In this document: positions 1-64,000 of the stretch, piece by piece | How positions within the stretch are numbered: position 1 is the stretch's first letter | Layout: the number at the start of each line of letters is the position of its first letter | DNA from: Dryomyza anilis | Lineage: Eukaryota > Arthropoda > Insecta > Diptera > Dryomyzidae | Reading direction: 5' to 3' | Assembly (NCBI GenBank): GCA_951804985.1 | Contig: OX638136.1 | Span: 5,645,852-5,709,851, forward strand | Length of the DNA: 64,000 nucleotides | The notes under the pieces: model-generated | What the model saw: the letters and a program-made list of their open reading frames with translations, nothing else | Told to the model about the DNA's origin: nothing | The model's database searches: none | Program-made: the position numbers and the translations under genes

Positions 1-584
1 TGTCAAGCTTTAACTATACAGTAATAATAAGATATTTATTTCTTTCAAAAAGTATTACAGTAATTTACTATAAACTCATGACAGGTACTCAATTTGTATT
101 ATACTCATCCTAATGTACTCATGAACTCCTATAAAAGTACTCAATTTGTATTATACTCATCATAATGTACTCATGAGCTCATATCAAGTACTCAAAATCA
201 TAACTTAACAATTCGAGACCATCCCTGTTTTTGCACCACCCCTACAACATCCTTACGTATAGCACACATTTAAGAATGACGTATAATGTAATAAATGAAA
301 AAACGTATAATGCAACAAGTAGTCATTTACAACAAATGGTCAATTGACACTTACGAATATGCATATAAAAGGAATACGCAATCTAACAAGAAACCGAAAT
401 CAATTAGTGTCATCTTACAAAATCTATTGTTTTAATTAAGTTTTTACCATTTATCCCACAAATAATGGCATTCAATGTTCATAAAAAACAATCTGCATTA
501 AAATAAGGAGTTCTAAAAAATAAAGTAAAAGCGCATTCTAATGATATAATCGGTCAAAAAAAGTTGTGCAAATTACCTAGAAAA
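1..584 (+). repeat. Fragment of a preceding PLE-1 unit
   Basis: This stretch is a near copy of 3252-3838. At about 584/585 it jumps directly from the 'gcaaattacctagaaaa' sequence to 'caaagtattattg', the point I use as the start of unit A; in the other units these two points are many kilobases apart. It therefore looks like an upstream unit with a large internal deletion. Positions 84-200 hold two imperfect copies of a roughly 57-bp motif built on 'gtactcaatttgtattatac'. Confidence 0.7.
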
Positions 585-1113
585 CAAAGTATTATTGATA
601 TAGCCAGACACTCAGTTTATATGGAAACACAAATTCATGTGTTTTAAAGGTAATACCTTCAAAAAACTCAGACTGGGTATCATGAGTATACAAAAAAGGA
701 AATATTAATCAAAAAAGCTATGAAGCTTTTGATTATTTACTTTAAGAATTATTTTCAAATATTAATATTTTATCTATTTGGAATAAACATACAAGATTTG
801 GCTCTAGTAGCTCCATGAAAATATTTTTACTGATGAAACAGTTTGATATTATTAATATATAATAATAATAATGCAGAAGTAAATATCAGCAGTATGATAT
901 GACTTCAATACCTTTTGAGAAAAATAAAGGTATCATTATTCCAAATAAATCAATTCTTATATAATTCTGTAATTTATTTGCTATCAATACGAATATATTC
1001 CCAGCTTGTATTAATGATATGTAAATTACATAAATATTAATAGGCTGAGGATATATAATAATCCATTATTTCAAAATTACAGAATTCTACTTAAACTATT
1101 TCTGGTATGAAAT

Positions 1114-1350
1114 GTGGTCCTACGTAATTCAGTTATGAGTTCGTATGTATTTCTGTTGCAAAACCTTTTTTTCATAAATAACTCTATATACTATTCTTTA
1201 GAGTACATATCAAATCATACGTTTATAGGGTATCATGCTTTTCCCCATAATGGTGGTCAAAAACAATATTCAGAAATCGTTTATAGCCTACCACATCCCA
1301 AGGTCATTTCAACAACATTCAACTCGGATCCAAAACCCTTCTATATTTAA
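1114..1350 (+). CDS. Small conserved hypothetical ORF, unit A copy (78 codons)
   Basis: Not recognised. A 78-codon ORF that remains open in all three units (also at 13281 and 28020), with only a few substitutions. It is rich in Phe, Tyr and Ser, with no clear signal peptide or domain. The copies are nearly identical at DNA level, so an open frame does not show selection. It lies upstream of the hammerhead motif and may be non-coding. Confidence 0.2.
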   Translation: MVLRNSVMSSYVFLLQNLFFINNSIYYSLEYISNHTFIGYHAFPHNGGQKQYSEIVYSLPHPKVISTTFNSDPKPFYI

Positions 1351-2025
1351 AATTCTCAATACTATAAATCGGTATTGACATAGCTAGAAACCAGATTAAT
1401 ACGGAGAAACACAATTCCATGTGTTTTTAATAAAAAATGAATCAGAAAAACCCAGATTAACCATTGATGATACTTATTTTATTTGTAAATGTGCTTGCAG
1501 GGTTGGCTTACAATAACTCAATTAGAATGTTTTATTAAAAAACATTAAAACGTCTCAAAAATCATTTCAAATTAATATTATAACCTACCACCTCTCAAGG
1601 TCGTTTCAACTCTCTATGTTTACCATTATTAATATTACAGCCTACCACATCTCAAGGACATAACAATTCACCATAATTTTAAATTTGTAAGATTCACAAA
1701 GTAATATTGATGTAACATGCTTTCCCCCCCACATACTGGTTGACCAAAAAAATATAAAAAAAAAAATATATATTCATTAGAAACCTAAAAGGCGCTTGAA
1801 GTAAAAATTATTTCATTGGGCGAGAAAACCTTTAAGAGAGACAATTAATTAATTATAGAGACACATAAAGTAAAAAAATATATATATGCACAAAACGACA
1901 CTGAGAATAGAACTCATCTCGTATTCACCATGTTTTTTTAAAAAATTATAATAAAATTTTTTAAGTATGTGTAATCGTGTAGGTTTATATACATCTTTAA
2001 TATTCAATTATATTAAAGACGGGCT

Positions 2026-2073
2026 TCCCAAGAAACGTTTTTCGTCCGATGCCACTGGACTCATCAGTTGGGA
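2026..2073 (-). ncRNA. Hammerhead ribozyme motif, PLE-1 unit A
   Basis: Read on the minus strand, the 48 nt contain every hammerhead element in order. Stem I is TCCCAA pairing with TTGGGA (6 bp). Core CTGATGA follows, then stem II GTCC/GGAC with a 9-nt loop, core GAAA, and a very short helix III (within AAACGTTT) ending in C at the predicted cleavage site (TTTC then TTGGGA). Hammerheads with a minimal helix III are known from Penelope-like elements and retrozymes, and tend to act as dimers. The RT of this unit is on the + strand, so the motif is antisense to it. The fold is seen in the sequence; activity is inferred. Confidence 0.85.
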
Positions 2074-2479
2074 TTTTTTTAAAAAAATATATATAAATTT
2101 AGAAATAATTTAGAATTAATTAGAATCAAATTATATTTATTACCATAAATTGCTGTAAATATAAAAAACAATATCACTAGAATCATAATCAATCAAAACT
2201 TATGATCGATTTTCTTGAAACATTTCCGTGATTCCTCAGAATCTTACTCATACCACTTTACTGCCTTTATATATATTTTCTCATACATATATATATATAC
2301 ATAAAAATAAATATATATATATATGACAAGAATGATAAAAGGACGGTATTTATCTTATGGTTTGTTAATAAGTCATTATTTTACAGACGATTCCTTGAAA
2401 AAACAATGCACACAAAAAATACTTTAATATTCAAAAATTATTGGCACTCCAAAAATACACACTAATTTCCTACTGACAT

Positions 2480-3010
2480 TTTCAAAAATATATTTCAGTA
2501 TTCAAAAATAGCTGGCAATCCTTTTTTTTAAATATAGCTGGTATTTTAAAGAATATACATATTAATTTCCTACTGACATTTTCCAAAAGAATATTTCAAT
2601 ATTCAGAAATAGCTGGCAAACTTATTTTTTTAAAAAATAGCTGGCAATCTTATTTTTTTAAAAAAACGGACAGAACACAAACTACCCTGTTGACTTTTCT
2701 CAAAAAACGCACATAATTTTATGAACTTATCACAACTGCGGGAAAAACCTTCTCGTCAATGAAAACAAAACTATTAGTATTCAAAAGTAGCTGGCAATCC
2801 TATTTTTTAAAAAATATACATATTAATTTCCTACTGACATTTTCCAAAAAAATATTCCAATATTCAGTAAACTTATTATTTAAAAAAAAAAAAAGCTGGC
2901 AATCTTATTTTTTTAAAAAAACAAACAGAACACAAATTACCTGGCAATTTTATTTCTATAAAAAAACACAAATTACCTGGCAATCTTATTTTTTTAAAAA
3001 AGAAACAGAA
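2480..3010 (+). repeat. AGCTGGCAATC minisatellite, unit A
   Basis: Irregular tandem repeats based on 'agctggcaatcttatttt' followed by a T6-A6 block. They are interspersed with 'acagaacacaaattacctgg' and 'tcctactgacattttccaaa' sub-repeats. Unit lengths vary from about 30 to 60 bp. The same field is present in units B and C, so it is part of the element, downstream of the hammerhead motif. Confidence 0.75.
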
Positions 3011-3251
3011 CACAAATTACCTTGTTTACTTTTTTTACTGGAACACTCAGGAACTAACACACCAAAACACTTTTAACACTATTTTTTTAAAAACTAACCG
3101 TTTATTAAAAACTTTTTAAACATTTTAAAAACCGCACATAATTTTTGTGAACTTATCGCAACTACAGAAAAAACCTTCTCTTCAATGAAAACAAAAACTA
3201 TTAGTAAAAACACATGATACACATTAAGCATACTATGTTGTTTTTTATTTT

Positions 3252-6009
3252 TCTCAAGCTTTAACTATACAGTAATAATAAGATATTTATTTCTTTCAAA
3301 AAGTATTACAGTACTCAATTTGTATTATACTCATCCTAATGTACTGATGAACTCCTATAAAAGTACTCAAATTGTATTATACTCATCATAATGTACTCAT
3401 GAGCTCATATCAAGTACTCAAAATCATAACTTAACAATTCGAGACCATCCCTGTTTTTGCACCACCCCTACAACATCCTTACGTATAGCACACATTTAAG
3501 AATGACGTATAATGTAATAAATGAAAAAAACGTATACTGCAACAAGTAGTCATTTACAACAAATGGTCATTTGACACTTACGAATATGCATATAAAGGGA
3601 ATACGCAATCTAACAAGAAACCGAAATCAATTAGTGTCATCTTACAAAATCTATTGTTTTAATTAAGTTTTTACCATTTATCCCACAAACAATGGCATTC
3701 AATGTTCATAAAAAACAATCTGCATTAAAATATGGATTTAAGTGAGTTCTAAAAAATAAAGTAAAAGCGCATCCTAATGATATAATCGGTCAAAAAAAGT
3801 TGTGGCATATTAACACAGCAAATTACCTAGAAAAAATATACAAGAAAATTGCATAATCGGTCAACAAAAGTTGTGGCATATTTACATATCAATTGAAATT
3901 TTCTTAAAAAATGTATAAAGAGATTCTCCCACAAATGTTTTCGGTAAAAAGAACAGTCTGCATAAAATAAAAGCGTATATATGAATGTATCCACATCATG
4001 GATCCGGTAGAAAGAAATTGTAGCAAAATTACAAGGCAATTTTTGATTGCTAAGTGCGGTAAATGAAACCAGCAGGTGTCCAAGTGGAACAAGTGGGTGC
4101 CCTTTTTTTTGTAATAAAAGGTGTTTGTTGGCAAACAAATTTTTTATATATATAATTCAAGATTAATATCAAAATTTTAAAATTTTCCTAAACATTTTTC
4201 AAAAAACTAGGGAACTTCGGCACATATATCCAAAATTATAAAATATTTTCGATTCAAGATTAAAAAAAAAAGTTTGTTTTATCAATGACTAATTTTAGCG
4301 GGTTATTTCGTAAAATCCCATATCCGAAATAAATGGGAATATCAGGTTTCTTATATGAATTAAATCAAGTGGCAATATTGTCTATTTCCATATTTTCAAA
4401 AGCCAAGGCTATTTTTTATTAAAGTAGGCGATTTTAACCAAAAATTCAAAAAATAGCTTCACTAAGCACCATATTCTCACCAATACAACAAAAAATGAGA
4501 GAAAAACACACACATACTCTCATATATAACCACTGGGCATATCAAAAAGAGTGTATGGTATATGTGTGTGGCTGTTTAAAAGCAAACTCTATATAGCTCA
4601 GTGTTTCCGGCTTCTTCCATACAGTATCATTGAGTTTGCAACTTTAAAACGTTATTGGCGCGCAAAAAAATAAAAGAACAAAAACCATTTATCTAAATAA
4701 TTCGAAAGCATATATATTACAAACTCGTAAAAATTACTAAATAGTGATAATTTGCACAAACAATTTTAATTTAATTATTACTAAAAATATATATTGAAAG
4801 AAATATAACATCCACTTGTACTACATACAAAAACTAAGGTAAATATAAACCAATGAACCTGCCAAATTGTTCAGCCTATTGGAGTGTGTGCAACATATTA
4901 ACTAGCCTCATACTAAGATAGTTATTTAAAAATCTTAAGCATTTAGATATTGATTAAGATATTGAAGATATGTTACAACCATTACTTATAGCTGAAAACT
5001 TAAGGCAATAAGAAAGATACGGAACTGTACATGTGTGTGCCAACTTGGCTAGTCCTTATTAAAAATCCAGTGTCATGAGTCCCTTGTGCGATTTTCTAAA
5101 AAAGTGTGCTAAAAAAATGAAGCAAAATAAAGCAAAATTAAGCAAATTAAGCAAAATTAAATATATCGATATTTATTTAGTACAGTTGCGGTTATTAAGT
5201 ATAGACGCCACGCTCAGGTGGTTCTTTAAGTCTTGCCATAAAAAAAAATGGTGACCATTTACCGGTCACCATCTTTATAGCTAAGGCTGTTCATTATATC
5301 CTAATAAAAACCCATTATTTAACAATATGTTTAGTTTCTCATATCCACCACCACATTGAGTATGGTGAGCAATAGTAAAAATGGGATATAATATAATGTA
5401 TCCTTCAACTCATCGAATGACTGAGGAATGTAATTGAGATTGTGAAAAACCATCTAGTTTGTACATCAACCACAGTATTAATAATAATAAAAATACTGGT
5501 TTGTGACAAATGGTTGTAATTGAAAAACAATGCACTATTCAATACAGAATATTATTCAAAAACCAATTTAAGCTAGAAAATGTAAAAAATAAAATTGCAG
5601 GCTATTTTATAGAAGAAAATTATGGGATAAAAACTTGAATAAAGTAAACAATGTCATAATATACTGGTAGTTATAAGTATAGAAATCCACTCAATTGGTA
5701 CAACTACCATAATATTGGTATACGAAATATAAATATTAATACGTAACAATAATATTGGTAATGAGTATAAACCAGAATAGCCTTGAAAAAATCGTATTTT
5801 TCACAAATAAGCTATAATTTGGCTAACAAATTTTGTCAAACTATGATTCTTTCATTCGTAATGGATATAAACCAGAATAACCTCGAAAAAATATTTTATT
5901 ATCACAAATAATCTATAATTTAGCTAACAAATTTCGTGAACATTAAATAATCATTCATAACCAGCGACTCTTTCCCAATCAAACAAAAACTCATGAATAC
6001 TTGTAATCC
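3252..6009 (+). other. Long PLE-1 leader without a convincing gene, unit A
   Basis: This block starts with 'caagctttaactatacag' and two GTACTCA repeats (3313-3421). It continues through AT-rich sequence shared with units B and C. It includes a roughly 240-bp segment (3895-4138) that appears three times in unit B. An ATG at 5075 opens a 95-codon frame in unit C (32504-32791) but is broken by indels in A and B, so I do not call a gene. A 'ctatatag' TATA-like site lies near 4590. No protein similarity is recognised. Confidence 0.5.
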
Positions 6010-6016
6010 TATAAAA
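6010..6016 (+). promoter_or_regulatory. TATA-like box upstream of ORF1, unit A
   Basis: TATAAAA lies about 110 bp before the ORF1 ATG and is followed by 'taagggctcagttc'. The same motif precedes each ORF1 copy (19311, 21262, 33416). A start site about 30 bp downstream would leave a short 5' leader. Conservation among near-identical copies is weak evidence. Confidence 0.3.
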
Positions 6017-6119
6017 TAAGGGCTCAGTTCAAATTGTCACACACACTTTCTTACCCCTCTTAAATTCCATCTTCCAAACTCTAATTAATAACAAATCTCA
6101 ACAGAATAATTGGTTAATA

Positions 6120-6575
6120 ATGGATGCAATTTTATCCGATGATGATGAATATATACTCAACGCGGTAATACCATTGAGTTTGATTGCGATGGTGGCGGTA
6201 TAACTGTTCATACGCCTATCCCTATACTCAACGACGATGAGGATACTGTTGAGAATCCTCGACTTTTGCAACCTCACGAGATTAAGCAAGAGCCTTTAGA
6301 GGTGTCGGATGTGGACACGCGTTCCCCATTCATTGATGATCATCGTCCAGTTTCTGAAATATCTACCTACTGTTCATTATCTCCTAAGCGACGACGATTA
6401 TCATGAGCAAGTTTCAAATGAAAATGGTTCGGTTATTGAAGTCTCCCCAAACACTGAGGTAGGCTCTGTTGCAACAGTGGTGCATCAGTCGCCAATTTTA
6501 GCACAAGGGCTAGCGACATTAATTGAGATAGCAGACTCAAGTGGTAATAAGGTGAAATACTTTGTAAAAGATTAA
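6120..6575 (+). pseudogene. PLE-1 ORF1 (acidic protein), unit A, broken
   Basis: Starts MDAILSDDDEYILNA, an acidic N-terminus. A 1-bp loss near 6175 (relative to the 19421 copy) shifts the frame, so translation fails in 'IPLSLIAMVAV'. The acidic middle (frame around 6230-6400) carries IKQEPLEV, which matches the SUMO-acceptor consensus, and a PKRRR basic patch that could be a nuclear signal. A deletion near 6404 removes the intron and flanking coding sequence and joins directly to 'EQVSNENGSVIEV'. The C-terminus ends FVKD and stops at 6573-6575. No known domain. The position ahead of the RT matches the ORF1 of other PLEs, which is poorly conserved. Confidence 0.6.
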
Positions 6576-6694
6576 AATCAAATCAAAAAATTATTATCAT
6601 TATCCTACAAACCTTTAGATAACAGAAGCTGTTTCTACTCCAGCGAATCTTTTGGATTATCTGGTTGGGTTTTTAAATATTCATAAGTAACGAA

Positions 6695-6790
6695 TTTATC
6701 TATTTGTTAAAAAAATAGTAATAAATCTATTTGTTAAAAAAGATAGTAATAAATTTATTTGTTAAAAAAGATAGTAATAAATCAATAATA
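6695..6790 (+). repeat. 28-bp tandem repeat, unit A
   Basis: Three copies of about 28 bp built on 'tttgttaaaaaagatagtaa'. Unit B has three copies (22357-22442) and unit C two (34152-34215). It lies between ORF1 and the Trp-rich exon and is followed by an AT-rich block with 'gatatatggttgatatatgg' repeats (6900-6950). Confidence 0.85.
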
Positions 6791-7141
6791 AAATCTGGTT
6801 AGATTTATCAACAACCATACAAAAAATCTAATTCAATCTAATTTACTGTCTTATTTTCGGAAAACCCCTTATTTTTTAAAAACATTTTAAAATTAGTAAG
6901 ATCGATATATGGTTGATATATGTTCGATATATGGTTGATATATGGTTTCTATGCCACAATTTTTTTTTTTTAAATTTTAAAATTTTTTTTTTTAAATTTT
7001 AAAAAATCTTCCCTAACTAAGATATTTCTTTGGGATCATATCAATTTAATGTCATTTTAAGTACATTTTCCTGTTTAAATTATTTTATATTAGTATATGG
7101 CAATATAACAAATACTTATGTACCACTAATAGGCACGGGTT

Positions 7142-7733
7142 CCTACACATCATTCTGTTTCTCGTACTCGTATGAGTTTACGTAATCGTCCATACGTGCG
7201 ACCTCGCAATCGATCGAATACCTGGGCAACTTCATAGGACTCAAGGTGTTCAATACGGGCACTATCACAGTCATCTCTTTTGATTAATACCTCACAGCCT
7301 GATCCGTCGTTTACAATGACGACAAAGTCGACGATGGTCACAACCAGTACCTAGTTTTCAATATCCTATCATGTGGGATCAATCGCAACGTACCGCTTAC
7401 GATCAATGGGTATCTGAGTGGAATAATATTCCAACACCATCTCATCTTGGGTATTGGAATTTAGCAAATGCTAGTAATCAACAATGGATGTCCGAATGGA
7501 ATCAACATTTGATTCCTAATAGTAATTATTATCAAACTTGGCACAATGTGGCAACTCCACCTATGCACCCACATCCGGTGTCTGGTAATAATCAACCAGC
7601 TTTCACTCAGATTCAGGCTGGGCAGTTAAACTCCAACCCAGGGATTAGCAAGAATTCGGACCAATCGGTAACATACACCAGAAAATTTTTTAATTACTTT
7701 TTACATATGAAAAAATGTGATGTTAGAATTTAA
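7142..7733 (+). pseudogene. PLE-1 Trp/Gln-rich exon, unit A
   Basis: From 7371 the frame is open and unusual. It is rich in Trp, Gln, Asn, Pro and His, and has an internal repeat (QWVSEWNN and QWMSEWNQ). Upstream in the same frame, residues are Arg-rich (RRLQ, RQSRRW), but TGA stops lie at 7281 and 7317, both compatible with decayed CGA codons. Further upstream another frame gives a basic run (RNRPYVRPRNRS), implying one more frameshift near 7225. Coding probably ends at the donor 7667/7668 (TCG|GTAACA) and continues at 8143. A basic N-terminus and low-complexity body would suit a nucleic-acid-binding protein, but no domain is recognised. Confidence 0.5.
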
Positions 7734-8142
7734 AGTATTATTAACAGAAAAATTATTTTATTAAAAAAACAGTTCTTTAGAAGGACCACTTATAAATTTA
7801 CAAAGAAACACAAACAGACTTATAACACACCTCATAAAGAGGTATATACATATACATACATGCACACAAGCATATACATACATTTATGTATATATATACA
7901 TATACATGCATAAATATATATGGATATATTCATAACTATGAGTAGGAATAAATTAACTAGATCAATTATTGATCAATTATTAAAAACAAGATTTAAACTT
8001 AAATTTAAGGAAACCTAAGATCTATATACATACGATCTAATTCAGTCGACATTATTTTCTATATTCCAACATTAAAAAGATAATATCAATAAAGGAACTA
8101 CAAAAGGAATCCATTCCCGTTAATATGATAATAGAGAATCAG
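7668..8142 (+). other. Candidate intron between Trp-rich exon and RT exon, unit A
   Basis: Donor TCG|GTAACATAC and acceptor 'agagaatcag|CAATATCG' are both phase 0. The unit B equivalent is 23326-23811. In unit B the ATG at 8125 has become GTG, which argues against that ATG being the true start. The PLE-2 RT frame also opens just after 'caatcag' in phase 0 (63972 on the minus strand), which supports a conserved acceptor here. Confidence 0.5.
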
Positions 8143-10855
8143 CAATATCGATCATCTGAAGACAATGATGACTGTATTGTGGGTTCACCACTTAATCAAA
8201 AGACTATGGAGGATGTACTTAAAAATGTCAATCCTCAAAATTTTACTGACGTTACTATTATTGCTATAACTCACGAAGAGAGTATTCCAAGTCCAGCAAA
8301 TAAATCTGGAGTTCCCAGGGGTGTGATTATTAATAGTGACGAAATGGACTCTATATTAAATGATCTGATTATTAATGATAACGAATCTAATCCAATAATC
8401 AACACTACCAACAACAAAACAAATCTTTTGATTAACACCAATATTGATCTAAGAAGCACATCAATCAACATGAATAATGGGATTGTTAATGATATACATG
8501 ATGGGATTATCAATGATATATCGAGTTATATAACTGTTGCTAAATCAACTCTGCATAATGAGCCATCAACTATGCCAGATTTTATGGATTCTACCGGGGT
8601 TCAATTACCTGTTACTCCTTCTATAGTACTTACCCTTGCAAATTCCTGGTGGTTTCGTAAATTTAACTACTCTAGAAATCTAAAATAATGTGTCTACCCT
8701 GTTGAGTTGGGGTCCAAATTTTGTCCCACCTCATACTCCCACTTTACTGGATACTTTGAATTATGTGAATTATATAGGGAATTCGATGCTTTTTAATAAT
8801 TTTGACCCAGACATATCGTTTAGGGAATTAGTCGCTGTATATTATAACCGTCTCAACCAGGTATTAATATCTAAAAAAGATACTAGTATTGATCTCATGA
8901 CACGATGTGTTCTAAAAATGTTGCGTGACACCAAAGAATATTTCCGTAAAAATCCCACTATTTGTATTGTACAGGCAGACAAAGGAAAAAGTACTACTAT
9001 AATGTTTAAAACTGATTACCGTCAAAAAATGGATGACTGGATCAATGGTTGTCTTCGTGTAGGTACTTATTTAGAAATAGGCGATGATTTTTCCACAATC
9101 CTACTGCAAATAAAATAACGATTCAAATATCTACGTAGTCAATTAAGTCGACATTTCAATACTTCTCAATCAGTTCCCTATCCTTTTAAAATTTATAAAC
9201 TATTATTAAGTTTTAGTGATACAAACGATAAACTAGTTAAACTCCCCTATCTATATGATACTGTAAAATATCATAAAGATGGCCAACCATGTCGACCAAT
9301 ATGTGGAACTATTCCCTGGTATAGTTATCCATCACAAAAAATTATTTCGAACGTTCTGAGGGGTATCTTGTCCAGTATGTTATTACCCAACAATGTGGTA
9401 AATATTGATAATGTGGTTTATGAGGTTCATGATATATTATTATGTTCACAATATGAATTCGTAAAATACGATATAAAGGACATGTATACAAACATGAACA
9501 TATCTGATATATACGATTGTATATCGAGGATGACTACCACACCATGGTTTCAGAAGTATTGTCCAATTCCCCCTAATTTATTATTACAATGTATGAGATT
9601 CTCAATGGATCAGGCGAATAATTTCACCTACAATTCCCTCATATATAAACAAGTACGGGGATTACCACAAGGAGCGTGTGATTCCGGACTGTTAGCTACA
9701 ATATTATTGGATTATTTTATTCAATTACACTCAATTGAGTTATTTGAGCAAAACCAGGTAGTATTTTGGAAATAATATATGGACGATTTCCTATTATATT
9801 TGCCTAGCATCCAAATAGATAGTTTTAAAACATCCTTTGAGCATTTAACATCTTAACAATTGACTATAGATAGAGAGGAGGATTGTGAGTCAGGTCTGAA
9901 TAAGACGATATCTTTTTTAGATATTTTAATTTCCATATTTCCTCATAAAATATATACAAGTATGTATACAAAACCCACAGCTTCATACCGACTACATCAT
10001 TATTTATGTAATTATAAATTTTCTACTAAGGAAAACACAACAAACACAAAAAATTTTACAAAGATCTAATAACCGATTCTTAGTTGGAGACTTAGAATTC
10101 CTACGTGAACGAATTTATTACAATAATTATCCAGATATATTGATAAACAAATTATATCACAAAACTATAGAACTAGAAATAGAGAACATCAATAAGTTGT
10201 TAAAAACCTGTTTCCCAAAAACTAAATATGGTGACAAACCTATACATCATGTTGAACGTACAACCATTGATTTAGAATTGCGGCGATCTATATTATACAG
10301 GTATATTAGAAAAGAAGTGATATATAATCCACCTAAAGTGGAGGAGGTGTCTCAAGGACGATCACATGGTTATCAACGGGTCAGACCACCTATTTATTTT
10401 GTATGCGACACCTTTACAACAATTATACAGAAAATATTCCATGATTATCATCTAGGACAACCCTCATTTAATAAAGCTCCAAGTCTTTTCCAAGTATTAC
10501 ATATGTCTCTTTCGGATCCAGATCCTATTTCTACTCCCATAAACCAAACTTCTATCTATATAGTAGGTTGCGAAACTTGCAATATGCAATTTTTAATATC
10601 AGGTACTGGGACGCCTGTAGATCTGTTAAATCTGGTAATATCCGATGTGAGCACAGCACTATACGCACATTGCAAAAAGAATCACAACTAATGATTTTTA
10701 AAGGGATGTATACTGCCTTGGGTTTGCAGTGTGAAAACGTAGATCAATTATCTCAGATCCCAAAGTATATGTTAACCAGCTTAAACAATTCAATCAGAGC
10801 CTTGGTTGCTGCCAAACGTTTCACTACACAAAGTAATGATTATCTGTTTCTATAG
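8143..10855 (+). pseudogene. PLE-1 reverse transcriptase, unit A
   Basis: A Penelope-like RT, about 900 codons with lesions. In order: an Asn/Ile-rich N-terminus (8143-8640); the PLE hallmark NLTTLEI...LLSWGPNF (8660-8720); VQADKGKSTTIM (near 8970); LPYLYDTVKYHKDGQPCRPI (9247-9300); motif A KYDIKDMYTNM (9467-9500); motif B GLPQGACDSGLL (9658-9700); motif C YMDD (9776-9787); the FLDILIS...MYTKPT segment (9917-9980); then a long thumb/linker and a degenerate GIY-YIG-like end. The enzyme would copy element RNA into DNA in the nucleus. Lesions: 1-bp shift near 8630, TAA at 8681, 9116, 9773 (just before YMDD) and about 9854, a shift near 10035, and a shift near 10690. Non-functional. Confidence 0.85.
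10545..10691 (+). other. GIY-YIG-like C-terminal domain remnant, PLE-1 unit A
   Basis: Encodes TSIYIVGCETCNMQFLISGT ... ALYAHCKKNHN. It aligns with the PLE GIY-YIG endonuclease start, which typically has a hydrophobic strand, CxxC, YxG and later a His-containing end. CxxC and HCxxxH are kept as possible metal ligands. The second Tyr-Ile-Gly is FLI, and the catalytic Arg position reads Leu-Leu (VDLLNLV). The same pattern occurs in PLE-2. The domain is either catalytically dead or very unusual. Coding then shifts frame to GMYTALGLQCENVDQLSQIP (10704-10855), which PLE-2 continues in frame. Confidence 0.55.
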
Positions 10856-10954
10856 AATTTTTCTCTATATATTTTTTTAAGACATAATAAGCATTTAACT
10901 GCAATTATATTTATTTAAACAAAAGTTCTTATTAATTTTAAGACACAGGAAAAA

Positions 10955-11068
10955 ACAGTAAATTATAGAAAGTATCTATTATATTTGGGCTGAAAAAATT
11001 CCCTATAAAACAGTAAATTATAGAAAATATCTATTGTATTTGGGCTGAAAAAATTCCTTAGAAAACGC
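10955..11068 (+). repeat. Tandem duplication in the PLE-1 3' region, unit A
   Basis: Two copies of about 58 bp: 'acagtaaattatagaaa' then 'tatctattatatttgggctg'. The unit B equivalent is 25725-25850, with one extra 'ttgttgtattt' insertion. Confidence 0.8.
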
Positions 11069-11712
11069 TCAATGTAGTCTAGACTTATATGAGTAGACAA
11101 TTAATATTGCCATAATCATTATTAACAAGACTAATTATTACTTATTTCCTACAGATATAGGTCTGCCTCGAATAATTAGTAAGGGTTGTCAACCGCCTTA
11201 ATACATCGCTACTTGTTAAAACGAAAAAATTGTTGTTTGGTAATATATAAAAAAATCTACTAACTATATATAACAATTAAACACAAATCCTTTCCTTATT
11301 CCTAACCTACAGCCTCGTAAAGTCTCTTTGATCACATAATCTATGTTGTTGTTTGCCGGGTGTGGCACGCCTGCAATCTATTAATCACTATGGATCCACC
11401 AACATCGAGAATGCAAGAACCCCAATGCACGATATAATCGACATAATCGACTTGATACGCATACTAAACATGGTTTGGGACAATTAATACTTGTAATATA
11501 TCTTAAAACTAATTTTTTATACGGAGAGATTTTGGGTGTCATTATCGGATTTCAATTACACTTAATTGTTTTACTTAATCTATTTTAAATTATTAAAACG
11601 AGTCGAGCAATTTAAAACGAATCGAGCAATTTAAATGAAATTGCATTATTAACCGATCTATTGTTAGTTTTTTATCGCGAATTAAAACATTATTCATGTA
11701 TTGTAATCTGTC

Positions 11713-11836
11713 GTACTTAATTAACCGAGTTTATTATTATAATTAAAATGAAATTGTACTTAATTAACCGAGTTTATTATTATAATTAAAATTAAATTGT
11801 GATTAATTAACCGAGTTTATTATTATAATTAGAAAT
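11713..11836 (+). repeat. 44-bp tandem repeat in the PLE-1 3' region, unit A
   Basis: Three copies built on 'attaaccgagtttattatta' followed by 'taattaaaat'. They are preceded by a doublet of 'cgagcaatttaaaacga' (11598-11635). The unit B copy is at 26482-26605. The rest of 10856-12745 is AT-rich, with no gene visible and a further 'aaaataaaatataaaattatt' repeat at 12190-12270. Confidence 0.85.
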
Positions 11837-13280
11837 TAAAGATTGAAACTGTTAACTGAAGGATTGATCTTTTTATTTAAAACATTATTAAAAATTGAAA
11901 CTGTTAACTCAAGAATTGAACTTTTTTATTTAAAACATTATTATTGGGACCAAGGTCGCGTTCTATACAATACACAATGCCAAGAAAATAATCTTGGATC
12001 TATGTAAAGATAGCTACAATTAAAACTTATCTGAAACAATAAGTTATCAAAAATCTAATACGGTATTTTAATATTGATTTCAAGCATTGTTAGGCAACCT
12101 AGTTACATTTACATGGAATGTCCTAAATTCCAACATTCATTCCCTTATTTCTAGTAAATAACAACAAACTTAAAAATATATGTAAAAAATAAAAATAAAA
12201 AATAATAAAATATAAAATTATTAAAAAATAAAATATAAAATTATTAAAAAATAAAATATAAAATTATTACAAAATTATAAATACATTATTTACAGAATTG
12301 CAACAAAACCGTTTCAAGCACTAAATATTACTAAAAAAGCATTTAGCTAACATCGTACTATAAGCATTATGCTTATTATTACAATAAAATAATTATTTTT
12401 CTAAAAATACTACAAATAATAAAACCATTTTATATATTGTTGGAATTAGGCCTAGCGATAATACAGATATGAACATAGGCTTGCATCTGCAAATTTTAGT
12501 TACCTAATCATTCCATATATCGCACGATCAGACTTTGTGATAATAAACAATGGCATAATAAAGGGGCTTACGAAATATATAAAGAAAAATAATGAATACA
12601 TTTTGTATCCCTCTGAAAGAGTACCACTATACTTGGTACCGTGTTTCCGCCCCATTACACCTTTTTTTGGATCTATGACCACTTAGATCTATAAAAGATG
12701 GCTAGCCTACTTAAGCAATTTGGCCATATAAAATTGTAAGATTTACAAAGTATTATTGATATAGCCAGACACTCAGTTTATATGGAAACGCAAATTCATG
12801 TGTTTTAAAGGTAATACCTTCAAAAAACTCAGACTACCATTGGGTATCATGAGTATACGAAAAAGGAAATATTAATCAAAAAAGCTATGAAGCTTTTGAT
12901 TATTTACTTTAAGAATTATTTGCAAATATTAATATTTTATCTATTTGAAATAAACATACAAGATTTGGCTCTAGTAGCTCCATGAAAATATTTTTACTGA
13001 TGAAACAGTTTGATATTATTAATATATAATAATAATAATGCAGAAGTAAATATCAGCAGTATGATATGACTTCAATACCTTTTGAGAAAAATAAAGGTAT
13101 CATTATTCGAAATAAATCAATTCTTATATAATTCTGTAATTTATTTGCAATCAATACGAATATATTCCCAGCTTGTATTAATGATATGTAAATTACATAA
13201 ATATTAATAGGCTGAGGATATATAATAATCCATTATTTCAAAATTACAGAATTCTACTTAAACTATTTCTGGTATGAAAT

Positions 13281-13517
13281 GTGGTCCTACGTAATTCAGT
13301 TATGAGTTCGTATGTATTTCTGTTGCAAAACCTTTTTTTCATATATAACTCTATATACTATTCTTTAGAGTACATATCAAATCATACGTTTATAGGGTAT
13401 CATGCTTTTCCCCATAATGGTGGTCAAAAACAATATTCAGAAATCCTTTATAGCCTACCACATCCCAAGGTCATTTCAACAACATTTAACTCGGATCCAA
13501 AACCCTTCTATATTTAA
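13281..13517 (+). CDS. Small conserved hypothetical ORF, unit B copy
   Basis: Counterpart of 1114-1350, with N23 replaced by Y and a V-to-L change near residue 56. No recognised domain, and coding status is doubtful. Confidence 0.18.
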   Translation: MVLRNSVMSSYVFLLQNLFFIYNSIYYSLEYISNHTFIGYHAFPHNGGQKQYSEILYSLPHPKVISTTFNSDPKPFYI

Positions 13518-14126
13518 AATCGGTATTGACATAGCTAGAAACCAGATTAATACGGAGAAACACAATTCCATGTGTTTTTAATAAAAAATGAATCAAAAAA
13601 ACCCAGATTAACCATTGATGATACTAATTTTATTTGTAAATGTGCTTGCAGGGTTGGCTTACAATAACTCAATTAGAATGTTTTATTAAAAAACATTAAA
13701 ACGTCTCAAAAATCATTTCAAATTAATATTATAGCCTACCACCTCTCAAGGTCGTTTCAACTCTCTATGTTTTCCATTATTAATATTACAGCCTACCACA
13801 TCTCAAGGACATAACAATTCACCATAATTTTAAATTTGTAAGATTCACAAAGTAATATTGATGTAACATGCTTTCCCCCCATACTGGTGGTCCAAAAAAA
13901 TATAAAAAAATATATATTCATTAGAAACCTAAAAGGCGCTTGAAGTAAAAATTATTTCATTAGGCGAGAAAACCTTTAAGAGAGACAATTAATTAATTAT
14001 AGACACACCTAAGGTAAAAAAATATATATATGCACAAATATATATATAACTTATGATCGATTTTCTTGAAACATTTCCGTGATTCCTCAGAATCTTACTC
14101 ATACCACTTTACTGCCTTTATATATA

Positions 14127-14185
14127 TTTTCTCATACATACATATATATACATAAAAATATAAATATATATATATATATATATAG

Positions 14186-14278
<93 letters not shown>
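14127..14278 (+). repeat. AT dinucleotide array, unit B
   Basis: About 150 bp of (TA)n with short interruptions, ending in 'tatatatatgacaagaatg'. The same site holds a short tract in unit A (2265-2325) and a medium tract in unit C (29154-29250), so this is a length-variable microsatellite inside the element. An apparent Ile/Tyr-repeat reading frame across it is an artefact. Confidence 0.9.
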
Positions 14279-14279
<1 letters not shown>

Positions 14280-14454
14280 GACAAGAATGATAAAAGGACG
14301 GTATTTATCTTATGGTTTGTTAATAAGTCATTATTTTACAGACGATTCCTTGAAAAAACAATGCACTCAAAAAATACTTTAATATTCAAAAATTATTGGC
14401 ACTCCAAAAATACACACTAATTTCCTACTGACATTTTCAAAAATATATTTCAGT

Positions 14455-14990
14455 ATTCAAAAATAGCTGGCAATCCTCTTTTTTTTAAAATATAGCTGGC
14501 ATTTTAAAGAATATACATATTAATTTCCTACTGACATTTTCCAAAAGAATATTTCAATATTCAGAAATAGCTGGCAAACTATATTTTTTAAAAAATAGCT
14601 GGCAATCTTATTTTTTTTTTAAAACGGACAGAACACAAACTACCCTGTTGACTTTTCTCAAAAAACGCACATAATTTTATGAACTTATCACAACTGCGGG
14701 TAAAACCTTCTCGTCAATGAAAACAAAACTATTAGTATTCAAAAGTAACTGGCAATCCTATTTTTTAAAAAATATACATATTAATTTCCTACTGACATTT
14801 TCTAAAAAAAATATTCCAATATTCAGAAATAGTTGGTAAACTTATTATTTTTTTAAAAAAATAGCTGGCAATTTTTTTAAAAAACAAACAGAACACAAAT
14901 TACCTGGCAATCTTATTTCTTTAAAAAAAACACAATTTACCTGGCAATCTTATTTTTTTAAAAAACAAACAGAACACAAATTACCTTGTT
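14455..14990 (+). repeat. AGCTGGCAATC minisatellite, unit B
   Basis: Counterpart of 2480-3010, with small insertions and deletions in the T/A blocks. Confidence 0.75.
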
Positions 14991-15466
14991 GACTTTTTTT
15001 ACTGGAACACCCAGGAACTAACACACCAACACACCACTTTTATTTCTATTTTTTTAAAACCTAACCGTTTATTAAAAACTTTTTAAACATTTTAAAAAAC
15101 GCACATAATTTTTGTGAACTTATAGCAACTACAGAAAAAACCTTCTCTTCAATGAAAACAAAAACTATTAGTAAAAACACATGATACACATTAAGCATAC
15201 TATGTTGTTTTTTATTTTTCTCAAGCTTTAACTATACAGTAATAATAAGATATTTATTTCTTTCAAAAAGTATTACAGTAATTTACTATAAACTCATGAC
15301 AGGTACTCAATTTGTATTATACTCATCCTAATGTACTGATGAACTCCTATAAAAGTACTCAAATTGTATTATACTCATCATAATGTACTCATGAGCTCAT
15401 ATCAAGTACTCAAAATCATAACTTAACAATTCGAGACCATCCCTGTTTTTGCACCACCCCTACAAC

Positions 15467-16729
15467 CAAAGACTATAAGACGTGCGACTTCGCAAAAAAC
15501 ATATTCAACATTGCAAAATCCTGTTTTTTATGAAATTTTTTGGTACACGGATTGTGTACATGAGCTCTGCCGCATCTCTGCTTGCATTGTTGTTGTTTCA
15601 CCGTGTAAAATTTTCGACAACACAAAACAGCTGTTTGTTAATTCAGATGCTGAAAATTTTGTGAAATTTGCCAAAATTTACACATTTTTTGCAACAGAAC
15701 TACTCAAATGCAGAAGTTTTGAGTTACACGTAATGAGTCTAAAAATTAGCACTATTTTTTTAAAACTATGCCTTAAATTCATAGTCTAAGGGAAAAGTGA
15801 AAAAATAATTAACATTTTCTGAAAAAAATGTAAAATTTACAAGAAAAAAATAGCAATTTGGTGAATAAAACCAGTGTGTCCCCCTTTTCATTAGTTTAGG
15901 GAAAAAGGGACAAAACTTTTGCAAATATTACAATATTAAAATAAATTTATTATATATTATGTTTATCTTAATATTTATATTATAAATCGTTTTTATAATG
16001 AAATTATGTGTATGTTAATATCGCTGTAAATACCAAATATGGAACAATATTGCGCTTAAATATAATGAGGACGTTAAATAAAATAAACTAAAATTGTGAA
16101 TTTACTTACGGCCGGTTGAATACAGTTATCAGTTAAAAACAATCTGACAAATAAATTTAATTTTTTGTTTTAATATCAATATTGAAATTGTCAGATTAAC
16201 TAATCGATTTCCATCGCTAACTCATGGTTAAAAGTTGTATGCATCCGGGCATTAAGCAATTAACAGTCCGATAATCCCTTTCCGTAGAGATATTTTAAAA
16301 TTTTGTCCTAGTTGACAATTTCGTACGCTTGTTCAGCCAAATATAGCTCTTCATCATGCCTGACAACGATATCATCCATAATTCGTATCAAAATCGGTTG
16401 AAAATAGTACTCACACGATCAATTTTTGAATAAAACTAAATATATATAAACAAAAACGTTGTTTACGTTTGTTTTGAGTATTTTTATGTTGTCAGAAAAT
16501 TAATTTGTTATTAAATTTCTGTTTGGCGCAAACATCAAAAGCAGTGGTGAATATGTTGAATATAAAGGGGGAAAAATGTCTAAAATGAGAAAATCTGTGG
16601 CATTATTGTCCAAGTTGAATAAAAGTTGTCTAAGTTGAATAAAAAGTTGACCAAATTGCGACTGCGACGCACACTAACAAAACGATTTTTACATCTACAT
16701 TGACGGAGTTTCATGTCTTGTGGTCTATG
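15467..16729. mobile_element. Non-autonomous hAT-like transposon inserted in unit B
   Basis: Units A and C read straight through 'cctacaacatcc'; unit B has 1263 extra bp flanked by the 8-bp direct repeat CCTACAAC (15459-15466 and 16730-16737). The ends are imperfect inverted repeats: CAAAGACTATAAGACGTG on the left against CATAGACCACAAGACATG on the right (14 of 18 match). An 8-bp target duplication with TIRs beginning CA is characteristic of the hAT superfamily. Inside are overlapping short frames of 60-92 codons (15482-15789) with no transposase similarity, so the copy appears non-autonomous. It inserted after the array formed, or after unit B separated from its neighbours. Confidence 0.85.
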
Positions 16730-17684
16730 CCTACAACATCCTTACGTATAGCACACATTTAAGAATGACGTATAATGTAATAAATGAAAAAAACGTATAC
16801 TGCAACAAGTAGTCATTTACAACAAATGGTCATTTGACACTTACGAATATGCATATAAAGGGAATACGCAATCTAACAAGAAACCGAAATCAATTAGTGT
16901 CATCTTACAAAATCTATTGTTTTAATTAAGTTTTTACCATTTATCCCACAAACAATGGCATTCAATGTTCATAAAAAACAATCTGCATTAAAATATGGAT
17001 ATAAGTGAGTTCTAAAAAATAAAGTAAAAGCGCATCCTAATGATATAATCGGTCAAAAAAAGTTGTGGCATATTAACACAGCAAATTACCTAGAAAAAAT
17101 ATACAAGAAAATTCCATAATCGGTCAACAAAAGTTGTGGCATATTTACATATCAATTTTTTAAGGAAATTTTCTTAAAAAATGTATAAAGAGATTCTCCC
17201 ACAAATGTTTTCGGTAAAAAGAACATTCTGCATAAAATAAAAGCGTATATTTGAATGTATCCACATCATGGATCCGGTAGAAAGAAATTGTAGCAAAATT
17301 ACAAGGCAATTTTTGATTGCTAAGTGCGGTAAATGAAACCAGCAGGTATCCAAGTGGAACAAGTGGGTGCCTCTTTTTTTGTAATAAAAGGTGTTTGTTG
17401 GCAAACAAATTTTTTATATATATAATTCAAGATTAATATCAAAATTTTTCAAAAAACTAGGGCACTTCGGCATATATATCTATAATATTATATCCTATAA
17501 TCTTTTCTAAAATTATAAAATATGTTCGATTCAAGATTAATAACAAAATTTTGAATCTAGGGTATTGCGGCACATATATCATCGTCACATTTGTCTATCA
17601 ACTTGTATGCTACTTGACATTTCACACGGAGTTTTAAAATATTGTCTACAACGAGGATGTATCAGTTCTAAAAGGAGGCGTAAG

Positions 17685-17693
17685 CAGTAAGTG
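17685..17693 (+). promoter_or_regulatory. Candidate 5' splice site in the PLE-1 leader
   Basis: 'CA|GTAAGTGAT' matches the donor consensus very well. It follows a conserved 110-bp block starting near 'atcatcgtcacatttgtc'. The same site occurs at 20292-20300 and 31513-31521 but is deleted from unit A. It may end a non-coding leader exon that splices to ORF1. No transcript evidence is available. Confidence 0.3.
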
Positions 17694-17722
17694 ATATTTC
17701 TATTTTTATAAACATAAATTTG

Positions 17723-20700
17723 CTATATTGTTTTTTTGCCTAAACTTAAATATGCTACAACATAAGTTGTGGCATATTTACATATCAATTGAAATTTTCT
17801 TAAAAAATGTATAAAGAGATTCTCCCACAAATGTTTTCGGTAAAAAGAACATTCTGCATAAAATATAAGCGTATATATGAATGTATCCACATCATGGATC
17901 CGGTAGAAAGAAATTGTAGCAAAATTACAAGGAAATTTTTGATTGCTAAGTGCGGTAAATGAAACCAGCAGGTGTCCAAGTGGAACAAGTGGGTGCCCTT
18001 TTTTTTGTAATAAAAGGTGTTTGTTGGCAAACAAGATTAATATCAAAATTTTAAAATTTTCCTAAAAATGTTTCAAAAAACTAGGGAACTTCGGCACATA
18101 TATCCAAAATTATAAAATATTTTCGATTCAAGATTAAAATAGCTAAGTGTTTCCGGCTTCTTCCATACAGTATCATTGTTTGCACAAACAATTTTAGTTT
18201 AATTATTACTAAAAATATATATTGAAAGAAATATAACATCCACTTGTACTACATACAAAAACTAAGGTAAATATAAACCAATGAACCTGCCAAATTGTTC
18301 AGCCTATTGGAATGTGTGCAACATATTAACTAGCCTCATACTAAGATAGTTATTTAAAAATCTTAAGCATTTAGATATTGATTAAGATATTGAACATATG
18401 TTACAACCATTACTTATAGCTGAAAACTTAAGGCAATAAGAAAGATACGGAACTGTACGTGTGTGTGCCAACTTGGCTAGTCCTTATTAAAAATCCAGTG
18501 TCATGAGTCCCTTGTGCGATTTTCTAAAAAAGTGTGCTAAAAAAATGAAGCAAAATTAAGCAAATTAAGCAAAATTAAATATATCGATATTTATTTAGTA
18601 CAGTTGCGGTTATTAAGTATAGACGCCACGCTCAGGTGGTTCTTTAAGCCTTGCCATAAAAACCATTTACCGGTCACCATCTTTATAGCTAAGGCTGTTC
18701 ATTATATCCTAATAAAAACCCATTATTTAACAATATGTTTAGTTTCTCATATCCACCACCACATTGAGTATGGTGAGCAATAGTAAAAATGGGATATAAT
18801 ATAATGTATCCTTCAACTCATCGAATGACTGAGGAATGTAATTGAGATTGTGAAAAACCATCTAGTTTGTACATCAACCACAGTATTAATAATAATAAAA
18901 ATACTGGTTTGTGACAAATAGTTGTAATTGAAAAACAATGCACTACAGAATATTATTCAAAAACCAATTTAAGCTAGAAAATGTAAAAAATAAAATTGCA
19001 GGCTATTTTATAGAAGAAAATTATGGAATAAAAACTTGAATAAAGTAAACAATGTCATAATATACTGGTAGTTATAAGTATGAAAATCCACTCAATTGGT
19101 ACAACTACCATAATATTGGTATACGAAATATAAATATTAATACGTAACAATAATATTGGTAATGAGTATAAACCAGAATAACCTCGAAAAAATATTTTAT
19201 TATTACAAATAATCTATAATTTAGCAAACAAATTTCGTGAACATTAAACAATCATTCATAACCAGCGACTCTTTCCCAATCAAACAAAAACTCATGAATA
19301 CTTGTAATCCTATAAAATAAGGGCTCAGTTCAAATTTTCACACACACTTTCTTACCCCTCTTTAATTCCATCTTCCAAACTCTAATTAATAACAAATCTC
19401 AACAGAATAATTGCTTAATAATGGATGCATTTTTATCCGATGATGATGAATATATACTCAACGCGTTAATACCATTGAAGTATGATTGCGATGGTGGCGG
19501 TATAACTGTTCATACGCCTATCCCTATACTCAACGACGATGAGGATACTGTTGCTAATCCTCGACTTTTGCAACCTCACGAGATTAAGCAAGAGCCTTTA
19601 GAGGTGTCGGATGTGGACACGCGTTCCCCATTCATTGATGATCATCGTTCAGTTACTGAAATATCTACCTACTGTTCATTATCTCCTCCGGTAAAAAGAA
19701 CATTCTGCATAAAATAAAAGCGTATATATGAATGTATCCACATCATGGATCCGGTAGAAAGAAATTGTAGCAAAATTACAAGGCAATTTTTGATTGGTAA
19801 GTGCGGTAAATGAAACCAGCAGGTGTCCAAGTGGAACAAGTGGGTGCCTCTTTTTTTGTAATAAAAAGTGTTTGTTGGCAAACAAATTTTGTATATATAT
19901 AATTCAGGACTAATATCAAAATTTTAAAATTTTCCTAACAATTTTTCAAAAAACTAGGGCACTTCGGCACATATATCCAAATTAAAAAATATTTTCGATT
20001 CAAGATTAATAAAAAAATTTTGAAGATTAATATCAAAATTTTTAAAATCTTTTATAATTCTTTTTTTAAAAAACTAGAGCACTGCGGCACCTATATCTAT
20101 AATATTATATCCTATAATCTTTTCTAAAATTATAAAATATTTTCGATTCAAGATTAATAACAAAATTTTGAATCTAGGGTATTGCGGCACATATATCATC
20201 GTCACATTTGTCTATCAACTTGTATGCTACACACGGAGTTTTAAAATATTGTCTACAACGAGGATGTATCAGTTCTAAAAGGAGGCGTAAGCAGTAAGTG
20301 ATATTTCTATTTTTATAAACATAAATTTGCTATATTGTTTTTTTGCCTAAACTTAAATATGCTATATTATTTTTGCCTAAAACTACAATGATTTATTATT
20401 ATTATTGTTTTACCTAAAAATAACCCAAAACCAAACATTAAATCATATGATTTTTACATTTAACCACAAAACCAAAAGTTTGGTTTATCAATGACTAATT
20501 TTAGCGGGTTATTTCGTAAAATCCCATATCCAAAATAAATTGGAATATCAGGTTTCTTATATGAATTAAATCAAGTGGCAATATTGTCTATTTCCATATT
20601 TTCACAAGCCAAAGGCTATTTTTTATTAAAGTAGGCGATTTTAACCCAAAATTCAAAAAATAGCTTCAGTAAGCACCACATTCTCACCAATACAACAAAA

Positions 20701-21371
20701 AATGAGAAAAAACACACTCATACTCTCATATATAACCACTGGGCATATCAAAAAGAGTGTATGGTATATGTGTGTGGCTGTGTAAAAGCAAACCCTATAT
20801 AGCTAAGTGTTTCCGGCTTCATCCATACAGTATCATTGAGTTTGCGACTTTAAAACGTTATTGGCGCGCAAAAAAATAAAAGAACCAAAACCATTTATCT
20901 AAATAATTTGAAAGCATATATATTACAAACTCGTAAAAATTACTAAATAGTGATAATTTGCACAAACAATTTTAGTTTAATTATTACTAAAAATATATAT
21001 TGAATGAAATATAACATCCACTTGTACTACATACATGAAAAAATAGTTTTTTTCACAAATAAGCTATAATTTGGCTAACAAATTTTGTTAAACTATGATT
21101 CTTTCATTCGTAATGGATATAAACCAGAATAACCTCGAAAAAATATTTTATTATCACAAATAATCTATAATTTAGCTAACAAATTTCGTGAACATTAAAC
21201 AATCATTCATAACCAGCGACTCTTTCCCAATCAAACAAAAACTCATGAATACTTGTAATCCTATAAAATAAGGGCTCAGTTCAAATTTTCACACACACTT
21301 TCTTACCCCTCTTAAATTCCATCTTCCAAACTCTAATTAATAACAAATCTCAACAGAATAATTGGTTAATA
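17723..21371 (+). repeat. Internal duplication in unit B
   Basis: A segment of the leader with the 5' half of ORF1 is present twice. ORF1 starts lie at 19421 and 21372. The 'ttttcggtaaaaagaacattctg' block occurs near 17208, 17838 and 19689. The second junction is exact: at 19687/19688 ORF1 sequence ('attatctcct') switches to leader sequence ('ccggtaaaaagaacattctg'). The first junction, near 17760, returns from 'aaatatgctacaa' to 'cataagttgtggcatattt'. The layout resembles template switching during reverse transcription, or repair. Confidence 0.7.
19421..19687 (+). pseudogene. PLE-1 ORF1, 5' half, unit B first copy
   Basis: The best-preserved N-terminus. It is open from MDAFLSDDDEYILNA through IKQEPLEVSD to CSLSP, without the frameshift seen at 6120 and 21372. 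At 19688 coding sequence switches to leader sequence (see the duplication entry), so the protein is truncated shortly afterwards. Confidence 0.6.
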
Positions 21372-22231
21372 ATGGATGCATTTTTATCCGATGATGATAA
21401 ATATATACTCAACGCGGTAATACCATTGAGTTTGATTGCGATGGTGGCGGTATAACTGTTCATACGCCTATCCCTATACTCAACGACGATGAGGATACTG
21501 TTGAGAATCCTCGACTTTTGCAACCTCACGAGATTAAGCAAGAGCCTTTAGAGGTGTCGGATGTGGAGACGCGTTCCCCATTCATTGATGATCATCGTCC
21601 AGTTTCTGAAATATCTACCTGCTGTTCATTATCTCCTAAGCGACGACGATTATCGTCACATTTGGATTCTGATACAGACGAATCACCTGTGGTTTTCGGG
21701 AATATTGTGCAAGATAATGAGGTGATTTGCTTTAGTACTTTTATGGTTAACAATAGTGTATGCAAATACAGAAATAGAAACCATCTAATTTAAAACAGTT
21801 TCCTATACATTAACAACCTTTACCAATACATTTAATATTACAAATTATAACCATAAACGCTATAGGGTGTACAACATGATAATGTTCGCCGTAAACTTTT
21901 TATGGAATCGGTGATTAAAAACACGAGTGAAGTTGAAGCTATACCTATGATTGAAACAGCGGTTGAAATTGCGATTAAAAAAGATTCTAGCGTCACTGAA
22001 ATTGCGAACAAAAAAGATTCTAGCGTTACTGAAATGGGCGACATAGTTGAAATTGCGGATGAGCAAGTTTCAAATGAAAATGGTTCGGTTATTGAAGTCT
22101 CCCCAAACACTGAGGTAGGCTCTGTTGCAACAGTGGTGCATCAGTCGCCAATTTTAGCACAAGGGCTAGCGACATTAATTGAGATAGCAGACTCAAGTGG
22201 TAATAAGGTGAGATACTTTGTAAAAGATTAA
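21372..22231 (+). pseudogene. PLE-1 ORF1 with intron, unit B second copy
   Basis: The most complete ORF1. Exon 1 (21372-21721) has the same early 1-bp frameshift as unit A. Downstream it encodes the acidic IKQEPLEVSD segment, the SPKRRRLSSHL basic patch and ends QDNE. A canonical intron (21722-21865) follows, and exon 2 (21866-22231) starts GVQHDNVRRK. It includes two near-identical KKDSSVTE repeats and ends FVKD. The exons join in frame (68 codons open before the donor, 12 codons from the acceptor to the next Met). Total length would be about 230 residues. No domain recognised; nuclear location is inferred from the basic patch. Confidence 0.65.
21722..21865 (+). other. Spliceosomal intron in PLE-1 ORF1
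   Basis: 144 bp, starting GTGATT and ending CTATAG, rich in A/T and full of stops. It joins two open exons in frame. The same intron is present at 33551-33694 in unit C with the same length. PLEs are known to retain introns, unlike most retroelements. Confidence 0.75.
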
Positions 22232-22356
22232 AATCAAATCAAAATATTATTATCATTATCCTACAAACCTTTAGACAACAGAAGCTGTTTCTACTCCAGC
22301 GAATCTTTTGGATTATCTGGTTGGGTTTTTAAATATTCATAAGTAACGAATTTATC

Positions 22357-22442
22357 TATTTGTTAAAAAAAATAGTAATAAATCTATTTGTTAAAAAAGA
22401 TAGTAATAAATCTATTTGTTAAAAAAGATAGTAATAAATCAA
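22357..22442 (+). repeat. 28-bp tandem repeat, unit B
   Basis: Three copies of the same repeat as 6695-6790. Confidence 0.85.
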
Positions 22443-22799
22443 TAATAAAATCTGGTTAGATTTATCAACAACCATACAAAAAATCTAATTCAATCTAATT
22501 TACTGTCTTATTTTCGGAAAACCTCTTATTTTTTAAAAACATTTTAAAATTAGTAAGATCGATATATGGTTGATATATGTTCGATATATGGTTGATATAT
22601 GGTTTCTATGCCACAATTTTTTTTTTTTTAAATTTTTAAATTTTTTTTTTTAAATTTTAAAAAATCTTCCCTAACTTAGATATTTCTTTGGGATCATATC
22701 AATTTAATGTCATTTTAACTACATTTTCCTGTTTAAATTATTTTATATTAGTATATGGCAATATAACAAATACTTATGTACCACTAATAGGCACGGGTT

Positions 22800-23379
22800 C
22801 CTACACATCATTCTGTTTCTCGTACTCGTATGAGTTTACGTAATCGTCCATACGTGCGACCTCGCAATCGATCGAATACCTGGGCAACTTCATAGGACTC
22901 AAGGTGTTCAATACGGGCACTATCACAGTCATCTCTTTTGATTAATACCTCACAGCCTGATCCGTCGTTTACAATGACGACAAAGTCGACGATGGTCACA
23001 ACCAGTACCTAGTTTTCAATATCCTATCATGTGGGATCAATCGCAACGTACCGCTTACGATCAATGGGTATCTGAGTGGAATAATATTCCAACACCATCT
23101 CATCTTGGGTATTGGAATTTAGCAAATGCTAGTAATCAACAATGGATGTCCGAATGGAATCAACATTTGATTCCTAATAGTAATTATTATCAAACTTGGC
23201 ACAATGTGGCAACTCCACCTATGCACCCACATCCGGTGTCTGGTAATAATCAACCAGCTTTCACTCAGATTCAGGCTGGGCAGTTAAACTCCAACCCAGG
23301 GATTAGCAAGAATTCGGACCAATCGGTAACATACACCAGAAAATTTTTTAATTACTTTTTAATTACTTTTTACATATGA
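22800..23379 (+). pseudogene. PLE-1 Trp/Gln-rich exon, unit B
   Basis: Identical in protein sequence to the unit A copy from the Met at 23029 to the donor at 23325/23326, and it shares both upstream TGA codons. The shared stops show that the parent was already inactive before the units were copied, or that the region is spliced in a way I cannot see. Unit C lacks this exon by deletion. Confidence 0.5.
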
Positions 23380-23811
23380 AAAAATGTGATGTTAGAATTT
23401 AAAGTATTATTAACAGAAACATTATTTTATTAAAAAAACAGTTCTTTAGAAGGACCACTTATGAATTTACAAAGAAACACAAACAGACTTATAACACACC
23501 TCATAAAGAGGTATATACATATACATACATGCACACAAGCATATACATACATTTATGTATATATATACATATACATGCATAAATATATATGGATATATTC
23601 ATAACTATGAGTAGGAATAAATTAACTAGATCAATTATTGATCAATTATTAAAAACAAGATTTAAACTTAAATTTAAGGAAACCTAAGATCTATATACAT
23701 ACGATCTAATTCAGTCGACATTATTTTCTATATTCCAACATTAAAAAGATAATATCAATATAGGAACTACAAAAGGAATCCATTCCCGTTAATGTGATAA
23801 TAGAGAATCAG

Positions 23812-25625
23812 CAATATCGATCATCTGAAGACAATGATGACTGTATTGTGGGTTCACCACTTAATCAAAAGACTATGGAGGATGTACTTAAAAATGTCAA
23901 TCCTCAAAATTTGACTGACGTTACTATTATTGATATAACTCATGAAGAGAGTATTCCAAGTCCAGCAAATAAATCTGGAGTTCCCAGGGGTGTGATTATT
24001 AATAGTGACGAAATGGACTCTATATTAAATGATCTGATTATTAATGATAACGAATCTAATCCAATAATCAACACTAACAACAACAAAACAAATCCTGTGA
24101 TTAACACCAATATTGATCTAAGAAGCACATCAATCAACATGAATAATGGGATTGTTAATGATATACATGATGGGATTATCAATGATATATCAAGTTATAT
24201 AACTGTTGCTAAATCAACTCTGCATAATGAGCCATCAACTATGCCAGATTTTATGGATTCTACCGGGGTTCAATTACCTGTTACTCCTTCTATAGTACTT
24301 ACCCTTGCAAATTCCTGGTGGTTTCGTAAATTTAACTACTCTAGAAATCTCAAATAATGTGTCTACCCTGTTGAGTTGGGGTCCAAATTTTGTCCCACCT
24401 CATACTCCCACTTTACTGGATACTTTGAATTATGTGAATTATATAGGCAATTCGATGCTTTTTAATAATTTTGACCCAGACATATTATTTAGGGAATTAG
24501 TCGCTGTATATTAAAACCGTCTCAAGCAGGTATTAATATCTAAAAAAAGATACTAGTATTGATCTCATGACACGATGTGTTCTAAAAATGTTGCGTGACA
24601 CCAAAGAATTTTTCCGTAAAAATCCCACTATTTGTATTGTACAGGCAGACAAAGGAAAAAGTACTACTATAATGTTTAAAACTGATTACCGTCAAAAAAT
24701 GGATGACTGGATCAATGGTTGTCTTCGTGTAGGTACTTATTTAGAAATAGGCGATGATTTTTCCACAATCCTACTACAAATAAAAAAAATGATTCAAATA
24801 TCTACGTAGTCAATTAATTCGACATTTCAATACTTCTCAATCAGTTCCCTATCCTTTTAAATTTTATAAACTATTATTAAATTTTAGTGATACAAACGAT
24901 AAACTAGTTAAACTCCCCTATCTATATGGTACTGTAAAATATCATAAAGATGGCCAACCATGTCGACCAATATGTGGAACTATTCCCTAGTATACTTATC
25001 CATTACAAAAAATTATTTCGAACGTTCTGAGGGGTATCTTGTCCAGTATATTATTACCCAACAATGTGGTAAATATTGATAATGTGGTTTATGAGGTTCA
25101 TGATATATTATTATGTTCACAATATGAATTCGTAAAATACGATATAAAGGACATGTATACAAACATGAACATATCTGATATATACGATTGTATATCGAGG
25201 ATGACTACCACACCATGGTTTCAGAAGCATTGTCCAATTCCCCCTAATTTATTATTACAATGTATGAGATTCTCAATGGATCAGGCGAATTATTTCACCT
25301 ACAATTCCCTCATATATAAACAAGTACGGGGATTACCACAAGGAGCGTGTGATTCCGGACTGTTAGCTACAATATTATTGGATTATTTTATTCAATTACA
25401 CTCAATTGAGTTATTTGAACAAAACCAGGTATACGCACATTGCAAAAAGAATCACAACTAATGATTTTTAAAGGGATGTATACTGCCTTGGGTTTGCAGT
25501 GTGAAAACGTAGATCAATTATCTCAGATCCCAAAGTATATGTTAACCAGCTTAAACAATTCAATCAGAGCCTTGGTTGCTGCCAAACGTTTCACTACACA
25601 AAGTAATGATTATCTGTTTCTATAG
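23812..25625 (+). pseudogene. PLE-1 reverse transcriptase, unit B, palm deleted
   Basis: Same architecture as unit A to motif B (GLPQGACDSGLL). Then 'caaaaccaggta' (25430) joins directly to 'tacgcacattgc', deleting about 0.9 kb, including YMDD, the FLD segment, the linker and the CxxC region. A two-base 'ta' microhomology is possible. It shares the 1-bp shift before NLTTLEI with A and C, but has TCA (24350) where they have TAA. It carries its own shifts (A-run at about 24780), a TAA at 24512 and a TAG at about 24987. Confidence 0.8.
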
Positions 25626-26481
25626 AATTTTTCTCTATATATTTTTTTAAGACATAATAAGCATTTAACTGCAATTATATTTATTTAAACAAAAGTTCTT
25701 ATTAATTTTAAGACACAGGAAAAAACAGTAAATTATAGAAAGTATCTATTATATTTGGGCTGAAAAAATTCCCTATAAAACAGTAAATTATAGAAAATAT
25801 CTATTGTATTTGTTGTATTTAGGCTGAACAAATTCCTTAGAAAACGCTCAATGTAGTCTAGACTTATATGAGTAGACAATTAATATTGCCATAATCATTA
25901 TTAACAAGACTAATTATTACTTATTTCCTACAGATATAGGTCTGCCTCGAATAATTAGTAAGGGTTGTCAACCGCCTTAATACATCGCTACTTGTTAAAA
26001 CGAAAAAATTGTTGTTTGGTAATATATAAAAAAATCTACTAACTATATATAACAATTAAACACACATCCTTTCCTTATTCCTAACCTACAGCCTCGTAAA
26101 GTCTCTTTGATCACATAATCTATGTTGTTGTTTGCCGGGTGTGGCATGCCTGCAATCTATTAATCACTATGGATCCACCAACATCGAGAAAGCAAGAACC
26201 CCAATACACGATATAATCGACTTGATACGCATACTAAACATGGTTTGGGACAATTAATACTTGTAATATATCTTAAAACTAATTTTTTATACGGAGGGAT
26301 TTTGGGTGTCATTATCGGATTTCAATTACACTTAATTGTTTTACTTAATCTATTTTAAATTATTAAAACGAGTCGAGCAATTTAAAACGAATCGAGCAAT
26401 TTAAATGAAATTGCATTATTAACCGATCTATTGTTAGTTTTTTATCGCGAATTAAAACATTATTCATGTATTGTAATCTGT

Positions 26482-26605
26482 CGTACTTAATTAACCGAGT
26501 TTATTATTATAATTAAAATGAAATTGTACTTAATTAACCGAGTTTATTATTATAATTAAAATTAAATTGTGATTAATTAACCGAGTTTATTATTATAATT
26601 AGAAA
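26482..26605 (+). repeat. 44-bp tandem repeat in the PLE-1 3' region, unit B
   Basis: Counterpart of 11713-11836. The surrounding 25626-27500 is the AT-rich 3' region of unit B, without a recognisable gene. Confidence 0.85.
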
Positions 26606-28019
26606 TTAAAGATTGAAACTCAAGGATTGATCTATTTATTTAAAACATTATTAAAAACTGAAACTGTTAACTCAAGAATTGAACTTTTTTATTTAAAACA
26701 TTATTATTGGGACCAAGGTCGCGTTCTATACAATACACAATGCCAAGAAAATAATCTTGGATCTATGTAAAGATAGCTACAATTAAAACTTATCTGAAAC
26801 AATAAGTTATCAAAAATCTAATACGGTATTTTAATATTGATTTCAAGCAGATGTAACTCATTGTTAGGCAACCTAGTTACATTTACATGAAATGTCCATT
26901 CATTCCCTTATTTCTAGTAAATAACAACAAACTTAAAAATATATGTAAAAAATAAAAATAAAAAATAATAAAATATAAAATTATTAAAAAATAAAATATA
27001 AAATTATTAAAAAATAAAATTATTACAAAATTATAAATACATTATTTACAGAATTGCAACAAAACCGTTTCAAGCTCTAAATATTACTAAAAAAGCATTT
27101 AGCTAACATCGTACTATAAGCATTATGCTTATTATTACAATAAAATAATTATTTTTCTAAAAATACTACAAATAATAAAACCATTTTATATATTGTTGGA
27201 ATTAGGCCTAGCGATAATACAGATATGAACATAGGCTTGCATCTGCAAATTTTAGTTACCTAATCATTCCATATATCGCACGATCAGACTTTGTGATAAT
27301 AAACAATGGCATAATAAAGGGGCATAAGAAATATATAAAGAAAAAGAATGAATACATTTTTTAACCCTCTGAAAGAGTACCACTATACTTGGTACCGTGT
27401 TTCCGCCCCATTACACCTTTTTTGGATCTATGACCACTTAGATCTATAAAAGATGGCTAGCCTACCTAAGCAATTTGGCCATATAAAATTGTAAGATTTA
27501 CAAAGTATTATTGATATAGCCAGACACTCAGTTTATATGGAAACGCAAATTCATGTGTTTTAAAGGTAATACCTTCAAAAAACTCAGACTACCATTGGGT
27601 ATCATGAGTATACAAAAAAGGAAATATTAATCAATTGATTATTTACTTTAAGAATTATTTGCAAATATTAATATTTTATCTATTTGAAATAAACATACAA
27701 GATTTGGCTCTAGTAGCTCCATGAAAATATTTTTACTGATGAAACAGTTTGATATTATTAATATATAATAATAATAATGCAGAAGTAAATATCAGCAGTA
27801 TGATATGACTTCAATACCTTTTGAGAAAAATAAAGGTATCATTATTCGAAATAAATCAATTCTTATATAATTCTGTAATTTATTTGCAATCAATACGAAT
27901 ATATTCCCAGCTTGTATTAATGATATGTAAATTACATAAATATTAATAGGCTGAGGATATATAATAATCCATTATTTCAAAATTACAGAATTCTACTTAA
28001 ACTATTTCTGGTATGAAAT

Positions 28020-28256
28020 GTGGTCCTACGTAATTCAGTTATGAGTTCGTATGTATTTCTGTTGCAAAACCTTTTTTTCATATATAACTCTATATACTAT
28101 TCTTTAGAGTACATATCAAATCATACGTTTATAGGGTATCATGCTTTTCCCCATAATGGTGGTCAAAAACAATATTCAGAAATCGTTTATAGCCTACCAC
28201 ATCCCAAGGTCATTTCAACAACATTCAACTCGGATCCAAAACCCTTCTATATTTAA
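28020..28256 (+). CDS. Small conserved hypothetical ORF, unit C copy
   Basis: Counterpart of 1114-1350 with the same length and the same stop. No recognised domain, and coding status is doubtful. Confidence 0.18.
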   Translation: MVLRNSVMSSYVFLLQNLFFIYNSIYYSLEYISNHTFIGYHAFPHNGGQKQYSEIVYSLPHPKVISTTFNSDPKPFYI

Positions 28257-28914
28257 AATTCTCAATACTATAAATCGGTATTGACATAGCTAGAAACCAG
28301 ATTAATACGGAGAAACACAATTCCATGTGTTTTTAATAAAAAATGAATCAAAAAAACCCAGATTAACCATTGATGATACTAATTTTATTTGTAAATGTGC
28401 TTGCAGGGTTGGCTTACAATAACTCAATTAGAATGTTTTATTAAAAAACATTAAAACGTCTCAAAAATCATTTCAAATTAATATTATAACCTACCACCTC
28501 TCAAGGTCGTTTCAACTCTCTATGTTTACCATTATTAATATTACAGCCTACCACATCTCAAGGACATAACAATTCACCATAATTTTAAATTTGTAAGATT
28601 CACAAAGTAATATTGATGTAACATGCTTCCCCCCCCCATACTCGTGGTCCAAAAAAATATAAAAAATATATATTCATTAGAAACCTAAAAGGCGCTTGAA
28701 GTAAAAATTATTTCATTGGGCGAGAAAACCTTTAAGAGAGACAATTAATAAATTATAGAGACACCTAAGGTAAAAAAATATATATATGCACAAAACGACA
28801 CTGAGAATAGAACTCTAAACTCGTCTCGTATTCACCATGTTTTTTTAAAAAATTATAATAAAATTATAATAAAATTTTTTAAGTATGTGTAACCGTGTAT
28901 ATTAAAGACGGGCT

Positions 28915-28962
28915 TCCCAAGAAACGTTTTTCGTCCGATGCCACTGGACTCATCAGTTGGGA
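28915..28962 (-). ncRNA. Hammerhead ribozyme motif, PLE-1 unit C
   Basis: Identical over all 48 nt to the copy at 2026-2073: same stem I (TCCCAA/TTGGGA), core CTGATGA and GAAA, stem II GTCC/GGAC, and C at the predicted cleavage site. It lies about 3.3 kb downstream of the unit B RT stop, on the strand opposite that RT. Unit B has no equivalent because the sequence from the 'tgcacaaa' position to 'acttatgatcg' is deleted near 14035. Confidence 0.85.
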
Positions 28963-29153
28963 TTTTTTTTAAAAAAATATATATAAATTTAGAAATAATT
29001 TAGAATTAATTAGAATCAAATTATATTTATTAACATAAATTGCTGTAAATATAAAAAACAATATCACTAGAATCATAATCAATCAAAACTTATTTGAAAC
29101 ACCGTGATTCCTCAGAATCTTACTCATACCACTTTACTGCCTTTATATATATT

Positions 29154-29191
29154 TTCTCATACATACATATATATTCATAAAAATATAAATA

Positions 29192-29250
<59 letters not shown>
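29154..29250 (+). repeat. AT dinucleotide array, unit C
   Basis: Homologous to the array at 14127-14278 but shorter. It is followed by the same 'gacaagaatgataaaagg' flank. Confidence 0.9.
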
Positions 29251-29252
<2 letters not shown>

Positions 29253-29429
29253 CAAGAATGATAAAAGGACGGTATTTATCTTATGGTTTGTTAATAAGTC
29301 ATTATTTTACAGACGATTCCTTGAAAAAAACAATGCACTCAAAAAATACTTTAATATTCAAAAATTATTGGCACTCCAAAAATACACACTAATTTCCTAC
29401 TGACATTTTCAAAAATATATTTCAGTATT

Positions 29430-29960
29430 CAAAAATAGCTGGCAATCCTCTTTTTTTAAAAAATATAGCTGGCATTTTAAAGAATATACATATTAATTTC
29501 CTACTGACATTTTCCAAAAGAATATTTCAATATTCAGAAATAGCTGGCAAACTATATTTTTTAAAAAATAGCTGGCAATCTTATTTTTTTTTTTAAACGG
29601 ACAGAACACAAACTACCCTGTTGACTTTTCTCAAAAAACGCACATAATTTTATGAACTTATCACAACTGCGGGAAAAACCTTCTCGTCAATGAAAACAAA
29701 ACTATTAGTATTCAAAAGTAGCTGGCAATCCTATTTTTTAAAAAATATACATATTAATTTCCTACTGACATTTTCCAAAAAAATATTCCAATATTCAGAA
29801 ATAGTTGGTAAACTTATTATTTTTTTAAAAAAATAGCTGGCAATCTTATTTTTTTAAAAAACAAACAGAACACAAATTACCTGGCAATCTTATTGCTTTA
29901 AAAAAACACAAATTACCTGGCAATCTTATTTTTTTAAAAAACAAACAGAACACAAATTAC
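29430..29960 (+). repeat. AGCTGGCAATC minisatellite, unit C
   Basis: Counterpart of 2480-3010, with one more intact 'acctggcaatcttatt' repeat than unit A. Confidence 0.75.
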
Positions 29961-32900
29961 CTTGTTGACTTTTTTTACTGGAACACCCAGGAACTAACAC
30001 ACCAACACACCACTTTTAATACTATTTTTTTAAAACCTAACCGTTTATTAAAAACTTTTTAAACATTTTAAAAAACGCACATAATTTTTGTGAACTTATA
30101 GCAACTACAGAAAAAACCTTCTCTTCAATGAAAACAAAAACTATTAGTAAAAACACATGATACACATTAAGCATACTATGTTGTTTTTTATTTTTCTCAA
30201 GCTTTAACTATACAGTAATAATAAGATATTTATTTCTTTCAAAAAGTATTACAGTAATTTACTATAAACTCATGACAGGTACTCAATTTGTATTATACTC
30301 ATCCTAATGTACTCTTGAACTCCTATAAAAGTACTCAAATTGTATTATACTCATCATAATGTACTCATGAGCTCATATCAAGTACTTAAAATCATAACTT
30401 AACAATTCGAGACCATCCCTGTTTTTGCACCACCCCTACAACATCCTTACGTATAGCACACATTTAAGAATGACGTATAATGTAATAAATGAAAAAAACG
30501 TATACTGCAACAAGTAGTCATTTACAACAAATGGTCATTTGACACTTACGAATATGCATATAAAAGGAATACGCAATCTAACAAGAAACCGAAATCAATT
30601 AGTGTCATCTTACAAAATCTATTGTTTTAATTAAGTTTTTACCAAATATCCCACAAACAATGGCATTCAATGTTCATAAAAAACAATCTGCATTAAAATA
30701 TGGATATAAGTGAGTTCTAAAAAATAAAGTAAAAGCGCATCCTAATGATATAATCGGTCAAAAAAAGTTGTGGCATATTAACACAGCAAATTACCTAGAA
30801 AAAATATACAAGAAAATTGCATAATCGGTCAACAAAAGTTGTGGCATATTTACATATCAATTGAAATTTTCTTAAAAAATGTATAAAGAGATTCTCCCAC
30901 AAATGTTTTCGGTAAAAAGAACAGTCTGCATAAAATAAAAGCGTATATATGAATGTATCCACATCATAGATTCGGTAGAAAGAAATTGTAGCAAAATTAC
31001 AATGCAATTTTTGATTGCTAAGTGCGGTAAATGAAACCAGCAGGTGTCCAAGTGGAACAAGTGGGTGCCTCTTTTTTTGTAATAAAAGGTGTTTGTTGGC
31101 AAACAAATTTTTTATATATATAATTCAAGATTAATATCAAAATTTTAAAATTTTCCTAAAAATTTTTTCAAAAAACTAGGGCACTTCGGCACATATATCC
31201 AAAATTATAAAATATTTTCGATTCAAGATTAATAAAAAAATTTTGAAGATTAATATCAACATTTTTAAAATCTTTTATAATTCTTTTTTAAAAAAACTAG
31301 GGCACTGCGGCACCTATATCTATAATATTATATCCTATAATCTTTTCTAAAATTATAAAATATTTTCGATTCAAGATTATTAACAAAATTTTGAATCTAG
31401 GGTATTGCGGCACATATATCATCGTCACATTTATCTATCAACTTGTATGCTACTTGACATTTCACACGGAGTTTTAAAATATTGTCGTATCAGTTCTAAA
31501 AGGAGGCGTAAGCAGTAAGTGATAATTCTATTTTTATAAACATAAATTTGCTATATTGTTTTTTTGCCTAAACTTAAATATGCTATATTATTTTTGCCTA
31601 AAACCACAATGATTTATTATTATTATTGTTTTACCCAAAAATACCCCTTAAACCATACATTAAATCAAATGATTTTTACATTTAACCACAAAACCAAAAG
31701 TTTGGTTTATCAATGACTAATTTTAGCGGGTTATTTCGTAAAATCCCATATCCAAAATAAATGGGAATATCAGGTTTCTTATGTGAATTAAATCAAGTGG
31801 CAATATTGTCTATTTCCATATTTTCAAAAGCCAAAGGCTATTTTTTATTAAAGTAGGCGATTTTAACCCAAAATTCAAAAAATAGCTTCACTAAGCACCA
31901 TATTCTCACCAATACAACAAAATATGAGAGAAAAACACACACATACTCTCATATATAACCACTGTGCATATCAAAAAGAGTGTATGGTATATGTGTGTGG
32001 CTGTGTAAAAGCAAACCCTATATAGCTAAGTGTTTCCGGCTTCTTCCATTCAGTATCATTGAGTTTGCGACTTTAAAACGTTATTGGCGCGCAAAAAAAT
32101 AAAAGAACAAAAACCATTTATCTAAATAATTTGAAAGCATATATATTACAAACTCGTAAAAATTACTAAATAGTGATAATTTGCACAAACAATTTTAGTT
32201 TAATTATTACTAAAAATATATATTGAATGAAATATAACATCCACTTGTACTACATACAAAAACTAAGGTAAATATAAACCAATGAACCTGCCAAATTGTT
32301 CAGCCTATTGGAATGTGTGCAACGTATTAACTAGCCTCATACTAAGATAGTTATTTAAAAATCTTAAGCATTTAGATATTGATTAAGATATTGAAGATAT
32401 GTTACAACCATTACATATAGCTGAAAACTTAAGGCAATAAGAAAGATACGGAACTGTACGTGTGTGTGCCAACTTGTCTAGTCCTTATTAAAATACCAGT
32501 GTCATGAGTCCCTTGTGTGATTTTCTAAAAAAGTGTGCTAAAAAAATGATTGTGTTTGAATCAATAAACAAATTAAGCAAAATTAAATCTATCGATATTT
32601 ATTTAGTACAGTTGCGGTTATTAAGTATAGACGCCACGCTCAGGTGGTTCTTTAAGTCTTGCCATAAAAACCATTTACCGGTCACCATCTTTATAGCTAA
32701 GGCTGTTCATTATATCCTCATAAAAACCCATTATTTAACAATATGTTTAGTTTCTCATATCCACCACCACATTGAATATGGTGAGCAATAGTAAAAATGG
32801 GATATAATAATGTATCCTTCAACTCATCGAATGACTGAGGAATGTAATTGAGATTGTGAAAAACCATCTAGTTTGTACATCAACCACAGTATTAATAATA

Positions 32901-33525
32901 ATAAAAATACTGGTTTGTGACAAATGGTTGTAATTGAAAAACAATGCACTACAGAATATTATTAAAAAACCAATTTAAGCTAGAAAATATAAAAAATAAA
33001 ATTGCAGGCTATTTTATAGAAGAAAATTATGGAATAAAAACTTGAATAAAGTAAACAATGTCATAATATACTGGCAGTTATAAGTATGGAAATCCACTCA
33101 ATTGGTACAACTACCATAATATTGGTATACGAAATATAAATATTAATACGTAACAATAATATTGGCAATGAGTATAAACCAGAATAGTCTTGAAAAAATA
33201 GTTTTTTTCACAAATAAACTATAATTTGGCTAACAAATTTTGTCAAACTATGATTCTTTCATTCGTAATGGATATAAACAGAATAACCTCGAAAAAATAT
33301 TTTATTATCACAAATAATCTATAATTTAGCTAACAAATTTCGTGAACATTAAACAATCATTCATAACCAGCGACTCTTTCCTAATCAAACAAAAACTCAT
33401 GGATACTTGTAATCCTATAAAATAAGGGCTTAGTTCTAATTTTCACACACACTTTCTTACCCCTCTTAAATTCCATCTTCTAAACTCTAATTAATAACAA
33501 ATCTCAACAGAATAATTGGTTAATA

Positions 33526-34029
33526 ATGGAATATTGTGCAAGATAATGAGGTGATTTGCTTTAGTACTTTTATGGTTAACAATGGTGTATACAAATATAG
33601 AAATAGAAACCATCTAATTTAAGACAGTTTCCTATACATTAACAACCTTTACCAATACATTTAATATTACAAATTATAACCATAAACGCTATAGGGTGTA
33701 CAACATGATAATGTTCGCCGTAAACTTTTTATGGAATCGGTGATTAAAAACACGAGTGAAGTTGAAGCTATACCTATGATTGAAACAGCGGTTTAAATTG
33801 CGATTAAAAAGATTTTAGCGTCACTGAAATTGCGACCAAAAAAGATTCTAGCGTTACTAAAATGGGCGACATAGTTGAAATTGCGGATGAGCAAGTTTCA
33901 AATGAAAATGGTTCGGTTATTGAAGTCTCCTCAAACACTGAGGTAGGCTCTGTTGCACAAGGGCTAGCGATATTAATTGAGATAGCAAACTCAAGTGGTA
34001 ATGAGGTGAGATACTTTGTAAAAGATTAA
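33526..34029 (+). pseudogene. PLE-1 ORF1, unit C, internally deleted
   Basis: The ATG context is present, but a deletion fuses 'aataatgga' to 'atattgtgcaagataatgag', removing nearly all of exon 1. The 144-bp intron (33551-33694) is intact. Exon 2 carries a TAA replacing a Glu codon near 33794, a 1-bp loss after it and a further small deletion near 33957, then the usual ending FVKD. Non-functional. Confidence 0.6.
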
Positions 34030-34435
34030 AATCAAATCAAAAAATTATTATCATTATCCTACAAACCTTTAGACAACAAGTAGCTGTTTCTACTCCAGCG
34101 AATCTTATGGATTATCTGGTTGGGTTTTTAAACATTCATAAGTAACGAATTAATCTATTTGTTAAAAAAGATAGTAATAAATCTATTTGTTAAAAAAGAT
34201 AGTAATAAATCAATAATAAAATCTGGTTAGATATATCAACAACCATACAAAAAATCTAATTCAATCTAATTTACTGTCTTATTTTCGGAAAACCCCTTAT
34301 TTTTTAAAAACATTTTAAAATTAGTAAGATCGACATATGGTTGATATATGATCGATATATGGTTGATATATGGTTTTTACCACAAACATTTTTTTAAAAA
34401 ATTTTAAAAAAAAAATTTTAAATATATTTTAAAAA

Positions 34436-36204
34436 AATTATTAATGATAACGAATCTAATCCAATAATCAACACTACCAACAACAAAACAAATCTTTTGA
34501 TTAACACCAATATTGATCTAAGAAGCACATCAATCAACATGAATAATGGGATTGTTAATGATATACATGATGGGATTATCAATGATATATCAAGTTATAT
34601 AACTGTTGCTAAATCAACTCTGCATAATGAGCCATCAACTATGCCAGATTTTATGGATTCTACCGGGGTTCAATTACCTGTTACTCCTTCTATAGTACTT
34701 ACCCTTGCAAATTCCTGGTGGTTTCGTAAATTTAACTACTCTAGAAATCTAAAATAATGTGTCTACCCTGTTGAGTTGGGGTCCAAATTTTGTCCCACCT
34801 CATACTCCCACTTTACTGGATACTTTGAATTATGTGAATTATATAGGGAATTCGATGCTTTTTAATAATTTTGACCCAGACATATCGTTTAGGGAATTAG
34901 TCGCTGTATATTATAACCGTCTCAACCAGGTATTAATATCTAAAAAAGATACTAGTATTGATCTCATGACACGATGTGTTCTAAAAATGTTGCGTGACAC
35001 CAAAGAATATTTCCGTAAAAATCCCACTATTTGTATTGTACAGGCAGACAAAGGAAAAAGTACTACTATAATGTATAAAACTAATTATCGTCAAAAAATG
35101 GATGACTTGATCAATGGTTGTCTTCGTGTAGGTACTTATTTAGAAATAGGCGATGATTTTTCCACAATCCTACTGCAAATAAAATAACGATTCAAATATC
35201 TACGTAGTCAATTAATTCGACATTTCAATACTTCTCAATCAGTTCCCTATCCTTTTAAAATTTATAAACTATTATTAAGTTTTAGTGATACAAACGATAA
35301 ACTAGTTAAACTCCCCTATCTATATGATACTGTAAAATATCATAAAGATGGCCAACCATGTCGACCAATATGTGGAACTATTCCCTGGTATAGTTATCCA
35401 TCACAAAAAATTATTTCGAACGTTCTGAGGGGTATCTTGTCCAGTATGTTATTACCCAACAATGTGGTAAATATTGATAATCTGGTTTATGAGGTTCATG
35501 ATATATTATTATGTTCACAATCTGAATTCGTAAAATACGATATAAAGGACATGTATACAAACATGAACATATCTGATATATACGATTGTATATCGAGGAT
35601 GACTACCACACCATGGTTTCAGAAGCATTGTCCAATTCCCCCTAATTTATTATTACAATGTATGAGATTCTCAATGGATCAGGCGAATTATTTCACCTAC
35701 AATTCCCTCATACATAAACAAGTACGGGGATTACCACAAGGAGCGTGTGATTCCGGACTGTTAGCTATAAGACGATATCTTTTTTAGATATTTTAATTTC
35801 CATATTTCCTCATAAAATATATACAAGTATGTATATATTTTATGCATATATTTTACCGACTACATCATTATTTAAGTAATTATAAATTTTCTACTAAGGA
35901 AAACACAATTATTAGTGATTTAAAAAAAAAATTACAAAGATCTAATAACCGATTCTTAGTTGGAGACTTAGAATTCCTACGTGAACGAATTTATTACAAT
36001 AATTATCCAGATATATTGATAAACAAATTATATCACAAAACTATAGAACTAGAAATGGAGAACATCAATAAGTTGTTAAAAACCTGTTTCCCAAAAACTA
36101 AATATGGTGACAATCCTATACATCATGTTGAACGTACAACCATTGATTTAGAATTGCGGCGATCTATATTATATAGGTATATTAGAAAAGAAGTGATATA
36201 TAAT
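34436..36204 (+). pseudogene. PLE-1 reverse transcriptase, unit C, truncated
   Basis: Begins inside the N-terminal exon, fused to the AT-rich leader near 34436. It keeps LLSWGPNF, QADKGK, the KYHKDGQPCRPI motif, motif A and most of motif B. A deletion at 35766 (after SGLLA) skips to the 'aagacgatatc' position, removing YMDD. The MYTKPT region is replaced by 'tatattttatgcatat' (35830). The linker (35850-36204) is open and better preserved than in A. It ends where homology to the array stops. It shares TAA codons at 34750 and 35185 with unit A. Confidence 0.8.
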
Positions 36205-37160
36205 AGTAGTACGTTTGCGCCGGTTCTGGCTCAAAGAGGCTCAATTGGGATGACATATGTTGTTAATGTTGATACATACATATATATTATATGTATGTTA
36301 TGAAGGCATGCAGCCGTAAAGAGTAAATTTGCAACTCATATTGTTGTTGGGATAATTATTTCGGAGTAAGCATTTTTAATGGCAATATTTATAAACGTAG
36401 ATATATGTACGTAATAATTTTGTTATTGTATATGTTATAGAAGCAATTAAAATTTCAGTTTTATGCTTGATGATTTATTTTGCATGATCATCAAGAGAGT
36501 TGAGGAACAAAGGGTTCAATTTAAAACTTTGTTGAGGAACGAAGATTGTAATTTAAAACATGGCTATATGAATGAATGTTGTTATTAGACATATATTTTT
36601 TGGTGGGTAATTTTTTTGTTGTAAACAGGTAAATGCACTTCTGCATTAATGCATTGACACATATTTAATTCAAGGTTAATTTTACAATAATGGATATTGT
36701 AGTATATTTTTATTTTACAAGTCTTGGTCATTTAATTCGTTTAATTTGCTTATATGAATGAATGGGCCATAAGACTATTTGCTTATATGAAGGAATGGGC
36801 CATAAGACTCCATTGGGATCATTTTTATTTAAATTTGCATGGAGCAATAATGCTCCATTGGGATCAATTTTTAAACAACATACTATAACTTTTAATTATG
36901 AACATGTTAAAACATGTTTAATTTAATTAATTTTCTTCTTGAGTCAAATTTTATATACTCTCTTTAAAATTTTAATTGAGTATATTTATACTAATGGAAT
37001 TATCTTTTAACTCATTTTAAAGAGATATCCATTATATATAAATGGATCGAAATTTGAATTAAAGTTATTTATCGTCTACATTACAATTTGATAGGAACAA
37101 AAATATGGAAAGATTTTTTTTTTTAATTTTTGTATTTATTAATTTATATATTTTTTTTTT
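36205..37160. other. Unassigned AT-rich sequence right of the PLE-1 array
   Basis: Begins abruptly after the unit C break. It contains a short tandem duplication of 'cttatatgaatgaatgggcc' type (36740-36810) and a 'ttgaggaac' doublet (36499-36545). No protein-coding similarity is seen. Confidence 0.4.
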
Positions 37161-37168
37161 ATTTTAAG

Positions 37169-37333
37169 GATTTCGCTGAAATTATTAGTTTAGTAAAACG
37201 AAACCTCTCTGCATACATTAAAGTAGATGACTTGCCCATTGATCAGGAATTCAGGATTTCTAAATTTGAATGGAAAAACACAATTAATGGAACAAAATTA
37301 ATTGTACATTGTGACGGACAAATTCTGTGGTAA
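37169..37333 (+). CDS. Short unassigned coding exon or ORF fragment
   Basis: After a polypyrimidine tract and a TTTAAG acceptor-like site, the frame encodes about 54 residues: DFAEIISLVKRNLSAYIKVD, then DLPIDQEFRISKFEWKN and a Gly-Thr-Lys-Leu-Ile-Val segment, ending ILW and TAA. The composition and hydrophobic pattern look like a real beta-rich protein. It faintly resembles short ORFs found beside insect mobile elements, but I cannot name a family. Confidence 0.35.
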   Translation, partial: DFAEIISLVKRNLSAYIKVDDLPIDQEFRISKFEWKNTINGTKLIVHCDGQILW

Positions 37334-37339
37334 ATTTGT

Positions 37340-39220
37340 CCCACACATTTAGCGCAGAAACAAGACAAAAAAAGGGGTCAAACGCCGGCGAGTGGGCAAC
37401 GCTGGCGAGGGGACAGCCGATAAATTATAGCAACGATGGAAATGGCGGTGTGGTGAATTGCGAAAACGAGTGATCGAGGCGACAACGAAGGCCAGAAAGA
37501 GACAACGAGTGTCACGCATGAACATGGGGAAAAGCCGACGGTTCGAAGCAAGCCGACGAACGAAGTTGAAGTCAGTTCTTGGGTAGCCGTCGTCAAGGAA
37601 AGTTGGGTTGGATCTCCGCTGTGGTTTTTGGTACAGTAAGCTCTTCCTGAGAGGAAAAGCAAAGAGAAGGATTCGACAGGTACGTGGCAAGTGATACTCT
37701 TATAGACAAGTAATCGGTTTAGAGGAGTATCATTTGTTTCCACGCTCAGGTTGAATTCTTTGGCAACGATTGTCGGACAAGTGGATTTATGTAAACGCTT
37801 TCCACTTGGGTCGACACGCTGCACCACCGAGACCAAAGCACGATATCCGGAAGCAAAGCTACATCGAGACGTGTCGTAATAAGTATTGTTAAACGCAAGC
37901 GAACAACCAACTAAGCAACGGGAAATTTAACAAGAGGAATCTCGGACAGACGAGGGTGCGCAAAGTCAAAAGCACGCACCTCGTGGTAAGTCGCCATTTT
38001 TGTCAAAACCAACGAGCGCCAGTGGAGCGCCTGCAAAGCGTCAGTCACGCGCATAACCAGCGAGTTGCGCACGACGAGACAACGAGTAAAGCCAGCGAGC
38101 CGGGACGAAGAAACCGAAAACACCCGAAACACCAGCGACACGAACTCATCGCATCAGTAGCAAGCACCTCGTGGTAAGTCGCCATTTTGTAATTCATATA
38201 ACCTGACGAGTTCTAGCGGAGCACCCGCAGTGAGCACCAGTTGCGCGTCACACCAGCGAGTTAAGCATAACGCTACAACGAGTAATCCCACGAACAGCGG
38301 CCACGAGCCGAAGGCACCCGAGTTACCAATCGCGCGAATGAGACGCAATAGCAGCGGCCACGAGCCGAAGACACCCGAGTTAACAACCGCGCAAACGAGT
38401 CGCAGTACTAGTCAACGAGGAGCGGCTACGAGCCGAAGACACCCGAGTTATCTACGACACGAACGAGTCGCAGTAGTAGACGAAGGGACCCGAGTCGAAG
38501 CACCCGAATTGCCGACAGCACGAACGAGTCACAGCAGCAACAGCGAACGAGTTGCCGACGACACGAACGAGTCATAGCAGCAGCGGCGAACGAGTCGCCA
38601 ACGACACGAATGGGTCATAGCAGTAGCAGCGGCCACGAGTCGCAGATATACGAGTAGCCGACACGAACGAGTTACAGCAGCAACAGCGAACGAGTTGCGG
38701 ACGACACGAAGGAGTCATAGCAGTAGTAGCGAACGAGCAGCGACCACGAGCCGAAGACAACCGCGTTGCCGACGGCCCGAACGAGTCACAGCAGTAATAG
38801 CGAACGAGTTGCCGACGACACGAACGAGTCATAGCAGTAATAGCGAACGAGTTGCGGACGGCACGAACGAGTAGTAGCAGCGACCACAGGCCGAAGACGT
38901 ACGAGGGCCGACGATACGAACGAGTCGCCGTAGCAATCAACGAGTCGGCGAGTGACGACAACCAACGAAGATCGGCAGCGAGCCGAAGAGACCCGAGTCA
39001 TTGACCGAACTACCTAGTAGTGACCGCCCGAGGAGAAGCAACAAGTGAGCCGGCAAAGGAGCCGGGGACAGAGGAGGGACCACGGGCGGTACCGATACGC
39101 CGTGACGCAACCAACAGCGGCACGCGCCCAATAAGCAGACGGTTGCGCAGAAAATAGCGTAGACCGAAGAAACCAGCCAGAACATCGTAACCTGAGGGTT
39201 TAACGTCGGCAGAATTTTCC
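37340..39220. repeat. GC-rich degenerate repeat field
   Basis: Base composition changes sharply from the AT-rich surroundings. From 38276 to 38960 the sequence is a degenerate repeat of 'cgaacgagtcgcagcagcag' and 'cgaacgagttgccgacgaca' blocks with no strict period. To its left, 'cctcgtggtaagtcgccatt' occurs at 37979 and 38168, marking a tandem duplication of about 189 bp. Open frames on both strands (e.g. 37378-37836 and 38572-38961) follow from the low stop density of GC-rich DNA, and I see no domain in them. It might be a retroelement LTR/UTR or a satellite-like array. Confidence 0.6.
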
Positions 39221-39480
39221 GGCGGGGATCCGCTTATTTCATTTATTATCATTATATCACAAAATATTATTATTTGTTAGTTTAAGACCTATTAATCAAT
39301 TAAACCCAACTATTGAAATTAAAAACGTGGGTGTTTTCACTGAACTAACTAGGCTACGAGTTGAGTTTATCTTGGAAGGTACCCCTGACACAAATAAATA
39401 ATTTGTCGACCTACCCCTGGACCACCGCTGAGGTTACCCCAGCCTTTCACCGCCAGGTAGTTCGTTACAACATCTAACAG
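39221..39480 (+). other. Possible LTR 3' end
   Basis: The sequence after the GC-rich field contains 'acccctggaccaccgctgag' and ends in 'ttcgttacaacat', similar in style to the CAACA ends of insect LTR retrotransposons. I cannot find a matching left LTR end, target duplication or primer-binding site, so this is a guess. Confidence 0.2.
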
Positions 39481-39491
39481 ACAATAGATAG

Positions 39492-39638
39492 TTTTATCTA
39501 CTAGCAAGAATTTCTAGAAAAGTAGAAACCGATGATCTATATTTATATAATATAAATGAGAAGAAGTGGTCTATTATTTTTAGAGGACGACAATCTGAAT
39601 TAATGGGGATGGCTCTATTCGATTTACGTTGTGAATAA
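39492..39638 (+). CDS. Terminal-exon-like peptide, unrecognised
   Basis: A 48-codon open frame following an AG ('aatagatag'): FYLLARISRKVETDD, then LYLYNINEKKWSIIFRGRQ and SELMGMALFDLRCE, then TAA. The stop overlaps AATAAA (39635-39640), a possible polyadenylation signal. The LYLYNINEKKWS stretch has the look of a kelch-type beta strand. It could be the last exon of a host gene or a fragment of one. No family is assigned, and the TIR transposon begins 86 bp further on. Confidence 0.3.
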   Translation, partial: FYLLARISRKVETDDLYLYNINEKKWSIIFRGRQSELMGMALFDLRCE

Positions 39639-39724
39639 AAACGTATCTATATACTTTCTTTTAAATATATTCATCTTTAAATAAAATATTTATTGTTTTA
39701 GTTTTACGTGCATCAGTTTAGTTA

Positions 39725-41639
39725 GGGCCCTATTATGATTAGCGAAACGAATGTACTTGGCGAAGCGAACGCAATTTGGCGAATGAACTAATTTTTATGT
39801 TTTTAAAAGTGAAATGACGAATTTCAGAGTTGGAAAAAATAGTATCATGTTGCGTGCTTTTAGTACTTCCTTTTTCTTACTATTTTTTCTTAATATCTAA
39901 TTTTTTTGTTATAAAACCCTTTTTATATTATATTATAATATTTTATATTATTTATGGTTTAAAAAACGATAATTCAGAGCAATAATATTTTTTCGGTTTT
40001 TTGTAATTTTTTGTCTATAAAAGATCAAAAATTATAAAAATAAACTTCGGAACAGTTCACATTATTTAAAATTTATATTTAAATATGTTTTTAAATTTTA
40101 ATATTGGTGCTATTTTTAATTACAATTAAATACTTTTTTTAAAAAAGTATTTTTTTTTATTTGTATCAACACTTTTTTTTATTTTGTTTTAAAGAAACCC
40201 TAAACTTTCCAAACAGCTGTTTACTACATGATGTTTTCTTGAAAATATATGAAGTTAACAAATTGGCTCAACATTGTAAGTTAAAAATAAATAATTATAA
40301 ATTTCTTTAGTTGTATATTGATTATTTTAGATATGCCATTGCCATTATGCCAAGGCAGAAGTGAAAAAGGAACCAAGTGATGGTATTACAAATAACTACA
40401 ACACGCAGCAGTCCAGCGAAAATCATAAAGATGCAAATATTCCAAAACGCATTGGCTTGCTCACTCCAGCCGATGATTTTGAAAAACTACTCAAACTACA
40501 CATACTGCGTTTGGACAATAAAACGCTGCGTGATGCTAAATTTCAACTTTATGCCAAAAAAATGCGCGATATCATCTGGCAACTTTTGTTTGCCACCAAA
40601 CCTTTGAATGCCACAAAAGTCTCCGATGCTTTGAAGTGCAGTCTCGATTTTAATGCTTTTGGCGAGTACAACGATTGGTTGCGTGCCTTGAAGACGCAGG
40701 TTTGCAAGTAACATCTTTTTGATTTTTGGCAAAATCACATTACCAAATACGAGCTGGGTTTGTGTGTGTCATCGGTGAATTGTCGCTCGATGAGAAATTG
40801 GATTGGCAACAAATTTATAAAATTGATAACGGTGCGCTGCCGGATGATTTGGAAATGACCGATGAGTCGGTGGATGCACATGTAATTTTAGTTTAAGCTT
40901 CTACGTGTTTTCTTTAGATGTTAAGTTTTCTTTCAACTTTTGGTTGAAATCTGTTGTATTTTTTTCTTTTAGATATGCTAAGAATTTCAAATTCGTTCAG
41001 TGCATTGTATGCGAAACATATTGAAAAATCTATTAACTATTTAAATAAAGAAATATTAATGAAATCTTTAAGATGATTAAGAGGTAATTTTTACTTAAAA
41101 AAAATCAATAGGTGACTTAATAAAGAAAAGGTTCGCCGATTCGTCACACGGAAATTAAATTTCAAATTTAGAAAACTCGGTCCTGGGTTTTTAGAGCTGT
41201 AACGCTAAACTATTATTATTAAATTGTATAAAAAATGTGTTGAACAATGTACGATTAACTATATTTAATAACTTATAAATAGAGCACAAAAACCTCGAAA
41301 TTTGAGATAAAAGGATAGAAAAAATTAGGGATAAAAAAATTAAAAATCAAGAGAATCCCAATAAACAAAAACGCAGAAGCAAAAAAAAATAAAAAATCAA
41401 AAGAAACACCTTAAAAATGATAGATTAGGCTACGTTCGCCGATTCGTCACATGAACTGTTGATTCGCTTGAATTTGACACTTGAAGCGAATGAAATGTAG
41501 TTGGGTGTTGCAACTTTTTCTACGTTCGCTTGACTTTTCCCGTTTTTTGGCGAATGAAGTCTGCCGAATGTAACCCGTAATAGCTTTTTGGACGTTCGCT
41601 TCGCCAAAACCATTCGCTTCGCTAATCATAATAGGGCCC
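39725..41639. mobile_element. TIR DNA transposon carrying a host-gene fragment
   Basis: Terminal inverted repeats of about 47 bp (roughly 43 matching), beginning GGGCCCTATTATGATTAGCG at both ends and continuing with GCGAA-rich subterminal sequence. Flanks are TTA on both sides (39722-39724 and 41640-41642), a 3-bp target duplication as in PIF/Harbinger-type elements. The internal 'ttcgccgattcgtcaca' recurs at 41132 and 41431. There is no transposase. The centre holds the Ku80-like fragment described separately, so this is a non-autonomous, gene-carrying element of 1915 bp. Confidence 0.75.
40331..40896 (+). pseudogene. Ku80 (XRCC5)-like C-terminal fragment, decayed
   Basis: After a TTTTAG acceptor-like site the frame reads YAKAEVKKEPSDG, then IGLLTPADDFEKLLKL, a helical stretch RDAKFQLYAKKMRDIIWQLL, then FGEYNDWLRALKTQV, a TAA at 40709-40711, and FDFWQNHITKYELGL. 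After a 1-bp shift it continues IGELSLDEKLDWQQIY and an acidic tail to TAA at 40894. The order 'xGxxxPxxxF', helices, 'FNxFLKAL...', 'FW', acidic end matches the C-terminal arm region of Ku80, the DNA-end-binding subunit of non-homologous end joining. One stop and one frameshift make it non-functional. Identity rests on my recognition of the pattern. It lies wholly inside the TIR element. Confidence 0.55.
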
Positions 41640-41649
41640 TTATATTTGC

Positions 41650-42400
41650 GTTTATCCCGATTATCCCGATTTCCTGTTGCATAATTTTTGTTTCATTGCT
41701 ATGTATTTGTGTGTTATTATGATTGCCGTATCATCGGCGTGTGTAGACGTTGCGCTATTTTTTAATTGTTTTAGCATATCGTTTGTATAAAGAATAAACA
41801 AAATGGGTCCCAGTTTTGATCCTTGGGGAACTCCGTGAGTTATTTCTATGCCATCACTTAAATAGTTTTGTATTTTTTCTTGATACGTTTGTAATTTTAG
41901 ATAATTTTCGAATCATTTTAGGCATTCACCACTTACACCTGAGTTATGTAATGTCGATATCAATTTTTCGTAAGTCAGTTATCAAATGCCTTGCTAAAGT
42001 CAACAAAAAGTACAAGACTGTTATGTTTTTTTTACTTAGGTTTGAGTTTATTTTACTCATAAAACGTCCCAGAAGCTTATTTATATTTTTCCTTTTTGGA
42101 ATCCGTATTGGTTCTGATCTATTATATTGTATTTTTAGATGAAATTCGATATTCTAATAACTACAATATCTTCTAAAATTTTCTCAATCGTGGGTAGAAT
42201 TGACATATTCAGATTTTATACCGGTTTTGTAGATCGGTCGTATTAGCGGGGTTTGAGATATTTTGGCAATTGAGCGTACTCTAAGCTCATATTAAAAAAT
42301 TTATTAATTATTGGCGTTATTTTATCTGCATGAGTTTTGAATCTATTGGTCTTATATCCCGCACCTTTTGCTTTCATATTATTTAGTATGTTCATTTGCT
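41650..42400 (-). pseudogene. Non-LTR retrotransposon RT relic (jockey/CR1-like)
   Basis: On the minus strand, interrupted frames give, in order: ADKITPIINKFFNM, then SILPTIEKILEDIVVIRI, QYGFQKGK, LVLFVDFSKAFD (motif A), GIEITHGVPQGSKLGPILF (motif B) and THADDTAIII (motif C). These are the typical RT blocks of jockey/CR1-type LINEs. Many stops and shifts separate them. No endonuclease domain or poly(A) tail can be delimited. It abuts the right end of the TIR transposon. Confidence 0.8.
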
Positions 42401-42626
42401 TTTGCTATGAAAATTGAATTTTGTATAGTTTGTTTTGAATAGTACAAGGTTGTAATTTTACAACTGTGTATGGTTTTATTTATATTTCCATTGGAATTGG
42501 ATATTTCATCAACGTTCGTAGACTTCATATTTTAAATGAATTTATCACCTAAATTTGATGCTTTTTTACCAACTATTTCATTGATAGTTTGACACGTTTT
42601 ACTCATATCATTTCTATTATGATAAA

Positions 42627-42657
42627 ATTTATTTCTATTTCTATTTCTATTTCTATT

Positions 42658-42729
<72 letters not shown>
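42627..42729 (+). repeat. Compound microsatellite (ATTTCT)n (TA)n
   Basis: About six ATTTCT hexamers (42627-42662) pass directly into about 33 TA units (42664-42729). The Ile/Tyr and Asn/Arg reading frame on the minus strand is a by-product. Confidence 0.95.
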
Positions 42730-42732
<3 letters not shown>

Positions 42733-43325
42733 ACGACAGCATACAGCGATTTTTGGTAAGAATATATACATACTATTATATATAATTTTGTAGTAATTAT
42801 TTTTTTTTTATTTACAGAAGCTATAAAAACCGAAGGATGTCCAAAGAAAGATATTTATAAAACAGACATTTTTGATAATTTTTCGAAACATAATATGATT
42901 TTCTATAAAAACAAATAAAGCATAATTTTAGGGATTACATAAATCTACAATTCCCATTCGTATTCCAATACAGAGCAAGCGAAAGGCGAATGAGGCCCCA
43001 TGATTGCTTCATTACTTTAATCTCTTGGAATAGGAGTAGAGTATATCCTATTCTTAACTTACATTTTAAGTCAGATAATGGATGACCGTATTCGAGCCTT
43101 AGATTACTTTGTCATGGAAGGCGTAAGTCATCCACCTGCTTATGACACGCCTGTGTTAAAGTAATGCGGAAAGTGGATGTAGAATCGAGGTGACTCTAGA
43201 TACAAAATCATCGAGAGATCATCGATGATATCATGAAGACTTTTACCATTGGGTAGCTGCGTATTGCTTTCTCTTTACCTGACAAAGAGATTATGGATGA
43301 GTACTTGTCTCCCGTGCATTTTATA
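42730..43325. other. Unassigned intergenic stretch
   Basis: AT-rich on the left, then more balanced sequence around 42980-43320. No open frame, RNA gene or repeat that I can name. Confidence 0.4.
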
Positions 43326-43621
43326 CAGAGAGTTTACATAGTAAAGAGATGTCATCCGAGTTGGTTGCGATTCGATCGCTCGATTGTAGCAATTAAACAT
43401 GAGTATGTAGACATGAGTATGTAAATGTAGACCGAAAATATACAAATTTTCTATCTCCCTAATATTTTTAATAGCTGTTTTATTAATATTTATATTATTT
43501 TCTGCCTTAATTCGACGAATTTAACATAAGAAAAACCATTTTACTCATTTTTACTTGCTACAATCAGGCCATCGAACTGCAACCAACTCGGATGACATCT
43601 CTTTACTATGTATACTCTCTG
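43326..43621. mobile_element. MITE candidate with long imperfect TIRs
   Basis: The ends are inverted copies of about 90 bp: CAGAGAGTTTACATAGTAAA at 43326 and its imperfect reverse complement ending at 43621, continuing with 'gagatgtcatccgagttggt'. Total length is 296 bp with an AT-rich centre. The flanks (ttata on the left, acttata on the right) do not give a convincing target duplication, so the superfamily is open. Confidence 0.6.
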
Positions 43622-45500
43622 ACTTATATTCGCGTGCTTTCAGCAGTGTGACCAGATTGGTCGATTAATCGCCATTTGGGCTATATTTTTGTGATGTTCG
43701 AGTTTTATTTTTATGAAAAAGCGCCCGCCCTTTTTTGGGCGTAGCTTTTTAAAATTAGAGCTATTTTTTTAAGGAGATGTGCAATTTTATATATTAATGA
43801 AATAATTATTATTTTTTTAATTTGAAACACTCTGTTATGCGCTTTGCATGTCAACGCTTTGTATGCGAACGCACTCATACATTTTTGTATCACTGAACGT
43901 GTCTAACTGTCAACAATCCTGACAATGAAACTTGCTTTGCATTACTTATGCGGGAACGGTTGAAAATTTTCGATGGAGACTGAATTTGATTGCCATGGGA
44001 AAGAGGGAAAAATACACTTAATTGTACAATTCTTCAAGGGAATCTGTTCCAGAATTTAAAGGTAATATAAAACCTATTTGATTTGGAATATAAAAACAAA
44101 AAAAAAATATATTTTAGGTTGGCTGTAAATTCGAGCTCAGATCTCACAAAGCTGACCTTCTTTGACATGCAGATATAGCTAAACACAAATCAAATATGTC
44201 CCAAATTAAATGCAAATTAAATTGAATAAATTTCGTAAATAATTTCGAAAGATATATAATAGGTTGTGCTATTATAAAATACTATAATTCTATTTCAGGT
44301 TTAATCGTTGACAAACAAAAAAAGATCGATGACATTAAATATTCTCTTTTTATTGCCCAACACTCAAGCATTCGATCGGTGGATCATCTAACTTAGGGAT
44401 GCCCAACTCGCCTGCCCGCGGCTGACTTCACGGGCAATCGAGTGCTAGGCGAGGGGTGTCCACGGGCAGAAGTGAGCGGGGATTGCAACGCAGAAATGAG
44501 CGGGGCTTTTAGTGTTGCATTTTTAGAAATTCCGGAAATTTAAATGTCTATTTAAGAGTTTAATTATTTTAGATTGGTTTTAACGGACCCATTTATATTG
44601 CTTATTATTTTGAATACAAATTTTATAGTTTTAAATAATTATACATTTTTTTTTTCATAACATTTATGTAATTTTCGCTTGCAAAAAAAAAATTATTTGT
44701 TATTATTCTGTAAAAGGTTTTGGGATATAAAATGTGTGTCTAAAGTGATTAAAATCTCAAACTTAACTAAATTCTAAAATAATTATTTCACAATTCTACC
44801 CTATTTTACTTAAGAAATGATGTAACACTGAAAGAAGAGAGTGCGATGAGAGTACGGTGTAACAAAGAAAAACAAACTCTGATATAAATATAATTCGTTG
44901 TTTTGTACAGAAATTTACATAGAATTATCCAAAAATACTGTATTTTGTGAAAAACATGTTATTTTTGTTAAAACCAATCTTATATGTTTTTATTCTGTTT
45001 ATAAAACTGGACAAGTTAACAAAAAATTTTATTGCAAAAGAGCCAAGTGAGTTATTAATATTTGTTATAATATATTTTTTATAATATACATTAATCGTTT
45101 ACATACAAAGTATACAATATTAAATGAAAATATAAATATTTAAATCATTAACTAAATGCTATGTTCTACTGTGCGCAGTCAACTTCAACTCTACGCATTG
45201 AACACCAATAGAAACTAGAAATTGACGACCAATTCTTAAATTTACTTTATTTAGTTATTTTTAATTAAAACACTCTTAAAGAATGAGTGTATAAGAAAAA
45301 AACAACATAAACATTATTTTTTGAACAGTACTTGATATATTTTTAAAAGATTTGTTGCAATTGTGAAAAGTTCTAAAAATGTCCTATTATTCTATCTAAA
45401 ATAAATTTAAATGACTCAAAATAAGTTTCAGATAAAAAAAAAACCTTTAGTCAAAATTCTATTTTACATTAAATATTTTGTATTAAATGTGATACATTTA
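43622..45500. other. Unassigned region left of the hAT relic
   Basis: Mostly AT-rich with no supported gene. At 44396-44520 a GC-rich patch begins 'agggatgcccaactcgcctg' and repeats 'gagcgggg'. This start resembles hAT terminal sequences and could be the left end of the element whose transposase relic follows, but no matching right end was found. Confidence 0.35.
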
Positions 45501-45674
45501 GCAATTTATACTGGGGCGACTGGAGAACAAAGCAGCGCGGACCAGCTCGCATGAAGTCGCACGATCGACTGATAGCTTTCGCAGGTCACACGCACTTATA
45601 TTCGCTGCACTCGCTCTAACTCTAAATATCCTCTCACCATTTCCGCTTCACCGATCTTCCCCTCGTCCAGCACC

Positions 45675-47395
45675 TTGCGTGCTGACGTCGTGCCCGTACG
45701 GGCTGATTTGTGCATCCATAATATAACTGATATCATCAATGCACTAAATAAGGATACGACTCAAGCTTTGCGGAGTAGCTGCAACTTAAAACTGCACAGA
45801 ACAAAATGCACTGCAATTATTAGAAGAGTAATCAGCCCATCTTTGCGTGCAGAAATGCTTGCTGATATTGGTGAATCATTTTATTCATTAATAATTGATG
45901 AGTCCACGGACTTAAGTACGTCGAAGTATCATTAAGTATAGTTGTTGGTATAGGTACTGATGGTGCTAGCAATTTTTGATGCGTAAACAATTCAGTATAT
46001 ACGAAATGTAAAGATCATTCTCCAAACATTGTTTTGGTAAAGTGTATATGCCATAGTCTTCATTTATGTACATTTTATAGTAAAAGAAACGTACAATTGG
46101 TTCAAAAACAGCACATTAAGGAAACACAAATATGCGAATATTTATAGTTTAATAAATGGAGAAGACTCAAAAAACTTATATTTTATACAAATTTCATCAA
46201 CTCGATGGCTTTCGCGTTTTAATGCAGTTGATAGGATTTGTACTCAATATTTAAAGTTACAGACTTTTTTTGAAATTAATGCTAATAAAGAAAACTGTAG
46301 CCGCGGTAGCTCAGTGGTTAGTGCGTTGGACTGCGAGCCGAAAGGTCCCCTGTTCAAGCCTGGACTGGGGATAACAACATCTTTCATAGAAACATTTACA
46401 CATTAAGAAAACTGTTACACAGCTCAGTTATTATACCAGCCATTTAAAAATAAACTAATATTTCTGATTATATTTCTAATACTAATATTTCACAAATCAA
46501 TTTTTGAACCTATATTTTCATAGAGAAAAAGCTTACACGGAAATAAAAAAATTTATGTTAACTATTATTTCTAAAGTTATTGCAGAAGATGTTTTCCATA
46601 ATATTGATTTTAATATGTAGGTTTTACGTAATATAATAAACAATGAAAATAATTTTAAAACTGTGAACGATTTAACATTTAATGAGGAATTTCAAAATTA
46701 AATCGCAAAAGCTTCAAATGAAGTTAATATTATTAATTTAAAAATTGATTGTCAACATTTTATTCTCATTTTGATAGATGAACTAATTAAAAGACTCCCA
46801 TGTCAAATAGACATTTACAAAAATAGTTATATTTTATCTCCACGAAAATGCTTGTCATTTTAGAACTATGTTTGCTGAACTTCATCTCCATTTTTTGTTT
46901 GAATCGGAGAAAATATCAGCTGAAACGAAATACGATTCACTCCTTGCTATATCATGGAACACAATTTTTCAAAATAACATACCATCCGATAGCGAAGATT
47001 TTTGGCTAGAATCATATAAATTAAAAACTGCGGGAGGTGATAAAATGATAGGTAATATTTCGAAGCTGGCTTTGATTTTACTTTCATTACCGCACTCCAA
47101 CGCATTCGTTGAACGCGTTTTTTCGGTCATGAATTTGACCAAAGCCAAAATAAGAAACAAAATGATTTTGGAAACACTTACGTCAATAATTAGATTAAAA
47201 TGCTACGTAAAGGCGTATGATTTTTGTTGCAATTCACTACCTATTTCTGAAGGTATGCTTTTAAAATTTGATTCTTCTATATATGAGGAACATACTAGTG
47301 AGAAAGATTCCACAAACGATGATCTCTTAACTCTAAGAGAGTTTGATTTAGTACAAACATGTTTTTTTAATGGATATTTTAATAATGTTATTTAA
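45675..47395 (+). pseudogene. hAT-family transposase relic (ZBED/DUF4371-like)
   Basis: Decayed hAT-like transposase, N-terminus missing. Recognisable blocks in order: LKLHRTKCTAIIRRVI and SFYSLIIDESTDLSTSK (45790-45930), matching the 'SLIVDESTD' catalytic-core segment; GTDGASNF and VKCICHSLHLC (45957-46075); and the C-terminal dimerisation domain in 46868-47395, with LPHSNAFVERVFSVMNLTKA and KIRNKM. Frameshifts and stops separate the blocks, and a SINE interrupts the middle. Such proteins cut and join DNA with 8-bp target duplications, and this copy cannot. It ends at the left border of the PLE-2 inverted repeat. Confidence 0.8.
46299..46404 (+). mobile_element. Short tRNA-derived SINE inside the hAT relic
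   Basis: 106 bp flanked by the 11-bp direct repeat AAGAAAACTGT (46288-46298 and 46405-46415). It begins 'agccgcggtagctcagtgg', a good pol III A box, has an anticodon-arm-like 'gttggactgcgagccgaaag', and a B box-like 'tgttcaagcctgg' (46351-46363). The T and acceptor stems do not close, so this is not a working tRNA. After the tRNA-like head comes only about 34 bp of tail. Target duplication and tRNA head together indicate LINE-mobilised SINE insertion. Confidence 0.8.
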
Positions 47396-48140
47396 TTCAG
47401 TATTAAATTATATAGCCATATTACACTGAAAAATGAATATTATATTACAATTACAGCAATTTAGACATTGATTATATAAAATGAATTAATCTATCAAATA
47501 CTATCAAAAATCATCATAACCAATGTTTAATAAGCCTAAAACAACAAATACTCATAAATCAGGCAAGAAAATCAAACCATTTACAACAGCATAGTTAATA
47601 GTATAAAGCTAATAGCCATTAATTAAAAATATATATAAAAAAATATATGTAAAAAATATATGTAAAAAAATATAAAAAATGAATTTTATTATATGGGATT
47701 TTATATATAAAAAATATATATAAACCCCCCATAACCATTTACAAGAATCTATGTAATCTTTAAAAACTTTAAGACATATATATGCTGTATAAAATGAATT
47801 GTGTCCTACCTATTAAAAATAAAAATAAAAAACCATATGGTCCTAAAGTCCTGTGCCAAAATATAATCTCAGCACTACGTAATCAGTAAGAACATTTTAT
47901 GTAAATTGTCCAATAAATTTTATAAAAATGTATGCGTTGAAAAACACCAAACACAACAAACTACATAATCACCACATATCATCCCACAATCACCGGATGC
48001 ACAAACATATTTTAAACATCCCATATCAATTATAAACACACTTCTGTATAAATGTGTACCATACACCTTAAAACAAAAATAAATATAAAACCGTGAAGGT
48101 AATTAACGTCTTTAAACTTATATAATAAAAAGACGGGCCT

Positions 48141-48188
48141 CCCCAATAAACGTTTTTCATCCATTGCCAATGCAATCATCAGTTGGGA
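48141..48188 (-). ncRNA. Hammerhead ribozyme motif, PLE-2 left arm
   Basis: On the minus strand: stem I TCCCAA/TTGGGG (with a G-U pair), core CTGATGA, a stem II of six pairs (TGCATT with AATGGA around GGC) with one mismatch, core GAAA, the short AAACGTTT helix III, and A at the predicted cleavage site. Compared with the right arm, one base in stem II (G for C) breaks a pair. The first stem II pair is U-U where G-C is usual, so activity is doubtful. It is antisense to the + strand ORFs of this copy. Confidence 0.75.
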
Positions 48189-48997
48189 TTTATTATAAAT
48201 TATTAAAAACTTATATATTATTACTAATAATATATAGAAATATAAGTGCTCCAAAATATAGGATATATGAGTGTAATATTAAATATTAATATTACAATCC
48301 TTCAATATAATGGTATATAAACCAAATATATAAACATATAACAGAGCACCACGGGTTATATACCCAACCCACCACATACATATATGTCATAATACATAAT
48401 GTAACATACATATGTATTAAACAAATTATCAAACAAACACAAACATTTCCCACGACTTTAAATATGAATTAATATTAAATCAACACATCAAAATGATTAA
48501 GGTATACATAGTATAACCTTGACCAAATATAATAAACAAAATTTGAACACACCATTATAAGAATTATAACCCCTTCAACAATATGAACCAATAAATGTAT
48601 CAAAAAAAACACAAAAACACAAATTAAAACACACAGAAAATATATAAATATATATTACATACCCTTTCCATACACAATATAACTAACAAATTAATAATTA
48701 AAGGAAAACATATTACACATCACAACATAAATAACAAATCTATAACATTAATAAAGATTAAACAAACAAATTATTATAGATATACAAAGTATACTTGATA
48801 GAACTGATTATCTATAATTTTTTTATTAATAGCAAAAACAAAGATTACTAGATAAAAAATTCCAATAAAAATGACAAACAAAAAATACAATATAAGCTAG
48901 TATTTTCAACATATTAACAAGAAGAATATCTTCATAACAAATGAAATAGACAAGAGTACCACACAATCAGCATAATCTCTTGTTATTAAAATGCCCA

Positions 48998-50430
48998 CCA
49001 ACCAACAACCACCTGATAAGTTCAATATAAATGTACACATATATCAATCATAATTAGAAAACCTAACCAACCAGACATTAAATCATATTAAAGACTATGA
49101 ATCCAACATTAAAAACCAATTCTATTTTAACTTATTACATACCAATTGATCTACATTTATATCTACATCTAGACAAAATTGAAAAACCCTCGGTCCAACC
49201 CCTCATAGTTGTCAATTCAATTGACATTACTTCAAACAATGTTACTACATCCAATATAACAACATCATCCGGCATTGCATCATCCATACTGTTCAAAACC
49301 AACTCAAGATATAGCATCCCAATCAACTATTATCATCCAACAGCGCACTGCCAAGCTACAACCATAATTGGAGGAACAAACAATGTAAAAATATACATAA
49401 GGTATATCAAGCAGTGACAATGTTTTATCACACCTCATAGGTTTATATATCCCTAACAGAATATTGAACCAATGTCAGGGACGATGCTTCAACAAGCTGA
49501 TGTGCCTATAACAATATCAACAATAAGCCCAACTACGATGTCAAGGACGACGCCTTATTAATTACAACAGGCTGATGTGCCCAACATCAACATTTAAAAT
49601 TATATGGAACTTTACCAAGTAAAGACTATTGATGTATCCCCCATGATGTACTAAGAGCCAAACCATCACACCACGATGACAACTCATTAAGCGTTCTAGC
49701 TACTAATATAATCAACTATAATATTACCTGCCAACAAACAGTACTTAATAAACCAGGCTAACAACACAAACATCAGAGGTGTGCAACAAACCATCCACAT
49801 ACATCCATAAACTTACATCAATATTCATTGGTATACACAAATGTTCACCAACCATTAACCACCTGATAAGTACAATAAGAATGTACACACATATCAATCG
49901 TAAGTAGAAAGGACCAACCACCCAAACATTAACACATATTAAAACTATGAATCCAACACTAAAAACCATTCTATTTTAATTCTTTACATACCGATTGATC
50001 TACAACTACATCTGGACAACACTGAAAATCTCGGTCCTATATATTACACCAATCAATATAACAACATCATCCAGCATTGCATCACCCACGGTATTAAACA
50101 TCAACCCTAAACATAGCATAACAATTAACCACTTGTTAACTGCAATAGGCTGATGTACCCAACATTAGCATGCAAGCTGTATGGAACTATACCAAGTAAA
50201 AAACTATTGATGCATCCCCCTAAATTTATCAAGAGCCAAATACATTACAACCTGATGACAATTCATTAGACGTTCTAGCTGCTGATATATAATCAACTAC
50301 AATATTACCTGCCAGCCGACAGTGCTTAACAAACCAAACCAACAACAATATCATCAGGAGTACATAACAATCAGCCCACCTCAAATTCATCGGTATGCAT
50401 ATACAGGCATCCAACATTAGGATAGCATTC
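48998..50430 (+). repeat. Diverged tandem duplication in PLE-2
   Basis: Sequence from 48998 ('accaaccaacaaccacctga') recurs from 49848 ('accaaccattaaccacctga'), a period of about 850 bp. Both copies contain 'atgaatccaaca' and 'gttctagct' (49692 and 50271). The second copy is shorter by internal deletions. Divergence suggests the duplication is old. The right arm carries only the equivalent of the first copy. Confidence 0.7.
49097..49417 (+). CDS. Small hypothetical ORF in the PLE-2 left arm
   Basis: A 106-codon frame rich in Thr, Ser, Ile and Asn, e.g. IDITSNNVTTSNITTSSGIA. The inverted counterpart (57230-57457, minus strand) keeps the last 75 residues with few changes but lacks the start. 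No domain recognised; it may be non-coding. Confidence 0.2.
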   Translation: MNPTLKTNSILTYYIPIDLHLYLHLDKIEKPSVQPLIVVNSIDITSNNVTTSNITTSSGIASSILFKTNSRYSIPINYYHPTAHCQATTIIGGTNNVKIYIRYIKQ

Positions 50431-52269
50431 ACTAACACCATCCAATTACCTGAGCCTTTGGAGGTGTTTATCAAACCATCTGATAACAGAATATTATTAT
50501 TTTATGAACCTTAATTACTAAAATCAAATTAGTAACATACAGACAACTTCAAATTATATCACCCGATATTTAAATAATAATTTCATTTTACAAAAAATAT
50601 TAAATAGATTTGTAATGTACAAACAAATTGAATATAATCTGTTATTTCTTTATATTGAAACCCAAACAAATGTAAATAAATTAAAGAAATATGTAATTAA
50701 CATAAGTACTATTAAAAAATGATAAAGAATATAAATACAATATATTAAATTATAAAAATATGAAAATCTTTTTTATCTATTTTATTGAATGATTTTCTTT
50801 ATCCCTCCTAGATTACATCAGATTAGACAAGAATAACAGGTAAAATAGAAATAACAATATTTCATCAAGTCAAGTACTTTGCCTAAAAAACTAATATCCA
50901 CTCTTGGTGCAACATATAGGTACACCATCCCAAAATTCATCAAATATAGAACCAATGGCTAACTACACCTTATAGAACATTTAGGTAAAATGACCTAAAT
51001 TCTAACAATAAAGGAACCAATGGCAATCTACACCTTTAAAGGTTAATATCATTTCGAATGGTGACAGTATTATTATTTATTTAAATTCTACAAATCATAG
51101 TATATCAAGATTCAAAGAATAAAACAGAATTATTATTCCTTATATCATGAATTTTTATTGAAATAATATAATATAATATTAAACTATACAATATTAAACC
51201 AATATATAATTTAACAATTAATCAATAAGGACCAACAACAATCACTCCTATATCCAAATATCAATAATATATTGTCTGAAATACCTAATACTTGGATTAT
51301 AACAGGAAAAATCTATACAATTAATTACACAAAGGAGAAAACCAATTACAATTCCAAAATACACAAAAATAACATCAATATTAATTATAAACTATAAGCA
51401 TAAGTATTATAAATTGTTATTACATATAAGTATTGTTATTACATATAAGACATTTACAATAATAATGATAACAATCAGTAAAACTATTGTATGAAAAACA
51501 ATTGGCCACAATATAAACAATAAAGTAATCCTACTTTAATAACCAGAAAGACCAAACCCATAATATTTAATTAATATAATACATCCAAGAAATAAACTTA
51601 TAAAATATGTGTTATTATTTTAAATAAATAAACAAATACCTAACCAACTACATATCATAAACCCAACACATTAATAAATTGAGGGACACCAGATTTAAAC
51701 AGCGCATACATTTTATACCACACCTTACTCCATCAACCACTTCCCAACAATCAGCTCAAACAAAGTTTCATATATCCAGATTAGCAGTCTCCAGACTAAA
51801 AGCGCATCATTACCTAAAGAGTACACAAAGGAAATAATCTAACAACAACCAAAAAACTCAATAAATTACCTAAATAACTCATATATCCTATCCCTTTAAG
51901 TCCATAGTATAAAGTTATGCTTCCTCTATAATATACAAATCTATATTACTATAAGTCCACAACAATAAATATATGATAAATCTTTCTTACAACCAAATCA
52001 AACTACTTTATAAACAAAATTACAAATGTCAGACCTAAACCTAAACAAGAATAAACCATTACAAAGAGTAAACTTAGAAAAACAAACGTCAAAACCAACC
52101 CAAAAGATAAAGCAATACAATCACATAGTAGTAATAACATATTATAATAATATGTTGGCAACACCTTACAAATCTAATAAAATTGTTAAATACACCCTAT
52201 AAATACCAATAAAGGGTTATTTTATAACAAGTGCACCCTATAAAATTATACCAAAAGACATGACAAACG
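50431..52269. other. AT-rich PLE-2 interior without a recognised gene
   Basis: Very AT-rich with no long open frame on either strand. It lies where PLE-1 has its long leader between the hammerhead motif and ORF1. Confidence 0.4.
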
Positions 52270-53000
52270 AGTTGGGAAAGTTAGGTCACATGGGTAAGTT
52301 CGGTCACATGGGGCGGATTTTTATAGTCGGTCGGGCCCGACTATGGAATACCCTACACCTTTGGTGGGGATATAAACCTCAGAATATTATTCATATATCA
52401 GAAATTTACGTCTTATATCCCCATAAATTAAAAAAAATATATAAAGTATAAAAAACTAAAAAAAATAAATTTGAAAAATGTAATTGGGCGGACCACGCCT
52501 ATATTTAAAATTTTGAAAGGCTAATATTTCATAGATTTGATTTTAATAATTTACGGATCAAATTTCCACTATAAAAACCCGGGAAATAATGAAAAAAAAA
52601 AGTGGGCGGATCACGCCCATTTTTGGACCACATATTTATAACTATACCTTGAATACTTTTCGAGTTATTAGTTCCGAAAGAGTTATATAAAAGTGACTTG
52701 TATGGGAGGTGGGCGTGTCCGTTGACCGATTTGGCTCATTTTCAAACTTAGTTCCTATTTTTATCTAAAATATATTGAGTTCGCATTCTGATCAGTATTT
52801 CTCAAGTTATTCTGTATTCGGACAGCAAGACAGCAAGGCAGCAAGACAGACAGACAGACGGACACGGCTAAACGGACTCGGGTAGTGATGCTGATCAAGA
52901 ATATATATACTTTTCCATACCGGACACGCCTCCTAAGGGGCGTTACAATATATGCACAAAGTTAATATACCCTGTACCTCATAGGTGTAGGGTATAAAAA
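52270..53000 (+). mobile_element. Mini-me/DINE-1-like element, copy 1
   Basis: Begins 'gttgggaaagttaggtcaca', has a short palindrome 'tatagtcggtcgggcccgac' (52325-52344), a (GACA)n tract with 'gacagacagacagacggaca' (52844-52863), and the core 'tgatcaagaatatatatact' (52892-52911). It ends 'tgtagggtataaaaa'. The GTCY tract plus core is the signature of dipteran mini-me elements. It is more diverged than the other three copies here. No protein is encoded. Confidence 0.7.
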
Positions 53001-54004
53001 TATGAAATATGGTATAACTAAATTGGAATCACCAAGTGGATCCTGCTAAATGTCAATTAACAAATGAGAGGAGATGAGAAGAAGAGACTAAATATACTAA
53101 TATATTAATGTTGGCAACACTATTATACATAAAAAGTATTTGCACCCATAAAACCAAGTTATTAATATTTAAAATTAAAATAATGGTAAAATATCAACTA
53201 TAAAAATTTTTTTAGTAGTATAAAATTTACCATGATAACTCATAATAGGCCGATAATACAATATTAAATCACATATCCCAAAATTATCAACAATCGATTA
53301 ATTTACATTAAAAATAAACCACAACATACCTAATCTATTACAATCAGGGGATGTCAAATGTGTCAAAACAAACCAAACAACTTTGTGTGGGAAACACGTA
53401 AAAAATTATAAACTTATAATAATTTTATTCAAATATGAAACCAAAAACTATTTACGTCCAGCAAACATTACAACAGAGTGTAAACCTAATGGATCTACAA
53501 CTAAAACTATTAATATACAACATTACACACCATACCACCTATGGAGAATCAAACCATCTAAACCAATGGATTACATCAATGTATCTCCAACAATAACAAT
53601 GGTAAAAAACTAATTAAACTAATATAATAAATATATTACATATTACATATTAACATTAAACAAATGAACCAAATATCAGTCAATCAACCTTTCATATCGA
53701 AACATATTAGCCAAACCACTTGTTGAACACACAAAAAATTCAAAACCAAGCAATCCATGGAAAAAACGACGCGCAAATAATATGTAATAAACCATTTTAT
53801 TAAGAAGTCTGGTTGTGAATAAGTGTTTACAACATTAAGTATTCAACATATATTAATAAAACCACCATACCTTTTAAATTAAAGACAATTAAGGTACATG
53901 AACATATCATACACTTAAATATCACAATTACACTATGAATAAATGATCCATATTATATTAATAGACCATAAAACAATAAATAAATATCATATTTGCAACA
54001 TAGA
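53001..54004. other. AT-rich stretch before PLE-2 ORF1
   Basis: No supported gene. A 76-codon frame at 53383-53613 has no recognisable feature. The sequence just before 54005 would be the ORF1 5' region. Confidence 0.35.
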
Positions 54005-54380
54005 ATGGACAACTTCAAACACTTATTGGACGAGGATGAAGACATAATTATGCTCGTTGACCTACCTCATAAATATTAATTAGAAGATAATGAACAACCA
54101 AAAACTAGTAGACAACCAATTAATCGACATGAATCTTCACCAAAACTACCCAACATTCATCAACCAACATCAAAAGGAGAAGATAAATCTGGGTTGAAAC
54201 CAACAACAACCAGTTATAAATTACTCTGCTCATCAAGTGACAACATAGCATTAAAAAACTAATATGGTTCACCAAACTATCCCTATAGCACTACTGTTAC
54301 ATCTTATCCTGGTCCAAGCAACTTATTGAAGCGACGAGCATCTCCTCAATCAATTCAACAACCCATAAAACAATCAACCA
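54005..54380 (+). pseudogene. PLE-2 ORF1 (acidic N-terminus), interrupted
   Basis: Starts MDNFKHLLDEDEDIIMLVDL, closely similar in style to PLE-1 ORF1 (MDAFLSDDDEYILNA), and lies in the same place relative to the hammerhead motif. A TAA at 54077 and another near 54260 interrupt it. The same frame continues to LLKRRASPQSI, a basic patch comparable to SPKRRRLSSHL of PLE-1. The frame is then cut at about 54381 by a mini-me-like insertion. No known domain. Confidence 0.5.
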
Positions 54381-55083
54381 GTTGGGAAGGTCAGATCACA
54401 TGGGAAATTTTAAAGTAGGTGTAATTATGATAGTTAGGATTATCAAAATTATAGTCGGTCTAAGCCGACTATAAATACCATACACATATGTGTGGTTACC
54501 ATTCAAAGTGATATATCACCAGGGTATACGAATCCTGAAAATAACTACAAACATTCAATCGCTGAAGAATTTCCATTCATTTGATACCCATATTTACAAA
54601 GGGGTAGTTGTACCGAATTTCGATTTTTTTTTGTGAACCACAAGTCTTTTCGCCGGAAAACATTATTATCATGTATTTGAGCATGATATCAATATATATT
54701 TGACCAAAAAAGTTTACCTAAGCACGTATACATAAAAATTGATCTTTATATGTACATTTTATATGAGGTATTTGAACATAAGTGGTCGGATCATAGGTCA
54801 CAATGGACCGATCTCGCACATACAGCGTAGGTATATTAGTAATCTAAGTTATAAGTTTCATTTATCTAGCTTTTCAATTTTAAAAGTAGTAGGGATTTCA
54901 ACAGACAGACAGACAGACAGACAGACAGACGGACAGACAGACGGACATCGCTAAATCGACTCAGGAGGTCATGCTGATCAAGAATATATATACTTTTCCA
55001 TACCGGAGATGCTTCCTTCTGGGTGTTACAAACGGCGTACCAAACTGAATATACCCTTTCACTCTTAGTGTAGGGTATAAAAA
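54381..55083 (+). mobile_element. Mini-me/DINE-1-like element, copy 2
   Basis: Runs from 'gttgggaaggtcagatcaca' to 'gtgtagggtataaaaa'. It includes the palindrome 'tagtcggtctaagccgacta', a (GACA)n tract (54901-54946) and the core 'tgatcaagaatatatatact' (54976-54995). It is inserted in PLE-2 ORF1. There is no clear target duplication, which would suit a Helitron-related element. Confidence 0.75.
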
Positions 55084-55346
55084 TTAACAATGAGACTATC
55101 GGTAAATACACCAGTCATAACAGATTATTAACACCTTAAGACATTTCACAATCATTGTCAACACCACTATATATTATCTTTTTACTAAAAAGACTAAACA
55201 TCAAATATATATTAGTCCTACCATAAACCATGCAAAATACTCTCGCACAACAACACACTCTCGCACAACAACACAATAGCTGAATTAGCTAATGTAGACT
55301 CATACATAATCATATAGTAGCTAACTTTTATATGTATTAACCTGCT

Positions 55347-55746
55347 ATGAAAACCTTTATCCAATTTCTAATAGAGCTAACTAAATATCAACTAAGTGGA
55401 GCAACTACAACATATGATGATGACAACAACAGATACCTTATGTCAATATGCGATAACATCAACAACAACAATGCTCACGTTACATTTCCACCAAAAGGTA
55501 CAATCCACAACAATGATAAAAACACCAATATTACGTCTAACATTATATACAATCCAGCAACAACCAACCTTATTCCAGAATCATCGAACAATAATAACAA
55601 TTCTAAGGATCCTCAACTATCAGCCAAGTGTCTTAATGTGGATGATGACTCCCATATCGAGGTAACAAATCTAGTGAAACAACAATCACACCAATTATTA
55701 ACCTATCAACCAACGCATCATTCACCTGGCGGATCCAAAGTCAATG
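55347..55746 (+). CDS. PLE-2 Asn/Thr-rich exon (left copy)
   Basis: Open frame of about 133 codons, rich in Asn, Thr, Gln and Ser, with HIEVTNLVKQQ and HHSPGGSKVN near the end. It runs into a donor AATG|GTAATT at 55746/55747, which splits a codon in phase 1. Its place between ORF1 and the RT region matches the later ORF1 or Trp-rich exons of PLE-1, but sequence similarity is not evident. The first residues (from the Met at 55347) may instead be intron. Confidence 0.45.
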
Positions 55747-55964
55747 GTAATTAAACATCATTATGCCAGACTAAACACAACCAATTTAAAATTAAATTAT
55801 TTAATTATATATGAATTTTAATTCAATAAAACTATTGCTTAAATGAAACCTTCAATGTGTAAATAAATAATAATTACGAATATCATCAAAAATGATTAAA
55901 ATACATAGTTAGGAAATATAGAATTAGAAATAAAATCCCAATATCAAATATTTTCTTAACACAG
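55747..55964 (+). other. Candidate intron in PLE-2
   Basis: 218 bp, GTAATT to TTAACACAG. AT-rich with many stops. It joins two frames in phase 1. Confidence 0.5.
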
Positions 55965-56084
55965 GGTGCAAGATAGGTGAATCATCAACAACCGTTGACG
56001 AAAATTATAATAATGGGTCATCCATCAACTCAGTAATCTCAACCGCGCCTATAAATCAATTTGAATATGGTGTCAATACTAATG
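55965..56084 (+). CDS. PLE-2 second small exon
   Basis: After the acceptor CACAG, the phase-1 continuation encodes about 40 residues: CKIGESSTTVDENYNNGSSI, then NSVISTAPINQFEYGVNTN, up to another phase-1 donor AATG|GTAACC at 56084/56085. Both exon ends share the 'AATG|GTAA' sequence. No domain. The next exon of matching phase was not found. Confidence 0.45.
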
Positions 56085-56309
56085 GTAACCTAAATATATA
56101 TTATTCTCAAATACATCATCATAAACGCAAAAATGAAAATGTGAAATTATAAAACAAATATAATGGTTTTATATATAGCATATTAATTTATGCCTATTTA
56201 TATATACTTAGTCCACTAAAACCAACAACATCAGAAAACCTTTATTATATTAACCATACAAAAATAATCATTAAAAATATATCAATGTTATAAAACCATT
56301 AATAAGAGA

Positions 56310-56627
56310 ATGTCCTCCAATAAGACCAATTGTAATAAATTAAACCAAAGTTACTATACTTTTAGTAATAAGAAGAAATCATACAACATCCATACCTCGG
56401 TTATAACACATCCATTTATTACTACTACGATTATACGAGAACAAGATCAAATACACAATCATAATATAAGTGACGATGAGGAAGTACATTATAATCATGA
56501 TGAGATAGAACGTGATTGGTTAATAGATAATGAAAATGACATATTAACTAAAACATTCAATAATCAGGACATAGTTACATATGAAGATATTCAAGTAGTA
56601 GGGTGGTTTGTTGCACAACAACAATAA
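56310..56627 (+). CDS. PLE-2 acidic ORF fragment (left copy)
   Basis: A 105-codon frame with an acidic centre (ISDDEEVHYNHDEIERDWLI, then DNENDILTKTF) and no stop until the mini-me-like sequence at about 56630. It could be an exon of the protein preceding the RT. Frame phase does not match the preceding donor, so a further break or unseen exon must lie between. Unrecognised. Confidence 0.35.
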   Translation: MSSNKTNCNKLNQSYYTFSNKKKSYNIHTSVITHPFITTTIIREQDQIHNHNISDDEEVHYNHDEIERDWLIDNENDILTKTFNNQDIVTYEDIQVVGWFVAQQQ

Positions 56628-56630
56628 CAA

Positions 56631-57050
56631 GATCCGACCACTTATTTTCAAATACCTCATATAAAATGTACATATAAAGATCAATTTTTATGTATACGTG
56701 CTTAGGTAAACTTTTTTGGTCAGATATATATTGATATCATGCTCAAATACATGATAATAATGTTTTCCGGCGAAAAGACTTCTGGTTCACAAAAAAAAAA
56801 TCGAAATTCGGTACACCTACCCATTTGTAAATATGGGTATCAAATGAATGGAAATTCTTCAGCGATTGAATGTTTGTAGTTATTTTCAGAATTCGTATAC
56901 CCTGGTGACCTATATATCACTTTGAATGGTAACCACACATATGTGTATGGTATTTATAGTCGGCTTAGACCGACTATAATTTTGATAATCCTAACTATCA
57001 TAATTACTCCTACTTTAAATTTTCCCATGTGATCTAACCTTCCCAACTGG
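56631..57050 (-). mobile_element. Mini-me-like element, copy 3 (5' half only)
   Basis: Minus-strand copy whose start 'ccagttgggaaggttagatc' is at 57050. It includes the palindrome around 56960-56980 and stops at 'gatccgaccactta' (56631), lacking the GACA tract and core. It sits exactly between the left-copy ORF at 56627 and the inner end of the right inverted arm at 57052, so the centre of the inverted pair lies within or at this fragment. Confidence 0.7.
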
Positions 57051-57051
57051 T

Positions 57052-59275
57052 AAATGTTGATGTTGGGCACATCAGTCTGTTGTAATTAATAAGGCGTCGT
57101 CCTTGAGATCGTAGTTTGGCTTATTGTTGATATTGTTATAGGCACATCAGCTTGTTGAAGCATCGTCCCTGACATTTGTTCAATATTCTGTTAGGGATAT
57201 ATATACCTATGAGGTGTGATAAAACATTGTCACTGCTTGATATACCTTATGTATATTTTTACATTGTTTGTTCCTCCAATTATGGTTGTAGCTTGGCAGT
57301 GCGCTGTTGGATGATAATTGTTGATTGGGATGCTATATCTTGAGTTGGTTTTGAACAGTATAGATGATGCAATGCCGGATGATGTTGTTATATTGGATGT
57401 AGTAAAATTGTTTGAAGTAATGTCAATTGAATTGCCAACTATGAGGGGTTTGGACAAGGTTTTTCAATTTTGTCTAGATGTAGATATAAATGTAGATCAA
57501 TTGGTATGTAATGAGTTAAAATAGAATTGGTTTTTCATGTTGGATTCATAGTCTTTAATATGATTTAATGTCTGGTTGGTTAGGTTTTCTAATTATGATT
57601 GATATATGTGTAAATTTATATTGAACTTATCAGGTGGTTGTTGGTTGGTGGGCATTTTAATAACAAGAGATTATGCTGATTGTGTGGTACTCTTGTCTAT
57701 TTCATTTGTTATGAAGATATTCTTCTTGTTAATATGTATTTTATATTGTATTTTTTGTTTCTCATTTTTATTGGAATTTTTTATCTAGTAATCTTTGTTT
57801 TTGCTATTAATAAAAAATGATAGATAATCAGTTCTATCAAGTATACTTTGTATATCTATAATAATTTGTTTGTTTAATCTTTATTAATGTTATAGATTTG
57901 TTATTTATGTTGTGATGTGTAATATGTTTTCCTTTAATTATTAATTTGTTAGTTATATTGTGTATGGAAAGGGTATGTAATATATATTTATATATCTTCT
58001 GTGTGTTTTAATTTGTGTTTTTGTGTTTTTTTTGGTACATTTATTGGTTCATATTGTTGAAGGGGTTATAATTCTTATAATGGTGTGTTTAAATTTTGTT
58101 TATTATGTTTGGTCAAGGTTATACTATGTATACCTTAATCATTTTGATGTGTTGATTTAATATTAATTCATATTTAAAGTCGTGGGAAATGTTTGTGTTT
58201 GTTTGATAATTTGTTTAATACATATGTATGTCACATTATGTATTATGACATATATGTATGTGGTGGGTTGGGTATATAACCCGTGGTGCTCTGTTATATG
58301 TTTATATATATGGTTTATATACCATTATATTAAAGGATTGTAATATTAATATTTAATATTACTCTCATATAACCTAGATTTTGGAGCACTTATATTTCTA
58401 TATATTATTAGTAATAATATATAAGTTTTTAATAATTTATAATAAAATCCCAACTGATGATTCCATTGGCAATGGATGAAAAACGTTTATTGGGGAGGCC
58501 CGTCTTTTTACTATATAAGTTTAAAGACGTTAATTACCTTCACGGTTTTATATTTATTTTTGTTTTAAGGTGTATGGTACACATTTATACAGAAGTGTGT
58601 TTATAATTGATATGGGATGTTTAAAATATGTTTGTGCATCCGGTGATTGTGGGATGATATGTGGTGATTATGTAGTTTGTTGGGAATACTAACAAGAATA
58701 TTTTATTCCTTGAGATTTATATAATTTGGTGTTTTTCAACACATACATTTTTATAAAATTTATTGGACAATTTACTTAAAATGTTCTTACTGATTACGTA
58801 GTGCTGAGATTATATTTTGGCACAGGACTTTAGGACCACATGGTTTTTTATTTTTATTTTTAATAGGTAGGACACAATTCATTTTATACAGCATATATAT
58901 GTCTTAAAATTTTAAATGTTAAATAGATTCTTGTAAATGGTTATGGGGGGTTTATATATATTTTTTATATATAAAATCCCATATAATTAAATTCATTTTT
59001 TATATTTTTTTACATATATTTTTTACATATATTTTTATATATATATTTTTAATTAATGGCTATTAGCTTTATACTATTAACTATGCTGTTGTAAATGGTT
59101 TGATTTTCTTGCCTGATTTATGAGTATTTGTTGTTTTAGGCTTATTAAACATTGGTTATGATGATTTTTGATAGTATTTGCTAGATTAATTCATTTTATA
59201 TAATCAATGTCTAAATTGCTGTAATTGTAATATAATATTCATTTTTCAGTGTAATATGGCTATATAATTTATTAC
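57052..59275 (-). repeat. PLE-2 inverted repeat, right arm
   Basis: Reverse-complement counterpart of 47399-49593. It holds the intact hammerhead motif at 58448-58495 (+) and the short frame 57230-57457 (-). It lies downstream of the minus-strand RT, about 2.9 kb past its end, the same spacing as in PLE-1. Small indels distinguish it from the left arm. Confidence 0.85.
58448..58495 (+). ncRNA. Hammerhead ribozyme motif, PLE-2 right arm
   Basis: Stem I TCCCAA/TTGGGG, core CTGATGA, stem II TCCATT/AATGGA (six pairs, GGC loop) after a U-U at the first position, core GAAA, short AAACGTTT helix III, and A at the predicted cleavage site. The RT of this copy is on the minus strand, so the motif is again antisense. 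Stem II has been remade relative to PLE-1 (GTCC/GGAC with a 9-nt loop) while the core is unchanged. Confidence 0.8.
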
Positions 59276-59497
59276 TGTGTTCTATTGCAAGTTCCTTTTG
59301 GGATTTGTTTATATTATAGCAAATTTGTGTAGGTAGGGTAGACACTTCATCGATATGAAGTGGTCCAATAAATTGATGATGTGGTAAGGGCGGCCCATCC
59401 CTTTATGTTATTACAGAATTGCCTTTTTCATATGTTATTTGGTTTATTTTTGATTTGTTTAGTTTTTAGTTTTTTATACCCTTATGTTGTATATAAT

Positions 59498-60207
59498 TAT
59501 ACCCTACACTAGGGGTGAAAGGGTATATTCAGTTTGGTACGCCGTTTGTAACACCCAGAAGGAAGCATCTCCGGTATGGAAAAGTATATATATTCTTGAT
59601 CAGCATGACCTCCTGAGTCGATTTAGCGATGTCCGTCTGTCCGTATGTCTGTCTGTCCGTCTGTCTGTTGAAATCCCTACTACTTTTAAAATTGAAGAGC
59701 TAGATAAATGAAACTTATAACTTAGATTACTAATACACCTACGCTGTATGTGCGAAAAAATTGGTGAGATCGGTCCATTGTGACCTATGATCCGACCACT
59801 TATGTTCAAATACCTCATATAAAATATACATATAAAGATCAATTTTTATGTATACGTGCTTAGGTAAACTTTTTTGGTCAAATATATATTGATATTATGC
59901 TCAAATACATGATAATAATGTTTTCCGGCGAAAAGACTTGTGGTTCACAAAAAAAAATCGAAATTCGGTACACCTACCCATTTGTAAATATGGGTATCAA
60001 ATGAATGGAAATTCTTCAGCGATTAAATGTTTGTAGTTATTTTCAGGATTCGTATACCCTGGTGACCTATATATCACTTTGAATGGTAACCACACATATG
60101 TGTAGGGTATTTATAGTCGGCTTAGACCGACTAACATTTTGATAATCCTAACTATCATAATTACACCTACTTTAAAATTTCCCATGTGATCTAACCTTCC
60201 CAACTGG
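59498..60207 (-). mobile_element. Mini-me/DINE-1-like element, copy 4
   Basis: Minus-strand copy from 'ccagttgggaaggttagatc' (about 60207) to 'gtgtagggtataatt' (about 59498). It carries the GTCY tract at 59632-59669 and the core 'aagtatatatattcttgatc' on the + strand at 59581-59600. It is inserted in the PLE-2 3' region, just outside the right inverted arm. Confidence 0.75.
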
Positions 60208-60819
60208 TTTTGAATTAGGTTCGAATTCTATTTTATATAGAAACCTATGTTTCATTATATATATATTGTATGACATTTTACACATTAGTATCATTTGTTG
60301 TGTTACATTTAAGGTGATTACATCATATATTGGTTGTTTAACTCATTCTGTGGGGCCTTTATATGATATTACCTTAAGCCTCTTTGAAATTGGTAGTTAA
60401 TGTAATATTAAAAATTGATAATTTATTATTTGCTTTTATATGTAATTGTGTGGCATCTTATAACAATTTTCTATTATCAATAAATAAAGTAGAACCTGCC
60501 CATTAAATACATTAAAATGTTTAATTTGTAATAGTTAGTATTATGAAAACTATGCATATGGTATTTAGTATGTTTTACATACTTGTTACTATGTTTATTG
60601 TTACACATATATATTTGATTATTAGAGATTTATCCATTCATTATAAATTAAATAGAAATAAATGTTTTAAATACAATGTGTTATTTATTTATTATTTGTA
60701 TGATGTTGAATGTTGATTGTTGATGATTTTGGTAATAGTGATTTATGACTATAACTCTTATATTCTAGTAAGGTGTTCTTGATGTCTTTATAATTATATT
60801 GCTGTAAGTCCCTGGTAAT

Positions 60820-61255
60820 AGGCAATGGATGTATTATACTGGACCAACCTATTGGTAATAGTGCATATTATATTTTATTTTTATAAAGTAGGATGGTTGA
60901 TTTTGTGATTTTACCTTGATGTATTTTTAGTTGGGTTTGGTCTTGTTAAGCATCATTTTTTCGGTTGTTTGAGGGGTGATGCATGTTGATGTGAATTTAT
61001 ATATCCTCATTTAGTATTGAAGTTTCCGATTCTCCCAAGGTATGATAATAGGCAAAGGATGTATTATACTGGACCAATCTATTGGTAATAATGCATAGTA
61101 TATTTATTTTATATAAAGTAAAATGGTTGATTTTGTGATTTTACCTTGATGTATTTTTAGTTGGGTTTGATCTTGTTAAGCATCACTTTCGGTTGTTTGA
61201 GGGGTTTATATATCCTCATTTGGTATTGAAGTCTCCGATTCTCCCAAGGTAGTTT
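60820..61255 (-). repeat. Tandem duplication in the PLE-2 3' region
   Basis: Two copies of about 220 bp, each starting 'aataggcaa' (60819 and 61049) and ending 'gattctcccaaggta', including 'ttaccttgatgtatttttag'. The first copy has about 15 extra bp ('tgatgcatgttgatgtgaat'). The rest of 60208-61357 is AT-rich 3' sequence with no gene. Confidence 0.8.
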
Positions 61256-61357
61256 GATCATTTGACATATTGGTAGTTAGTGTCTCATTTGTAGGGAATT
61301 GTAATGTTGGTAGATGTATACCTATTAATCAATTTATTTATTATAATTATTATTTGT

Positions 61358-61756
61358 TTAAGAGGTGCTCTTACTTTGTAGATTTAAGGAGTGTGTCTCC
61401 TGATATGCATTTAGTATGTTATGTAGACTTCGTATGAAGTATCGAGGTATGCAAGATAATGTAGTTGTTGCTTCACATTGTATCCCAATGGCATTATATA
61501 AACATTTAAACAGTACCATTTGTAGATTTATAGGAATACCTATTTTTGGTAAAGGTGTCAATGTGGGTAAAATTGTATGTGTTGTGTCATGTATGTGTTT
61601 GTATAAAATTGTTTTGGGATTTGTGGATGCGGCTTCTAAAAGTTCGGGAGGTGGCCCAGTACAAGCTATTAAACAGTACCTCCTACATGTAATACAGCCT
61701 ACTATATAACATTTTATTTCGGTTCCGGTGTTAGTGTAGGTTGGATCTCTATCTGA
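61358..61756 (-). other. Degenerate GIY-YIG-like C-terminus of PLE-2 RT
   Basis: Continues in frame after the stop as LSDRDPTYTNTG, then KCYIVGCITCRRYCLIACTG, later ILYKHIHDTTH, and a tail KCLYNAIGIQCE...LSCIPRYF. The CxxC and His-rich end correspond to PLE-1 (YIVGCETC, YAHCKKNH). The YIG is CLI, and the catalytic Arg position is LL. The tail matches PLE-1 GMYTALGLQCENVDQLSQIP, so a C-terminal extension beyond the endonuclease-like fold is shared by both families. Confidence 0.55.
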
Positions 61757-63972
61757 TAATTACATATGTAGAATTTGATATAAGGTTTTGGATTTATTGA
61801 ATGAGGGTTGACCTATACGATAATCTTTAAACATCTTATGTATTAGTGTTGAAAAATTTTCACAAATGTAGTATATAGGTGGTGTTATTGATTTATATGA
61901 TGGTTTTGGTTTATTTCTTTCTGTAGGTATTATTGTCATTAATAATAATTCTGGAGATAGTAGATTTGATCTGTATGTCTGTAATATATGTATCCGAGTG
62001 TTAATATTGTCATAGGTGGTTTCTACTATTTTGGTTTTAATTATTTGATTTTTATTGGAGGGTATACGGTATTTATCTAATCTAACTATTTCACTATGTA
62101 ATACTGAATTATAAATGTTGCTTATATATATGTCAGGGTTCCCATTGTAGTAAGTTTTTTGTTTAAATTCATCTAAATCTTGGATGAGGAATCTATCATT
62201 GGTTCTAACTAATATTTTTTTAACCTCACTTGTTACTGTTTGTTGTTTTGTAGATTGCTTATAGTTTGTTAAATAATGATGCATACGCAATGATGAAGTG
62301 GGTTTATGATACATACTGGTTAAGGTTATTTGTATATCTAAAAAGGTTATGATGCGTTCACCACTTTCATTTAGTTCTTCCTTATCAACCGTTAATTCTA
62401 AATTGGTCAAATATTCAAATGCATTTTTGAAGTTATTTATTTGTTCGGTTGGCATATATATGAAAAAATCATCTACATATTTGTACCAATATATAATTTG
62501 ATGACATGAGAATAATTCTATTTTATGTAATTGTAATAGATAATCTAATAGTATGGTTGCAAGTAATCCAGAATCACATGCGCCTTGCGGCAGCCCACGT
62601 ACTTGTTTGTATACTTCACCAATGTATGAAAAATAATTAGCTATTTCTAAAGAAAAGCGAAGACATTGCATTAACAAGGTTGTAGGTATAGGACATGAGT
62701 CAATGAACCAAGTGGTGTATGTCATTCGTAAAATACAATCATATATGTCACTTATGCTCATGTTTGTATACATGTCACGCACATCATATTTTATGAATTG
62801 ATAGTTAGGACAAACCACAATTTTGTGTAGTTCTAATACAATATGATTTATATTTGTTACATTATGTTTTGATAATACATTATGTTTGTCGCAATACTGT
62901 AGATATTATTTTTTGTAATGCATAACTATACCAATGTATGGTTCCACATATAGGACGACAAGGTTGACCTTCCTTATGATATTTTACTGTCCCATATAAA
63001 TAAGGTAATCGGATGTTATTATTATTAAATGTTAATAATAATTTATATATTTTCGAACAATATATGCTTGTTTTATTATTTAGTTTATGAGTTTGATATA
63101 TTTTTAATAATTGAGATCTAATACATTTGTATTGTGTTAATATTTTATGTTGTATGGGTTTAAAATCATTGGTCTGATGTATATATGTACCTACTTTTAC
63201 ACAATTTTCTATCCATTTGGACATTTTGTTGCGATAGTCATCTTTATACATGATAGTAGTTATTTTACCTTTATCGGCCTGCACCATATATATATATTAT
63301 CATATTGACGTAAGAATTTAGTTGTTCGTTGTAGCATTTTCAATATATGTTTGGTCATATGTTGATTTTTTGTGTTATTAATAATGTATTTAAACGATTA
63401 TAATATTTTGGTATTAATTCATGGAATAATATATCTGGGTCCATGTTTTGACAAGTCATGTTATGACCAACTTGCCTAATGTAGGTAATTGCATCTAATA
63501 AGGATGGTAATTCTGGTGGTATAAATGAGGGTCCCCAACTTAATAATGTTGATACTTCTATAGGAATTTCTAATGTTGTTAAATTTATAAAACCACGAGG
63601 GATGGCTAGAGGTGCAGTGGAGGGTGACAGAGGTATTTCAGTTTTACTTGCATCTAGAAAATCTGGTATTTCTTGTGGTTGGTTTATTGGTATGGTATTG
63701 TCTTCTTTAGTGCTTATGTTACTTAGGTTGGTCTGTATAGGTTTTAGATTGGTTGTATTCGTATTACTATTGTTTGTAGTATGATATATTGGTATTGATG
63801 TTTGTTGTAACTTTTGATTACTATGTGTATTTTCTATGGTCGGGGTTGCACAAGAATTGGATATAGTGTTTAAATGATTATTAGACTTGGTTTCATTGTT
63901 CAACTGGTCTATTTTGGTATAATCATTAGTGTATTGTGTGGTATTTTGGTTGTGTTCGTCTTTTGTTAAGGT
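61358..63972 (-). pseudogene. PLE-2 reverse transcriptase, nearly complete
   Basis: Minus-strand Penelope-like RT. The frame opens at 63972 after a 'caatcag' acceptor-like site. An Asn/Thr-rich N-terminus leads to FINLTTLEIPIEVSTLLSWG (PLE hallmark). A frameshift near 63355 precedes MTKHILKMLQRTTKFLRQ, then VQADKGK, LPYLYGTVKYHKEGQPCRPI, a second shift near 62880, and an uninterrupted 352-codon core (62818-61760). The core holds motif A KYDVRDMYTNM, motif B GLPQGACDSGLLATILLDY, motif C YWYKYVDDFF and FLDIQIT...MYHKPTSS. One TAA (61757-61759, after YQILHM) precedes a GIY-YIG-like C-terminus. Only three lesions are visible, so this family decayed more recently than PLE-1. Confidence 0.88.
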
Positions 63973-64000
63973 CTGATTGTTTTAATATTTGCGGATATTG

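What the first reader, a model, noticed from the sequence alone, without database searches (positions are those of the whole stretch)
2026..2073. Hammerhead ribozyme antisense to the reverse transcriptase in PLE-1
A complete 48-nt hammerhead (6-bp stem I, CTGATGA, 4-bp stem II, GAAA, minimal helix III, C at the cleavage site) lies on the strand opposite the RT, identically in units A and C. Hammerheads with a short helix III are known in pseudo-LTRs of Penelope-like elements, where I understand them to be read with the element. An antisense placement would imply self-cleaving antisense transcripts, or a promoter geometry in which the ribozyme strand is the transposition intermediate.
Basis: partly seen in the sequence, partly recalled or inferred. 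Interest (0 to 1): 0.88.

Follow-up and report, generated by a model that had tools for sequence, protein, structure and literature searches.

The report
Backwards hammerhead ribozymes in retroelement arrays
A small self-cutting RNA motif, which in a well-studied Penelope-like jumping gene lies in the reading direction, sits the opposite way round in copy after copy of a large family of repeats, so if it works it would cut antisense RNA rather than the message.

Summary
Rfam's type I hammerhead model hits 2026-2073 and 28915-28962, minus strand only (32.9 bits, cut-off 34). A descriptor scan finds only these two, and none in 150 shuffles. The reverse transcriptase (RT) is on the plus strand. 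"Antisense" means orientation only: the ribozyme lies about 6 kb before its own unit's RT; unit C's lies about 3.5 kb after unit B's RT. Unit B has lost it.

The placement is systematic: of 94 hammerheads collected genome-wide, all 28 with an RT motif within 5 kb, and 42 of 43 within 10 kb, are antisense. It holds in several RT classes, and arrays that flip carry both along. Nine of 20 RT blocks show no hammerhead by these patterns.

Not shown: cleavage, antisense RNA, or which strand is retrotransposed. An apparent fixed copy end dissolved on checking. Catalytic bases are not spared among close copies, and covariation rests on one pair.

Best reading: a conserved antisense hammerhead of Penelope-like elements that can only cut antisense RNA. 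New variant of a known kind.

The parts
2026..2073 (-). Type I hammerhead ribozyme motif, unit A of the PLE-1 array (alpha class)
   Evidence: Rfam RF00163, 32.9 bits; own model R1, 91.6 bits (built partly from this copy)
28915..28962 (-). Identical hammerhead, unit C
58448..58495 (+). Diverged (beta-class) hammerhead, antisense to the minus-strand RT of the second element (PLE-2); first pair of stem II is T.T and the cleavage-site base is A
   Evidence: 7 of 48 mismatches; model R1, 90.3 bits (built partly from this copy); not reported by Rfam up to E 5
48141..48188 (-). Beta-class hammerhead in the other arm of an inverted repeat (47398-49596 / 57051-59277)
1991..2020 (-). Hairpin drawn by eye just after the ribozyme (GTCTTTAATAT...ATATTAAAGAT)
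   Evidence: sequence; alignments; not predicted by RNAalifold
1975..1983 (-). CCTACACGA, this copy's form of a motif, mostly CCT(T/A)CACGG, found after the ribozyme in the 12 sequences of alignment A4
   Evidence: not seen in the C6 copies L006 and L007
8041..8688 (+). N-terminal open frame before the RT, unit A
   Evidence: no reliable Pfam match
8684..9775 (+). RT region, unit A, in two open frames (8684-9118, 9119-9775); broken copy
9930..10691 (+). RT C-terminal region, unit A; no Pfam match
24991..25461 (+). RT region of unit B; its end lies about 3.5 kb before the unit C hammerhead
35188..35787 (+). RT region of unit C
14030..14060 (.). Junction in unit B where the hammerhead segment (unit A 1894-2197) is missing
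61760..62818 (-). RT frame of the second element (PLE-2)
   Evidence: RVT_1 22.3 bits, below its cut-off; 66% nucleotide identity to PLE-1 RT

Best explanation
The window lies in tandem arrays of Penelope-like retroelements whose non-coding part carries a minimal type I hammerhead on the strand opposite the RT. The RT message therefore contains only the inert complement. An RNA running antisense through an array would meet one ribozyme per intact unit and could be cut there, probably through paired ribozymes joined at the palindromic helix III (AAACGUUU). The likeliest effect is to chop antisense read-through RNA into unit-sized, uncapped pieces, which would limit long antisense or double-stranded RNA from the arrays. 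Shown: the motif, its orientation, its recurrence, and a core more alike between classes than its flanks. Inferred: cleavage, existence of the antisense RNA, and the benefit.
For: Rfam hammerhead hit on the minus strand only. 28 of 28 hammerheads within 5 kb of an RT motif, and 42 of 43 within 10 kb, are antisense; 11 of 11 array blocks that hold hammerheads are antisense by majority (47 counts against 2, one hammerhead being counted in two blocks). Antisense in alpha, beta, gamma and delta classes and in a diverged autosomal copy, L036. Model R1 finds no sense-strand hammerhead in L036, L040, L042, L044, L047 or L048, the six fetched loci with RT code beside a hammerhead. Ribozyme core 89% mean identity between six class representatives against 54-69% in the flanking bins. 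One stem I pair changes on both sides, C-G to G-C.
Against: No RNA data. Among 53 close copies the catalytic sites are hit as often as others (6 changes in 9 sites against 28 in 39). Beta copies have lost the first stem II pair (T.T in 10 of 24 rows). Covariation is one pair: 324 of 500 shuffles do as well by number of pairs, though only 4 of 500 by cells and 3 of 500 by score. RNAalifold keeps stem I and part of stem II but pairs core bases with each other, as does the single-sequence fold. Wobble pairs do not tell which strand folds (10 G.U against 3 A.C cells, about 5 against 3 events by my count, with 18 other mismatches). The core was used to find the copies, which inflates its conservation. 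46 of 86 RT motifs have no listed hammerhead within 10 kb.
Confidence: 0.42

Rival explanations
1. Ambisense element: the ribozyme strand is the transposition RNA and the RT gene lies on the other strand. Downstream of the ribozyme, on its own strand, come a hairpin and an AC-containing motif (mostly CCTTCACGG), in the order reported for the Anolis element Poseidon, where reverse transcription starts in an AC-rich stem-loop downstream of the hammerhead.
For: The order hammerhead - hairpin (by eye) - CCTNCAC motif is seen in the 12 sequences of alignment A4; in the Anolis element the cut lies 26 nt and the RT start 111-118 nt into the ORF (PMC11167929).
Against: Only a resemblance, and the C6 copies L006 and L007 do not show the motif. 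No copy end at the motif or at the cleavage site could be shown; copies that seemed to end there are longer, decayed or interrupted copies.
Confidence: 0.2
2. Passive relic: the ribozyme was turned round, or was inserted, in a common ancestor and is carried along without a role.
For: No depletion of catalytic changes among close copies; 46 of 86 RT motifs have no listed hammerhead within 10 kb (the list is a lower bound); unit B lost it.
Against: Core identity of 89% between class representatives although RT pieces of different classes are 48-66% identical at the protein level; a two-sided change in stem I. Both are weakened by the way the copies were found.
Confidence: 0.23
3. The conserved thing is the complementary structure in the RT-strand RNA (for instance an RT-binding fold), and hammerhead chemistry is incidental.
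For: The stems can form on either strand; wobble counts do not exclude it.
Against: The conserved letters are those of the hammerhead core on the minus strand, including CTGATGA and GAAA (the search pattern contained them).
Confidence: 0.08
4. A separate retrozyme-like element that inserted next to PLEs.
For: Unit B lacks a 304-nt piece; CAAAAC flanks that piece on both sides in unit A (read); 40 of 94 hammerheads have no RT motif within 25 kb.
Against: Alpha copies align across both edges of that piece; orientation to the RT is not random.
Confidence: 0.07

Closest known systems
Hammerheads of Penelope-like elements (Cervera & de la Pena 2014 and Lunse et al. 2017: known to me from citations and recall, texts not held; Poseidon of Anolis, PMC11167929: parts 1-2 of 4 and passages read)
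   Same: Minimal type I hammerhead with near-absent helix III, in tandemly arranged RT elements
   Different: In Poseidon the ribozyme overlaps the ORF start on the coding strand; here it is on the opposite strand and kilobases from the RT frame
Terminons (giant EN-deficient PLEs of rotifers; passages of PMC6431247)
   Same: PLE relatives with hammerheads, long units, tandem arrays
   Different: Their 3'-terminal hammerhead is reported next to reverse-complement telomeric repeats; I saw none by eye beside this one, but the telomere repeat of this host is not known to me
Metazoan retrozymes (passages of PMC7229834)
   Same: Type I hammerheads, proposed to be mobilised by PLEs
   Different: Those are 170-400 nt units giving circular RNAs; these lie in units of about 12-15 kb that carry RT genes
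Drosophila virilis Penelope (passages of PMC3136932)
   Same: Context only: sense and antisense siRNAs in about equal amounts, with a very weak antisense transcript signal
   Different: No hammerhead orientation is given in the passages seen

Membership tests
Type I hammerhead ribozyme (RF00163) | Covariance-model match | tested here: inconclusive
   32.9 bits against gathering 34, E 2.5e-4 in the window; of six loci only L044 and L048 are reported up to E 1
Type I hammerhead ribozyme (RF00163) | CUGANGA and GAAA core, stems I and II, UH cleavage site | tested here: met
   Alpha, gamma and delta sequences; beta lacks the first stem II pair
Type I hammerhead ribozyme (RF00163) | Self-cleavage | not testable with these tools
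   needs an in vitro assay
Penelope-like element | RT of the PLE/telomerase kind | tested here: inconclusive
   RVT_1 below its cut-off; no annotated protein relative; weak PDB matches only; structure model too poor; PLE-like thumb motif is recalled, not tested
Penelope-like element | GIY-YIG endonuclease (canonical PLEs) | tested here: not met
   No GIY-YIG match in window 9930-10691 up to E 0.01 or in L042 1648-2721 and 2380-2721 up to E 10; EN-deficient PLEs exist (PMC6431247), so this does not exclude a PLE
Penelope-like element | Tandem or partial tandem arrangement | tested here: met
   Units A, B, C; RT arrays on C7
Penelope-like element | Hammerhead read with the element (as in Poseidon) | tested here: not met
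   42 of 43 within 10 kb of an RT motif are antisense
Metazoan retrozyme | Stand-alone 170-400 nt tandem units with a hammerhead | tested here: not met
   In the window and L031-L050 ribozymes are kilobases apart, apart from one head-to-head pair in L039; the rest of the genome was seen only as positions
Terminon | 3' hammerhead next to telomeric repeats | tested here: inconclusive
   None seen by eye in the flanks aligned; host telomere repeat unknown, no search made

The most novel reading that the evidence does not exclude
An ambisense retroelement lineage: ribozyme and reverse-transcription start module on one strand, RT gene on the other, so that the antisense RNA, cut by its own hammerheads into unit lengths (linear or circular), is the transposition template or a dedicated antisense product.
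Probability: 0.2. Interest if true: 0.9.

Novelty: new variant of a known kind. Interest (0 to 1): 0.62.

Why it matters
The role of hammerheads in Penelope-like elements is described as unknown (passages of PMC7761336), and in the Anolis element mutating the ribozyme did not change insertion in vitro (PMC11167929). A lineage in which the ribozyme lies on the antisense strand separates two ideas: processing of the transposition RNA, which an antisense ribozyme cannot do for the RT-strand RNA, and action on antisense RNA. Stranded RNA-seq and a simple cleavage assay can settle it.

Tried and rejected
Fixed copy end: delta-class copies seemed to share an exact boundary (TCTGGATCG...) with truncation on the other side, which would have made the RT strand the template. 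A more sensitive comparison shows homology beyond that boundary (L034 with L047 from -130 to +1262 relative to the boundary; L051 with L052 from -223 to +59), and L032 also matches further downstream. L038's abrupt end is an unrelated repeat inserted at about +67 to +733. I dropped the claim. My notes still carry it.

Selection on catalysis among close copies: tested, not seen. Wobble test for the folding strand: inconclusive. Free energy: not unusual. Structure prediction of the RT piece: useless, mean pLDDT 40. Protein database: no hit at 1e-3 for one RT piece; for the alignment three short unnamed hits and one insignificant one. Genome search with the Rfam family found nothing at E 0.001 and its controls were silent too, so it says nothing. 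I set aside the mir-297, mir-3149, mir-1277 and mir-466 hits as TA/TG repeats. A looser genome scan for other hammerhead classes (CTGATGAGTCC...GGACGAAA) did not complete, so a sense-strand class elsewhere in this genome is not excluded. L031 seemed to put the ribozyme in a LINE 3' end (LINE by recalled motif); its (AAGT)n tail before the module suggests that the LINE landed there. The first form of the window scan timed out and was rewritten.

Class labels (alpha, beta, gamma, delta, a2) are mine, from the stem II/loop letters.

Full report
Observation. Minus strand 2073->2026 carries all parts of a type I hammerhead: stem I TCCCAA/TTGGGA, CTGATGA, stem II GTCC/GGAC with a 9-nt loop, GAAA, a very short helix III inside AAACGTTT, and the cleavage base C. 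Rfam finds it at 32.9 bits (cut-off 34; E 2.5e-4) there and at 28915-28962, minus strand only; nothing in the window reaches a gathering score. A descriptor scan gives these two and none in 150 dinucleotide shuffles. The free energy is ordinary and the minimum-energy fold is not the hammerhead fold. Two diverged copies sit at 58448-58495(+) and 48141-48188(-).

Context. Positions 1 to about 36,300 are three partly decayed tandem units with an RT on the plus strand (RVT_1 at 9119-9775, below its cut-off). A second element has its RT on the minus strand (61760-62818). Between the first array and the rest of the window, blastn (E 1e-8, low-complexity filter on) aligns RT pieces (66-67%) and a stretch of 98-139 nt around the hammerhead (76-81%); a more permissive search from 1500-3300 adds one 39-nt match. 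The unit C ribozyme lies about 3.5 kb past unit B's RT, the 58448 copy about 3.3 kb past the second element's RT, both antisense. The 48141 copy, in an inverted arm, is antisense to the nearer unit C RT and on the same strand as the second element's RT, 13.6 kb away. None overlaps an RT. Unit B lacks unit A's 1894-2197; alpha copies L035, L043 and L044 align across both edges, so I read unit B as a deletion rather than A and C as an insertion.

Genome-wide orientation. The pattern CAACTGATGAN{10,24}GAAAAACGTTT has 84 matches in the 656.6-Mb assembly and none in the reversed control; a 48-base pattern with up to 3 mismatches has 53 matches, none in the control, 10 of them new. RT motifs: 82 (one hit in the control) plus 4 of the second element's kind, one of these in the window: 86 in all. 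Of 94 hammerheads, 28 have an RT motif within 5 kb and all 28 are antisense; 43 have one within 10 kb, 42 antisense; 54 have one within 25 kb, 51 antisense; 40 have none. Two of the 3 same-strand cases (C7 3.985 and 3.994 Mb) lie where the gamma array reverses; the third (21.330 Mb) is 24 kb from its nearest listed RT. Of the 28, 25 lie 2.2-4.7 kb downstream of the RT motif and 3 upstream. Of 20 RT blocks on C7, 11 hold hammerheads within 12 kb, and all 11 are antisense by majority (47 counts against 2; one hammerhead, at 13.909 Mb, is counted in two neighbouring blocks of opposite strand). Nine blocks have none by these patterns, so the ribozyme is not universal or has drifted beyond them. 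Many copies within an array are duplicates, so the counts are not independent events. In the 20 fetched 10-kb loci, six have RT code beside a hammerhead in a clear order (L036, L040, L042, L044, L047, L048) and all six are antisense. L041 holds an N-terminal piece, antisense too; L039 lies where the array flips and has hammerheads of both strands.

Conservation. Between six class representatives the core (-38 to +10 around the cut) is 89% identical on average, neighbouring bins 54-69%. Caution: the copies were found by that core. Stem I has one pair with changes on both sides (C-G in 18, G-C in 4 of 24 rows); by number of such pairs 324 of 500 shuffles do as well, by cells 4 and by score 3 of 500. 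The beta class has T.T at the base of stem II and A at the cleavage site. After the ribozyme, on its strand, a hairpin can be drawn by eye, and a CCTNCAC motif follows in the 12 sequences of A4 (two rows, L050 and L031, differ from it at one of the first two letters), but not in the C6 copies L006 and L007. RNAalifold predicts neither this hairpin nor the full hammerhead: it keeps stem I and three pairs of stem II and pairs core bases with each other. Within the 53 close copies, changes fall on catalytic sites as often as elsewhere (6 in 9 sites, 28 in 39), as expected for decaying copies.

No sense-strand hammerhead found beside an RT. A covariance model built from 24 of these sequences gives 27 strong matches (68-92 bits) in the window and L031-L050, all of them copies already known, and five weak ones (10.6-16.3 bits). 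In the six loci with RT code beside a hammerhead none is on the RT strand. Rfam on those six loci reports hammerheads only in L044 and L048, antisense, and misses the other four up to E 1, so Rfam alone is not sensitive enough for absence. A looser genome scan did not complete.

Mechanism. In the Anolis Poseidon element the ribozyme lies on the coding strand across the ORF start, cuts only with protein in vitro, and mutating it does not change insertion (PMC11167929). Here the RT message carries the complement, so the ribozyme can only act on antisense RNA. I favour cutting of antisense read-through in arrays. The ambisense alternative is the bold one and is not excluded. I tried to read template polarity from copy ends and failed.

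Known or new. A review (passages of PMC7761336) calls the role of PLE hammerheads a mystery and places some of them in pseudo-LTRs. My searches of the held library list no paper whose title or abstract start describes antisense hammerheads in PLEs; the two primary papers on PLE hammerheads are not held, so novelty is provisional. Whether the element is a PLE in the strict sense was not settled.

Noticed in passing
G000 contig C7 (23.2 Mb; window at C7:5645852-5709851): 3.5% of the assembly holds 77 of 84 hammerhead matches and 83 of 86 RT motifs: strongly chromosome-restricted arrays, perhaps a sex or accessory chromosome (guess).
   Followed up: partly
window 47398-49596 and 57051-59277: Large inverted repeat, each arm with a beta-class hammerhead.
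   Followed up: partly
L031 (C1:66608000-66617999): LINE-like RT C-terminus with an (AAGT)n tail directly before a hammerhead module on the same strand, twice, 5.1 kb apart.
   Followed up: partly
L039 about 990-1300 (C7 3.985 Mb): Two gamma hammerheads on opposite strands within about 240 nt at the point where the array changes direction.
   Followed up: no
L034, L032, L047, L048, about 90 nt before the cleavage site: Conserved block TCTGGATCGTATTCGAATCC before the delta-class ribozyme (8 exact places in the genome); its end resembles a tRNA B box (recalled, not tested).
   Followed up: no
window 54372-55084 and 59497-60209; L036, L035, L038, L048, L049: A repeat of about 670 bp that interrupts the beta-class copy in L038 and recurs in several fetched loci.
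   Followed up: no
window 46868-47395: Open frame with a hAT transposase dimerisation domain.
   Followed up: no
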